From the NCBI GenBank assembly GCA_949130485.1, contig OX422184.1, positions 1,714,117 to 1,778,116 on the forward strand: a DNA stretch of 64,000 nucleotides, given 5' to 3'. The stretch is from Agelas oroides (Eukaryota; Porifera; Demospongiae; Agelasida; Agelasidae). Under the pieces are notes generated by a model that searched no databases, had not been told where the DNA came from, and saw only the letters and a program-made list of their open reading frames with translations. Numbering within the stretch: the first letter of the stretch is position 1; the number at the start of each line of letters is the position of its first letter. Positions 1 through 64,000 of this stretch are shown here, piece after piece. The position numbers were made by a program, and so were the translations under genes.

Positions 1-2300
1 ATGGTCCGTCCTTCCTCCGCCTCCTCGTGCAAGATCACAAGTTGTGACACCTGTGTGAGTTGAGAGGAGGGGAGGGAGGAAAGGAAAAAGGATGAAAGGA
101 AGAAGGAAAGTGGGAAAGGGGAAGGGAAGGCGAGGATGAATGGGAGAAAGAGGAGGAAATGAAGAAAGAAAGGTAGGAGAAACAGGAAAGGAAAGGTTGA
201 GAGAAAGGAGGAGTGGAAGAAGGTGGGATTGGGGGAATGAAGGCAGTGGAGATGGAAGGAGGAAAGGAGAGAGAATGAGAGAAAGGCGGGAGGATTCAAT
301 CGGTTTTTCAAACGGGCCTGGGAACAAGGCTAATAGCTGCCAATGTTCTTGATCTACAACCACTGGACAACCACTAGCCTCATACCGAGGCCGTTTATTT
401 GATGAATGGCCTGGGTACGAGGCTAGACAACCACCAGACAACCACCAGCCCTCTCAAATCCTCTATATAACTGGAGCATTCAGTACCACCTTTGAAATGA
501 CTATTATCACTTTACTTTTTCCACTTTCCTCTTCTTCACTGAACACACATATACAAGGGTATCTCAACTGCCATATGGCTATGAATCAATGCTTCCATAT
601 GCACAGAACACAATCATACAATCATGCAGGAGGAAGGAAAGGGGAAGGCGAGGAGGAAGGAAAGGGGAAGGCGAGGATGAATGGGAGAAAGAGGAGGAAA
701 TGAAGAAAGGAAAGATCGGGAGAGAGGAGGAGTGGAAGGGGGTGGAGATGGAAGGAGGAAAGGAGAGAACATCAATCGCCAACAACACATTCATATCGAG
801 ATATACATATTGAACTCATATTAACTGTACGTGGTACACAAGGTAGGGAACGAGAGAGGGATGGGAGAGGAAAGTCGAAATGGAAGGATGGATTGGGGAA
901 GGGAAGGAGGAGAAAAGAAAGGGGGAAGGAGGATGGATGGTGGCTATCTTCGTTTCTATATATAGTTCAAAACTTAATTATTCAACCACCAACAAAGTAT
1001 CACAAAACGGTAAGCAGCGTTTCAAATGTAATGAAATTGGCATGTTCTTGTCGGTGGCTATACAAGGGTATCTGGATCACCAAGTGGCTTTGAGTCAAGG
1101 CTTCCATGTGCACAGAACACAACAATTAGACACTATTTCAACAAGCCCAATTGATGTAATGAAATCTTCCACGTGTTTTGAAAACACAATAAAAAACAGA
1201 TTGAGCTGCCACAACCTAGCAACCAGCTAGGCCCATTGTTTTTCAAACGGGCCTGGGAACAAGGCTAAAAGGTGCCAATGTTCTTGATCTACAACCACTG
1301 GACAACCACCAGCCCTCTCAATCCTCTATATAAGTGAGACTGGAGCATTCAGTACCACCTTTGAAATGACTATTTTCATCTTCATTGAACACATACTAAC
1401 GGCTGGCCGCCTGGGAACAAGGCTACAGCTGCCAATGTGGACAACCACCAGCCCTCTCAATCCTCTATATAACTGGAGCATTCAGTACAACCTTTGAAAT
1501 GACTATTTTCCCTTTTTTCCACTTTCCTCTTCTTCATTGAACACATACAAGTAACTGGCTCATGTGGCTATGAATCAATGCTTCCATACGCACAGAATAC
1601 AATCATGCAGGCACTATTTCAACAAGCCACATTGCTGTAATAACGTGTGTATGAAACACACAAATTAGAACAATCAAACAAGCACAAGTTATCCAAGTTG
1701 CTCTCAGGACCTTTACCTTTCTTAAAACATGCTCTAGGATCAACATCACTCTGCCAACTGTCAGCCAAAGTGAGGGACAAGACGTACCTACTTTAGCCAT
1801 GAACTAGCTTCACTGAACTAGCTACTACGAGTCTTACGACACTACTGCAAATAAACGAAGCTTAAACAAGATGCTTACAAAAGGTGAGTCTTAGCGATGT
1901 CTAAAGTTTACTTTGGCTAAAAGGCTTTACATGGATATCGGCTTCACCTACTTTACACCCACTGAAATGAGTTATATTTTGTCTGTAAGTAAACCATTCT
2001 GTCAATTTCCTATCGGTATACCTAATTATGTGAATGGTTTGTGTAAAATTTAAACCTTAATCATATTCATAGCACGTGTGCCCAAATAAATGTGGGTGTG
2101 GTTTATGCTAGTTAGTAATGTACCTGTACATTTATAAAGGTGAGAAAAACAACAATGTCGTGAGTTTAATATAACTGGCAGTGTGCTAGTGTCGAACTAG
2201 CTATATGCACAGCTCGTGTAGAAGGGTGTGGAATGTGCTACTGTATGCATTACGTCATTACACGTTGTGTGCGAACTATCGGATTTTAATTTGGCGGTTT
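1..2300. repeat. Purine-rich DNA and local duplications, no gene seen
   Basis: Long purine-rich stretches (about 60-290, 620-770 and 840-940) alternate with a duplicated unit. The unit has a segment with a TATA-like CTCTATATAA followed by GGAGCATTCAGTAC at about 455-500, 1318-1365 and 1455-1500. A following segment (GTGGCTATGAATCAATGCTTCCATA-like, then CACAGAACACAATCAT) occurs near 575-625, 1075-1130 and 1565-1610. The copies differ by small indels, so this is an old local duplication. Short open frames here are not supported by splice context or a recognised family. Confidence 0.6.
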
Positions 2301-2509
2301 CAACCCCAACCACTAAATTCAATTCCCTGTCAAATTTTCCGCCTATACGGTAATCGCATCGTTTACTGAAGAACAGTCAAACAGTACAATGGTAGCCACT
2401 CGAGGAGTGAGATAAAACGACTTTACCAATAGCCTGCAAGTCCTTTCATCTCTGTGAGCCTCTACTTAAATGGGCAAGTTATTATCTAGAACCACTAGCA
2501 TACACTGTA

Positions 2510-2626
2510 TAGCCCTTGTTCCCAGGCCTCCCCCATTTTTTTTCCTTTGGTTTGCATTCAGTATAATACACGGAAGCGGAAGAGCGGCGGAAGAGCGGCA
2601 AAAAACGGGGAAGGCCTGGGAACACC
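2510..2626. repeat. Foldback element, TAGCCTCG family, right end decayed
   Basis: It starts with TAGCCCTTGTTCCCAGGC and carries the inner GTTTGCATTCAGTATAATACACGGAAGCGGAAG-type core also seen in the copy at 54471-54633. The right end reads GGCCTGGGAACA before similarity is lost. Confidence 0.6.
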
Positions 2627-2636
2627 TATCACGTGA

Positions 2637-2843
2637 ATGACGTCTGGTGGATGCGAGGTGGACATGGGGGGGGGTGCCCATATACAAACTCGTGTGCAGC
2701 AGACCGAGTTTCTTACCGGCTGAGTCGAGTACTGTCAATTCTCATGAATGTCTGGGGTCCTGGCTATTGATGAAGTCTAGTACGTTATTTGAACGCGGGC
2801 CCCTCCCCCCCTAGGTCCACCTCGCGTCCACCAGACGTCATCT
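2637..2843. repeat. Foldback element with about 27-bp inverted ends
   Basis: The left arm ATGACGTCTGGTGGATGCGA continues as GGTGGAC. Near 2817-2843 it is matched in inverse orientation by GTCCACCTCGCGTCCACCAG followed by ACGTCAT. G-rich and C-rich runs follow inside both arms. No coding capacity; a non-autonomous DNA transposon is the likely origin. Confidence 0.65.
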
Positions 2844-3008
2844 GGATACTATCCTGGCTTCCCACTTAACATTTCACATGATAGCGGTGTGTAGAGAGGG
2901 TGCTTCATACCTGCCTATTGTACTGTGCACCATAATTTTGGAAGTAGATTCCTAGTGAGTGCCAACTGACAACTTATCTCGCGTGCTAGCCTCGTCCCTA
3001 TGGAAAAA

Positions 3009-3073
3009 GGCAGGCCTAGATGTTATAAAAAGTCACCCACTGCACAGGATGTGTTTCAGCCAATACCAGGTAT
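3009..3073. repeat. Dispersed repeat with GGCCTAGATGTTAT core
   Basis: The segment with GGCCTAGATGTTAT, CACCCACTGC and CCAATACCAGG recurs at about 52425-52492 in the same orientation and at about 13335-13403 reversed. A partial, diverged copy of the first part lies near 53090-53130. Ends are not clear enough to assign it to a class. Confidence 0.5.
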
Positions 3074-3080
3074 ACAGTGG

Positions 3081-3163
3081 TAGCCTCGTTCCCAGGCTTC
3101 CCCTGTTTTTTGTTCTTCGGTTTGCATAATACACGGAAGTGGAAGAGCGGAGAAAAATGGGGA
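3081..3163. repeat. Left half of a TAGCCTCG-family foldback element
   Basis: It begins TAGCCTCGTTCCCAGGC and carries the CGGTTTGCATAATACACGG core of the family. The right half is missing; a five-copy tandem array starts at the next base. Confidence 0.65.
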
Positions 3164-3398
3164 GATTTGGTGCACCAATTGTCCATATTAGACATTGACA
3201 GGTGGTTTTTGATTTGGTGCACCAATTGTCCATATTAGACATTGACAGGTGGTTTTTGATTTGGTGCACCAATTGTCCATATTAGACATTGACAGGTGGT
3301 TTTTGATTTGGTGCACCAATTGTCCATATTAGACATTGACAGGTGGTTTTTGATTTGGTGCACCAATTGTCCATATTAGACATTGACAGGTGGTTTTT
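3164..3398. repeat. Tandem array, five copies of a 47-bp unit
   Basis: Five nearly identical 47-bp units start at 3164, 3211, 3258, 3305 and 3352, each opening with GATTTGGTGCACCAATTGTC. No spacer variation is seen, so this is a head-to-tail minisatellite and not a CRISPR array. Near-identity of the units points to recent expansion. Confidence 0.95.
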
Positions 3399-3988
3399 GA
3401 TCGCTTACACAACGACAAGCTAGGCTGCTCATAGACAGCAAAGATCCCCAGGTTTGCTGGTTAACTGGCTCAAGTAATATCCCATGCAGCCATGGCAGCT
3501 GCCCTGGCTGGAAACGGCTCCTTGGTGCTCACTGATGTGTTAGCTAAAGGCTTCCACTGAAGTCTCAGATTCCAGCCTAATGATGTCATAAGGCAATTGA
3601 TTCTGTGCTAGTAGAAAGGGTGGGAAAGGGGGAGGTGGGTGGGCGTAGGCATGGGGTGTTGTACATGTGGCAGCTGTAATGGTTTGGCTGGCTTTAGAAC
3701 AGCCATAGTCAGCAACATGCATTCAGATTGGACGTCTATTGCTGCTTCTGGCAATTGAACTATGATTGCTTGCACCTTGGCATGTATAACAACACAAAGA
3801 TCGTCTCCCTGGGTGTACTTTAATTTTTACCATATATGGATAAAACATGGTCCACATAATTTAGGCATACCAGCACAAATTCCACACAAATTGGGTCGGT
3901 AAATTGCATAAAACAAACAACGCAGCTCTGGACTGTTTGGCTATGTATGCGTCCATATTAGGGCTACGTAGAGAATATTGGGTAGTAG
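3399..3988. other. Spacer with no recognised feature
   Basis: Unique-looking sequence. Short open frames on both strands lack a recognisable family or splice context. Confidence 0.5.
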
Positions 3989-4069
3989 TGGCCTCGTTCC
4001 CAGACTCCCAGTTTTCATCACTTGTTAGTATGTAGTATGTTGGGGGTACGAGAGTCTGGGAACGAGGCA
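3989..4069. repeat. Foldback element of the TAGCCTCG family
   Basis: The left end GCCTCGTTCCCAGACTC is matched by GAGTCTGGGAACGAGGC at the right end. The right end runs directly into the 14-bp tandem array. Confidence 0.65.
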
Positions 4070-4282
4070 GACTCTCGGAGGCAGATCTTCGAGGCAGATC
4101 TTTGGAGGCAGACTCTCGGAGGCAGACTCTCGGAGGCAGATCCTCGGAGGCAGATCTTCGGAGGCAGACTTTCGGAGGTAGACCCTCAGAGGCAGACCCT
4201 CGGAGGCAGATCTTCGGAGGCAGATTTTCAGAGGCAGACTTTCAGAGGAAGACTGTCAGAGGCAGACTCTCGGAGGCAGACT
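4066..4282. repeat. Tandem array of a 14-bp unit
   Basis: About fifteen copies of a degenerate CGGAGGCAGACTCT-like unit. The open frames across it (repeating every 14 residues in all frames) are a consequence of the 14-bp period and do not indicate a protein. The first units grow out of the GAGGCAGACTCT sequence at the end of the flanking foldback element. Confidence 0.9.
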
Positions 4283-5159
4283 TTCATACATCCCAACTTT
4301 CAATGTTCATGTAAACTTTGCTAGCAAGGCTGAGAACAAGGCTAGATTTGGGAACTAGACTAAGCATGGTAGCTCTATGGCACTATGCACACGTAGAGTC
4401 TATACACAAAATCTAACCACCAGGGCCTAGCTCCTAGGTTTCGCCCAGTTTTGGGTCACTTGCGCAAAATTGGGCATGTGAGGAGAGCCTGGGAATGAGG
4501 CTATGCAAAATCTACGTCAGAGCGCCAAATTTTCCAAACCCTCCTAAAAGAGAAGGTTTCACACACATTCTGGTCTGTGTCACAGGCATCCAGGCAGCAT
4601 GCCAAGGTTAAGTGCAACTCAGTGCTGATCTACACACACAGCTTGTTCAGGCTGTTGCTAAAGCATCTGCCTCGCGTTGTCTACCATCTGTACATATATA
4701 GGTAGCCTCATTCTCAACTTCCCCCTGTTTTCAAGCAACGGAAAGGTGGGCGGAGCCTGGGAATAACTTCATCAGCTTCATGGAACCAGGATTTGCTCTC
4801 CCTCAGCTAGTGTGTAGCCTTGTATCCACGCTCTTTCTCTATGCATGAAGAAATGTGTCTGTGTGCAAGGCTAGGAAGTATGTTCATGTGTCCTTGTATG
4901 TGGAAGGACAGGGAGTACACATACATACGTGGGTGTGGGAGGTGGGGTGGGTACACACACATGGGTATGGGGGGTGCAAATCAGTTGGGTTACATGTGGG
5001 AATTCACAGAGCCTATAATCAGTCACTAGATCTATAGCAACTGGCTTCAGAGTACATAAGTACATATATATAACAGCAACCAACTACTAATTTGTTCTTG
5101 CCCACTAATTTTCCAGTGGCATACTCATGAAACCATCAATGTGAAAACCAGCTACATAA
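4283..5159. other. Spacer with decayed foldback copies
   Basis: Two partial TAGCCTCG-family copies lie at about 4429-4503 and 4700-4764; both keep a GAGCCTGGGAAT-like right end. The rest shows no gene. Confidence 0.45.
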
Positions 5160-5510
5160 GGCCCCAATTCGTTCATTATTAGTTTCTCATCGACCGCCTG
5201 CATGGATTTTCTGTGATAGAATTTATCACCATTATTTTTATTGGCATATATCAGTGACGTTAAATGAACGAGCGATAGGCGTCATGAGCATAGCGATGAA
5301 TGTAATGCTACAAACGTGTTTGTATAGTGCATAGCATCCAAAAGAACGCTTCTAAAATGGCGGATAATGATCACTGATTATCCTACCATCATGTTTGTCA
5401 AATTCTTTCGGGAAAAAAAAAATCTGTTTGGTTTTGTATAAATACATAATGGTAATACCCGCCCGCCCACATTGTGTGCAGGGAAAGCACCTGCTGAGAA
5501 ACTAAAAATA
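5160..5510. repeat. Foldback DNA element, CCCCAATTCGTT family
   Basis: About 350 bp with inverted ends: GGCCCCAATTCGTT at left and GAGAAACTAAAAATA at right. The same element occurs at 46429-46777 and 48659-48989, with a solo right end near 33107-33160. Non-autonomous. Confidence 0.8.
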
Positions 5511-6555
5511 GGCATCATGTTTGTCAGGGTTTATATGCAAAATCTAACTACCAGCTCCTAGGGCCCACTTAGTTTAGGATCACTATTCAGAAGTCAGTGC
5601 TGAAGAAGAGTGAAAATGAGTGGACTGGCGACAAAACTCATGCAAGAGATAAACAACAACAACAAATATTATACCCCACTTTTTGCAACAGTATACTGTA
5701 GAAATCTCGTGTATCTGAGGATGCTAAACCTGCAAACTATTTGGAATTCTAGATTCAAGCAGAACTTATAGCAGAAATGAAACAGCATAAATTTCGTAGT
5801 CTAGTTTTGTTACTTTGCCAAATGTACTTACTCGTACACAGCAAACACACTGGGTGGCATTATCTTGCACAAGATAAACACAAACGCTACTCTTGCACAG
5901 GATAAACGGAACAGCACTTCAAACGGGATTTTAATTCAAGTACTTAGTGATTTTGTCCGAACCTGTTGAGCCACAGGGTCCAAAATGGTCTGAATTGTCT
6001 TCGTATGAAACACAGGCATTGCTCTGAAATCCAGCCACCAGCAGGGAAGCTATTAAGCAACACGACAAACACACAAATACTCCACTTCGCTGGCGTACAC
6101 TTGGCTGCACCGTATCCCTCTAACCGCAGTTGTTTCCGATGACGTCATTGGAATTCACGTGCCTCGGGCGCTCAATTAATTTGTAAGCATGCCGTCTTTG
6201 TGATTTGATTTTCGCCCCTCGGAAGTTTGGTTGTGAAGACACTAAATTTGATTGCCTTCAGTTTCTTGTCTCGACAGTCGTCTGGATTGCTGCCCCTGAG
6301 TCACAGCCTTCGATCGTCCCAATTTGGAAGATCCAGGCCAAGACAAGTACCTGAAGTAGGCGATGCATCAGAGTGTGAAAGGGAAGCCGATATATCAAAT
6401 TTGGCGTTTTTGAAATGACTTCCTGGAGTCTCTGAAAAGGTATTGAAGAAATATTCACAGCATGGGATAAGGATGTTAGCTTACAGATAAAAGGGAGATC
6501 TAAGGGAGTAGGAACGTCAAGCGCTTATATGCGCTCCACTAATGACCGGTACATT
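5511..6555. other. Spacer with no supported gene
   Basis: Includes a CpG-containing stretch at about 6120-6420 with short open frames on both strands. No splice signals or family match could be tied to them. Confidence 0.4.
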
Positions 6556-6822
6556 GGGCTATTCCATTAATTAATCGTACACCCCCATAGAAGAGTGAAT
6601 TTGAAAGTACCCTCAAGACATCGTTAAGACTCTGTCTTACCTCTAGACGTAATTAAAATTGGAAAAATTTCCCTCTAGACATAATTAAAAATGCTCAAAA
6701 TACCCCCTAGACATCATTAAATTTCACTCTCAACCCCTCAGATGCAATTAAGTCCAAGATAACCCCCAAGACGCAATTAATGCTCTTCTATGGGGGTGTA
6801 TGACTAATAAATGGAATAGCCC
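6556..6822. repeat. Foldback DNA element of about 267 bp
   Basis: Inverted ends GGGCTATTCCATTAATTA and ATGGAATAGCCC, with a second matched block around CACCCCCATAGAAGAG and CTCTTCTATGGGGGTG. The interior holds four degenerate TAGACATCATTAAA-like repeats. No coding capacity. Confidence 0.8.
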
Positions 6823-7126
6823 ATTGTAAGGCTTTGTGAGTTGTGCACTAAAGGGCCCAGAAAGCTTCAGAATTGTGTCTCAGGCAGTAGGAAGTGCCTA
6901 GCAGCAATTGTTTCTGTTGCATGGTTTGTAGAGTCGGCTTTGAAGGTCTGGTTCAAAACCATCATTCTGAGTAGTCAAACTTCAGTATAAAAAAAGAACG
7001 GAGGATAGATTAGTAGTAACCACTATAAAAGCTGAAAATTGCTGGACGTGTAGTAGGCCTGCTGACTAGTCTCACAGGCCACACCCTTCGCAGAAATAGG
7101 AAGAGTCTAGTTAGTCATGCTGTAAC

Positions 7127-7200
7127 CATCGAGTTGTCGCTGCGACAGGAACTTGCTATGACCATTGAGATCTGCGCTCTTCGTAGACTGCATCTGTTGT
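7127..7200. repeat. Direct repeat, first copy
   Basis: About 70 bp beginning at GTCGCTGCGACAGGAACTTG is repeated almost exactly at 7790-7851, 660 bp downstream. A local segmental duplication; nothing coding seen in it. Confidence 0.8.
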
Positions 7201-7789
7201 CATGAAGTAACAATTACGTCACAACATGTTTGGTGGATGTCTGCATCTAACCACGCTGTTTGATTGCGTTCCTCCGTGACAACTTGTCACCTGCAGCATG
7301 ACCAGACCCTTCCTCTCTCTCTGTGAAGAGTGTGGCTTACAAGACTAGCCTGCTGACTTTCATTAACAATGTTTTTCACTGGCTAATGCTACAGTAGTGT
7401 AGAGATATCAGGCCTGGCTCGATTGTGGAACCACCGGAAACTCTATCCCCTATTTACTCCTATTTCTGTGTGCATGTTGGAAGGCAAGTTTCTGGAGAGT
7501 AAAAGACAGTATGGCTTCATAGACTAGGCAAGGCTGTTGTGCTAGGACTCCTTTGAGTGCATGTGTGTGTTTGGTTTCACTGTCAGACTGTGCAAAGGGC
7601 TAGTAAGGACATTCAACGTACCATTACAAGACAGAATTCTTACTTGTTGAAGCACTGCTGTATGAAGTGTGCGTCTACATCATTACATCATAGCGAACAG
7701 TTGTTACATTGTATGCTTCCTTCTTGAGAGATTGCGAGACATAGCTGATTGCTTTCAATTGGACTTAAATACTGGTGCACTGAACTCGA

Positions 7790-7851
7790 GTTATCACTGC
7801 GACAGGAACTTGCTATGACCATTGAGATCTGCGCTCTTCGTAGACTGCAGT
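7790..7851. repeat. Direct repeat, second copy
   Basis: Near-identical to the segment at 7127-7200 across CTGCGACAGGAACTTGCTAT through TTCGTAGACTGCA. Confidence 0.8.
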
Positions 7852-7879
7852 TGTTACATTGAGTGCATGTGTGCGGGCG

Positions 7880-7959
7880 GCCGTTACCGTTATACCATTA
7901 TTCGCAACTGCAAAAAAGTTCGTCTCCGGCGCTCGCGAGGCTGTAAAAGAAGTAAAAGG
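7880..7959 (+). other. Possible untranslated first exon of the BCL9-like gene
   Basis: A short CpG-rich stretch ends in a good donor, AAAAGG|GTAAGTG. The next convincing acceptor on this strand is at 10591-10592, one base before the BCL9-like start codon. Its use as the 5' untranslated exon is inference; the 5' limit given is arbitrary. Confidence 0.3.
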
Positions 7960-8099
7960 GTAAGTGCTCCGGTATTTTAGGTAGTGAGACATCTTTTAGC
8001 TGTTTTGCAGTTCACTGAGTAGCAAATCAACAGTAAATCAGCAGCATCGACACGTATCAATGAAATATGCAATAATGGCCCGTGAAACGGGTCCCAAAA

Positions 8100-10258
8100 A
8101 AGCATTCGGGCGGGGGATGAGAAACTAATATGCAACAAACAATGGCCTAATGCTCACTGCAGTAGCACTCCTTACAGTTCTCCTTACCAGCCCTATGCAA
8201 ACCTGAAGTTGAAGCTGAATGCATGCTCTGTATCTAAAACCAAGCTCGTAGAATACCTGTACGATATTCCTGTTTCCTTGCCTTTAACATGGCAACACAT
8301 AAAGTTTGTGTAGGCATTGAATGTTTGCTCTCTATTGAAAGTTGTCTATTGGTCTTTCAAAATGGCAGCTTGCTTACATACACTGGCCTCGTTCACAAGC
8401 AATTGCTTACAGTGTGCAAAATGGAAGGAGAAAGCCTGAAAGATACCAGATTCAGAGGTGGGGGGGGGGGGGGGTCCATGGGTGACAAAGCCTACCCTGA
8501 AGGCTGGAGGGTAAAGTATTTACACAGTGAAAAAAGTCATTGTTTCAGCCAAGAAGTGTTTTGCATTCCTTTCCCTCTGTCCTTAAGTGGACATTGACAT
8601 TGTGTTAACTGACGCATAGTCTCGTTCCCAGGGCCCAGACCCCTAGTAAGGAGGGAGGAGGATCTGGTGGACATAAACCCACTGTAGGCTTGAATTTCAC
8701 TACAGCTAAGCCTTTGAAGTTGCTTGCTGGGCTTCAGTAAATTGAAAGTGTAATAAGTAGGTCAGTAAAGCTAAGTACTTGTGGTCAGGAAACCCAAGGC
8801 CAATGAACCAATCACATTCTTACCTCCAAAATTCCTAGGTGCTCTAATATTTTTGTACTATATTCACCAGAACCTCATTTCTCGCGTGTGTGTACCATAC
8901 TGAGGTATGGGGACGAGACTGGATTTTGAGTTGGGGGGGGGGGGGAGGGGGGAAACAGGATGGTAGCAGGATGATAGTAGTGTGCATGCCTACTAGGGGG
9001 GTCTGGGGGCATGCCCCCCAGGGAAATTTTGAATTTAGATCCTCTCAGATTGCTTCTGACGCAATCTGGGACAAACTTTCCAAACAACATTTTGATGACA
9101 CATACTGTAAAGATTCTTGTCCGTTCCCCTCGTTCCTAAACCCCGCCCACTTTCTGTCGCTTGCAGTACAGAAAAGTAAAAGAGGGTTTGTGCATAACCA
9201 GGGCTTCACTTGGGGGGGGGAGGCAAAGGGAGGCATTTCACTTTTGCCAAATTCTTGCCCCCTCCGCCCCCCCCCCCCCCCGCCCCTCCCCCCTTGGAAC
9301 TAATGCTGTGTGAGGCGTGGGAACAAGACTAGTGATGCCCTCCCAACTTTTAACCGCCAACTTTTGACTAAATGGTAAACCAGCTACTTGTTCAACGATT
9401 GGTGCGCATGGCAGTCACACCCCACTAGCTATGTGCCATAAGTTGCCTAGTACATTTGTACCTTCGCTCTTCTTAATGTTCTGACCCATCAAGTGCGCCC
9501 ATCAACTACACCTTTGCTACCATTCTTTCTTCCCTGACTTATGTGACTACAGATAAAGGTTTCCAGGCCCTCTCCACTTTTCTGTACTGCAAGAGATGGA
9601 AACTGGGCAAGTGCCTGGACTATGTCGCTAACAGGAACCATAGATGGCGATGTCACAGATTAGTTTTGCCCCCAGACTGTCTCGCACATGTGTGAAAGAG
9701 GTCTGGCTTTTCTTACCACATGGGTTGCTCTCTGATTTGAGAACTTGAATCAAATGTGTAATTGTATGATGTAAGCAATCATATTTTGAATCAAATTGGA
9801 CGTAGAGCAAATTTGTCTTGCAGCTTCTTCTCAGTTGTCCAAAAAGACTTTGCAGCCTTATTGAGTTTCAATAAACCAACCGTGCAGCAGTCAAAGTCGT
9901 CAGAAACTTGAGTCATGGATCTAAAATGTAACCATGACGTTTTTATGCATTAGGCCCTGCCCCATGTGACAAGAAATTTTACTCAAAGCTCCAGACCCTC
10001 TTTGGGAGTGTCTGGTAACGAGACTGCTCACAGGTGTATGTGTAGTGCACATGAGCCGTGTGTACGTGTACGTATGTTTGCATATTGAGACTGGGAGAGT
10101 TAATTTTATTTGACCGTGTCAAACTGGCTCATGGGCATGTTTAGATTTGTCCATTCCTTTTTGGGCGCATGTGTAAATTTTTATGACATTTGTCGTAAAT
10201 TCCACTATACCAAAAGTACATAATACATGTATATATGTGTTTGCGTGTACATATTATT
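8100..10258. other. Spacer with G and C homopolymer runs, no gene seen
   Basis: Contains G runs at 8460-8472, 8933-8944 and 9211-9218 and a C run at 9269-9280. A GGGGGGTCTGGGGGCATGCC-type repeat end lies at 8996-9030. A solo GATGAGAAACTAAT repeat end lies near 8115. Open frames over these runs are not credible genes. Confidence 0.45.
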
Positions 10259-10550
10259 TGGTTACATGCAGGATTTCATACAGAGGGTGGGGAGGGAGGA
10301 GGGTGGGCACTGGGATTCCCCCCCCCCCCCCCCCAGAAATTTGAAAATTATGATGTCATAATTGCCTCGACAGCTACAATAGGGAGCATAATTACAGACA
10401 TAATGTATTATAGCTGAATCTGACGTTTCTTGTCCTTAAATATGTCCAGAATTTTATTAAAATCTAGGGGTTGCACCGACATGTACCCTTTGCATGCATC
10501 TATATTCCCCCCCCCCCCCCGCCCCAGGAAAAAATCCTGTATAAAACCCT
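10259..10550. repeat. DNA element with GGTTTCATACAG-type ends
   Basis: Ends GGATTTCATACAGAG and CTGTATAAAACCCT are inverted. The interior blocks TTCTTGTCCTTAAA and TGTCCAGAATTT are shared with the copy at 51490-51703. It ends about 40 bp before the first BCL9-like coding exon. Confidence 0.65.
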
Positions 10551-10593
10551 AACGTGTACATTTACATAGTGGTTCATATTTTGATTTTACAGA

Positions 10594-13500
10594 ATGGACC
10601 GATTACTACTACTCACAGCTGAAGAAAGCAGAGTCAACATGGAAGACGTAAAGTTGTTAACGATAGAGACCGTTTCAAATCAGTTTTTCAAATCTTCGGA
10701 ACAAAAGCCTGGAGAGGAGGGGAAAGAACAGTCTACAGGGGATGCAGGCTTAGCGACCGAGTCCTCAGAAAAGGCTTCAGCTATGTCGTCGAGTGGGCAA
10801 TCTGAAGCTACATGTATGAATGCTAGTGCAGTGGATTCACAAACAGAGTCGGAGGCTGTACAGCAGAGAGAAGGAACAATGGCCAAAGATGAAGCTGCAG
10901 AGGTGGGACAAGGAGGAGGGGGGAATCAAGCGGGGGAAAGTGCCCCTATAGTTTCCTCACCCACTGGAAGTGGCTCAAAGGATGAAGAAATGCCAAAATC
11001 TAATGATAGTTTAAATGATGGTGTTCCTCGGAAAGACGAAGAAGCAACTTCAAATGAAAAAGAGGAAGGTGGAGAAGAAGAGAGCACGAAGACGTCGGCA
11101 ACCATTGCATCAGAGGTTCTGTCTACATCGCACACAGGGACATCTAAAACTGCTGTCATCATGCAGGGATCACCGTCACCCGAAACCGTGGAATTGACTG
11201 AAAATCTGAAGCAATCTCAAGCTCATGTATCTGCCCTCCTTGTCGCAGCGAAAGGAACGGCCCAGCCACAAACCTACGTTGTCCCTGTCCCGATGGTCAC
11301 GCATGTACCAGTGGTAAAAAGTGGTCCTAAACCGAGCATCAATGTTCAGAGGGAGAGGGAGAAAATTGCCATCAAGTTGAAGGTGGGACAGGTGGAGATG
11401 CTAAGTGGTCATGAACCAAAGCCGGTTGAAATCTGCAGTGCAGTGCAAGAAACCATGGATCGTGGTGCGATTGCAAGTGCTCGCACTCCACAAGTTGCCG
11501 TTATTTCTCCGATGCTCTCCAGAGAGACAATGGAGGGAAAGAGCGGTAGTAGTGGAAGTGTTAAGAAGCAAGCAGATGTAGCCGTGATTGATCTATCGCA
11601 AGACGAGGAGGGTGGAAGGAAAAGCAGTGAGTGTGCAATTGTATCATGGGGTCAAGGAGCAGAGAAACAGTAGGAGGAAAGAAGGGAGGGAGGGGGGAAC
11701 AGAGGAACAGTGGGAGGAGGGAAGGAGGGGGGAACAGAGGAACAGTGGGAGGAGGGGAGGGGGGAGGGTGAAGATGAAGCAAGATTGGAGGGAGCATTGA
11801 GTGCGAGATTATTGTGAGTGTGGTTGTGTTCTAGTTAAGGGAAGGTAGAGGGAGGGGAGAAATAGAGAGAACAAGGAGGGGGAGGAACAGAGAATGAAGG
11901 GAAGGAGAGGGGACAAAGGAAGGGTGGGAGGAGGAACTACATGTAAGGGAACAAGGAAGAAATGAATGGGAGGTCGGAGAGAAAAGAGGGAGTGGGAAAG
12001 GCAGTGAGGCAGGGAAGGAGAGGGGAGTGGTCGAAACTAAAAGGGAGGAGGGATGACTCGAGTGAGCAAAGAAGGCTGTGATGGACCAGAGATAACCTGA
12101 GGGAGAAGGGAGGCAGGAAGTAAGTTGTATGTGCATTGTATCACTTGTCTCTCACCCCAGACACAAGGGTAGAGGAGGTGTTGGTGCAGGGTGGCAATCT
12201 TGCTGGTGTGAGAATGGTTCCACAGTTTGTGGGGAGGAAGATACTGATGTCTTCTGGACGACCTCTTGACCCAGTGAGTTGTGTGAGGGTGTGTGTGTGA
12301 GGGGGGAGGGGGGGCGGGGAGTTGAGGGTATAAGGAAATGTGCATGTGCAGTGCTCACGATAACATCTCGAAGTTGCTCTGACATAATGTCAGAACATCA
12401 TTAAGTTTGATCAGACAAGTACCAGTCATGCCCGGACAATCCGACATATGAAATAAATGCAGTTCAAATGCATACCGGGCCCTTCTCCCAGCCTAGGAAA
12501 ACCAATAAACTCTTTGCCACCTAATAAGTAATCATCACAAAAGTTAATTAATGTATTTTGCATAAATTACACGACATAATGAATCAGAGGTTATAAACAT
12601 GTAACAGTGTTTGACAGAGTCTGAAAAAAGTTACAGTTTAACAGAGGACCCATCTTGGTGAAAGCTAGGTTGTGCTTACTGCAGCATTCAGGTAAGCAAT
12701 GTCGAACTTTCGCTTCACCTTCAGCGCAGCGTCACCATCAAGATTGTAGCTATCGGTGCGTATTCAGTGACATCACTGGAGCTCTGCTTCTTCGAAAGAA
12801 GCATTGCTCGCTTGTGCATGTCGGTAGCAGCATGATCTTTGTAGCTGGACGCTAGCTCGCAGGTTCTTCGAACCAACTACAAACGTAGTTGCGCATGCCT
12901 CGCAGCTTCTCGTTGAACATAGAGCACTTCAGCGTCGCCACGTAGTCGCAATCAGCCTTCTCGTACTTAAGCCATGCAGACGTACTCATCTCTCTGTCGC
13001 TCTCTGTGATCCACTTCTGAACTGTTTTTACCGATACCCCTCGCTTCTTCGCCGGTGGAACCTCGTCAGAGCAAGCTGCACGCTTTTGTCCAGACATTTT
13101 GTCCGCACGCTTACGAGATTGATCGGTCACGTGGCATAATTACCCGGAAATTGTCCGATGACCGGACGTTATCACGAGCACTGCATGTGTGGGAGGTGTG
13201 TGTTTGTGTGTGTAGGTGTGGGGGGGATGCATGTATTTTGGGAGGTATACATGCACTTTGAAGAGCTTCTACCGACCTTTTGGATAAGGCCTGCCACCTG
13301 ACTGCTTTTGTGCATGAGATAGCAGTCCCCATCTCCCGGTAATCCCAGCACAGGCCCGGTATTGGCTAAAAGTGCGCAGTGGGTGACTTTACATAACATC
13401 TAGGCCTATATCTGTGTGGTGTGGTGCATACATGTGTCTGTGTGCACACTGGTACATTTATAAGAGCGAGCTTGAAGCCTTTTTTTGCACTGTCTGTCCA

Positions 13501-16500
13501 AAAACCGGGGTTCAGAATGTTTGCCCCTCGTAGTTCAAGTTCAGGATGAAGAATGTGTGCAGGAAACATGTTTCTTAGGTCAGTGACCCTCTGTCTACCT
13601 AGGTAGACACCAACGTCATTCACGTGATAAATTGACCAGGCCTTCCCCCTTTGTTTTAGCGTACTGTAAGCGGTGGGGATTAGACTCACATATTTCCAGT
13701 CACTATTACAACCACTGTATGTTTTCCAGTTTCTGGTCAGACAGTGCTTCAAAGCTATCTTGCTACTTGTGTGTTATGCTGGCTGGCCATCAGTGAGCAC
13801 AATTGTGGTTGTGTGTGGTGGGGTATGATGTATCTTACACTGGTGTGTACATGAGTGGATGTACGTGTACTAGATGCTTGCATTGCAAAGGTCACTTGTA
13901 GAACTGCCCCTCATGTCTTCCTCCTTTACTTTCTGTTCCTCCTCTCCCCCTGTTTTCCTCCTTCCTTCTCTCTTCCTCCTATCCTCCCTTCCTCTTTGCC
14001 TTCCCTCCTCTCTTCCACATTCTCCCCCTTTTGCTTTCCCTCCCTCCTTCCCTTCTCCCCTCTCTTCTCCTCTTCCTTCCTTGCTTTCTCCTCCTCTTTC
14101 TCCTCTCCCTACCTCCTTCCCTCTTTCCCTCCCTCCCTCCCTCTTTCCTCTCCCTCCCTCCCTCTTTCCTCTCCCTCCCTCCCTCTTTCCTCTCCCTCCC
14201 TCCCTCCCTCCCTCCCTCCCTCCCTCCCTCCCTCCCTCCCTCCCTCCCTCCCTCCCTCCCTCCCTCCCTCCCTCCCTCCCTCCCTCCCTCTTTCCTCTCC
14301 CTCCCTCCCTCCCTACCTCCCTACCTCCCTCCCTCCCTCCCTCTTTCCTCTTCCTCTTCCTCTTCCTCTCTCCCTCCTTCCTTCTCTTCCTCTCTCCCTA
14401 TTTCCCTCCATCTCTCCCTCCCTCCCTCCTTCTCTCCCTCTCTCCCTCCTTCCTCTTCCTCCCTCCCTCCTTCTCTCCCTCCCTCCTTCCTTCCTCCTCC
14501 TCCCTCAGGCTTCACTAGAACACATTGGAGTGGACTCAAAGGGAAACATGCTCTGGTACGATGGCGGACGCAATATGTTCCAATCTCCCTCAACTGTAGA
14601 CCCTTCACACAAACCAAGGTCAGTTGTGACTTAGATTATGGTCCTGATCTCCACTCCTCCTCCCTCCATTTGCACTATAAGTCACAACCAGAACCAAATA
14701 CTTGTACATGGGCACAAATATTAGCCAAAGTCAGCGCTAGGGCTGTTTGTGGTCTATAATTGGTTGCCGGCACAACTGAGAGACTGTGTGTACTACTGCC
14801 AGCTGCAGTGTCGTCCGTGAGCAAGTTAAACAGCATTCGCTTGAGTCTTGCGAGTGACCTGCGTGTGACTCACATCTGACCCACACACTAACTGTGCTCA
14901 CAAGCCGGGTGGGCTAACTTGCGAGCACAAGGGCAAGCATGTGGACTTGTACGAGTACTCGAGTGTGGGTGGGACATTCTCTTGTAGCATGTGCTCCACC
15001 TTGTGTGAATAGTTGCTGAATTTACAGGTGTTTCTCCAGAGTTTAGCCGTTCACTGACTACGCTGTCCGGGTGAGACAACATGTACATGCTAGTACACGC
15101 GTACTCGCAACTTGACTCGCAAGCGACTCGAGAGTGGTTTGTGAGTGACATGCGTGTGCCATTTAACTTACTCTTGGACAGTGCTGTACATGTGGCTACT
15201 TTCTCAGGCCTTTACTGCCTCTATTGTACGGTCAAACACATGTACTCTTGTAAACTTACCACACGCACCACATGCATTTCATCCCGTCACACAAACTCAC
15301 ACACACACTTCAGTGAGCCTGAACTGACGCTGGTGTGCAAATCCATGGTGCAATGGATGGCGAAGCTAAAGTAAGTTCCAATTATACCATGCTCAGGTGA
15401 GAAAAGATACTAGGCTCTCCCCGCGTATTCGTATTTCGGTATGGGGGAGCCTGGGAACGAGGCTAGGAATCTACCATACCTCTTCCCAATACCACTGTGA
15501 GATAAGATCCCGCCTTGCCAATGTTCCGGCCTCATTGCAAGAAAGATCCCTATCCCTCTAGATCTGTTTGTGTGTGTGTGACCATGCAGATCTCCAAAGC
15601 TATATTCTCCACTTCACCCTTGTTTCTATAGTAACAGGTACTAGGTGGATGTTATTTTCCATATACTGACAGGAAGTTGTAGGTTCTGTTCATATACCAC
15701 AGGATCCAGGAAGTTGTAAAATGATGTTTCCTATAAGCTGTATGTGACCTGCTGAGCGAAAACCCGGCACTTTGCACAAATATTGAGTTTGAGTTAGAGG
15801 CAATTTTATCCGTACAGGTCGTTTCCCAGCTAAACTCAGATTATTACACCAGCATGTCACAGGGGGCTTGGACTGTATCATACATAATTATGAAGCCCGG
15901 CTCTGCCACTATAAGGACGATGTAAGCTCAAACTCATAGGCAGGCCAGTGAAATACGGGAACGCGTTGCTATGGACAGCTTGTACGCGTTTTTCAAAAAA
16001 CGCGATTTTACCAGCTTCCAGTCCGTATACAATGTACGGTTGTCTTTCTGTCCATAGACACAATGTAAGCCCCCGCTTTTATAACCGCTGTCTTTCCCAA
16101 CTGTCTTTGCCGACTTCTAAGCTGCTTTTTCACAAGAACACGTGTAAATTTTACGTAACACGATAGTATACGGAGACATTAAAGTTTACCGTAGCAACGT
16201 AAAAACATTACGTTTTCTCAAAAAGTTGCGTTCCAAATCTGCTATGCATTTCGCTCTGCAGCTCGGGAACCAAGCAACCGACCGCTTCCATTTTTTTTCT
16301 GCCGCACAATTACACATTGATATACTGATTTCCGGTCTTATCTCGATTTTCATAAAATGCGCAATGTGCCGGGTTTTCGCTCAGCGGGTCACATATACCT
16401 TGTTTACAGTGTAAACTACCTTGTATGTTTACTAATAACAACAAGGACCAATCAGGTTGGAGAATATAACAGCATGTTAGTCTGGGTTTTATGGTTTACA

Positions 16501-19500
16501 ATAACCACCCTTGTCCTCAGACTCCGCCCTCAGAGTCGGATGGTTATTGACCATAAATCTCAGGCTACCATAATTATTGTAAGTTACGTATCAAAAACTG
16601 GACACGGTAAAGACCTGACACTGACGCCAGCCTTTCACCCCAATTTCTGTCCTTCTCTCCTTCCTTCCTACAGGGAGCTCCGTGGTAGCTCTTCAGAGGC
16701 AGACAACAAAGTGGCCCAGACCATCAGAGAACATTTCATCTCAAGAGTGCGGATCGCAACACAGGTAAATATGCGTTAACTAGGTCTTCTATTATGGATT
16801 TATTGCGAGTCCCTTTCCAATATCTCACCCCTGACTCCAACCGGATTCCCAAGGTGCCTTATCAGCACCAGTAACATTGTTCATTCATAGACATAATTTA
16901 CTTCCCCCGGCAATCTGATTGGTGCAACAACATGCCGATATACTTTATAATTAGGTCCCAGTTTCTCTAGTGAAGGTGTCTAGACCCTACATGTATATTT
17001 CGATGAGGCCACAGGGTGTGCGTGAAAAATTTGGTCTGGCGACAAAGCTATTGAACTGCACGTCTGTGTGGTAAGTTGGCTGTTTGTGTAGGGTTCTACC
17101 CGACAACCTTTTAGTGGTAGTCAAAACTCAGACTTGAAATTGCATATTTGTTAATTAATTATGTTTGTCTCTCTTCAAAAACGCATAAGAATGGGCGGCT
17201 CGAGTAAGAGCGTGTAACTCCAATAGAAGCCCATAGTCCGGTCAAAATTATTCGACCGTACTAAAAATAGAACACCCGGCATGTGCTTAGCAACAATGGC
17301 TTATGTCTACACATACACAGCATGCGCAGTACATGTAAGTGTATGTGTTACTATTTTTAGTACTGGTGATAAATTCTATCAGTATAAATCCTTTTAGTTT
17401 CAGCTGGTTTAACTGGAGAAAAAACGGGATCGTGATGAAACCGTTGCTATAGTTACTGTACTATTCTAATTGTTATACGGTGGAACCTCCCTTAACGGAC
17501 ATTCTCTATAGCGGACACCTCATTATACAGGACAAAATGTTGTGGTCCGGATTGAATTTGCATTACGCATAATACTTTAGAGCTCTCCGAAATGCGGACA
17601 CCTCGCTATTCCGTAAAGCGGACAGATTTTGCGGTCCCGCTAGTACCGGGACTGTACAAAATTCACTCGATAATGCGGACGCTGGCAGGCCTCTCGCACA
17701 AGATTGTCCGGCACCGCTGATTGATTCACCAATTGAACATTATACTAACACTGGTACGCATAGTTCTAACCTGTTTCCATTTTCCTCCCCTATCTGCCTC
17801 TCTCTCTTTTCTCTCTCTGTTTTTCTCACAGCGCAAACCAAAGGATCCGACCACAGTTCAGAAGCTGATCGCAACTGCCAGTGCTCACATGAAGCACCCC
17901 CAGTTTCCGATTGCCACCCTTCCCATAACAGCTACCACAGGCAGTGAGAACAATCCTGCTTCCTCAACTGCGTCAGTGGTAGCGGCGAAGGGCGCACAGA
18001 TGGTCCAGCCGACATTCCCCCAGGGATCTATCCTTGTGATGCCACATCCTCAACACCCCTTTCATGCCCTACTGCCTGTTTTCGCAAATACTGCTGTCAT
18101 TATGCCCCCAAACGCTGCTGCTACCGCCCAAAAAGCAGTTGAAGCGCGTGCTTCCACTGAAATTGCTGCTACTGCCTCCAAATCTGAGGCAGGCAAAACA
18201 TCAATGCATGTTGCAGCACCGTCCGTAGTGCAGGCAATCTCTGGAACAAGCAACACCAACGCTGAGAAAACTTTGGAATCAGGGCGAAATTCAAAACAGA
18301 GTTCAGAAAGACGCCAGAGCCAAGGAATTGCCATAGCAACACCTGCAGGGCCAGCGGCCATACCAACAATGCATGCCTTTACGTTTGCAGGCTTCCCGGC
18401 TCCCCACGCCTTTGCACTACCTGTTGCCGACCCGGTAGAGCTAGCAACTATCGATTTCAATTCAAAATCTGTTGAGATCACTGGTGAAGTTCCTATCAGG
18501 AAAATAGAGCTGAAACCGGAAGAAATCGAGGCTGCAAAGATGGCAGCCGCAACAATGACACTTGAGAGTTCAACTTTGGAATCAAAGAAGCCGGATGTTG
18601 ATGATGGTACAAAGACAGGAGAAGCCACTGAAGTGACTGCGCCACAAAACAAGGAACACATTGGAAAAGATGGTGGTTCGGAATCACTGGGACAAGTTTC
18701 TGGCACCCCCGGCATGATTCATGGGAATCACACCTCGACGGAAGTCATGTCTGCCAAAATGCTTTTGTCGTTGAAGGGCAAAGATTGGCAAGTATCACCA
18801 CTTGACAAAGACGCTCCTCAAGTGATTGCTGTCTCTGATTCTTCACTTAGTTTGCCTCAGAGTGCCCCACATACCCCTTCTAGCGGCCGCAAGAGAAAGC
18901 AGAAACCGATTGCTAGTGTGAAAATAAGCGATGTGGCAATATCGCCAGATGGTGCTGGGATTCTACCACCAATTGCAGCGGGAGATAAGGACGCTGTTGC
19001 TGTTGACGACGGTACTGCACCAGCAAAAAAGAAGAGGGGTAGAAAGCCAAAGCAGGTGGCAGGGGTTGGAGGTTCTGATGAGCCGGTCACATCAACACCA
19101 AAAGGACGGGGTAGAAAGAAACATGCGAAAGGAGGAGAGGAGAAAGGGACGCTGAACACACTGACGGGACAAGAACTGTTGGCCATTTTGGACATTCCAC
19201 CTTCGGTAGAGTCTAAATCACCTACACCTGCTAAAGTGAAAGGGAGATCTAGAGAACTCCTTGATACAGACAAAGGAGTACCCCATGGTGCAAAAGGCTC
19301 GGCCAAACTGCAGCTACAGCAACTTAAAGCGTCTGGTGCGAGCAAGCCAATGAAAGAGTATGTCATTGAGACTGACTCAGAGTCAGGCAACGACAGCGAT
19401 AGCAGTTCGTCTGGTTCAAGCTCTTTTACTCCCAGTAGCAGTTCTAGCGACAGTAGCAGTAACAATAGCAGCAGTGAGGCTGCACCTGCAGAGGAAAAGC

Positions 19501-22500
19501 CACCCCAGTCGAGTAGAGGAAGAGGAGGAAGGGGGAGAGGAAGGGGGAGAGGGAGAGGACGGGGAAGAGGGAGAGGAAGAAGTGCAGTGGAGAAAGTAAA
19601 CCAACAGGACCAATCGTCGAGTTCTGATGAAAGCAGTTCCGAGGACAATGAAGAGAAAGGAGGAGTAAAGGAAGTTGAGACTCATAGGAGGAGGGGGAGA
19701 GGGAGAGGGAGGGGGAGGAGAGGTGTTGGACGTGGGAGACCGAGAGGGCAGCACATAGTGAGGATTCCCACAAACCTTCTGCTGACTAAGCCGCAGGTCG
19801 GGATGAAGAGGAAGGCTCGCAGCAGTCAAGCTGAGGTGGGTGGGTACACACACAATCCGTGTTTATGATTAGCTAGGCCACTGCAAAATATTGGAGAAAA
19901 GGCCATGCGCTTCTTTAATATTCAACCAAGTGGTCATCAGCAATAACGTCCACATGTACTGGCTTATAGACCTTATGTAATACCTCACGTAACCAAACCT
20001 AAAACGAACAGTGGACGGAAATCCGGATACTACGCTGCCATTTTGAATGGCAAGAAAGACTGCGGTCTATGGAACTTAAGTACAGCGAAGCACTTTGCGA
20101 GCTCACTGCGTCAACGAGGCATGCAGGTAAGCTTATTCGCTTCGGTGAGCGTTAAGTCCGGTTGAGACCTTGTGCATTCAGGGTGTAAATGTAGAATCAC
20201 TTCCTGCACTGGTGAGAAGGGAGCTCGCAAACTGCTCCACTATACTTACGCTCCATAGACCACGGTCATTTTTGCCACTCAAAATGGCGGCGTAGTATCC
20301 GGATTTCTGTCCACCATCCGTTTCACGTTTGGTTACGTGAGGTGACGTGATTGTATCTTTTCTGGCCACTTGCTCAGGCCTTCTGACCCCAGCATTTGTT
20401 GGCTTGAATTGCACTGTCTACTCAGGACAATCAAAAACAAAGTGTAAGCTTTGATACACAAATTACGACTTGCCGCAAGGCATAGGCAGCCAGAGGAAGA
20501 GTTTTTTCCCCCGTCTGTTTCGCAATGGGTGATGATCTGGAGCTTGTGAGCAGGCCTCTATATTATAATTACCAGAAGCTCATGAGCTCCATGAATATAG
20601 AAGCACGCTTTTTTCTTTTTTTACAGTGAGATATGTGACAGTCCCGTGTAGGAATCGAAGATTATTCCATCGCGTATTTCGATCGCATCGCTGTGTTTGA
20701 AGCGTTGTATCGCTGAACTTCCGTTATGGGCGGGGGTCATGCGTGCTTCATAGATGCATGAATATCTAATGACTCTACGAAGTGCGTATGAGCCCTGCCC
20801 TTAACGGAAGTTCAGTGATACAGCGCTTTGAACACAGCGATGCGATCAAGATATGCGATGGAGTAATCATCGATTTCTACATGGGACTGTCACATATCTC
20901 ACTGAAAAAAAAGGCATGCTTCCGTATTCATGGAGCTCATGAGCTTCTGGTAACATAGAGGCCTGTTCACAAACTTCTGGTGTTATGCGACGGAATAATC
21001 TTCAATTTCTACACGGGACTGCCACATATGGTTTAGTCATTGATGTGAAATGATCACCCCATTTGAGTACCTCTCACTCTATCCATCTGTTACTGTTGTC
21101 ATCTCTCTCACACACAGTCTGATGATCCGGAGGCTGCCCGCAAAGCTAATGAACTTGCTTCTGATGTACCCGTGGATCTGGCAAGCCTGTACGCCAGTGG
21201 AGGAGTTGACCTTGGTACGCTGAGCGAGCTGACTCGAAGTGTCCGAGAGACAGCCGGGGTCAATACTGAAGACGGCACTCAGGCACGATCCAAGCGAAAG
21301 TGCGTCATTGTTCGTGAAGAAATTAGCAAGTTACAGGAGATTCTTGGAGAAGTAGGTACCATCGAATCAAAGTCTTCGTCAGGAGTAGTAAAACCAAGAG
21401 GGCGTGGAAGAGGTAGGCCGCCTTCCGCCGGACGTACCAGTGACACAGGTTATCAGGAGCCGAGTTCTTCTGTCAGGAAGTATCGACGTCCAGCATACAG
21501 CCAGTTTACTCACAAGAGACGAAAGAGAAGGAAGAGGCAACCAGAAGAAGGTTGGTGTTACTGGGATAATTCTTTCTTGTGATTGTTTTTGTGTATGTAT
21601 ATAGTACATTATATTCTCCCACCTGATTGGTCCTTGTTGTCATAATTACATGCATTACGTGTAGTTTGCAAAGTAAGCCAGGTACAACATTGTTTTACAA
21701 CTCTGTGGTATACGAAACACAGTTTACAACTTTCTGCTCATTTGTTACCATGGAAACAAGGGTACTATAGTGTACATGTGCTTGCCTCAGGGGACAAGGA
21801 GTTAATCCATGTACACCTGTAGCATTACTGCAGTACAGCTAATAGTAAAGTGGCATTGTTAGAATGACCCCTTGTTATTATTGTACATGTGCAAAACAAT
21901 TACAACAACTTGACATAACAAATACGTTGCCATGGTCAGTTCATTTAAACGCCATGTCACTACATGTAAGCTATATCTACTTTGTAGGATCAGGTCACTT
22001 TGTATAGTCTGATATTCATTTATTCTCTTCTTTCTCTCCAGAGGCCCTGTGGCAGCCTGCCAGGAAGCATGCACCTGGCGAATCACTCAAGCCCCTGTAT
22101 GTCTTCTCCACCAACTTGGCCAACAAGGCTGCAGAGGCTGTCCTACGAGGGAAATATGACAGTATCATCCAGTTTCATCAGGCGCAGCCAAAGGGCCCAG
22201 GCTTCCTACGTCTTCCTCAACCAAAGTCACAAGGCGAGAGTAGTGCAGGTAAAGACGGTGAGACTGCTGAATCGGGGAAGGAGTCTGGATCAAGACTGCC
22301 AAAGCGTCGGTCCTCAAGACCAAGTACAGACGATAGCCCGATGGTTAAAAAGCTCAGAGGTGGTGGTCGTAATCGCAGTGATTCGCAAACAACAGAAGAT
22401 TCTAAATCTTCCGCTCCCAGCAGATACAGCAGAAGATTGAGAAAGCAAAGAGGTGACAGTGTACCGTCATCGCCCTCCTCTCCTGCGTCACAGAAATCCC

Positions 22501-24710
22501 CAAGCCCATCTCCTAGCAACCAGAGGTCCACAAGATCAAGGCCGTCTGCTTTAAGGAGCGAAGTCACCCTTCAGCGATCTACCCGCAATAGGAGGATTTC
22601 CTTGCAAGAAAGCCAGCAAAAGAGTAGTAGCCCTCCTCCACCACCTTCTGCAACTAGCCACGAAGAAGAGGAGTTCGACAACTCCCAGCAAACGGTTGAT
22701 GAAGAGTCTGCTTTGTCTGCAGCTGATGAGCAAGAGCGTACATCCACCGCTTCCAAAGGCCTTGAAGACCAGCAGAAATCCCTGAGGGGAAATCAAAGGG
22801 AAGACACTCAAGAAAGTCCTCTCATCCATTCCCCTCATGAATCTGATACATCTGTTCCTCCTGTTTCCCAGGATGAGATAAATTACACCATCTGTCATGG
22901 TACGCCTGTCGAAAAGAGTTCAGCTAATAATGACATTTCAAGCCCGAAAACCTGGGAACAGCAACAAAGACAAGCGCAACAGTTCTCTTATCCTCAGCAG
23001 CTCCAAAGGCAACAAATGTCCCATTCAGGTCACTCACCTTTAACTCAAGTCTCTGGAGAATCGGCATTTTCACCTTGTGCAGACCCCATGAGTACGCCAC
23101 AGTACTCGGCAGGAAGTGCCCACCCTCACCACCATCTCCTTGGTCGGGAGCAGGCCATGGGGCACCCGCACAACATGCAACTGACAGAGCAGCAACTTCA
23201 CAAGGAGACGAACAACTGGAATGCCGCTGGTCTCACTCCGCAATTTCCAGGCTACGTCCCTTCTATGTACAATCCAGGCCTTGCTCCGATGTACCCACCG
23301 CATGCTGCTGCCCAGCCAATGGCCGCCCCAAACTACCCCTATCCTCTACCATACCCCTGGGGTCACCATGCCCACCATTTGGGATCACATGGAGATCACA
23401 TAATGCAGCAACATCACCACAGATCAGCAAAGTCACTGCATGAACAGCCTGGTGCCCAAGGCATAGACCTTCTACACCAGCAAGACTCAAGGACCATGGA
23501 CATGGTTCAACAGTTGAGTCACTCACCCCAAGTTAGCATGATGCAGCAGGGTCTGCCTTCCTCTGTTGCCTCAGTCTCCAGTAGACTGTCTGACATCAAT
23601 AAAGAACCGTCTTCTTTCTCTCCTGACCCTACTGCTTCTTCTTCTAGCTTACCCAAGCCACAAGCGATGGAGAAGATCCCCATCACTGCCACCAGTGCTA
23701 GCCTCCATCCCCCTCCCACTCTCCACCAGTTCCCCACCCATGGTAGCTCCCACCACCAAGTCCAACATGCTTTCTCACGCCCTCCACATGCCCTCACCCC
23801 TGAACACATTCCTCATGGAGCTCCAACCCATCCACACGCTGCTGCTGCTTTTCCTTACGGCTTTGAACCCAGCTCTCTCTCCACCATGCACATGTGGCAA
23901 CAGACACAGATGCAACCGACTGCCATGCGATCAATCCCTGGGATGCATCCCTCACACCTCCAGCCACATTTAGCCCCACATGGCTTGTGGTACCATCACC
24001 AACCTATGGCACCACTCATGCCTGGATTGGGGGAATTTCCCAGTGGAGCCAGTGGTGATCATTCCAAATTAGGGAAAAAATCAAGTAAAGGGACCGGGAA
24101 AAGTTCACAGGTTGACGTAGGTGGAGGCCAGGCTAAGCTAAACCGGAATAGTAACAACAGTAATAACAATGAGTCTCCAGGACACGCCCCACAAGGCACT
24201 CCCTCAAGTGCACAGATGTTGTATGCAGCACAGTACCAAGCTCAAGCCTTCATGCCAAGGCCGAGTTCGTTTTCTGTCGAAGATCTTACAGGCTCATCTC
24301 CCTCAAATCTCAGAGAAGACATCCATGCCTCTCGGGTTGCAAGAGGATCAACATGGGTGCCACCAACTGTGGGAACCGAGACACAAGCAGACATTCACTC
24401 CAGGCTTGTTGCTTCCATGATGGCACAACAAACGGCTCAACTGAGTCCTACGCACGATGCAAGTTCGTACCATTTGACTCCACACCACTCTCATACAAGA
24501 CAAAGCTCTACTACCCACCGAAAGCATCCACTGCCGGAAGATGGACGCTCACCTATGATGCATGGCCACCATAGACACGCATCACATACCGATGGCATGT
24601 TTGGAGAGCAAGAAGATTTGCCGACGTCAGCCATCCTCGAAAGGACTAGAAGAAGCAGTGAATTTACTGATATGGATAGCGATTGTATAATTAACCCTTT
24701 CCCCAGTTAA
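10594..24710 (+). CDS. BCL9/Legless-like Wnt co-activator with AT-hooks
   Basis: Seven coding exons join in phase: 10594-11626, 12161-12273, 14509-14618, 16674-16764, 17832-19835, 21118-21550 and 22042-24710. They total 6453 bp, or 2150 residues. Decisive is the segment at residues about 1280-1310, beginning LYVFSTNLANKAAEAVLRG. It matches the HD1 motif of BCL9/Legless (VYVFSTEMANKAAEAVLKG in vertebrates as I recall it). In that family HD1 binds the Pygopus PHD finger and links it to beta-catenin/TCF in the nucleus. AT-hook-like motifs lie near residues 849 (KKKRGRKPK), 872 and 1209 (PRGRGRGRPPS). RG-rich tracts lie at about 1010-1033 and 1068-1090, beside Ser/Asp-rich acidic runs. The C-terminal 800 residues are rich in His, Pro, Gln and Ser. 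I see no helix resembling HD2 (the LRxIQxMLFP type that binds beta-catenin). Exons 2-4 encode an unrecognised block. The start ATG lies one base after an acceptor, so the 5' untranslated part is upstream. The protein is larger than usual for BCL9; a wrong join of two genes is possible but every phase agrees. Confidence 0.82.
11675..12060 (+). repeat. Purine-rich low-complexity tract in intron 1
   Basis: About 390 bp of mainly G and A on the sense strand, with GGAACAGTGGGAGGAGG-like repeats at 11695-11755. It begins soon after the exon 1 donor. Open frames on it are composition artefacts. Confidence 0.85.
12852..13130 (-). pseudogene. hAT-transposase-type N-terminal fragment in intron 2
   Basis: An open frame of 92 residues begins MTDQSRKRADKMSG. 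It carries VSVKTVQKWITESDRE, then WLKYEK and LKCSMF. This resembles the start of hAT-derived TTF-type zinc-finger proteins (ZNF862-like), where a basic segment is followed by KW..E.D....WL.Y and LKC. Only this start is present; no catalytic or dimerisation part is seen. It lies antisense in the BCL9-like gene and is probably a remnant or a captured piece in a non-autonomous element. Confidence 0.5.
13335..13403 (-). repeat. Reversed copy of the GGCCTAGATGTTAT repeat
   Basis: Reverse complement of the segment at 3009-3073 and 52425-52492, recognisable by GGTATTGGCT, GCAGTGGGTGACTTT and ACATCTAGGCC. Confidence 0.55.
13918..14507 (+). repeat. CT-rich tract of about 590 bp ending at the exon 3 acceptor
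   Basis: Almost uninterrupted pyrimidines, including a long run of CCCT units at 14190-14290. The tract ends in CCTCCTCCCTCAG, the 3' splice site of BCL9-like exon 3 at 14509. Open frames rich in Ser, Pro and Leu across it are composition artefacts. Confidence 0.92.
15409..15466. repeat. Short foldback element, TAGCCTCG family
   Basis: TAGGCTCTCCCC at left pairs with GGGGGAGCCTGGGAACGAGG at right. It lies in intron 3 of the BCL9-like gene. Confidence 0.6.
15741..16395. repeat. DNA element of about 655 bp in intron 3 of the BCL9-like gene
   Basis: Ends TATGTGACCTGCTGAGCGAA (continuing AACCCGGCA) and its inverse TGCCGGGTTTTCGCTCAGCG (continuing GGTCACATA) give inverted repeats of nearly 30 bp. 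TA at each end fits a TA-targeting (Tc1/mariner-like) element. The interior has no transposase. Confidence 0.75.
17180..17385. repeat. Foldback element, AAGAGCGTGTAACTC family, partial
   Basis: Shares GGGCGGCT(T/C)GAGTAAGAGC, GAAGCCCATAGTCCGGTCAA and TACTATTTTTAGTACTGG with copies at 32112-32325, 53463-53714, 61692-61895 and 63466-63720. The right end is decayed. Confidence 0.7.
17475..17715. repeat. Tc1/pogo-like element remnant
   Basis: Begins CGGTGGAACCTCCCTTAACG, the kind of end seen on pogo/Tigger-type elements and at 50843-50945. It continues with several GCGGACACCTC-like pieces. The right end is not recognisable. Confidence 0.5.
19982..20343. repeat. Foldback element of about 360 bp in intron 5
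   Basis: The arms start CCTCACGTAACCAAAC and end GTTTGGTTACGTGAGG. They stay paired through the ATCCGGATACTACGC / GCGTAGTATCCGGAT blocks and the GGTCTATGG / CCATAGACC blocks, so most of the element is a long imperfect hairpin. Non-coding. Confidence 0.8.
20539..20977. repeat. Large palindrome of about 440 bp in intron 5
   Basis: The left arm GAGCTTGTGAGCAGGCCTCT pairs with AGAGGCCTGTTCACAAACTT at right. Inner blocks CATGAGCTCCATGAATA, GTGACAGTCCCGTGTAG and GCGATGCGATC pair in order. The loop is near 20745. Nearly the whole element folds back on itself; a foldback transposon is likely. Confidence 0.85.
22095..22187 (+). other. HD1 (Pygopus-binding) motif coding segment
   Basis: Encodes about 31 residues from LYVF to HQAQ at the start of exon 7. 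The stretch NKAAEAVL is identical to vertebrate BCL9 as I recall it, followed by a hydrophobic IIQFH where BCL9 has IVSFH. The exon 6/7 join (phase 1, codon GAG split G|AG) lies 17 codons upstream. Confidence 0.88.
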
Positions 24711-25156
24711 TGCACACCAATTATTGTATACAAACTTCTACCCTTCTACCCCCATTGATTCTTACCATACATGTATTGTACAATTGTAGACTTTGAATTT
24801 ACGACTTTCAATCATTTTAGCTGAATTTTTTTTGTATATTCTGTTATGTTCTGGCTTTTCATATTTGTCTGACTAAAATCAATACTGTCTTGGCTGCTTT
24901 TGTACATAATTATAGCTTTAAAAAGTGGCACCTGTTTAACTTTGGATATAAAATGACTTTCTCTTTGTAAACTTGTCACCTGACATTTTGCCATTAAGAT
25001 ACAGTGAGACCTGTCTGTAATGGTCACCATGGAAACCTACATATTGATACTCTTGCTACCCTTGATTTGTTTTCTGCAGAAAGTGACCTCAACAAAGCAG
25101 CTGCCTAGGTAAGATAGAATGACAACTAGACAGACTGTAAAGACTGATGCAGGGAG

Positions 25157-25230
25157 TAGCCTCGTTCCCAGGCTCTCCCCTCGCCCCGACGAAAAATAAA
25201 AACAGAGGGGAGAGCCTGGGAATGAGGCTA
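25157..25230. repeat. TAGCCTCG-family foldback element with 9-bp duplication
   Basis: A 74-bp hairpin running TAGCCTCGTTCCCAGGCTCT to AGAGCCTGGGAATGAGGCTA. It is flanked on both sides by TGCAGGGAG (25148-25156 and 25231-25239), a perfect 9-bp target-site duplication. Confidence 0.9.
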
Positions 25231-25579
25231 TGCAGGGAGTGTCGAAATGGTTTTTAAGTAGTGTCAGTCCAGTGGCCTACCTGCATGCAATCACTGTGAC
25301 CTCCAGCTCCGATACACAGCCACCTGAGTGCACATACGTCTTATATCTCATGGTCACTCCTGGCCAGCACATACGGCTGATGAACCCTGTATCGAACATT
25401 AATGCCAAAGTGTCCTCTACAGTGGGTGGGATGGCTCTTGCATAATGACGTGTAGGCTGCCTTTCTCAGGAGATGTGGTCCATAATATTATTGTCAGCTA
25501 CTAGAAAGCATTATTTGGGGTTGCACAGTCATGTATCTACTTAACTGGTTCATGCGTACAATGCACAAACCCAGTATTA

Positions 25580-25710
25580 GTTATACTACCTAAATGAGGA
25601 GTATAAACCCAGATATACTCTGCTAGACCATTTACCTGAGACGAGGCTGAGGTAAACAATCTAGCAGAGTATTATCATGCATGTTTATACTCCTCGTATA
25701 GGTAGCATAC
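25580..25710. repeat. Foldback element of about 130 bp
   Basis: TATACTACCTAAATGAGGAG and TACTCTGCTAGACCATTTACC on the left pair with GGTAAACAATCTAGCAGAGTA and CTCCTCGTATAGGTAGCATA on the right. Confidence 0.8.
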
Positions 25711-25905
25711 CACATTGAGACAGTAAACAGCTTGGTGTAAACTATTCTGTACATCATGCAAGTTTTGTGCAAACTATTATTTTACATACATAACAGGAGT
25801 ATATGACCTGTTATACTTACTCCACTATTCATCCAATGAAATACTTAGAGACAAACTAATACCTTTGCATGGCTGTCAAACATAAATAAAAATCTACAGA
25901 CATTG

Positions 25906-26150
25906 TTATTGTGCTTCATCTCTGACAACAAGTTTTCCCCAGTTCTCTGCTTGTGCTGCAAGATACTCTTTATCTTTATTCGGCCACTCTCCCACTTCAC
26001 TGCCCGCCACTTCAACACTGATCCTCTCCCCATTCCTCCAAACTGCAACTGGCACCAAGCTATTCCTGACCCTCTGCATTTGTGTTTGGCAGTCCTCTAG
26101 CAGCACATCACACTCCACCTTCCTCAACACGGACACATCTGCCTGCATGC
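25906..26150 (-). pseudogene. Second copy of the amidohydrolase terminal exon
   Basis: A near-identical copy of the last exon (29805-30049) of the amidohydrolase gene. It is open over its full length (GMQADVSVLRKVECDVLLE and onward, ending RDEAQ and a stop). The CAG acceptor and reading phase are kept, so it could also serve as an alternative last exon. It lies 3.9 kb beyond the regular last exon, past an oppositely oriented gene. The duplication includes about 490 bp of flanking intron: similarity runs from about 25890 to 26640, matching 29795 to 30540. No other exon of a second gene copy is seen nearby. Confidence 0.7.
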
Positions 26151-26338
26151 CTGCCACAAGAGAATAACAAAATGAAATATATAATGTGATTGTTTTAACC
26201 CACTAACCAAGAGAATAACAAAATGAAATAACCCCTTAACCACTAAAGATAGTATATATACTCATCATCAGGTTTGTGATGTCATTAGCACAATGCACTT
26301 TGGAGATAAGGCTATAGCAGAAAGGTGGGACAGGGGAC

Positions 26339-26390
26339 AACATGATCAGGCCTAGGCCCGTAGGCAGGGGGGATTTGAGGGGGTTCGCTG
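26339..26390. repeat. Copy of a GGCCCGTAGGCAGGGGGG repeat inserted in the duplicate
   Basis: ACATGATCAGGCC followed by CCCGTAGGCAGGGGGG and GGGGGTTCGC is absent from the matching part of the other duplicate (about 30175-30185). It therefore entered after the duplication. An inverted copy lies at 26670-26728. Confidence 0.65.
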
Positions 26391-26669
26391 GGACAGGGGA
26401 GAGTGGGTTGGTGACAGCATACATAGGACTACTGTCATGCTTGCATGGCTGTAGAAAGCTCTTAATCAGCACTGGGTAGGCCATTGCAAGAAGTTAATAG
26501 AATTGTATAATATAAGGTGAAAGAGAGGAAAATGAAAAAAGCCAGGGGTCACTTATTATAGTTAATGGTGGAGGGTCCCTGGTCTTCTCCTATTGGTCAT
26601 TTTACATGATATTGTACTGGCTTAAAATGTACAGTTAAGCGGTGTATATAAAATCTTTTGGAAGTCAAA

Positions 26670-26728
26670 AGGGGGGTTCGAGCGAACCCCCTCGAACCCC
26701 CCCCCTGCCTACGGGCCTGATCATGTTG
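26670..26728. repeat. Inverted copy of the GGCCCGTAGGCAGGGGGG repeat
   Basis: GCGAACCCCCTCGAACCCCC, then CTGCCTACGGGCCTGATCATG, is the inverse of 26339-26390. It abuts a relic of the secreted-protein gene. Confidence 0.65.
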
Positions 26729-26810
26729 TATTACAGTAAAGGCAGCAAGTGGGTGAACTCTGGGAATCCAACCGTTACTGTTGGTAGCTGGGTTGTAATT
26801 GAACTGGTGA
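26729..26810 (+). pseudogene. Relic of the secreted repeat-protein gene (exon 2 end)
   Basis: Encodes LYYSKGSKWVNSGNPTVTVG, closely similar to LYYGNTSQWVNFENPTVAVG in the intact gene (about 29231-29297). Only this C-terminal piece remains and it lacks the following cysteine region. It shows that a second copy of the gene, or at least of exon 2, once lay here. Confidence 0.65.
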
Positions 26811-27051
26811 AGAGATTTTGCAAAACTTATCATTCATCATCCGTCCTCGCAGTTCCATCAAACACTGGCAGACACTAGCCTACATGCTAATAGTGTATTT
26901 CAGTTAACTAGTTATGTTTTCATCTTCTGGCTATTTATATAGCTACTTCTGATGCTCCAGGTACTTGTGATGCTCCCTGCATTTTCACCGGCAGATGATG
27001 TTGTTACTAACTGTGCAATGAATAACTAAGCAACCATACAACAGCTGTATG
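26811..27051. other. Spacer with no recognised feature
   Basis: Unique-looking sequence between the relic and the element at 27052. Nothing supported. Confidence 0.4.
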
Positions 27052-27660
27052 TACCGTCATTATTCCGGAAGGGAATTAAATCAGGCTTCCGCTAGATTAG
27101 ATTAAAAGAAACTGCCAGGAACCTAATTTCTTCCGCTGGATTAGATCTACCGCTGTAATGGAAGTACATTTTCCAAGGAAAGCACTAGCCACGCATGAAG
27201 GGTGTTGCAGTACTAAATTACCGCGTAGGCTTTCCCAGAAGTGTATAGGCTCCGCGGGAACTTCGATCGTGTGAGCGTCGCGCTGTCTGCCAGCGACTAT
27301 TGTCCGTACTTGTCAGTTTGATAAGCATGGTTTGGGTGCATGCTAGCCTCGTACCCAGGCCGTTCATTAACGGCCTGGGTACGAAGCTAGGTGCATGCTG
27401 GCTACAACGCCTCTGCAGTGACTTCACAAGTGTGGTTTTGATAAGAACGCTTCCTGGCGCACTGAACAGACTCGTTCTGCCGGTGACTTCGCTGTTTTGT
27501 TTTGCTAAGAACGCTTCGTGGTGTGTACTACTACGCCGTCTACGGGCTTTTCCGCTAAATTGGATTCACTCGCAAATAATTAGTGCAGCTGCCTTCCGCA
27601 TAATTAGTTTAACAAAGAATTTCTTCCGCTAGAATGGTTCTACCGACTATAATGACGGTA
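27052..27660. repeat. TA-flanked DNA element ending at a promoter
   Basis: Ends TACCGTCATTATTCCGG and TATAATGACGGTA are inverted, with TA at both borders and related TTCCGCTAGA/TTAGATT blocks inside each end. About 610 bp, no transposase. Its right end lies 26 bp before the TATA box of the next gene. A 46-bp TAGCCTCG-family element is nested at 27344-27389. Confidence 0.65.
27344..27389. repeat. Nested TAGCCTCG-family element with 9-bp duplication
   Basis: A 46-bp hairpin (TAGCCTCGTACCCAGGCCGT through ACGGCCTGGGTACGAAGCTA) flanked on both sides by GGTGCATGC (27335-27343 and 27390-27398). Confidence 0.9.
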
Positions 27661-27685
27661 TATGGTTTTGCAGCACACAAGCTGG

Positions 27686-27695
27686 TATATAAATA
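27686..27695 (+). promoter_or_regulatory. TATA box of the secreted repeat-protein gene
   Basis: TATATAAATA lies 68 bp before the ATG at 27764, so transcription would start near 27715-27725. Confidence 0.7.
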
Positions 27696-27763
27696 GCCCG
27701 AGTTTCTTGGACCAATACCTCTCTCTTCTGAATAGTATATCAAATCGGCGGAATCATCTCAGA

Positions 27764-29377
27764 ATGAAAGCAACAACTAGTGTCTGCGTTATCCTAGCGG
27801 CAGTTGTTCTAGCCCTGGGGGATGGAGCTTCCCTTCTAACAGACAACAGCGAAGGAGCTCAGAAAGGCGGATATCGTTACGGTGATGGTGCCCAATATCT
27901 TCACCATGAGGAAGGAGCTCAAACAGGTGATAGGCCTATGTAACCAAATGCCGTAGATTTGAAAAATTTTGCTGTTTTTAATTGTTGGTGAAACAAAATT
28001 AACGATAAAATTGACAGTGTAATATGTGCCACATTGTGGAACTATTGTGAGCAACAAAATATACGAACCTTAAGAAACAAATCCTACATGAGTATATGCT
28101 GCAGCATGGTATGACTCGTATGCGAAGCCAATGGAAGTGCAAGAACTATTGTCTTTCCTTTTCGGAGGAGGCGGAAAAAGTTACGTGTTGCATGCCGGAT
28201 AATACAGTATGGCCGTACTGTATTATCATAGATAGTGGAGCGGGACTCCACTATCTATGGTATTATCTATGCGTGTTGTTTTACAATGTATTTTCGGACG
28301 TGATTTTCTATCCCCGCGTATTGCAATAGTCTTGGGTATCGAAAACTATTCCAGCGCCTGTATGTCTTGTTGCTCTGATGATCCGGCACAGTTGTTGCCG
28401 CGCTTAGACCTTTGAAGTCTGCGGTCCGAGAATTTATCATACGTCTAACTCACGCTTACGGATTCTCGCGTGACTTGTAGTAAACACTTATTATATCATA
28501 ACTTGATAAAATTAACTGTTTTTGAGAAACAGGAATTAAGACTGACATGACCAAGATGATTTCCTGCCGAATGGGAAGGGTATAGCAGGTAATAGTGCTT
28601 CGAGTCAGTTTTCTGCTTTATTTTTTTACAACAAACAAACCAAAGAATAAATTATGAGGCGAAAATAGAGTAAAGGTGCTCTGAGCAAACCAAAGAATAA
28701 AAAGGGAAACAACAACAAAAGTTAATGAGTTATGAGAGTTCTGTTAGTGTGCAATTGGCATGTTAACACTGCATGGTTATTTAGTCCTGGAGCTGGACTA
28801 TATTGCTATATTCTGTCTCCATGCAGAATGCCCAATAACCCACGGAGACCTGGTGGCCCTTCAGACGTACAACAAGCAACGATGGTTCTCCTGTGTTACA
28901 AATCCATGTATAAGTCGACAAGAATGTCCAGGGATAATTATGACACTTAGTGACTGGAAGGTGTGTTATGGAGAAGTGTTCCAAATCTATCATCGCAGTG
29001 GACCAGGGCCAGTAAGTGCTGGAGATGAAGTTGGACTCTACTACCCAGAAGAATCAAAGTGGCTGGGGTGCTCAGCAGGCAACTGTGGCCATAGTACCTG
29101 TCCTGGGACACCCTCCGTGGTGTATGGCTTTCAGGATGCTGAAATGTGGAAAACCTGTACAGGAGATGTGTTCAACATATATGCCGCAGGAAAGGCAGTT
29201 GGTGCCACAATTACTAAAAGGGACACCATCATGCTGTATTACGGTAATACCAGCCAGTGGGTGAACTTTGAGAACCCAACCGTTGCTGTTGGTAGCTGCC
29301 CAGGTGCAACACGCCCACCCTCTGTAAGCACTTATGAAAAGTGTTTTGGATACAGCACAGAAATTTGGAGTCCATGA
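27764..29377 (+). CDS. Small secreted cysteine-containing repeat protein, unknown family
   Basis: Two exons, 27764-27926 and 28827-29377, join in phase 1 (codon GAA split G|AA) to give 237 residues. The start is MKATTSVCVILAAVVLALG, a clear signal peptide; then come three GAQ-containing turns (SEGAQKGG, DGAQYL, EEGAQT). From residue about 55 the protein holds internal repeats. Two units of about 60 residues each carry W..C.G.VF.IY, then a D..(G/M)LYY segment and a tryptophan (YGEVFQIYHRSG...VGLYYPEESKWLGC and TGDVFNIYAAGK...IMLYYGNTSQWVNF). An earlier half-unit has GDLVALQTYNKQRWFSC. Cysteines in pairs suggest disulphides and extracellular use. The repeat rhythm could suit a beta-trefoil or other beta-repeat fold, but I do not recognise the family. 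A TATA box lies upstream and ATTAAA at 29476 may be the poly(A) signal. It sits antisense between the two copies of the amidohydrolase last exon. Confidence 0.8.
28196..28263. repeat. Two adjacent perfect or near-perfect hairpins in the intron
   Basis: GATAATACAGTA...TACTGTATTATC is followed at once by CATAGATAGTGGAGcgggaCTCCACTATCTATG. Both lie in the 900-bp intron of the secreted-protein gene. They may be the core of a small foldback element. Confidence 0.75.
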
Positions 29378-29475
29378 ACACACACATCTTGCTTGAACAG
29401 AGTCATTAATTTTGGTTGCTTAAAATACTTTTAGGCTAGGTCACTTTTGTTATGTACAACAGAATGCAATGATGA

Positions 29476-29481
29476 ATTAAA
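29476..29481 (+). terminator. Probable poly(A) signal of the secreted-protein gene
   Basis: ATTAAA 99 bp after the stop codon. The next 320 bp before the convergent amidohydrolase stop hold nothing else recognisable. Confidence 0.4.
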
Positions 29482-29804
29482 ACTTACTTGGGGGAAGGAA
29501 GACAAACTCTATTTGAGTAAAAAAATACCTCAAACTCAAGGATCATACCAAATTAAGTGTAAGCAGCCCAATTCCCGGGCATACACTGTACCTAATTACT
29601 GTAGTCTCGGTAAAGAGTGTCTGTGAGTGGAGCACCTTACAAGTCTGCCAAAGAAGGGGGTGGGGTGAGTGTATATATATTTTGGCCATTCAATTTGTGT
29701 GAATTTCAGAAAATGAATATCAGTGATGCCCTTTTCAATTCTCAATTTTCAAAATTCAGATTGCTATAATTTTCTTCTAGATCTGCTGCTGTAGTGTTCC
29801 ACTG

Positions 29805-32800
29805 CTATAGTGCTTCATCTCTGACAATGAGTTTTTCCCAGTTCTCTGCTTGTGCTACAAGATACTCATTATCTTTATTCGGCCACTCTCCCACTTCACT
29901 GCCCGCCACTTCGACACTGACCCTCTCTCCATTCCTCCAAACTGCGACTGGCACCAACCTATTCCTGACCCTCCGCATTTGTGTTTGGCAGTCCTCAAGC
30001 AGCACATCACACTCCACCTTCCTCAACACGGACACATCTGCCTGCTTGCCTGTCACAAGAGAACAAAATTAATTAACCCATTAACCACTTATGACTAGTG
30101 TACTCATTATGAGGTTTGTGCAGTATGCTGTCATTAGGCACAATGCACTTTCCATGGAGATAGGGCCAGCAGAAAGGTTGGGACAGGGGAGAGTGGGTTG
30201 GTGACAGCACAAGACGGCTGTTATGCTTGGCTATAGAAAGCTCTTAATCAGCACTGGGTAGGCCCATGCAGAGGAGGTTGGAAGCTAGTAATTAGTGATA
30301 CGCGCGAGGTAGGTATGTGAATGACATAATCGTACTGACTGCCATAGAAGCCCATAGTGAAAGGTGAAATCGATTAACACAAACAGCTTTCGTTTGTTTG
30401 GGACAAAACCTCACTTGATGCTGCCAGGTGAGTGAAAAGGACAGTGAAAAGCCAGTGACTTATTGTAGTTAATGGTGGAGGGTCCCTGGTCTTCTCCAGT
30501 TGGTCATTTTGCATACTGACTCAAATACAGTTGCTAACCCCCTCACACATGTACAGTCAGAAAGAACAAATATAGCCTCATTCTCAGGCTCTCGTGCGGG
30601 GTCTGGGAACGAGGCTCTACTCCCTAGCTTTTCTATTGCATAATATTATGCAACCTGGAATGAGGCTGGGAATGAGCCTGGAAATGAGGCTAGGCATGTG
30701 AACAAGACAGACCATGGCAGAGAGAAGCTCCAAACTCCTTAAAAGATACCTGAAGACAACGATCCAATGAAGTGCTCCTTCCTAATCGCAGCGGCTGGCG
30801 TGACAGTCACTGCTTTGATGATGTCATATAGAGGCATCCCCAGATGTAGGAACTTGCTCATGACCGTTGGAAGGTCATACGCAGGACCATGGATGTTACC
30901 TGAGTGAAGGTCAGTACTGATGGCATCAGGCCAGAATTCTTGCTCTGCACACAGTTCCGCCACCGTCCAGTTGAAAGAACCTTGCCCATGTCCGATGTCG
31001 AAGTAGACACCACGCTTCTTGGCCTCCAGGACGGCAGGATGTATCACTGGTGGGGTCTTCTGTGGGTCCACAATGGTGCTAGGGAAGCCATGGTAGGCGT
31101 GAGTGTAGATGTCTCCCTTTTGGAGGGATCCGGGAGAACTGAGGTGCTCTGCAGAGGGGATGGGGAGGGAGGAGGTGGGAAGGGAGAAGGAAGGAAGGAA
31201 GGAGGAGAGAAAGGGGAAGGGGAGGAAGAGGGGAAGAAAGGTAGAGGAGGAAGGGAGTGAGGGGAGGAAGAGGGGAGAGAGGGAGGGGAGGAAGGGAGAG
31301 AGGGAGGGGAGGAAGGGAGAGAGGGAGGGGAGGAAGGGAGAGAGGGAGGGGAGGAAGGGAGAAAGGGAGGGGAAGAAGGGGGGGGGGGGGGGGGAGGGAG
31401 AGAGGGAGGGGGAAGGGGGAAGGGGAAAGAGAAGGGGAGAGAAAAGGGGAGGAGTAAGGAGGAGGGAAGAGTAGGAGGGGGAGGGGGAAGAGGGAAGGGG
31501 ATGGGGGAAACAAAGGGTAAGGAGAAGGAAAGAAAGGGATGGGACACTACACACACACACACACACCTGTATCTCCCGAGGACCCCAGTGGAACACTTGA
31601 AAAAGTGTGATGAACCATGAGTGGTAGAGAAGCTCTTGAGGCAGCCGACAATGCTCTCCTACAAGATGAACATACATCAACACACTTCAACACCACCATG
31701 CATGTCCCCACTGGCTTCTTGTGCACACACACACACAGTTGGTTGGATTTTCAAGTAAATATTTTGGCAATGTTGCTTATACCCTCTCCCTCCCCCCTCC
31801 TCCTCCTGTTAAAACTCAGACCTGTATGCTTCCATCTCGTGTTTCCCACTGTTGGCGATACTGGTGGAGAGTCTCAGCTTCACTCCAACCACTATGTCTC
31901 TGTTTGCCTCGATACACTGCAGACAGAGGTCCTCATCCACGTCACTCAGATGGTCCAGCTCTCCCCCTGTCGCTGCACCAGGTCACAAATGTACCATAAT
32001 GTTGTACACACCAGTACAATAGAGGGATTGTAATTGTTTTATATACGTGTGTGCCACTGTCTTACATGGCACACAAATAGAAAAACTTATCTCCTTATAC
32101 TGCATTTGCATCAAGAGTGCATATGAATGGGCGGCTTGATTAAGAGCGTGTAACTCCGTAAATTTGAAACCAGTTGGAATTTACTACCAGTATTAAAAAT
32201 AGTAACACATACTGCACATGCTACATAGACATTAGCCATTGTTGCTAGGCATGTGACCGGGTGTTCTACTTTCAGTACGGTTCAATAATTTTGACCGGAC
32301 TACAAGCTTCTATTGGAGTTATTATTCCCCCTCCATTTTTGCATACTGCAAGCGATCAAAAACTGGACGGTGGGAAGGCCTGGGAACGAGGCTAGGGCTG
32401 CTGGATGTCATTGTACTTCACTCCTTTCTTGTGGGGGAAGGGGGGGGGGAGCTGGGCGTAGTGGAGGGCTAGAGCTGCTCAGTAGCAGGGGCAGTTTATT
32501 TAGCATTAGGCACGTGCAACCAGTAATTAGCTTACCCCTGACTATAATGTTGTCTGAAGCTTGGGGGTAAATCACTGGGGGCGGAGCCTCCAGGTATTGG
32601 CTAAGCTCAGATCACGTTTAAATAAGACGGAGAAATGTAGTCTGAAAAGGGGTTGGGTACATGGGTGGGAAAATATTTTGAGTAGATAGGTAGCTGCAAT
32701 GGCTAATGATGAATGGGAAAGGTAGCTGCCAGGAGAGCGTGGACTGAGCATGCGCAAAGCCAGTATTATGCAATTGTGCACTCAAGAGCTGTTCGTTGAT

Positions 32801-33579
32801 GAAGTAGCATTAAACATCATATGTACAGTGAGGCCATTTTTACTTTGAGGTACAGGCATGAATTTAGCTTTCAACTTCAGATTCGGGTAAATCCACCATG
32901 AGTGTAGATGATATTACTCCGATATTCCTAAAGAAACACTTACCAGAACCACTACAGCCAGCTTTAGATAGTCCAACCTTGGAAATGTGAAGAAATGCCA
33001 AGATGTTGGTTTTCTGGCTTTCACAAAATTTACGAAAGTCACTGAACGTATCTGCTCCTGTGGATTAGAATCAGCAAGGAATGTTATAGTAGAATGTCCT
33101 ACCGAAGAAAATTCATGTGGGTGGCCGATGAGAAACTAATAATCAACGAATTGGGGCCTAACCACGGCTTAGTCAATGGACAACTCCCTTCTTGAAACTT
33201 CATACATACATGTACACACTGCTATTACGTCTAGATGTCCTTCTTCTCACTTACCAGCACTCCCAGCATCTACGACAGTTGTCACTCCTCTCTTCAAACA
33301 GTGCTGGTCGGGATCAACCCCCAGCACACTGCCACCAGGGAAGCCATGGATGTGTAAGTCAATCAGCCCAGGGCATACAATACATCCAGAGGCATCAAAC
33401 ACGTTCAGCTCATCCTTTGGCAAATCTGAGCCTAGATTCTCCCCTACTGCAGCAATTTTATCACCCTGGAGCAGAACATCAAGTGGGCCCTTTTCAAGTC
33501 TGTTTTCAGGATCAATGACTAGCCCATTCCTGATCAGTGTGAAGTTTTGGCCAGTCTTGGCTCTCTTTTCCATCTTCAA
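29805..33579 (-). CDS. Metal-dependent amidohydrolase (deacetylase/dihydroorotase-like)
   Basis: Six exons on the minus strand: 33579-33255, 33057-32944, 31972-31822, 31658-31567, 31148-30750 and 30049-29805. They give 1326 bp in one frame, 441 residues. The order of motifs is that of the amidohydrolase family typified by the bacterial deacetylase EF_0837: HxH in LIDLHIHGF (residues 76 and 78), the probable bridging lysine in VVGVKLRLS (178), histidines in PLMVHH (213) and YTHAYHGF (244), and the aspartate in AISTDLH (307). GVYFDIGHGQGSFNW precedes the last of these. All metal ligands expected for a two-metal site are present, so an active hydrolase of an N-acyl or cyclic amide substrate is likely; the substrate cannot be told. 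There is no signal peptide, so it is probably cytosolic. Intron 4 carries a long pyrimidine tract in the sense direction. The last exon has a second copy at 25906-26150. Confidence 0.85.
31155..31545 (-). repeat. Pyrimidine tract (sense strand) in amidohydrolase intron 4
   Basis: About 390 bp of G/A on the plus strand, therefore C/T in the transcript. It includes GGGAGGGGAGGAAGGGAGAGA-like repeats at 31275-31380. It fills the intron up to the exon 5 acceptor. The other end of the intron is a TG repeat that begins at the exon 4 donor (31566). Confidence 0.92.
32112..32325. repeat. Foldback element, AAGAGCGTGTAACTC family
   Basis: The left end CAAGAGTGCATATGAATGGGCGGCTTGA is followed by TACTAAAA-like and TTTTGACCGGACTAC blocks. 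It lies in intron 2 of the amidohydrolase gene. The right end stops near TTGGAGTTATT. Confidence 0.75.
33107..33160. repeat. Solo right end of the CCCCAATTCGTT family
   Basis: AATTCATGTGGGTGGCCGAT then GAGAAACTAATAATCAACGA and ATTGGGGCC match the right ends of the elements at 46429 and 48659. The rest is missing. It lies in amidohydrolase intron 1. Confidence 0.75.
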
Positions 33580-34454
33580 TCAGTGACCTGCAGTGGAAGC
33601 CTTTCACTCGAGCTGCTGATCTATGCACTTTCCCTTGTGCTGTGATTCACGTGGTAGCAGTATAAACAGTGGTGCAATGAATACCTTTATTTACTGTTAA
33701 TTTGTGGTATGTATTGTACAGATGAAGGCTTAGTTGGTTTCCTCACTTATGAACGTGCAGGTATATACGTACATTAGAGGATATCCATCAAGTATCTACA
33801 CACTATCAATATGTAACCCCTCCTCCATAACATTATGCATAATTATTGTTGTGCATGTGACAAACCTGAAAGCATGCAAGTTGATTGGTGCTTGCTCAGA
33901 CTCTGGCTTAGACTTGCTACTTAATGATGAAGCATCTGCCTAGCCTTGTTCCCAGGCTCTCCCCTCGCCCCGATGAAAAATAGAAAAGGAGGGGGTTAGG
34001 GTGCTATGAAATTGCCAACAAATTTGTACTGTGCCTTTTGCAAATGAATTTGTGGAAATAACTAAGCTGTAATGAACAAACAAGTGTTATTGTAACATTA
34101 TCAGACTATGCAGTAAAAAATAGCCACAGATATATCAATCAGGCACACTGTTGTTATAGTATCAAGACTAGTGACAGTCTTACTGGCAGCACTACTTAAT
34201 TGTGATCCAGCAAGAGAATTATTCAGACTTTGAAGTGTTACTTATAGTTTGCAACTGTGAAAATATAATGTATATGCCCTGGTACACGTAGCTATGTACA
34301 TATAAAAAAAAGCGGTATCAAACTGTATGCCGAATATATATGATAGGTTGGTATGTGTATGGTTGCATGCAATGACATCTAGGATAGATGTAAAAACAGA
34401 GATAAAAGGTGAATGATAGTCCAAAAAACCCAAATAATGTTGTTAATGCTATTG
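33580..34454. other. Spacer between the amidohydrolase and TRANK1 genes
   Basis: Contains the amidohydrolase promoter side and the TRANK1 3' flank. A left half of a TAGCCTCG-family element lies at about 33942-33990 (CTAGCCTTGTTCCCAGGCTC). No gene seen. Confidence 0.5.
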
Positions 34455-37400
34455 CTACTTTTTCCTCTTTCGGTCCTTTTTCTTTATTCTCTTTATTCTC
34501 TTCTCTCCCCCTACATCCATGGCAGCAGCCTGCTCAATTTCTTCAGGTAAATCATAAGTGTCTTCTTCCTCCAGCAGGGTTTCAGGTTGCGATGTGTTGT
34601 CTGCTTTTTCATTCTGCATTCGCTGGATCTTCTCTTGTACTCTCTTCTGCTCTTTCCTCCCTCGACACACCAGTGATTCCATCTGACCAACCATCTCATT
34701 TTGCACTTTCCACAGTCCTGCTCTCCATTCACAACTTCGTCTGATGTCCTCAATTTCCTTCTCATTCTTTTCCAGTAGAAACTTGATGGCAGTCATGACT
34801 GAATCCATTTCTAGATCAACCACATGTTCCTCAAACGACTCACACTCGTCTAAAATTTTCTTCAATTCAATGCTAAGTTCCCTGTACTGCCAGTCAGTCA
34901 CTTCCTTTGAAAATTTAGCGTACAATCTTTCCTGAAGTTTGTGATGCTCACTTTCAATATGGTCCTGGTAAGTTTCCATATTGCTATATACCACTGTGGA
35001 CTCAACGCTTTCTCCTTCCTTTTCAACCACTTCAGATTCCACTTCATCTTCCTCCCAGGATTCCACTGTAGGAATAAGTGCCACATTCGGCTGCCTCAGT
35101 GGTACACCGCAGAATCGGCAGAAATTTTCATCAATCATGGAGTAGTCCCTTGTGTCACTAACACCAATGATGGTAGACTCAGTAGTTGGTGACTTAATGA
35201 GTTCTTGACTTTCTTCGAATGCTTTCCAGATGTCCTCATCTTGAATATCAGGGCCATGCTCATATTTCTCTTCTTGCTCCTCTGCTTCTGGCTCAGGATA
35301 GCTCATGCTTGGCTGAATTTGTGGCGACTCAGTAGTACCAGCTACAGGAGCAGATGTCATGCCTAATAATACAGTCTGGGTGCTTGATTGTTGATTTTGT
35401 TGTTGCAATGTCAAGTCAGCTTGTATCTCATGAGAACGAGCAGTAAGAGGATGTGCTTGGGCAACTGGAAACTGTCCCCAGTCAAATGAATCCTGCACAG
35501 CCTGAAGAGAAGATGTTTGAAGAGTATCAGAAACTGGTTGAGACTGTTGAGGACTTGCAAGTGGCTGAACGGATGGAGACCCTGGTTGTGGCTGCAAATG
35601 ATCTCCTGGGAACAGTTTCTGCAATACCCTAGGTAAGGCTGGCACTTCAGTTGCAAACTGAGAAGAAACCTGTAAGGATTGAGGGGAAGCTGATTGAGGC
35701 TGAACTGCAGTTGGGTGGTGAAGCTGCTGGTAAATGGGAATCATGGGACGCTGGGGTCGGCGCTGAAGCCGAAATTGTGTAAGTTCAAGTTTTGGGACCT
35801 TTTGCTGTTTCTGAACCACAGTAAATCTCTGTAAATGCGAACTGCTGTCAGAAGTGGCAAGTAGTTGAGACAGCGCTAAGAAAGTACCAGATACATTAGC
35901 AGATGAAGCAAATATCTTTTGTACTTGCTTCAAGGGATGTTGTTCTGGAAGCTGTTCTGGAAGTTGTTCAAGAGCTGCATTGATTTCTCTCTGGTAGTGA
36001 TGAAGTTGTTCATCAGACCAAAATGATCCTGCAAAGGCAAGATTACCAAAGAGTGTCAAGACAAGGATAAGGCAGTGCTTCACCTCTCCATTTTGGAGGC
36101 AATTCCAGTTTCTGATGGCAAATCTCAGTACATAGAAGTGCCTATTATCTCTTCCAAGAAGCACATCCAGAACAAGTTGCAACAATTCAAGGATGTCGTT
36201 GGTGAGCTGAGGGAGGTTTGACTTGGGACACTTTTGAATATTCACATCCTCCATGCATGCATGAAGGAGCCACTTGTCGCCTGGTGTGTGGCAATTAAGA
36301 TCATTAAAGACTTGAGCAACGCGACTGTAAGTGTGAGGTACAATAAATGTACAGGGTTGTTTGAGCAAAAAGCAACAATGTGTAGCTAGTCCTAGAAGAG
36401 CGATGGAATGGATGCAAACAATGTTCACAAAGTTAGTGACAGAGATTGTTGAAGCAAGACTCTTGGCTATAGTCCTCACAACAAAGTGAAGAACAATCTT
36501 TGAAGCTGTCAACACTTTAGAATCGCTGCGTATCAATGAACAAGATTTCATGAAAAGAGAAAAGACATGCTGATACTTTCTCTCTCGGCTAGAATACACT
36601 GAGGTATGAGAAGGTTTGTATATAGCTTGATTGCCTGACTTTGCTTTGATGTTCTCTTGTCTTTGCCTTTCATTGAGTACTGACTCAATTCTCTGAGTGC
36701 CTTTACCCAACAAACAGCTTATTCTCCATGTCTCAAGCCACTGGTTCATTCTGAAATCGACATCTCTGGTTCCAAGTGTGGCTGCAGTTTCCTTTTCAAA
36801 AATCTTAATTACCAACTCTGAACTTCTGATTGCATACATGTGAAGTTTGCTAACTGGCAGGTATACTGCTGCTTGCGGTGAAAATAGATTTCGCAAAATC
36901 CTTGTGACATCCATTGATCTGAACAGTTTACTTCCACAGCTGTCTGCTTCCAAGGAAAGGAGGCAAAAGTCAATGTAAGTTTTCAACTCTCTTGGTGGGT
37001 AGGTCATAAAAGACTGTTGCAAGTAACCTCCTTCACACAAGTACTTATGGAAAGGAAAACCAGCCAACCTAGACTTTAGTGCCTGATTCACATTCATACA
37101 GTCCTTTTCCATCCATTCGGTGATGTAGTTACTCAACTGCTCACTGATCCTCTTCAAAGTGAGCGTGATATCAAGCCTCAGCATCCCATCTGGTTCAACC
37201 TCATTACTGACAGTTGAGCACTCCACAAGCTTTCCCCAGAGATCTAGACTTTGTGGAAAGCTGTAAACATCACCTTGTTTTTGAAGGTAGTAGAAGTCTT
37301 CCACTTCTTGGAGAATACGAGTGAAAGAGGCTGTTGGTTTCTGTCTGTTTTCTATTGCTTTCTGAATAGACCTAGCTGCTTTGCATGCTCCTATCATAGG

Positions 37401-40400
37401 CCTAATCAACTGCAGTGGCCTATCCACTTGTGGTTTGAGTTTAGTGAAAGCACTGAATGACTCAACCTGTCCAATTTCACATGGTGGAGTGAAGGACTTA
37501 TACAAGTCAAATGCCTTTCTGCACGTCGAGGCATCTTCATTTGATCTTCCAAGAAGGAGACAAGCTTGTGCTTTAGATCGACTATTATCTGGTCCACCTG
37601 CAATTATTTGCAGTCTATTCACAACATCAGGATCCTTTATACTTCCATTGCTGATTAGCTCAGCAACTGCTTTCTGAACTGTGAACCTTGCTGCCATTTC
37701 TTCATCGCCCTGTTTCTCAGCAAGGTCAATGCCATCCTTGTACTTTGCTTGTGCAGTAAGAAGTTGGTAGGCTTCAGCATACTGACCTTGTTGAACGTGA
37801 ACCTCACAAGCCTTGCTAAATAACTTGGCTTCCTTTAGAAATCTGATTCTCTGGGAAGCATCAGGCATGTACTCCAAGACTTTAAGCAGTTTTGTCTTGT
37901 CTTTGTGTTTGGAGTACATCTTTGCAAATGTGTGGGCCAGGTGGGCTACTCTTACCTCTTGGTGAAGAATAATACCCTTCCTCTCATATTCTGATGCTTG
38001 GGCTAGGGCATCAATTCTGCGGTTGAAAGTGATGAAGAGTTTAATGGCACCTGTATAATCCCCAGATTTCTCCTTCAACTTGGCACAGCCTGCGACGTCT
38101 TTGGACCTGATGAACCCTTTGAGGGCCTGTTCATACTGTAAAGAGAAAGAAGAAACAAGAATCATACAACATACCCTCAACGATTTTTTCAATCAACCTG
38201 AAAAGGTATTGTACATACCTGGCCAAGTCTTTCAAAAAGTTTAGCTGCTGCACTATGCTGTTTGGCATTCTTCAGACACTTTGCTGCATTTGACAGGTAC
38301 TTGACATCGTGTTGCAGTTGGTCACACTGGAGGAATGCTAGAGCAGCTTGCAGGTAGAGTTGGTGCATCTCCTTGGCCTTCTGTCCATGAGCTTGCTGAG
38401 CCATGAAGTATGCTTTGGCTTCCATTTCAAGGGCGACAATTCCAGATTTCTGGTAGCATTTCATAGCTGGCTCCCATAGGCGTTTCTTCTTAAAGTAGTC
38501 ACCTTGCTCTTTCCATTCTTCGGGAGTGGATGTGGCAGCAAAAAGAATACTCTGATCTTCTTCACTGACATCGTTGACTCTGATAACCTTCACCAAATTT
38601 CTCTTGCACCAGTAGTCAAAAACGGGAAGTCTTTTGTCTTCATCAGAATCGTAAATCCAGAGATTACACTTTGCTCTGGTGATGGCAGTGTAGAGGTATT
38701 TAAGCTCAGGGTTAAGGGACTTGTGCTGCCTTCCATCAAAGTTCAGTGGGCGGGGCTGAGATTCGAATGCTGGGACACTATTCTGAACCATGCTGGGTTT
38801 ATGCTCAACAAATGAAGTTACAACACGCCACTCTTTTGAAATCTGTGTAAGAAGCACAAGCAACAAAGTATCATATAATGCTAAGCAAGACATGCCTAAA
38901 TGTACAATGTCATGCAAAGAGTTGCAAACAAACTTGTGAGATTGCACATAAGCTACTCACCTTGGAATCACAGAAGAAATTGTAGAGCAGGACATCATCG
39001 AATTCAAGTCCCTTTGCTTCAAATACCGTCAGTACAATACCTGCTTTCAGTACATCTGGTAGTGCTTTCTTGGAATCTTCAGATTGTACGATAATAACTT
39101 GGTGAGCTCCAAACTCAATCGAGGAGGCCTCTCTCTTGTTGCTTCGCATGAGAAGTGCAAGATCACTGACATTGCAAGACTGCAGGACAGTGGGAATTGG
39201 GCCAGGGAACATTCCCTCATCTCCAGGTAGGCAATCAAATGAATTTGGGAAGAACTCTTTGAGGAGGTCAATAATGCTGGCTGCAAGTTGAAGAACTCCT
39301 GAATGGGACCGGAAGTTAATTGTAAGCTGCTGCAGCTGAGGAACATGAATTTTAACAGCCCCTTTAACACGTTTTGCCTTTTGTTGCACCTCGTGAAAAA
39401 GGGTTCGTAGGTCTCCGAATCGAAATGAAACTCCACGCATGATGCTTTGTGCAGTGTCTCCCGTCAGGAAGAGGCCATTTGGATCTCTGCAGCATCTCAG
39501 AAGAACAGAGAGCTCTGCTTGGGTAAAGTCTTGGACTTCATCAACATAAAAGTTGTGCACTGACCACGGAACATCTTTCAGCACTGATAATCTCTGGTAG
39601 ATATCATGAACAAAATCACATTCATCAAACAGATTCAGACGTCGCTTGCGTTTCAGAAAGTGTTGATATTGTAGAAACAAAGTGTATACCTCACTGCGGT
39701 TGCCATCAAAATTAGGAGCCATCTTCTTTCCAAGTTTCTCATACTCGTCTTGGGTGAGGTATCCCTGTTGAGTTTCAACTGCTTCTCTTGATCCTTTGAT
39801 GAATGACTTTATCTCCATCCAAACTAGAAGAGGATCAGTCGCTTTATCACAGCAAGCATGTGATATCTTTGGCCAAATGTGCTCAGCAAAGTATGAAGCT
39901 GTTACCTCTCTCCACTCGGGCATTTGCTGCTTTGAGGCTGTCTGATGAAATCGGTACTCTTCAAATTCAGCAAATTCACCTTCATCTTCACTCTCACTCT
40001 CTTCTAAGTCTAAGAGAGTATCCGGATCTTCATGATCGTAATCTGAGCTAAGAATCTTCACTTTCAGAGTGCCATCTTCACCTCTTGGAAAAAAGGAAAC
40101 TCCATCTGCAAGAGAGTTGTCAAGAAGAAGCAAAAACTGGCGAGTTGTGAGGAAAAGAGGGAAAGCAAAATCGTTTGTCATGACGAGGTCATTAGCAATT
40201 TCTGTGTCTTCAAAGGCCATCTGTTCTTTGGCACTGTCATTGCTTGCAGCCATGTCATAAAATCGCTTTCTCATTTGAGCACAGAGCACATAATTCTTCG
40301 TGATGAAAACTTGGTGGAGATGTTCAAGTGTTTCTGGTAGTGTTGCTTCTGGGCATGGTTCTGAGCAGTGCTCAGACATAGCTTCACTGCTTACTACATT

Positions 40401-43400
40401 ACTGGCAATGGGCTGTGCATGCAAAGTAGGAGGGTCGGCAGATTCATCGGAGTCATCTTGAGTTTCGTCTGACTCTTTTGTTAACTCACTTTCAGAATCA
40501 CCTGTCACATCATCTTGGTGTTGATCAAATATCAAAGTGTTTCGGGAAATCAGAGGACCGGCATGTTGGGCCATATTCCAGTATGTCTGGAAGCGATTCC
40601 AAAGCCGATAGAGACAGCATGTGGTCTTTCCCGTACCACTCCTTCCAAGGAGAAGTATTGACTCTTTACCTTCTGGCAAATTTATGATGTCATGCTCTTT
40701 AGGCCATTCTTTGAAGGGAAAATCTCGACGTGCATTCTCGCCTTCTAGCATACTTCTTGCAAATGCATTGGAGAAAGAGTAGAAGGTAATAACATTGTAC
40801 TCATCATCCTTGGTGCTGCCTGCAGGTACAAACTGGAGCTTTTTGGCAATGCTTTTGAGGGCTTCCGTTTCTTCCATATCAGTACCAAGAAGAAACATTT
40901 TTGGAAGTCTCTCATCACTACTTGAAGCCGATTCCATACCTTGTGAGAGAGGAATTTTAACTGATGCCTGGTGACCACGTTCATGGGACTTTTCAACATT
41001 TCTGATGCAGTGATGAAGTCTGTCGTGGTTAAGGACAATATCCCACACTCGGATCACCTCAGAATAAACATGGATGACTTTTGATGAGGTAGGATCACAA
41101 CTCAGTTTGTTTGTACATCGAGCTGAAAACTGAACTGCTACTTCCCACAAAATGCGGACAGACTTTGTTACTCTTCCTTCAAACAGTTGGAGTCCAGGTT
41201 TTGAACCCACTCTCTTGCAAAGCTTGTCGTGCCATTGTCCTTTAGCAATCATGCGAATCTTTTCAACCGATCGCTGGCAAAGCCATCGGGGAGTTTGTTT
41301 ATCCTTGAAAAATTTGACAACTTTTTCTGGACACTCCACCTCCCAAGGTAGGTCATCGAAATCAGGAAGAGGACCTTCATTTGAAACTTCATCATCACTT
41401 GAGTCTTCACTATGGTCTTTGGGTGCTTGATTAACAGGTCTTGGAGACAGTGACCTTCTCATAGCACCACCTGTTTGAAGAGGAGGACAGGGAGGTTTCT
41501 CTGTTTTTGATTCCTCGTCTGCTCTTGCCTGATTCTCTTCTTGCAAGGATTTGGCTGGAAGAGCCTTAAAATAGTCATCTTGGTGTGACAGGATAACTTC
41601 AAGACTTTCTGTTACAGATGCTAAAATGGGGTTGTCAGCAGAACTAACACTGTTGAGAGTTTTCACAGTGGGGTTCGTATCAAAGTCCTCTGGTTGACCC
41701 TGCATGTCATCTGGTTGATCCTCAATTTCTTCAGGATTTGGTTTGGGATCTGCACTTTCTCTCACTTTTGCTTTCTTCCTAGGCCGTTTCCTCTTGCTCT
41801 TACTCGCCTTGGCTGGCTTTTCTGAACTCTTTGAACATTTGAACCGCTCTGCAGCTTCTTGCAGAATCTGAATGCGCTGGTCATACTTTGATTTTCCGTC
41901 TGTTGGTTTCTTACCAGAATGATCAGCCACTTCTGGGTTGATAGGGAACTGGCTAAGGACAGCACACACACTTTCACTCGTGTCATTTCGCTTTGCTCTC
42001 ATGGCAATATGAAATGGAGTTTGGCCTCTATTGTTTGTAATCCTTCCATTTTCTGGAAAGTTGAACTTGCTGCAAACCATCTCCAGGACTCCAACTTCAC
42101 CTGGAGGATATAGACATACAACAGCTATATTATTTTTGCATAGTACATGCATAACAGCTATAGGCCTGCCTTTTTCAGGAAGATGTGGTTCATTGATTGT
42201 TTATGCATGATTATATGGGTTATTCACGTGTCCCAAAACATATTCACATTACAATTACTCACCTGTTTCAAGAGCAATATCTGTCATTTTGTGAATGATG
42301 GTAGTGCCTTCCTGCCTTGGTGTGCTGACATACTCCAGGTTTGCACCTTTTTCAACTAAACTGCGGATCAGTGGTACTTTTCTTTCTGTGGCATAGCGCT
42401 TCAGGCTCAAGACAGCATCCAGTGGCGTAGTGGTGCCATTACTAGTACCATTCGGGCTAATACCAGCCTCAAGCAATTGCTGAAACATTTCTGGGTTTGA
42501 TGCTAGTGAGGTGGAAGCAATCAGTTTGCCTAAATCGATCTGATCACAGGCAACAGCACCAGCACTCAAAAGCTTTGAGGCTAGGTTATAACAGTTGTGT
42601 TTAATGGCTTGCACTATAAGGTCGCTCCTTTCAGACTCGGATTGTTCTGCAACGTACAAAAACAGGCCCTCACAGTTGTCAGTATCCTTCCAATTTAGAC
42701 TTTTCTTTACCTCTGCTATATCAGGTTTAGCACCACATGACAAAAAGTGAGAAGCAAACTGTGGCTTTTTAGCAGCTAACGCTATCTCATAGAGGGAGTC
42801 AAGATCTGTCTGCTGTAACCTGCAAGCCGATGTGCTATACTTGAGAACCTCTAGGTTGTTTTCAGAGAGAACACAAACTACTTTCTCAATGTCTCTGGGA
42901 GCAATGGTTGCCCCTAGGCTTAAAACAGCCTTCAGTGTTTCCACATCAAGATCTGATTTGTCAAACAGAGGTGAACAACTGACATCTGAAAGATCTACTG
43001 CCACCTGACTAGCGAAGCCACTACCTGGAATTCTAGGTGCATAGATAAGAAGGAATTTGAGATGCTCACACTTGGTGTCTGATTTGCAAATAAGTTTGCG
43101 AAGCAGGTTAGCAAGTTCTGCTGGTTGAATACTCAGCTGTGGAAGTTTCAGCTGTCTTGTGCACTCTGAACAATGGAGGGAGATGGCAACCATGTTAATC
43201 GCACATACATGTTCCCATGTTTCTAGCCTTGTTCCTAGGCCCAAAGAAGAGGGTTGGACCGGGAACGAGGCTACCACGAAGGCAATAGTTACCAAATGCC
43301 ACTAAAACAGTCTTGAAAAGAAACTATTTCAGTAGCTTTTCAGCTGGCTCTTGTATAAATGGAAAGAAGGTTCCCTGTTGCTTATCACCATTTCAACTGA

Positions 43401-46400
43401 ACGTTTCAGTTTTCATCAGAGCCAAAGGAGCTCTTCAGAAGCTCTTCAGAAGTGCTTCAAAGGACTGGAAAGTTTGTTGTTGCTGGACTGCAGCGATGAG
43501 GTGAAAGGAAGAAGCAATCCTCACTGAACCCGTGTATTCTTAGTAGTGCATGGCTAGTATTTGCTATAAATAATAATGTTTCATAGTTTCTTCACTTGTG
43601 CCCTGATGACTGAAGCATTCAGTAAAAATGTCGGCAAAAACTGATTTTAGGTTGGGAACAGAGAACCTTCTTTCCATCCACATAAAAGGAGAGGTGGTTA
43701 AGGTTACGGGTACATGTTCATGAATAAAAGTAGTACCGTACTCACTCGACATTATGCCCCCCCTTCCATTTCGCACAAATTTGTTGCGGAGGTATATTTA
43801 TTTCCAATTTAAGCCCCCCCTTGACCATACATGGAAAATTTAATAATACACAATAAGAACGGAAGAACTCTGCGACTCCGACGAATGAGAGGGAGGTTAG
43901 AACTCACCGTACCAGTCTAGCTACCTACTGGCCAGTGATACACCGACAAATCGATTGGCTGCACAGCGGCAGGCTCATAGCTAGCTGGTGGTGGTGCGAA
44001 AACTGCATTGCGTTTTCTGACCGCACACACTCTATGCCTTCATTGATTCATGATCCTTTGCCCTGCAGAACTGAGCCACTACGAGCTTCATCGCAAGCTG
44101 CACGAGACAGTGATGGACAATTCTACCATTGCTGTTTCCCTCGCGCGCTCCACAGCGAGGAAAGGGGGCGTATGAACGAGACTAATTACCATTATTCAAT
44201 TATAAGCCCCCCCTACTTGTAGCTAAATCTAATCAGCAAAAAGGGGGGGGGTAATGTCGAGTGAGTACGGTATGTCACAAACTTGCCCGTATAATATTTC
44301 CTACAAAAAAGCTACCATATCTGTACAACAACCAGTCGCTACAGAAGGAATTCAGCTATAGTCCAGCATAACACTAGCTTCACTACAGTACACAGTCAAG
44401 TGATAGTAGGCGGCTGCTCGGTGGAGTACAAGTACAAACGTCCACGTCAGTTTGCTCGGGTTGTTGCACACAGAATGCCGTTTTATCTATTTGTACAACA
44501 TCGCTGCAGGGCCACACAAAGCGTTTTTGCCCCAAAAATTGCCATAGTTTGTTTGCAAAGTTACTGGGTACCCATTTTTCGAGTGTCCTGTAGCCTTTCA
44601 TCCACTGCCACTCTGTTCTATTCCGAGATATGAGCACAAACGCTTCGTGTGGCCCTGCAGTGAGTTGCTCTGGCTTTGTTTAAGCCATATATAGCACCTA
44701 GATCCTCCTACTGTCATAGTAAACTGACGTAAAAGTTTGTACTTGTACTCCACCAAGCAGTTGCCTATTGTCACTCGGCTGTGTACTGTAGCGAAATTAG
44801 CGTTATGCCAAACTATAGCCGAATGCCCAGCTCTGTAGCGACTGGTTGTTGTAAAAATCCGGTAGCTTTTTGATAGGAAATGTCATACAGGCAACTTTGT
44901 GACATACTAATTTTTTTATTCATGAACAGGTACCCGTAACCTTAAGATTCACTCACATGCATTGTAAGAATGGCTACTGTATAGTTACATTCTCTATCCC
45001 CTATACAGTACTATACACATGATTGAGATACCAACTTACTGCAGTCAACAGCCAATTCAATGGCTTGGCAAAGAGGGTCAACATCTTTTGGCTTGCTTCG
45101 CTTGTAGCATTCAACATAATCTTGAACTGCACGCTGAAAGACAGTTGTTGCATTCCTTGATTGCCCTACACTCTGTAGAGCCAAGCCTTGCATCTTGCAA
45201 GCTTCTGCGCGCCTGTAGTATCCCTATTCAAGGAATTATTACTATTAAGTATTACCAGTAATAGTTATATACGCCCGACACCAATGTGTAAAACGACCAC
45301 CCCCCAGGGAGGGATATAACTATTATATAACCTGTTACCTAGGCAACATCACTGTACAAGAGAGATATGGGCAACATTCTTAGATGTTGCCTGGGTAACG
45401 GGTTATATCATACATAAGTGAACCAGTACTTTAAGAACAGCAGATTTCTTAGTAATTGGTGGACCAATATTCACAAACATAAATGAATATGGAATTCAGG
45501 CCATTTAGGTGTTACTATATAGGGAGTAAGTATCCTTGCCTTACACAAACTTGATGTCGCAAGTTATGTGTATACACTATAATATAACCGTATACGTTAC
45601 AATGGTAGCCCTGAATATGGATAGTTCACACGCACTCAGTGGGGACAGTTAAAGCACACACTACATGAACTAGAAGTGATGGCTATTTTAGCTACATGGT
45701 CAGAAGTGCTGGAAACCACCAGGGTGCTTTGACATGAAACTTTTTTGCAACCCTATTGCTGCATGAAGTAGCCATCATTTTTATAACTGTAATCATTACT
45801 TTTCCTAGATGGGAATGTAATTATATCCAGAACAGAATACATGGATATCCAATACATGCATGGGCATTAGAACATGTACTCAGTTATATAATAAAGGCCT
45901 TCAGCTCATGAGCTGACAAACTGCTCAAGATGCCTTAACTTTGAGTATGCACAACACTTTCGGATTCAATTTCATGAGCTGTACCTTGACAAACTCTGGA
46001 TCAAGTGCTATGCACTGCTCAGCATGATCTCCAGCTGCCTCGAAATCATTCAACTTCAGGTACACTGCAGCTGCATTGCTGTGTAATTTTACCGCATTGT
46101 CTTCAAACCCGTGGGCTTCACAAATTGACAAAGCAGATTCATACTTCATGATAGCCACTGAATATCTGCCTTCCTTGAACAGAGTATTGCCTTCCTCTCT
46201 GAGAGCATGAATCAGTTTTAGTGCTTCCTGTAAAGTTGGTATCGGAACTATAAACATGTCACAAATTTAATTAAGTCACTCAAAACAATTTTAAACCTGT
46301 CCATGTTATTGGGTGAATTCATTAGTGTAGCCCAACATGGAACTAGTACCAGATCTCAATTCAAAAACAGGACTTCGAATCCCAAGGAAGAACAAGAAAT

Positions 46401-47879
46401 AGCTTGATTGATCTTATATTTTTAACAAGGTCCCAATTCATTGATTTTTAGTTTCTCATCAGGTGCTTTCCCTGCACACAATGCAGGCGGGTGGGTATTA
46501 CCATTATGCATTTAGCAATAGCCAGCAGATATTTCTCACGGAAGAACCCAACAAACATGATTCCAGGAGGATCAGTACTCATCATACGCCATTGCAGAAG
46601 GGTTCTTTTGAATGCTATGCAGTACAAAAACATGTTCGTTAGTGTTATGTTCATTGCTACGCTTATCCAGTTCGTTACTACGTCGTTAGCATACGAAAAT
46701 AAAAATAACGGTGATTAATTCGATCACAGAAAATCCATGCGGCTGATGAGAAACTAATAATCAACGAATTGGAGCCCAAGTGCACAGTTGGTGGGTGGAG
46801 TTTCAGTGATAATCAACCAATTGCCAATTGTATTTCTGGTTTATAAAAAGCTACAAACATGAATGGAATAAGGATTGGCCGAATGGAAGTATCTAGGCCT
46901 TGTCTCGTTCCCAGGCTCTCCCGTACTGGAACGTAAATATGCAGGAGAGCCTGGTATCTTTTCTCACGTGAGCATGATGTTATCGGAAAGGGCCAGAATT
47001 CTCTGAACTGAAAGGCAACGTTTTACACGCTGTTCATCCAGCTATACATCATGTCGGATGTTTGCCCCTCGCTAGCTATATGTGTGAAGTAAGTTACCCA
47101 CTACCTCTCTTTCTGTGCTCTGAGTCTTTGGGTATGCCCACACACAGTTAAGGTCTCTCTACCCCCTCTCTACCCTTGATCCTGCTCATGTGAGAAAAAT
47201 ACCAGGCTCTCCCTGCCTGCACAACTTCCGGAGCGGGGGAGCCTAGGAACGAGGCTATCTAGGCCTAAAACATACCTCAGCTGCGTAGAGGAGCAATTGC
47301 AGTTGATTATTAGCGGGTACTATGATGACTATAAATTGCTAGTTCAGTACTAACAATTGGCTACAGGATAAGTCCTGGTCTATAGACTAAGGAGTTGGGC
47401 AACAAGAGTTGCTAGCATACAAGACAACGAATATATTTCACAATCACCATCACTAGCTACTTTTGATATCAACATATGGTATAGCTTGCGCTAGCTACAG
47501 GTATATGGAAAACATCATGATGTTATATCTATTCTGAAGTCGTTGTGAGAGGTGAAACTTATAAATGAAGTCTCCATTTTTTCCCCTAAGAGCAGTACTT
47601 AGAAGCTGTTTCACAGTAAACTTTGGGAATGGTTTACATACAACCACCAAAGTAATCCTAATTATTCGAAAAATTAATAATTTTGACTGCCGATAAAATA
47701 ATGTACACATTCCAGGAAATGGTGGGTACTGGGTATGTACACAAACTTCTACTAGCACTGTAGCTTACATTTGGGTCTTGGGGTATACGTAGCGGTCGCT
47801 GCTGTTGAAAGTAAGGGTACCATGGAGGAACAACAGGAAAGCCACCAGGACCAAAGAGACCATATCCATCGTATGCCAT
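34455..47879 (-). CDS. TRANK1: TRANK1-like TPR, ankyrin and UvrD-type helicase protein
   Basis: Seven exons on the minus strand: 47879-47769, 46227-45985, 45223-45040, 43165-42263, 42100-38961, 38842-38219 and 38135-34455. They give 2961 residues, close to the length I recall for vertebrate TRANK1 (about 2900). Residues 38-180 are TPR units (LREEGNTLFKEGRYSVAIMK; LYLKLNDF-like second helix; GYYRRAEACKMQG). About 180-560 are ankyrin-type repeats (SNGTTTPLDAVLSLKRYA; RGQTPFHIAMRAKRN). The helicase part has Walker A GRSGTGKTT (about 967), motif II NFYVDEVQDF (about 1332), motif III LTGDTAQSI (about 1360), INFRSHSG, motif V FEAKGLEFDDVLLYNF (about 1510) and motif VI YTAITRAK (about 1578). It is thus an intact superfamily 1 ATPase by motif. 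The C-terminal 1200 residues are helical, with a Gln/Pro/Ser-rich stretch, a C..C near 35105 (FCRFCGVPLRQ) and a lysine-rich end. Cellular role is poorly known even in vertebrates. The basic tail suggests nucleic-acid contact (inference). Confidence 0.88.
43697..44946. repeat. Large foldback element in TRANK1 intron 3, with an insertion
   Basis: Arms: GTTAAGGTTACGGGTACATG...TTCATGAATAAAA at 43697-43733, continued at 44274 by GTCACAAACTTGCCCGTAT, pair with the inverse run ending 44946 (GGCAACTTTGTGAC, TTATTCATGAACAGGTACCC, GTAACCTTAA). Inner blocks such as GAGTACAAGTACAAAC / GTTTGTACTTGTACTC also pair. A 539-bp element interrupts the left arm. Confidence 0.85.
43734..44272. repeat. TA-flanked DNA element inserted in the foldback arm
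   Basis: Inverted ends TACCGTACTCACTCGACATTATGCCCC and its inverse ending GTCGAGTGAGTACGGTA, bordered by TA on both sides. The partner arm at about 44900-44925 reads across the empty site (TAGTATGTCACAAAG when inverted), showing that TA was duplicated on insertion. This fits a non-autonomous Tc1/mariner-like element. No transposase inside. Confidence 0.88.
45325..45412. repeat. Small foldback element in TRANK1 intron 2
   Basis: TATAACCTGTTACCTAGGCA pairs with TGCCTGGGTAACGGGTTATA. Confidence 0.8.
46429..46777. repeat. Foldback element, CCCCAATTCGTT family
   Basis: A full-length copy in TRANK1 intron 1 with ends GGTCCCAATTCATTGATTTT and AATAATCAACGAATTGGAGC. Short open frames inside recur in other copies through shared sequence and are not supported as genes. 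Confidence 0.85.
46895..46951. repeat. TAGCCTCG-family foldback element
   Basis: CTCGTTCCCAGGCTCTCC pairs with GGAGAGCCTGG; the right tip is truncated. It lies in TRANK1 intron 1. A further partial copy is near 47202-47258. Confidence 0.6.
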
Positions 47880-48396
47880 AGTTTGACTACATGTAGTTCA
47901 GACTACCAGCTGATGACCTGTAAAATTTCAAAAGAGGTTTTCATTGACATTACAGTCGGGTAATAGTGTACCTATTAATTATCACACTCAAACTACAGGC
48001 TATTAATTGGCTACATGTACCTTTAACGACCATCAGCTCAGGCAGCTGAGCCCGGTGTCAGACCACCGACCACGCTCAACCGGTAAAGACAGCTGCCACG
48101 TTAGAACTGTATAGCAATACTGCACCAGCAATCACACAGACTAGACTAGATAAATAATCCGTCCTGGCCTATAGCTAACGCCGCCGGTTGCTATATATAA
48201 CACCGCTGGAGACACGGGTTCACCATAATTTATGTTTACGGCGCGGTGAAAGGTTAATTATTCCTGACCCCGCCCCAATTACCAATAATGGCGCGCGCCG
48301 CACCAACCAATTTTTGCATCATCATTGATCGTGTACAGTGCAGTGCATGTTACTGCGAGGATCAGTCTTAGCCTTTGTGTTCATTTTTTTAATGTT
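47880..48396. promoter_or_regulatory. TRANK1 upstream region
   Basis: The 520 bp between the TRANK1 start codon and the BDP1 poly(A) signal should hold the TRANK1 promoter. It is locally CpG-rich (GGCGCGCGCCGC near 48292). No TATA box is obvious. Confidence 0.4.
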
Positions 48397-48402
48397 TTTA
48401 TT
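48397..48402 (-). terminator. Probable poly(A) signal of the BDP1 gene
   Basis: AATAAA on the minus strand, about 72 bp past the proposed BDP1 stop codon. Confidence 0.55.
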
Positions 48403-48473
48403 TTTCAACAATCATACAAACGTGCCAGTTTGGTATATTTATACAACATAACTGATAATATGAGGCAACACTG

Positions 48474-51400
48474 CTATTGTTGTAGCTTCTGCAGTGACAG
48501 CTGATTCTCTGTGGAAAAAAAAGGGTAGAAAAGTCAGCATTACAATCATTGGGGGGTATTAAGGCTTGTAAGTAATGTCCTATATGGAACGGCATCAAGG
48601 TAGCTACCATTTCATGTGGGCACTACAGGCCATTGCAGGAAAAGCTCATTCATACTTGGGCCCCAATTTGTTGATTATTAGTTTCTCATCAGCCGCCCGC
48701 ATGGATTTTCTGCAGTAGAATTTATCTTTCTTCACAAACCAGATAAGTGTAGTGATGAACGTAACGCTAACAAATGCGTCTCTCCACTGCACAGCATCCA
48801 GAAGAACTCTTCTACAATGGCGTATAACGAGCGTTGATCCTCCTACAAACGCGTCTCTTGTGTATGTTGGGTTCTTTCGTGAGAAATATCTGCTGGCTAT
48901 GAATGAATACATAATGGTAATACCCGCCTGTCTGTATTGTGTGCAGTGGAAGTACCTGATGAGAAGCTAAAAATCAACGAATTGGGGCCTTGGGCTTTTG
49001 AGCACAACATGGTCACATTCCATTGGTGAGAAAGACCAATGTTAGTATCATGAATAAGGATGCCAACAAAATGTCCAGTTGCTTCATGCGACTAAATCGC
49101 GTAGGGGACACGCACACTGACCTCAATCCTGACTTATTTTGACATCGTCCCTGGCTGTACAATCAGAACCAAAAGCCAAAACAAGCGTGTTTATTCGCAT
49201 TTGTGGACGTTGGAAACATTACCTCATCGCATTTGTGTCTCCCACAGTGTTTGTGCTCAAACGCATTTCTGCTGTACAAACAATAGATTAATAGTTTGAT
49301 TTTCACGTGTACGAACCAATTGGGATATGTAAAATACCGTTTTTTTCCCGGAAAAGGGGGGTGTACGAATTAATAGGGTGTACAAATTATTAGAAGTTCA
49401 ATGGTAAATCCAGCAGCAACGGTGGACAAAATTTTGTGAGTGAGGTAGACAAGAATCTGAGGTTACTTGTGTTGACTATTGAAGGGGATGGATCTGGAGG
49501 GACAATTTGGACTTAAGTGAGTGTCCAACTTATACACAATGTACACCCCATGTAGTTAGTCTCGTTCCCAGGCCACTCCAAGATTTTATCTCGTAGCTGT
49601 GGAGAAAAAGCGGAAACTACGAGATAAAATCTGGGAGTGGCCTGGGAACGAGGCTACCATATAGTATCTGCTACTGAGGGAGGGGGGTGCGTTAAGTGGG
49701 CTACCACTGCAAACCTACCAAACGTTCATGCGCTCCTTCGCAACAAGAACATATCTAGTAAATGGTGCTAAATGCTATACACAGGACTATAAGTTGCACT
49801 TAAAGTGAACTTACTGAGAGCTTGGGTAATGAGGTGAGGGTTACTTTTTTCCTCCTTTTTGAATTTGTTCTGTAGGAAAACGGAAAAAAAATTCAAGTTC
49901 CAATGTTAACAAAGAGATCTCAGATAGCAAACCAAGTAATTGTGATTAGGGTTTTTTTAAGCACTAAACCACCTGCTCAGCGGTATTCGGACTTCAGAGG
50001 CCTATGAAAATATATCCCTGTAAAGTTCCTCCACAGCAGGTGGTATATCACTGTTACACATGACTGTATAACTCCTTGCTGTGGTTTTGCCTAATAACTG
50101 ACTTCTATCCATTTTACTTTACGTATAGGAGCAGAGACTTGCAGATGTTCGAGCATGTGTGTAGCTACATGTAAATCACCTTGAGTTCTTTTCTGGATCT
50201 TCTTGGGATCAGCAGGGTCATCATGGTGAAGTCAGTCCCAACCTGGCTCAGGGCTCTGAAAAACTTAGACGTCTCTGCAGCAAGTACAGTAGGAGGTTGG
50301 AAGCTCATATACATGTACAAGTCATATACATGTACTACGCATTACTGTAAAATTTCACCAGATTTAATTTGCCAATCAGTCCCTGCCGAAACCCTGCCTG
50401 CCAACTTATGGTACTCAAACCAAATGTACCGTCTCTGCATGCAGGTCATATACATGTAGTATGCATTACTGGTTAAAATTTCATCAGATTCAATTTTGTC
50501 AACCATTCTTCCCACCGACTTATGGTGCTCGGACCTAATGCATCTTCAGGAGGATTTCCCTTACTCTTGGACATGTTTTACTGAGAGGTCTTACCTACAT
50601 GCTGGTCTTTATCTGGTGTCTGTCTACAGTTCACTTGTTGCTAAAGATGAATCCTTCCCAAAATGTAACCATTATGTTCAGAAGACAACAGTTGCACACA
50701 TGCATAATAAAGTTTTGGGAGTGTCACATAAAATGACAAGCGAAAATTACCCCAGGTGAAAATTTACTGCTACACAGGAGGAACCACTAACCCATTGGAT
50801 AATACCCACCCGTAAATATTGGTAGTCCTATCTTCATACATACAGTGGAACCTCTCTTAAAGGACACCTCTGAAATAAGGACACCTCATTAATCAGGACA
50901 ATTATTTTGGTCCCAAGGGTGTCCATATTAAAGAGGTTCCACTGCAGTTGCCAGAGTTGCATGTAAGTGGTTCTACATATGGAATTGCTGACTTTATGCA
51001 TTTCTGAGTTTTATACTTTGTCCCTCCTCCTGCAGTTTTGTGTCACCTTCCAAGACTAGAGGAAGGCCTAAACTACTGCACATGCTATAGTGCAAACATT
51101 TCCCCCCTCAGATTTACAGCAGATACGTTGAGAAGTCGCTCTAGAAAGGTATTTGCAGACACCATATCCTGCCAACCCTGTAATGACAAGTATTTGCAAG
51201 CTTTATAGGTTCACATTGCACGAATGTGTCCAATTACAGACCACTTTGAGCAATTAGTAGGCACATAACTGTTGATTGCAATTTTCAGGCAGTACAAGTC
51301 TCAGACCCAGACCCTCCCCTCCAATCTGGGTTTGAGACTAAGACAATATTTGTAGTAGGGGTTAAAGGTGAATATCTCAATATGTTTTTGTCTGTTTGGT

Positions 51401-52931
51401 TTAGTCAGGATGACAAGGAGATTCCTAGTTTTGGAACCAGACCCTCGTGTGCTCTGGTTCCGAGACTAGGAGATCACAATAGCACAACCAGGGTTTCATA
51501 CAGAGTCCCCCCTCCCCCAGAAATTAGCTACAATAGAGTATACAACACAGTAACGAAGTACAGCGTAACTATAGGCTTAATGTATCTAACGATTCTTGTC
51601 CTTAAAAATGTCCAGAATTTCATTGAAATCTACAAAATTCTAGCGGGTACACCACTGTGCACATGCACGCTTTCACACATCTACAAATGCGTATGAAACC
51701 CTGACAACTAATTGGCTAGTAGTGGTAATAAGAAATTCCCCAGCACCGGTAGCTTACTGTTCCCTCTGAAGTATCTGAAGGTAAATCTTTGAGGAAAGGG
51801 GTACACCCAGAAGAAGAAACAAACTAGTGGATCTGAGACCATTTGGTCCACAGTCCAGCACTTTAGCAACTCTCCACTAGCCTCATTCCCAAGGTCATTT
51901 CCGGCTTTTTGGTTGCATAATGTAAAATGCTTCCATCCATCTTTTTCATAGTACCGTATAGCGGGAAATTTTCGCTGGTGCAAATTTTCGTGGAAAAGCG
52001 TCCAGACTCTTCAGAAGAAATTTTCGCGGTTTATATTTTCGCGGAACGTGGGATGATCTGACCACACCTCTACCAGTTGATGCGACATCTTCGGAGCGTC
52101 TCTTATGGTTTCGTTGGTATTTTGTACAGTAGGAGGCTGATTCTTCTTTACAGCAACCATTTAGAGGGCAGACAGACTGTAGAGAACCATCTCGTTCACA
52201 TGGGTACTCGACGTACGCACGTAATGACGTCATCAATTTCCATCTTAGTTCATTTTTTCGCAGTTTTTATTTTCGCGGAAGCAGGTCTGTCCGCGAAAAT
52301 CGTGAAAATTTGAACCCAGCGAAAATTTGCCACTATACGGTATATCATACAACCAAAGAGCTAGGAAAAAAAGAGTGCTTGTGTATGTACAGCAATCAAT
52401 GAACCACATCTCCCTGACAAAAAAGCAGGCCTAGATGTTATGCAAAGTCACCCACTGCGCAGGACGCATTTCGGCCAATACCAGGCCTCATAAAAGTTGA
52501 CAGTAATTCTTGCCAACCTTGTAATGGTAAGTATTTACAAGCTGTCGCTACCAGCCTCATTCCCAGACTCCTTCCTAGATTTTCAGTTGAAGCTCCTCCC
52601 ACCTTTTTGGTTGAATGAATTACATTATGAAGCCTGGGAATGAGGCTACTAGAATGTCTGTGTGTGTACATACAAGTCTTTTCACGGTTAGTACACTTAA
52701 TCATTTCGTATTACATCATACATGTATGTACCTTCTCTTGTCCATCTTGAGACTCGAATGCTCTTTCGGAAAGAGGCAGAAGTAGTGTGGCTGGATGATT
52801 CAAACACCAGCTCACTATATATGTACAAGAAATAAATATTGGTTCATACCTGAGTGGCAAAAATCATCTTGCAAGCTACCAACTCTTACCTCGATTCTTC
52901 TGTCAGAGTTTTCTTAGTAGTTTCTACTACC

Positions 52932-52991
<60 letters not shown>

Positions 52992-55900
52992 TGTGTGTGT
53001 GTGTGGTGGTGGTGTGTGTGTGTGTGTGTGTGTGTGTGTGCATGCGCACGTGCACTACACTCAGTTTCTTACTGTACACATTCAATGGGCCACACCTCCT
53101 TGTGAACAGGAAGGCCTAGATGTAACCTAAGCCCCACACTACGTTATATAGTCCTGGTCCCAGACCCAAACCAACCCCAGGGTGGACCACTTTCAGTACG
53201 TGCGACACATACATGCATCGAATGAAGTGTGGGAACAAAAATACCCCTGCACAGGTAATGTACACATGAACCAAACCCCCCCCCCCCCCCCCCTCCCAAG
53301 AAGCTTAGATGCTATACAGAGCCATTGTACAGGATGAATTTTGGTCAATACACACTTAGTGCACTAATAGATTTTCAGATTTTCACAGATGCAAACTATC
53401 CCATATTCCATTAACATGTACTCATTCCCGAGGATAGCATGGGAATGAGATATAACTATAATCAAGAGTGCATAAGAATGGGCAGCTTCAGTAAGAGCGG
53501 GTAACTCCAATAGAAGCCCATAGTCCGGTCAAAATTATTGAACAATACATGTACTAAAATAGAATATGGCCACATGCTTAGCAATAATGCCTTATATTTA
53601 CACACAGCTGCAGTATGTGTTACTATTTTTAGTACTGGTGGTAAATTCCGACTGGTTTCGAATTTTACGGAGTTAAACGCTCTTACTCCAGACGCCCGTT
53701 CTTATGCGCTCTTGCTATAATATATTCCAACCATCTCACCTCTCCTCATCTAATATAATACTGCCATCCTTGCCAATCTTGAGCTGTGGAACAATTCTTC
53801 CTTCCTCCTCCTCCTCCTCGTCTCCCTCTCCTTCCTCTCTCTCCTCTACTCTATTTTCTTGCTGACGAGAAAGAGGGTTCGGTATCTGCGTAGACATCCT
53901 GCAAGAAAACAAGTTTCAATCACCATGCACTACAGAAATGATTATAGTTGATGTTTCAGGAGTAACATACTAATCTGTCTAGCATCATTCCCTTCCCCAG
54001 TTCCAGTTTTCGATCGCTTGTATTGTGCAAAATACTGCAAGCAATCAAAAAATTAGAGCCGGAGAAGGCCTGGGAACAAGGCTAAGTTTGTTTTTGTTTC
54101 TGCATGTGTACTACTTGCTGTAGTTCTCTTACTGGAAACATGGTTGCCAGGAGCAACACTGGCTGATGGTTGTATTTCCCTTTCTTTGAGGCATTTTCGC
54201 AGGTATAATAAAGTCACTTACCTTTCTCCCTTGTCTTGCTGTTCACCGTCTCCTCTTCCCTCCTCTCTTGCCAGCTGCTTTCGCCTCTTGTCCTCCACTG
54301 TGGAGCTACACAGTACACAACATGAAATGCACAGTAAAAAGATACTATAGTCTCATGCACCATTCTCCATTGTCCAAAGTTCTACTGGAGGATATGGTGA
54401 AAAAAAGCTCATTACAACAAGCAGAGACTCAGCAGTACTGAAGACAAGCTAACGACTGTAAGTCACCACATAGCCTCGTTCCCAGCCTTCCCTGTTTTTG
54501 TTCTTCGGTTTGCGTTCAGTACAATACACGGAAGCGGAAGCCGCTCTACCACTTCCCCTCTCTTCCACTTCCGTGTATTATACTGAACACAAACCGAAGA
54601 ACAAAAAACGGGGGAGGCCTGGGAACAAGGCTAGTCACCACCTAGAAGTGTATTTGCCACGGATATGTAAGCAAGGTCTGATTTCTTGAACACATACATC
54701 ATGGTATTTATTGCACGTTCAGATGTAGTGTGTGACTTGTAGTACCGGTTCCTACCTAAAAGGGCTTCCCATAAGTTCATGTGAGCTACATGTAGACGTA
54801 TGGTAAATGTTTGCAAGAGCGCATGATGACGTCATTTTTATTGCGGAGGGAGGACGAAGAGCGTGTAATTTCCTATTCGGCCGTACTATGAATAGCACAT
54901 CCAGTCCAGTTATAGCTTGTGTGGGGTGAAAGCGTGAGTAAAAGTAGCTGCAAAACAGTCGAGTTGGGAGCTTATGGGTCGGATAAGGATCACGCGTTAC
55001 CCAAAGAGAACCTCAAGAGTTGGACCGATAGGCAGTTTGTGGCAGTTACACGCTCTTCCTCCTCCCTCCGCAACAAAAATGATGTCATCATGCACTCTTG
55101 TGTGTGGTATACCATATAAGTAAATTTTCACATGTACCTCATCGGGTTAGCGGAGGGATTGTAGTAGATGAGGTCCTGCATGGTCATGGTGGCTCGGTCT
55201 GGTGCCTCACGAACCTTCCGGTTAGCTCGCCCAGAACTGGTGCGCGGTCTCTTGGGTTGTGAAGAGGAGGGGGAGGGACTGGGAGAGGGAGAGGGGGAGG
55301 AGGGGACGGTAGGATCGTCACCATCATTTGGAGCACTGACAGAGGAATGTTTCCGCTAGGAGAAGAAGGAAAGAACAAGCATCATCTTTAGTTGGCTTCT
55401 AAAAAGAGTTATAAATTTTGAGTATGTTGCCGTCTGCATTGCACAGTATGTACGCCTCACAAACAAGAAATGAGTGGTATAGCTATTTACTACATGTACA
55501 TAGTATGAATATACTACACAAAAGCTTCAATTTTTTCTATCACTTGCAGTCAATTTTCCTGTGAATTTTCTGAACAAAATAAGAGCATTTTTAGATGATT
55601 GACTCTGCCTTGTATTGATACGTCATTCTAAGCAGATTCTCCTGTTCTGGTTAGCACTGCTAAACATTTTGGCATTAGACGTTTTGGGTTTGGGATTAGA
55701 CATTCTGGGATGTTTCCATAGAGGGTGTGCATGTGAAATCATCGGCAGGCGATTTCTGCATATTTCCGCATACTTCATAGGCAATGAATAGGGAAATTGT
55801 ATGACGAGGCCTATTCTACGAGCTTACTTTGAGGTACGGAACATTTAGCTTCAACTTTATAGTATGCAAAGAGCTAGCAATGACAGTTAACATACCTGTA

Positions 55901-57990
55901 CAAGAAAGGAATGCTACTTGTAGGATCATTGCTAGCGTGAAGAGTTCGACAAGCTAGTACGTAAATCCCATTAAAAACCGTCCATTTAGCCTATCAAGAT
56001 GGTGGCAGAGCAACAGTTGCTATGATGCAATGACATAAATGCACACACTCTATTGGGCTGGCCTGGAATGAGGCTGCTGCAGCTACGCAGACACACCTTA
56101 GTACCACTCTTGGCTGGTCTCTTCCTCTTCTCCTTTGACACATCTCCCTGTGACTGTTTGGAGCCAGTAGAACTTGATTGCTTCTCTAAGTTCTCCCCAT
56201 CACGGCCTCCTGAGACATCATCAACTGTTGAAGCTGTACTACTTGTTGTAGTTCTCTTACTAGAAACATGGTTGCCAGGAGCAACACTGGCTGATGGTTC
56301 CTTGTTAAGACTGTCTTCATTAATGTTATCACATTGACTGTTTTTCTCCACCAAAGTGTCAGCCCTGCGGCTGTCAACCATCAAAGTTTCATCCTCTTCC
56401 GCCCCTACCTGAGAAAGGAGGGGTGGGGGACATATGAGGTCCAAATTTGATCTAGCAATGCCGGAAAAGTTTGAAGGAGTTGACGCTAGTTCTGCAGAGG
56501 TGTGCACACCTTGAAGCACCTCATTCAAAGTATTTGATATGGCCTCGTCGGTACAATCCTGGCCACTGGGACTACGTGCTGACGCACTAGCAAGAGATTC
56601 CAGACCAGTTGTGACAGCAGAATGAGTTCTTACGTTTTCAGTTGACCTTTGAACTGGTTGCAGTCCACCTGAATAGGTACTAGAACTGCGGTCTCCATGG
56701 CAACTGGATACCCTGCTGGAACCTGCTTCACTTTCACTCTTACTCTCAACAGTGCTACGACTGTCCAGCACACCCACAGAAGAATCCATGACAACTGCAG
56801 GTGATGCTTTGCTAGGATCTCTGGGATTGGAACCATTGTGTTGATTCAAAGTCAGATCCCCTCCAGAGCCTTTCTCTTCATGCAAATGTCTCCTTGGTCT
56901 CACGGAAACAATCTTTGGGGTGACCTTTTTCCGAGGCCTGTAACCTCCAGCTTTCTTCTGCATCCCAGTTTGCAACGTGGATCTACTAACTAACGAGCTA
57001 TCATCTGTCGCATCCTTGCTACTCATATCTGCTTTTGGTTCAACAGAATGTGGAATGGAGCTACCACACACTTCATTAGTTCTCTTCACCGTCATATCAA
57101 TGTCTGAAGACAAATTACACTCATCGTCAGCAGCCTCTTGATGGCCCTCAGTTTCTCTGCCTCCGACCGGTCCCTCTGGTCTGCATCTCAAATTTTCTTC
57201 TTCCTCTCTCCGTTTTGTCAATGACTTGCTTTTTTCAATAAGCTGTCCTATGGAGAGGAAGAAGAAATGCATGCGTGTGACATGGGGGATACACAAAATG
57301 TTTTGCAACTGAAGATGTAACATAATTTCACAGGCTTATATACAATGTAAACAATGGCATCATGTGCAGCGGGTAACCTTCTATGATATCTAGGCCATAC
57401 ACATACATTTTAGATACACTCATACATGTATGTAGCCTCTTCTCAGGCCTCTCCCGTTTTTGTTCTTCGGTTTGCATTTAGTAGAACCCAATACATGGAA
57501 GCGGATATACTGAACGCACGCCAAAGAACAAAAACGGGGGAGACCTGGGAAAGAGGCTAACCTAGGCAAACCATTATTCGTGTAAACCATAATTCCCCTG
57601 ATCCTTATACTCATACATGTACATGTAGACTGGTACGTGTTACACCAAAGGGGATGAGTCTGGGAATGAGACTACACAATATGACCAGGTAAGCATGCAA
57701 GTACTTCTGGTGTCTAAACAGTATAGCACTGATAGTACACATCTCGCAGTAGCTCCAGGATTGGGAGCCCTTGAAGGGTCTAGTAACAGGTAGCCTTTTG
57801 CTTTCTACTCTTCACCTGTCTCCACTTCACTGGTACTCTCTCCTCCCGTGCTCTCGTCTCCGGATTGTCTGCCTCCTTGCTGCACTCTTCCCACCACACT
57901 CCTCACCCTCCCACCACCCACATTAGCACCACTCCCACCACTAGCCCCCCGAGAAGCTCCAAGATTGGGTTTGAACTTGAGTCGCCTCAT
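48474..57990 (-). CDS. BDP1: BDP1-like TFIIIB B'' subunit
   Basis: Nine exons on the minus strand: 57990-57816, 57247-56097, 55355-55138, 54305-54222, 53898-53740, 52814-52732, 50274-50180, 49869-49815 and 48508-48474. They give 2055 bp, 684 residues. The start MRRLKFKPNLGASRGA is the basic motif of BDP1 N-termini. TMTMQDLIYYNPSANPM (about 498-514) matches the MTMRDFIYYLPDNNPM element of vertebrate BDP1, and LKIGKDGSIILDEES (about 581-596) the KVAEDGSIILDEES element. The SANT domain spans about 612-665 (SFRKSIRVSRWTREE, RALSQVGTDFTMMTLLIPRR, KNKFKKEEKSN). BDP1 joins TBP and BRF1 on RNA polymerase III promoters and helps open DNA; the SANT domain is its core. Exon 2 (383 residues) is low-complexity. 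The protein stops about 18 residues after the SANT region, without the long repeat tail of vertebrate BDP1. The last exon (11 codons) is the weakest call; a longer alternative 3' end is possible. Confidence 0.85.
48659..48989. repeat. Foldback element, CCCCAATTCGTT family
   Basis: A full-length copy in BDP1 intron 8, with ends GGGCCCCAATTTGTTGATTA and AAATCAACGAATTGGGGCC. Confidence 0.85.
49557..49656. repeat. TAGCCTCG-family foldback element with 9-bp duplication
   Basis: A 100-bp hairpin (TAGTCTCGTTCCCAGGCCAC ... GTGGCCTGGGAACGAGGCTA). It is flanked by CCATGTAGT (49548-49556) and CCATATAGT (49657-49665), a 9-bp duplication with one mismatch. In BDP1 intron 8. Confidence 0.88.
50843..50945. 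repeat. Pogo/Tigger-like palindromic element
   Basis: CAGTGGAACCTCTCTTAAAGGACACC through its inverse AGAGGTTCCACTG, preceded by TA. About 100 bp, in BDP1 intron 6. Confidence 0.75.
51490..51703. repeat. DNA element with GGTTTCATACAG-type ends
   Basis: CAGGGTTTCATACAGAG at left and CGTATGAAACCCTG at right. The interior matches the element at 10259-10550 around GATTCTTGTCCTTAAA and TGTCCAGAATTTCATT. Confidence 0.75.
51952..52342. repeat. TA-flanked DNA element with ACCGTATAGCGGGAAATTTT ends
   Basis: TACCGTATAGCGGGAAATTT at left pairs with AAATTTGCCACTATACGGTA at right. TTTTCGCGG repeats lie inside both halves. About 390 bp, no transposase; Tc1/mariner-like by its TA borders. In BDP1 intron 6. 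Confidence 0.8.
52425..52492. repeat. Copy of the GGCCTAGATGTTAT repeat
   Basis: Same order of blocks as 3009-3073 (GCAGGCCTAGATGTTATGC, CACCCACTGCGCAGGA, GGCCAATACCAGGC). Confidence 0.55.
52937..53041. repeat. GT microsatellite, about 105 bp
   Basis: (GT)n with short interruptions at about 52985 and 53005-53013, in BDP1 intron 5. Open frames of alternating Cys and Val on it are artefacts. Confidence 0.97.
53463..53714. repeat. Foldback element, AAGAGCGTGTAACTC family, full length
   Basis: CAAGAGTGCATAAGAATGGG at left and its inverse ending TTATGCGCTCTTG at right; about 250 bp. CTATAAT on both sides may be a 7-8 bp target duplication. In BDP1 intron 5. Confidence 0.85.
54471..54633. repeat. 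TAGCCTCG-family element with 9-bp duplication, longest copy
   Basis: A 163-bp hairpin (TAGCCTCGTTCCCAGCCTTC ... GGCCTGGGAACAAGGCTA). It is flanked by GTCACCACA (54462-54470) and GTCACCACC (54634-54642). The loop carries the CGGAAGCGGAAG core shared with the copies at 2510 and 57431. In BDP1 intron 3. Confidence 0.9.
54814..55100. repeat. DNA element with about 55-bp inverted ends
   Basis: CAAGAGCGCATGATGACGTC continuing through GCGGAGGGAGGACGAAGAGC and GTGTAA is mirrored at 55040-55100. The outer bases and the AGAGCGTGTAA block link it to the AAGAGCGTGTAACTC family. In BDP1 intron 3. Confidence 0.85.
57431..57560. repeat. TAGCCTCG-family foldback element
   Basis: TAGCCTCTTCTCAGGCCTCT to GACCTGGGAAAGAGGCTA with the GTTCTTCGGTTTGCATT core. 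No target duplication seen. In BDP1 intron 1. Confidence 0.75.
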
Positions 57991-59070
57991 TGCCAGTGGA
58001 CTCACTCACTTCAACTGTGTGTGGATTGGTTGACGCTACAAGAAGAAGAAATGTGCATTCATATACACATAAGTACTTGTAGAAATAATACATTTTACAC
58101 TTTTTTATGATCATGTGAAATACTTTTCAATGTGAAATCTTCAAACTTCACTGTCTGACTAGGGGGCCTGTCACGGTAAAAATGGACCCCCCAAAATTGG
58201 TTCCCCCCGGAACTAATTTTTCGATAAATAAGGACCCCCCGGAACTTATTTTACTGCAAAATATGGACTCCCTCTGAAAAATTTGGACCACCTCCCAGAC
58301 ATGAAATAATGTAGACCCTGGAACATATTTCACTTGCAAAATTTTGACCAGTGGCGTATGTAGGGGCGTTTCTGGAGTTTCTGGAAACAACTCAGGCCCG
58401 TCAGTTCAGCAGCACACAATCTACTGTAGTCTCATTCCCGGCCGCACGCAACGCTCAGTTTCCGTGACATTGTGCGAAGTTCGCAACTAATGTACATTTT
58501 GAACGCTGCGTGGGGCCACTGAGGCATACTCATAGAAACAGTCATTGATTCTTCTAGATATGCAACTGTGAACTCCACTAATGTCCTTAGTAGTCATTTG
58601 CCTTCGTGCGGCTGGCCTGTAGTGGGAACAAATTTTTCAGGGTGGGTCCAAATATTTCAGATAAATTCGTTCCGGGGGGAACCAATTTTAGGGGGGTCCA
58701 AATTAAACGTGACAGGCCTGGCAGCAAATGAAAATGCACCTGCTAGCGGCTGTAATCAGACTTGAAATAAACTGCATGTGATTAAGTCCATTCATGTCTG
58801 TATACTACTTTTTAAAGCCTGTTTATGTCCGTACACAATGAGTGAGCTGTACTGTAATAGTATGCAACAGCAAATATATGGATCAGACAAGATTTCGTAC
58901 CCTTCAGTCGGATCCCCCGAGCCAGACAACATTCACACCCATGAGCCTCCCAGGTTCTTCTTGCTGAGTGCACAATCGACAGCCTGAGTCAGTGACTGAT
59001 CGATCAGTGTCATATGTTTACTCACACTCCGCCCACGTTTAATTTTTCTAATTAAAGCGCACCATCAAAC
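57991..59070. promoter_or_regulatory. Shared upstream region of BDP1 and REXO4
   Basis: About 1.08 kb separates the two start codons, which face away from each other. Half of it is a transposable element (58164-58722). The two promoters should lie at either side. No TATA box is obvious. Confidence 0.45.
58164..58722. repeat. DNA element with GGCCTGTCACG ends
   Basis: The left part GGCCTGTCACGG, GGACCCCCC and AAAATTGGTTCCCCCC is mirrored at right by GGGGGGAACCAATTTTAGGG and GGGTCC then CGTGACAGGCC. About 560 bp, no coding capacity. Confidence 0.8.
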
Positions 59071-61889
59071 ATGCCTCAACGTAAAAGGAAGGGCATAGAA
59101 CTGGATAGCACCAGCCCCAGGCAGGGCAAGCAGTTTAGTGTACATAAACATGGAAAACTGGGAGAGAGTTTCAAGGGGAAGGACAAGAAGGAGCTACGTG
59201 GAGGGGGTAAAGGTGAGGCCCAAGGTTCAGCTCACCTCTTGAACAAGCCAACTGCTGCACATAGTATAGATGGCTACTCTGGAAACTGGAGAGCTTTAGC
59301 CAAGGTTAGCAGTTTATTATATTGTGATTCAGAAGTAATACACAGGAACATGGGGAACATGCATGTGGGGCGTGCACATTATGTGTATGCTCATTAATGT
59401 GTACACCATGTATTTGTTGGAACATGTGTACATGCTGTAATCTTGCTTAATCTAGTCTCGCGGAGCCAGACTCTCACATGAAAAACAGGAGAAAGTCTGG
59501 TGTTTCTCGGATATGGAGCTAGTGTTGCACTGTCAGCAAGTCAGTAGGTAAAAGTAGGTGCGAACAAGCGTGTGATTGACGAGGAAGTCATGGAAGTGAC
59601 ATTGAAGCCAGACCTTCAAATATCCAGCTGCATTAACCCACTTTTGTCAATGATCACCTCCAGAAATTCCTGGGCCATTAATACCAACTCAATATGCGAG
59701 AAAGACCAGATTCTCTCCCGTTTTTCGTGTGAGAGTCCGGCTCTGCAAGACTACTCCAACCTAGGCCTTTCAACTGACATTTTGTCTTGCAGCTTTGGAA
59801 GAAATTAGTGATGTCTGTGAAGCTGCAAGACAAAATCTCAAGCAGAAAGCCTGGGTTTAAGGCTACACATCATGTTTGCAAGTTAAACCAAGTTAACATG
59901 CCAAGCAAAGTTGGGGTCAGGGGTCAAGGCAGGATAAACCATGGCGCATGTGCAGACAATAGGCGGGGGAGCCCCACCTAGTAACGGTTGCTCAGCTGTC
60001 TGCAATTTGAATGTGCAGCAAAGAGTGTGAAACAGTGAAGATCACCCTCCCACCCACACAGTATCCACAGGTGGAAGTTCATCCACCTAATCGGCCCTAC
60101 AAGGCATCTCCATCAGGCAGAGGTTTCCTGATGTGATTAGAGTCGGGTATGCTTGCTATGTAGTTTTGTGGGGGCGGATGTTGAGTGTTTTGGCAACACC
60201 CAACATTTCCCCCCAAGGACCTGTTATGGTAAGGTTAGAGTTATATAAGGTCATGGGATATGGAAACTGAGTATAAGAAGCTGAGTGTAGCAGTACGTGC
60301 ATACTACGTGCATGCATGCATGCCTGGCTATCCGCCAAGTAAAGAAGCTAGTGGTGTTTAAGTACAGTAAGATGCATGTTATTTGCCGAAGGATGTTAAT
60401 GTACAAACATACATACACAACGTACTTACTGGTATGTAGTCCTGTGAATAATGCCGTGCAATGGACTTCATAGCTACATGTATGTAAATTTGTAGCAACT
60501 CAGAATGGAACAATCAAGAAAAAAAGAACAAAGAACAACGTCCACAGAATATAGTCAAAGTGAAAGGACACACAATCAACCCAGTGGTAAGGATACGGTT
60601 GCTATAGCAACAACAAGGTCAAAGAGACAACAACTGGAGAGAAGGAAGACAATAACGAAACAAACACTGAGAAAGAAAAGAAAAGTTGCCAGAGGAGCGT
60701 GCGTGGAGAGCACAAGTCCAGGTGGTGTTGGGACAGGAGTGGAGGATAGTGTTAAAGGTAACTCAAGACAGAGACATTTTCAGGGAAATAAAAGGGGAAA
60801 GGACACAAGTATGGCCATACTACAAAGTTCTCACGTCAAAATGGACTCGTGTACAGAGCAAGTGTTTAATAAACATAAGAAGGGTCTTGAGAAGAGAAGG
60901 ATTCAAAGTGAGGAGAAAGAGGAGGGCAGACTCTGGCTTAGGAAGCCTGAGGCTCCATCTGTAGTATCTGTTAAGAAGACTGGTGTGTGGCGCACAAAAC
61001 CAGGAAGCTTGAAGGAAAAGAAGTTTGAACATGAAACTACAAGGAAGAAAAAGACTTTCAAAAGGTACCATTTGTGTACATATGATATTATACAGTTGTG
61101 GCTGAAGTACCAAAGATATACTGAATAGTGTGTGTGTCCATCCATCTGTCTGTCTGTCTGCTCCTCTCACTGTCTTCTCCCCCACCCTCACACTCTTTCC
61201 CCTCCCCCTCACACACACACACACACACAGGAAGGACATCTGGTTTGATGACGTGGACATTGAGATGGTAGAGGGAGAACCTGTACCAAAGAAGCCTTGT
61301 CTTGAACCAACACGTACCTCACTAGTCACTGGAAATGACAAGAGGTACAGTGACATATTGCACTGTGTGTTGTGTGTAATTATTTAGTCAGGATATTCAT
61401 CTCAAGTCCTGTTTACAGTTAAACCGGTTTGGCCAAGCAAAGCGCATTAGGTTTATACAGCTGCCTTAAACCAATTTGAAACTGGTTTAAAGTACTAGTG
61501 TAAATGGGGCTAAACATACAATCAATCATGACCATATTTGTCATTAGCATATACGTTGAGAATGCATGTGTATTGTGTAATGCATGTGTAATTACATGCA
61601 CAGGCGTGTATACACTCACATATAAAGTCATGCACACATGCTTGCATGTGCATGACTATATCGTGTATACACGCATGTAGGACTATAGCACCAAGAGCGT
61701 GTAAGAACGGGCGGCTTGAGTAAGAGTGTGTAACTCTGTAAAATTTGAAACCGGTCAGAATATACCGCCAGTACTAAAAATAGTAACACATACTGCGCAT
61801 GCTGCATAGATGTAAGTCATTGTTGCTAAGCATGTGACTGGGTGTTCTATTTTTAGTACGGTTCAATACTTTTGACTGGACTATGGGCT

Positions 61890-61975
<86 letters not shown>

Positions 61976-64000
61976 GCTGGCAAGTGTCTCTCTCTAGACT
62001 GTGAAATGGTTGGTACAGGACCCACCGGAGACTTCAGCATGCTGGCTAGGTGCTCTCTCGTTAATCACCATGGCAACACACTCTATGACAAGTATGTAGC
62101 CCCCATGGATGTGATCACAGACTACAGAACCCAATACAGCGGTATCAGACCCCGGGACTTGGAGGGAGGTGAGGGAACTGTATTGTATGCAGCTGCAGTG
62201 TTACATACAAATTTCCAATGTATGAACTGTTAGTAGACCATATCTTTGTGATAAAATAATTTCGACGCTCCCTCTTCCCAGCCCCAGACTTTAAGACTGT
62301 GCAAAGAGAGGTATCAGATCTCATCACAGGGAGGATCCTGGTGGGACATGGACTGCATCATGACCTTAAGGTAGCTGGCTGGCTGAAGTACCATTTGTTT
62401 ACTCTCTCTATGGTGATGGAGAGAGCATGTTTTTGACGCCAATTGAACTTCTATCCATGATTCACCTTTCACTGGTTTATATTAGCCTCATTTCCAGTCT
62501 CCTCCACACAAGATGAAAATGACACAAAGTGGTGTCCTGCAAGCAACAAACAAAAAGCTGGGTGGTGGCCTGGTAGTGTTCATATATACATTTACCTGTG
62601 CACACGTAGTCACATTATGTGTTCAAAGATTATCTGGATATCCAATCACATGTGCATAGTAGTCTCGTGCCCAGCCCGCGCGCGCCTCCCAGCGAGAAAC
62701 GGTCTGGTGAACGAAGTCGAATTTCTTGGGCTTATTACCCAAAAGTGGTAATGACCAATGAGATTGTGAGATCAGTAATTATTACATAGCACTTCCCTTA
62801 CGACAGTAAAATTTGTTCATCTCCATTCGAGTATCCGTACCTTTTTTGAGCGGGTTGGCCGCGAAATTTTTTGATCGTTGCTAGGTTACATTGTCGCAAA
62901 AGCGTGCGCTAGCCCAAGAAATTCAACTTGGTTCACCAGACTGTTTCTCCTTGTGAGAGTGTGGGGTCTGGGGACGAGACTAAGTACAGAGTACCACAAC
63001 CTGGGTATCTATCTGAGTGAAATTCTATACCATTGCTCAAGTTTAGTGCCCATACCTGATAGCTATCTATTCCAACACTTTTTGGGCTCTTGCTATACTT
63101 GTACACATACCACTGTTGATTTGTTTGTTTTTATAGGCTCTCCTGCTCTCTCATCCAAAGAAAGATATCCGAGACACATCAAAATACAAACCATTCAAGA
63201 AATTGGCATCAAAGGTTCGGAAATATCTTGATGCATGTGTTTGTGATAGAACATGCTGCACTGACTATTATAATAATCTTCGTCTGACAGGGAGGGACTC
63301 CTAGCCTGAAGAAGTTAGCCGCACAGATCCTTGGTATTGATATTCAGGAAAAGGAACACAATTCTGTAAGCATACAATACAAGGTAACGAGGAACACTTG
63401 GACATTTCTGTGGATGTTCCTGATGATTTATATAATACATGTTTTTTTGCAACCATGATTTATGGCAAGAGTGGATAAGAACAGGTGGCTTGAGTAAGAG
63501 CGTGTGACTATGTAAAATTCCAAACCAGGCGGAATTTACCGCCAGTACTAAAAATAGTAACATGTACTGTGCAGCTGTGCATAGACATAATTAAGCCACT
63601 GTTGCTAAGCAAGTGACCGGGTGTTCTATTTTTAGTATGGTTCAATAATTTTGACCAGACTACGGACTTCTATTGGAGTTACACGCTCTTACTCAAACCG
63701 CCAGTTCTTATGCGCTCTTGTTCCTGGGCTGTCATGACCACATTAGTTGAGTTCAAAGTCTCAGTCAAATCATTCTGCCACATTTTTATGACTTGCATAA
63801 GTATGTAACTGGTCTCTGGAGAGAATTGTGGCTTCACTGGATTGAAGAAGTCTGAGTTTATGTGTTCTCTACCCTTTCAGGTTGAGGATGCTTGTGTTGC
63901 TATGAGACTATATCAGTTGTATAAGAAAGAGTGGGAGGATGCAGTAAAGGCAAGAATGGGAAGAAGAGAGGGAGAAAGAAGTAGATATATGAAACCTGTT
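59071..64000 (+). CDS. REXO4: REXO4-like DEDDh RNA exonuclease, 3' end beyond window
   Basis: Eight exons in phase: 59071-59304, 60496-61064, 61231-61344, 61975-62168, 62282-62370, 63137-63214, 63291-63365 and 63881 to the window end. About 490 residues are visible. The N-terminal 300 are highly basic ([31 protein letters not shown]), suggesting a nuclear or nucleolar site. Exon 3 has the acidic [12 protein letters not shown]. The exonuclease domain starts in exon 4: Exo[10 protein letters not shown] (Asp and Glu near 313 and 315), then [20 protein letters not shown] and IRPRDLEG. ExoII follows as [12 protein letters not shown] (Asp near 398), then [17 protein letters not shown], and Exo[18 protein letters not shown] with His near 449 and Asp near 454. 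All DEDDh residues are present. The order and spacing match REXO4 rather than the longer REXO1 or the shorter ISG20. Exons 3 and 4 use CA-repeat acceptors. Confidence 0.9.
59453..59753. repeat. DNA element of about 300 bp in REXO4 intron 1
   Basis: TAGTCTCGCGGAGCCAGACT (continuing CTCACATGAAAAACAGGAGA) is mirrored by TCTCCCGTTTTTCGTGTGAG and AGTCCGGCTCTGCAAGACTA. Confidence 0.8.
61209..61230 (+). repeat. CA repeat ending at the REXO4 exon 3 acceptor
   Basis: CTC(AC)nAG runs into exon 3 at 61231, so the microsatellite supplies the CAG of the 3' splice site. Confidence 0.9.
61692..61895. repeat. Foldback element, AAGAGCGTGTAACTC family, right end replaced
   Basis: Matches the family from CAAGAGCGTGTAAGAACGGG to GGACTATGGGCTTCTA. 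The right terminal repeat is missing and a CA microsatellite continues at the same point. In REXO4 intron 3. Confidence 0.8.
61896..61974 (+). repeat. CA microsatellite ending at the REXO4 exon 4 acceptor
   Basis: About 39 uninterrupted CA units; the last CAG is the 3' splice site of exon 4, the exon with the first catalytic motif. Confidence 0.95.
62660..62982. repeat. DNA element of about 320 bp in REXO4 intron 5
   Basis: AGTCTCGTGCCCAGCCC, AGCGAGAAACGGTCTGGTGA and AATTTCTTGGGC are mirrored by GCCCAAGAAATTCAACTTGG, TTCACCAGACTGTTTCTCCT and GGGGACGAGACT. Short open frames inside are not supported. Confidence 0.8.
63466..63720. repeat. Foldback element, AAGAGCGTGTAACTC family, full length
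   Basis: CAAGAGTGGATAAGAACAGG to CCAGTTCTTATGCGCTCTTG, about 255 bp, in REXO4 intron 7. Confidence 0.88.

Follow-up and report, generated by a model that had tools for sequence, protein, structure and literature searches.

In the window, i.e., the whole 64-kb stretch of Agelas oroides DNA that was analyzed, a gene model was derived from the sequence on the plus strand between positions 10594 and 24710. It comprises eight spliced exons and is predicted to contain an open frame of 2,169 aa, which starts with the ATG at 10594 and ends with the stop codon at 24710. All seven introns have GT-AG borders and are in phase. The initial annotation had placed a single protein of about 2150 residues between the same limits. 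The start, the stop and the open frame were recovered, whereas the length had to be corrected, and the number of exons increased from seven to eight, including an exon of only 57 nt (15314-15370).

Exon 1 (10594-11626) encodes the residues 1-344 and is rich in Ser and Glu. Its first ATG is directly preceded by an acceptor-like TTTTACAG, which makes a further exon upstream of exon 1 likely. The next four exons, i.e., exon 2 (12161-12273), exon 3 (14509-14618), the short exon 4 and exon 5 (16674-16764), together encode the residues 345-468. Exon 6 (17832-19835) encodes the residues 469-1136 and contains three AT-hook-like motifs and two RG tracts, while exon 7 (21118-21550) encodes the residues 1137-1280 and has a Lys/Arg-rich end. 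Exon 8 (22042-24710) encodes the residues 1281-2169 and the stop codon; it contains the HD1 segment, which is followed by a long tail rich in Ser, Pro, Gln and His. The first AATAAA 3' of the stop codon was found at 25195-25200 on the plus strand, in a scan of 24708-25800.

The segment encoded by exons 2-5 (12161-16764) differs from its neighbors. Its 124 residues look compact and have an aromatic and hydrophobic content that the adjacent regions do not share (LWYDGGRNMFQSP..., ELTLVCKSMVQWMAKLKELRG). No Pfam match and no credible PDB relative of this segment were found; a PDB match to the molecule C8-71 with an E value of 0.35 was taken as chance. A second copy was not found in the genome, and the five matches were the gene's own exons. 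The segment may represent an undescribed domain. Several Pfam matches below the cut-off were regarded as noise, namely DUF5320 (0.15), TAT_ubiq (1.5), Microcephalin (0.041), LMBR1 (1.1) and Podoplanin (1.3). A CTCC-type repeat of 569 bases (13938-14506) ends two bases 5' of exon 3 and supplies the pyrimidine tract of this exon.

Additional features were seen elsewhere in the window. Long open frames, including frames of 1,245, 1,096 and 348 aa, are present on the minus strand at 34458-43301, and the middle one matched the UvrD-helicase family (PF00580, 3.3e-6); these frames presumably resemble TRANK1. An amidohydrolase-like N-terminus lies on the minus strand at 33250-33579 (PF07969, 3.9e-5, below the curated cut-off). 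An exonuclease exon is located on the plus strand at 61838-62230 (RNase_T, PF00929, 2.4e-5) and is preceded by a Thr-His repeat that stems from simple-sequence DNA.

The HD1 segment and the motifs around it

The HD1 segment, LYVFSTNLANKAAEAVLRGKYDSIIQFH, is encoded at 22095-22178 on the plus strand (aa 1299-1326). It is identical to human BCL9 at 18 of 28 residues. A phmmer search against the PDB retrieved six chains of BCL9, BCL9L and a "BCL9 homolog", which we take to be the fly protein, with E values from 4.4e-8 to 2.7e-6, and the next, unrelated chain followed at 0.36. The ungapped score against human HD1 was 101, and none of 60 local shuffles exceeded 46. Eight of the nine HD1 residues that are named as Pygopus contacts by Fiedler et al. 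(PMC2726290) are identical, and the ninth, V201, is replaced by Ile. It is the only HD1 match with an E value of 0.001 or lower in the 259-Mb genome. These results bear out the initial annotation, which had described an HD1 nearly as in vertebrates, and the predicted protein has the segment that makes Legless/BCL9 a partner of the Pygopus PHD finger. Its start at residue 1299 is at variance with an N-terminal placement before HD2 and HD3, a result that depends on the gene model. Two contig collections not meant for animals were also searched for relatives of HD1; none of the 32 pattern matches in the genome-contig collection and none of the 24 in the viral-contig collection could be confirmed.

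Four AT-hook-like motifs were found upstream of HD1, all on the plus strand: RGRKP at 19035-19049 (aa 870, context KKKRGRKPKQ), RGRKK at 19107-19121 (aa 894, context PKGRGRKKHAK), and two RGRP cores, one at 19731-19742 (aa 1102, context GVGRGRPRGQ) and one in exon 7 at 21409-21420 (aa 1234, context KPRGRGRGRPPSAG). The two RG tracts of exon 6, at 19515-19580 (aa 1030-1051) and 19686-19724 (aa 1087-1099), are situated between the second and the third of these motifs. In 2,000 shuffles within blocks of 40 residues the mean number of RGR(P/KP/KK) cores was 0.10 and none reached four, two of the four cores being variants that were counted after the sequence had been seen. The two strict RGRP cores were reached by 5 of the 2,000 shuffles. 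As a reservation, RG repeats adjoin the AT-hook cores. Pfam did not detect an AT-hook in the model at E values up to 10, which is usual for such a short motif. The AT-hook-like motifs and RG tracts that had been noted upstream of HD1 were thus found again, and cores of the RGRP type occur in a basic context as in AT-hook proteins. This region might bind DNA or RNA.

At the other end of the protein, an NPF tripeptide is encoded at 24693-24701 on the plus strand (aa 2165-2167); it is among the five C-terminal residues. At least one NPF anywhere in the protein was also obtained in 206 of 2,000 shuffles, and a query with an NPF stretch of Pygopus did not pick out the C-terminal copy. The NPF of Pygopus binds LDB-SSDP (PMC10287724, PMC4571689), and it is possible that the C-terminal NPF is also a ligand of LDB-SSDP, but it may be there by chance. 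Neither an eh1 motif nor WRPW/WRPY was present in the model.

The search for HD2 and HD3

The HD2 profile (Pfam PF11502) did not match any piece of the 2,169-aa model, including the C-terminal part, in agreement with the earlier observation that no HD2 is visible. The human HD2 sequence served as a positive control and scored 70 bits. When it was compared directly with the model, the score was 26, and 44 of 60 shuffles were as good. In the genome no match exceeded the 25-bit cut-off, and the best three were equal at 14.7 bits (E 9.67). Such matches were regarded as noise, since a bacterial genome among the 14 controls likewise gave a match below the cut-off. Searches of the genome with family profiles lose genes that are split by introns, as exemplified by LDB, which was missed by PF01803 while one exon was found with a protein query. 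Therefore, such a search would not detect an HD2 that is interrupted by an intron or has diverged strongly.

The only candidate for an HD2-like helix was REEISKLQEILGEV in exon 7 (21313-21354, plus strand, aa 1202-1215), which is weak and not convincing. It is N-terminal to HD1, about 84 residues before it, and has an HD2-like spacing according to a pattern that was set post hoc and was also found in 20 of 500 shuffles. The search of the model for an extended beta-catenin-binding motif and for a loose HD2-like spacing did not reveal anything above chance.

HD3 is a helix that binds LDB-SSDP and has an invariant Trp and a Phe/Tyr doublet. It was not recognized in the model: the human HD3 query scored 24, compared to a shuffle mean of 26.8, and 50 of 60 shuffles were as good. 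This is a weak test, made with a single human query sequence. Legless/BCL9 has a C-terminal tail to which Groucho/TLE binds; in the model the tail that follows HD1 has 843 residues. Two C-terminal blocks of human BCL9 were compared with the model, and 14 and 23 of 60 shuffles, respectively, were as good.

Pygopus and further Wnt components in the genome

A Pygopus PHD finger is encoded by two minus-strand exons on contig C4, around 9446911 and 9445422, which can be joined at GT-AG borders. Its similarity to PYGO1 has an E value of 2.9e-23, and the nearest non-Pygopus chain followed at 6.2e-5. Six of the nine residues that face HD1 are identical, the exceptions being T375 (Ser), V389 (Glu) and G391 (Val). 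According to the published structure, V389 and G391 act mainly via the backbone, but T375 is called invariant (PMC2726290), and thus its replacement by Ser is a mild point against the interaction. Of the 16 residues that have been named for histone or pocket contacts, 12 are identical; N351 is replaced by Arg, Q354 by Asp and L358 by Tyr, and V389 also differs. Pygopus is known in sponges (PMC3851687), and PMC2959043 lists one from a ctenophore. An NPF-bearing N-terminus of Pygopus was not detected, as no NPF occurs in the six frames of 19,801 bases around the PHD exons. The predicted HD1 protein and Pygopus thus co-occur in this genome, the latter as judged by the PHD finger alone.

In human Pygo the R2 pocket is filled by a leucine that is described as conserved in most animals, sponges included, and some flies have Phe at this position and read R2 methylation (PMC3851687). 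In the PHD finger of A. oroides (C4:9446911-9445422, minus strand) this leucine, L358 in PYGO1, is replaced by Tyr, and the Trp that divides the pockets is kept. The finger might, therefore, treat H3R2 differently from human Pygo. The PHD query yielded 150 scored matches of 233 candidates on many contigs, many of them in long open frames of repeated length, which suggests that a PHD-bearing family of mobile elements has expanded in this genome.

Further components of the pathway were also found. beta-Catenin was represented by two pieces (57 and 37% identical), an HMG box of the TCF/LEF type also by two pieces (66 and 70% identical), and LDB by a fragment found with a protein query (47% over 51 residues). 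SSDP was not found in the genome with a protein query or PF04503, a search of low sensitivity, and the N-terminus of TCF was not found with PF08347; both negative results carry little weight, because PF01803 likewise missed LDB. Eight residues of ARM1 of beta-catenin have been named as the site for HD2 of BCL9 (PMC9698307). Six of these are kept (D162, D164, L159, L160, V167 and A171), while D145 is replaced by Ser and E155 by Asp. The six residues look as if the site were still used by a ligand, but they neither prove nor exclude an HD2-like one, as this groove also belongs to the repeat fold. A diverged or a separate contact of beta-catenin with the HD1 protein is possible. A long CA repeat precedes the beta-catenin exon that starts ARM1 (C22:4032736), and in this exon Gly-Ser takes the place of the human D144-D145.

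Alternative readings, proposed mechanism and comparison with known systems

Three alternative readings were weighed against the evidence. That HD1 is a chance resemblance could be argued from its length of only 28 residues, but the phmmer E values and the distance to the shuffles led to the rejection of this view; together with the kept contact residues and the presence of Pygopus in the genome they reduce its probability to practically nil. Another matter is whether the model fuses two genes or isoforms, namely an AT-hook/RG protein encoded by exons 1-6 or 1-7 and an HD1 protein that starts in a short exon within intron 6 or 7. The donor of exon 7 (AAG|GTTGGT, 21550) is indeed the weakest of the seven, at the 92nd percentile of GTs, as scored with splice-site frequencies, and each of introns 6 and 7 contains one variant poly(A) hexamer (AATATA at 20594 and AGTAAA at 21844). 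Exons that start with an ATG and keep the frame open do exist: 2 of 41 combinations with the acceptor at 22042, 10 of 45 with 22044 and 13 of 154 with the acceptor of exon 7, one example being 21864-21965 with a GTAAGC donor. The statement that no alternative ATG exon can reach HD1, based on nine candidates that end in T and create a TAG, was thus too strong, since the wider test left a few short ones. However, these exons have at most 54 codons (exons of up to 400 bases were examined), AATAAA and ATTAAA are absent from both introns, and the acceptor at 22042 has a strong pyrimidine tract. In addition, methionine is absent from exon 7 and from exon 8 before HD1, and HD1 thus needs a coding exon upstream. 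A fusion of two genes is, therefore, considered unlikely, and a single gene with exons 1-8, as predicted from the sequence, appears more likely.

If a single gene is accepted, the protein could still be an ordinary, fast-evolving orthologue of BCL9 that bridges Pygopus to beta-catenin with an HD2 and an HD3 that have diverged too far to be recognized, REEISKLQEILGEV being an example of what the former might look like. The six kept residues of ARM1 and the HD2-like spacing of this helix-like stretch are in accordance with such a bridge. Yet the stretch is located N-terminally of HD1, where BCL9 has HD2 on the C-terminal side, and shuffles also fit its post hoc pattern. HD2 and HD3 were no better than shuffles, while HD1 was far above them, and PF11502 revealed nothing over the cut-off in the genome. 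This reading is regarded as rather doubtful, a little less so than the fusion of two genes.

The reading that we prefer, to which we give an even chance, is that the gene encodes a nuclear scaffold of large size and mostly disordered appearance, which serves Pygopus as its HD1 partner and is held by its own contacts to DNA or RNA, without a recognized HD2 or HD3. HD1 would pack against the rear side of the PHD finger of Pygopus and support the recognition of H3 methylated at lysine 4. When HD1 is bound, it supports the pocket of the PHD finger that takes up the first residue of H3, and it raises the affinity for H3K4me (PMC2726290); the same effect would be expected here, because most of the HD1-PHD interface is kept. 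The AT-hook-like motifs and the RG tracts, which precede HD1, could attach the complex to RNA or to AT-rich stretches of DNA. As neither HD2 nor HD3 was recognized, these contacts of the scaffold probably keep the Pygopus unit at chromatin. beta-Catenin would either not be contacted by the scaffold or be contacted via an unrecognized segment or another subunit. In the mouse lens BCL9-PYGO is described to act without beta-catenin (PMC9285942), and, because a segment that recruits beta-catenin was not seen, the complex of A. oroides may work in the same way or contact beta-catenin elsewhere.

A bolder version of this scaffold reading appears improbable to us, though it would be the most far-reaching. 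It states that the AT-hooks hold the PHD-HD1 reader on DNA, that the protein never touches beta-catenin, that the reader pair is older than the adaptor role or separable from it, that HD2 was added later or was lost in this lineage, and that the C-terminal NPF possibly tethers the complex to LDB-SSDP. An early origin of a form with HD1 and without HD2, and the absence of a contact to beta-catenin, which the initial annotation had also considered, next to a contact by another route, are conjectural. The genome contains Pygopus, beta-catenin and a TCF-type protein, and its sole HD1 match lies in a predicted protein without a recognized HD2; it thus bears on whether the reader arose or works apart from beta-catenin.

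The predicted protein can be compared with three known systems. Like the LDB-SSDP ligands with an NPF, i.e., Pygo, RUNX and Osa/ARID1, it has this tripeptide, in its case at the extreme C-terminus, but acidic residues precede the NPF instead of following it, and its occurrence is not above chance for the whole protein. AT-hook proteins of the HMGA type have RGRP cores flanked by basic residues or glycine, and the same pattern is seen here, e.g., in GRGRPRGQ. In contrast to HMGA, the motifs occur at scattered places of a large scaffold and have RG tracts next to them, and the contact to DNA is putative.

The textbook BCL9 chains Pygopus to beta-catenin. The protein of A. oroides resembles Legless, BCL9 and BCL9L in the sequence of HD1 and its Pygopus contacts, in its large size and in the long C-terminal tail rich in Ser, Pro and Gln. 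It differs in that HD2 and HD3 were not recognized and in the presence of AT-hook-like motifs and RG tracts before HD1, neither of which is, to our knowledge, known in BCL9. Among the matches listed from the open-access literature, none described a BCL9 from a sponge or AT-hooks in a BCL9 protein. In the model 1,298 residues precede HD1, whereas HD1 of human BCL9 spans the residues 177-205 (PMC2726290). Because HD2 and, by the weaker test, HD3 were not found, the full definition of Legless/BCL9 does not apply, and the protein is best called, from its sequence, an HD1-bearing, BCL9-like partner of Pygopus rather than a member of BCL9, i.e., it is BCL9-like at the Pygopus end. If this is true, A. 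oroides may have a Wnt cofactor that is built differently from the textbook BCL9.
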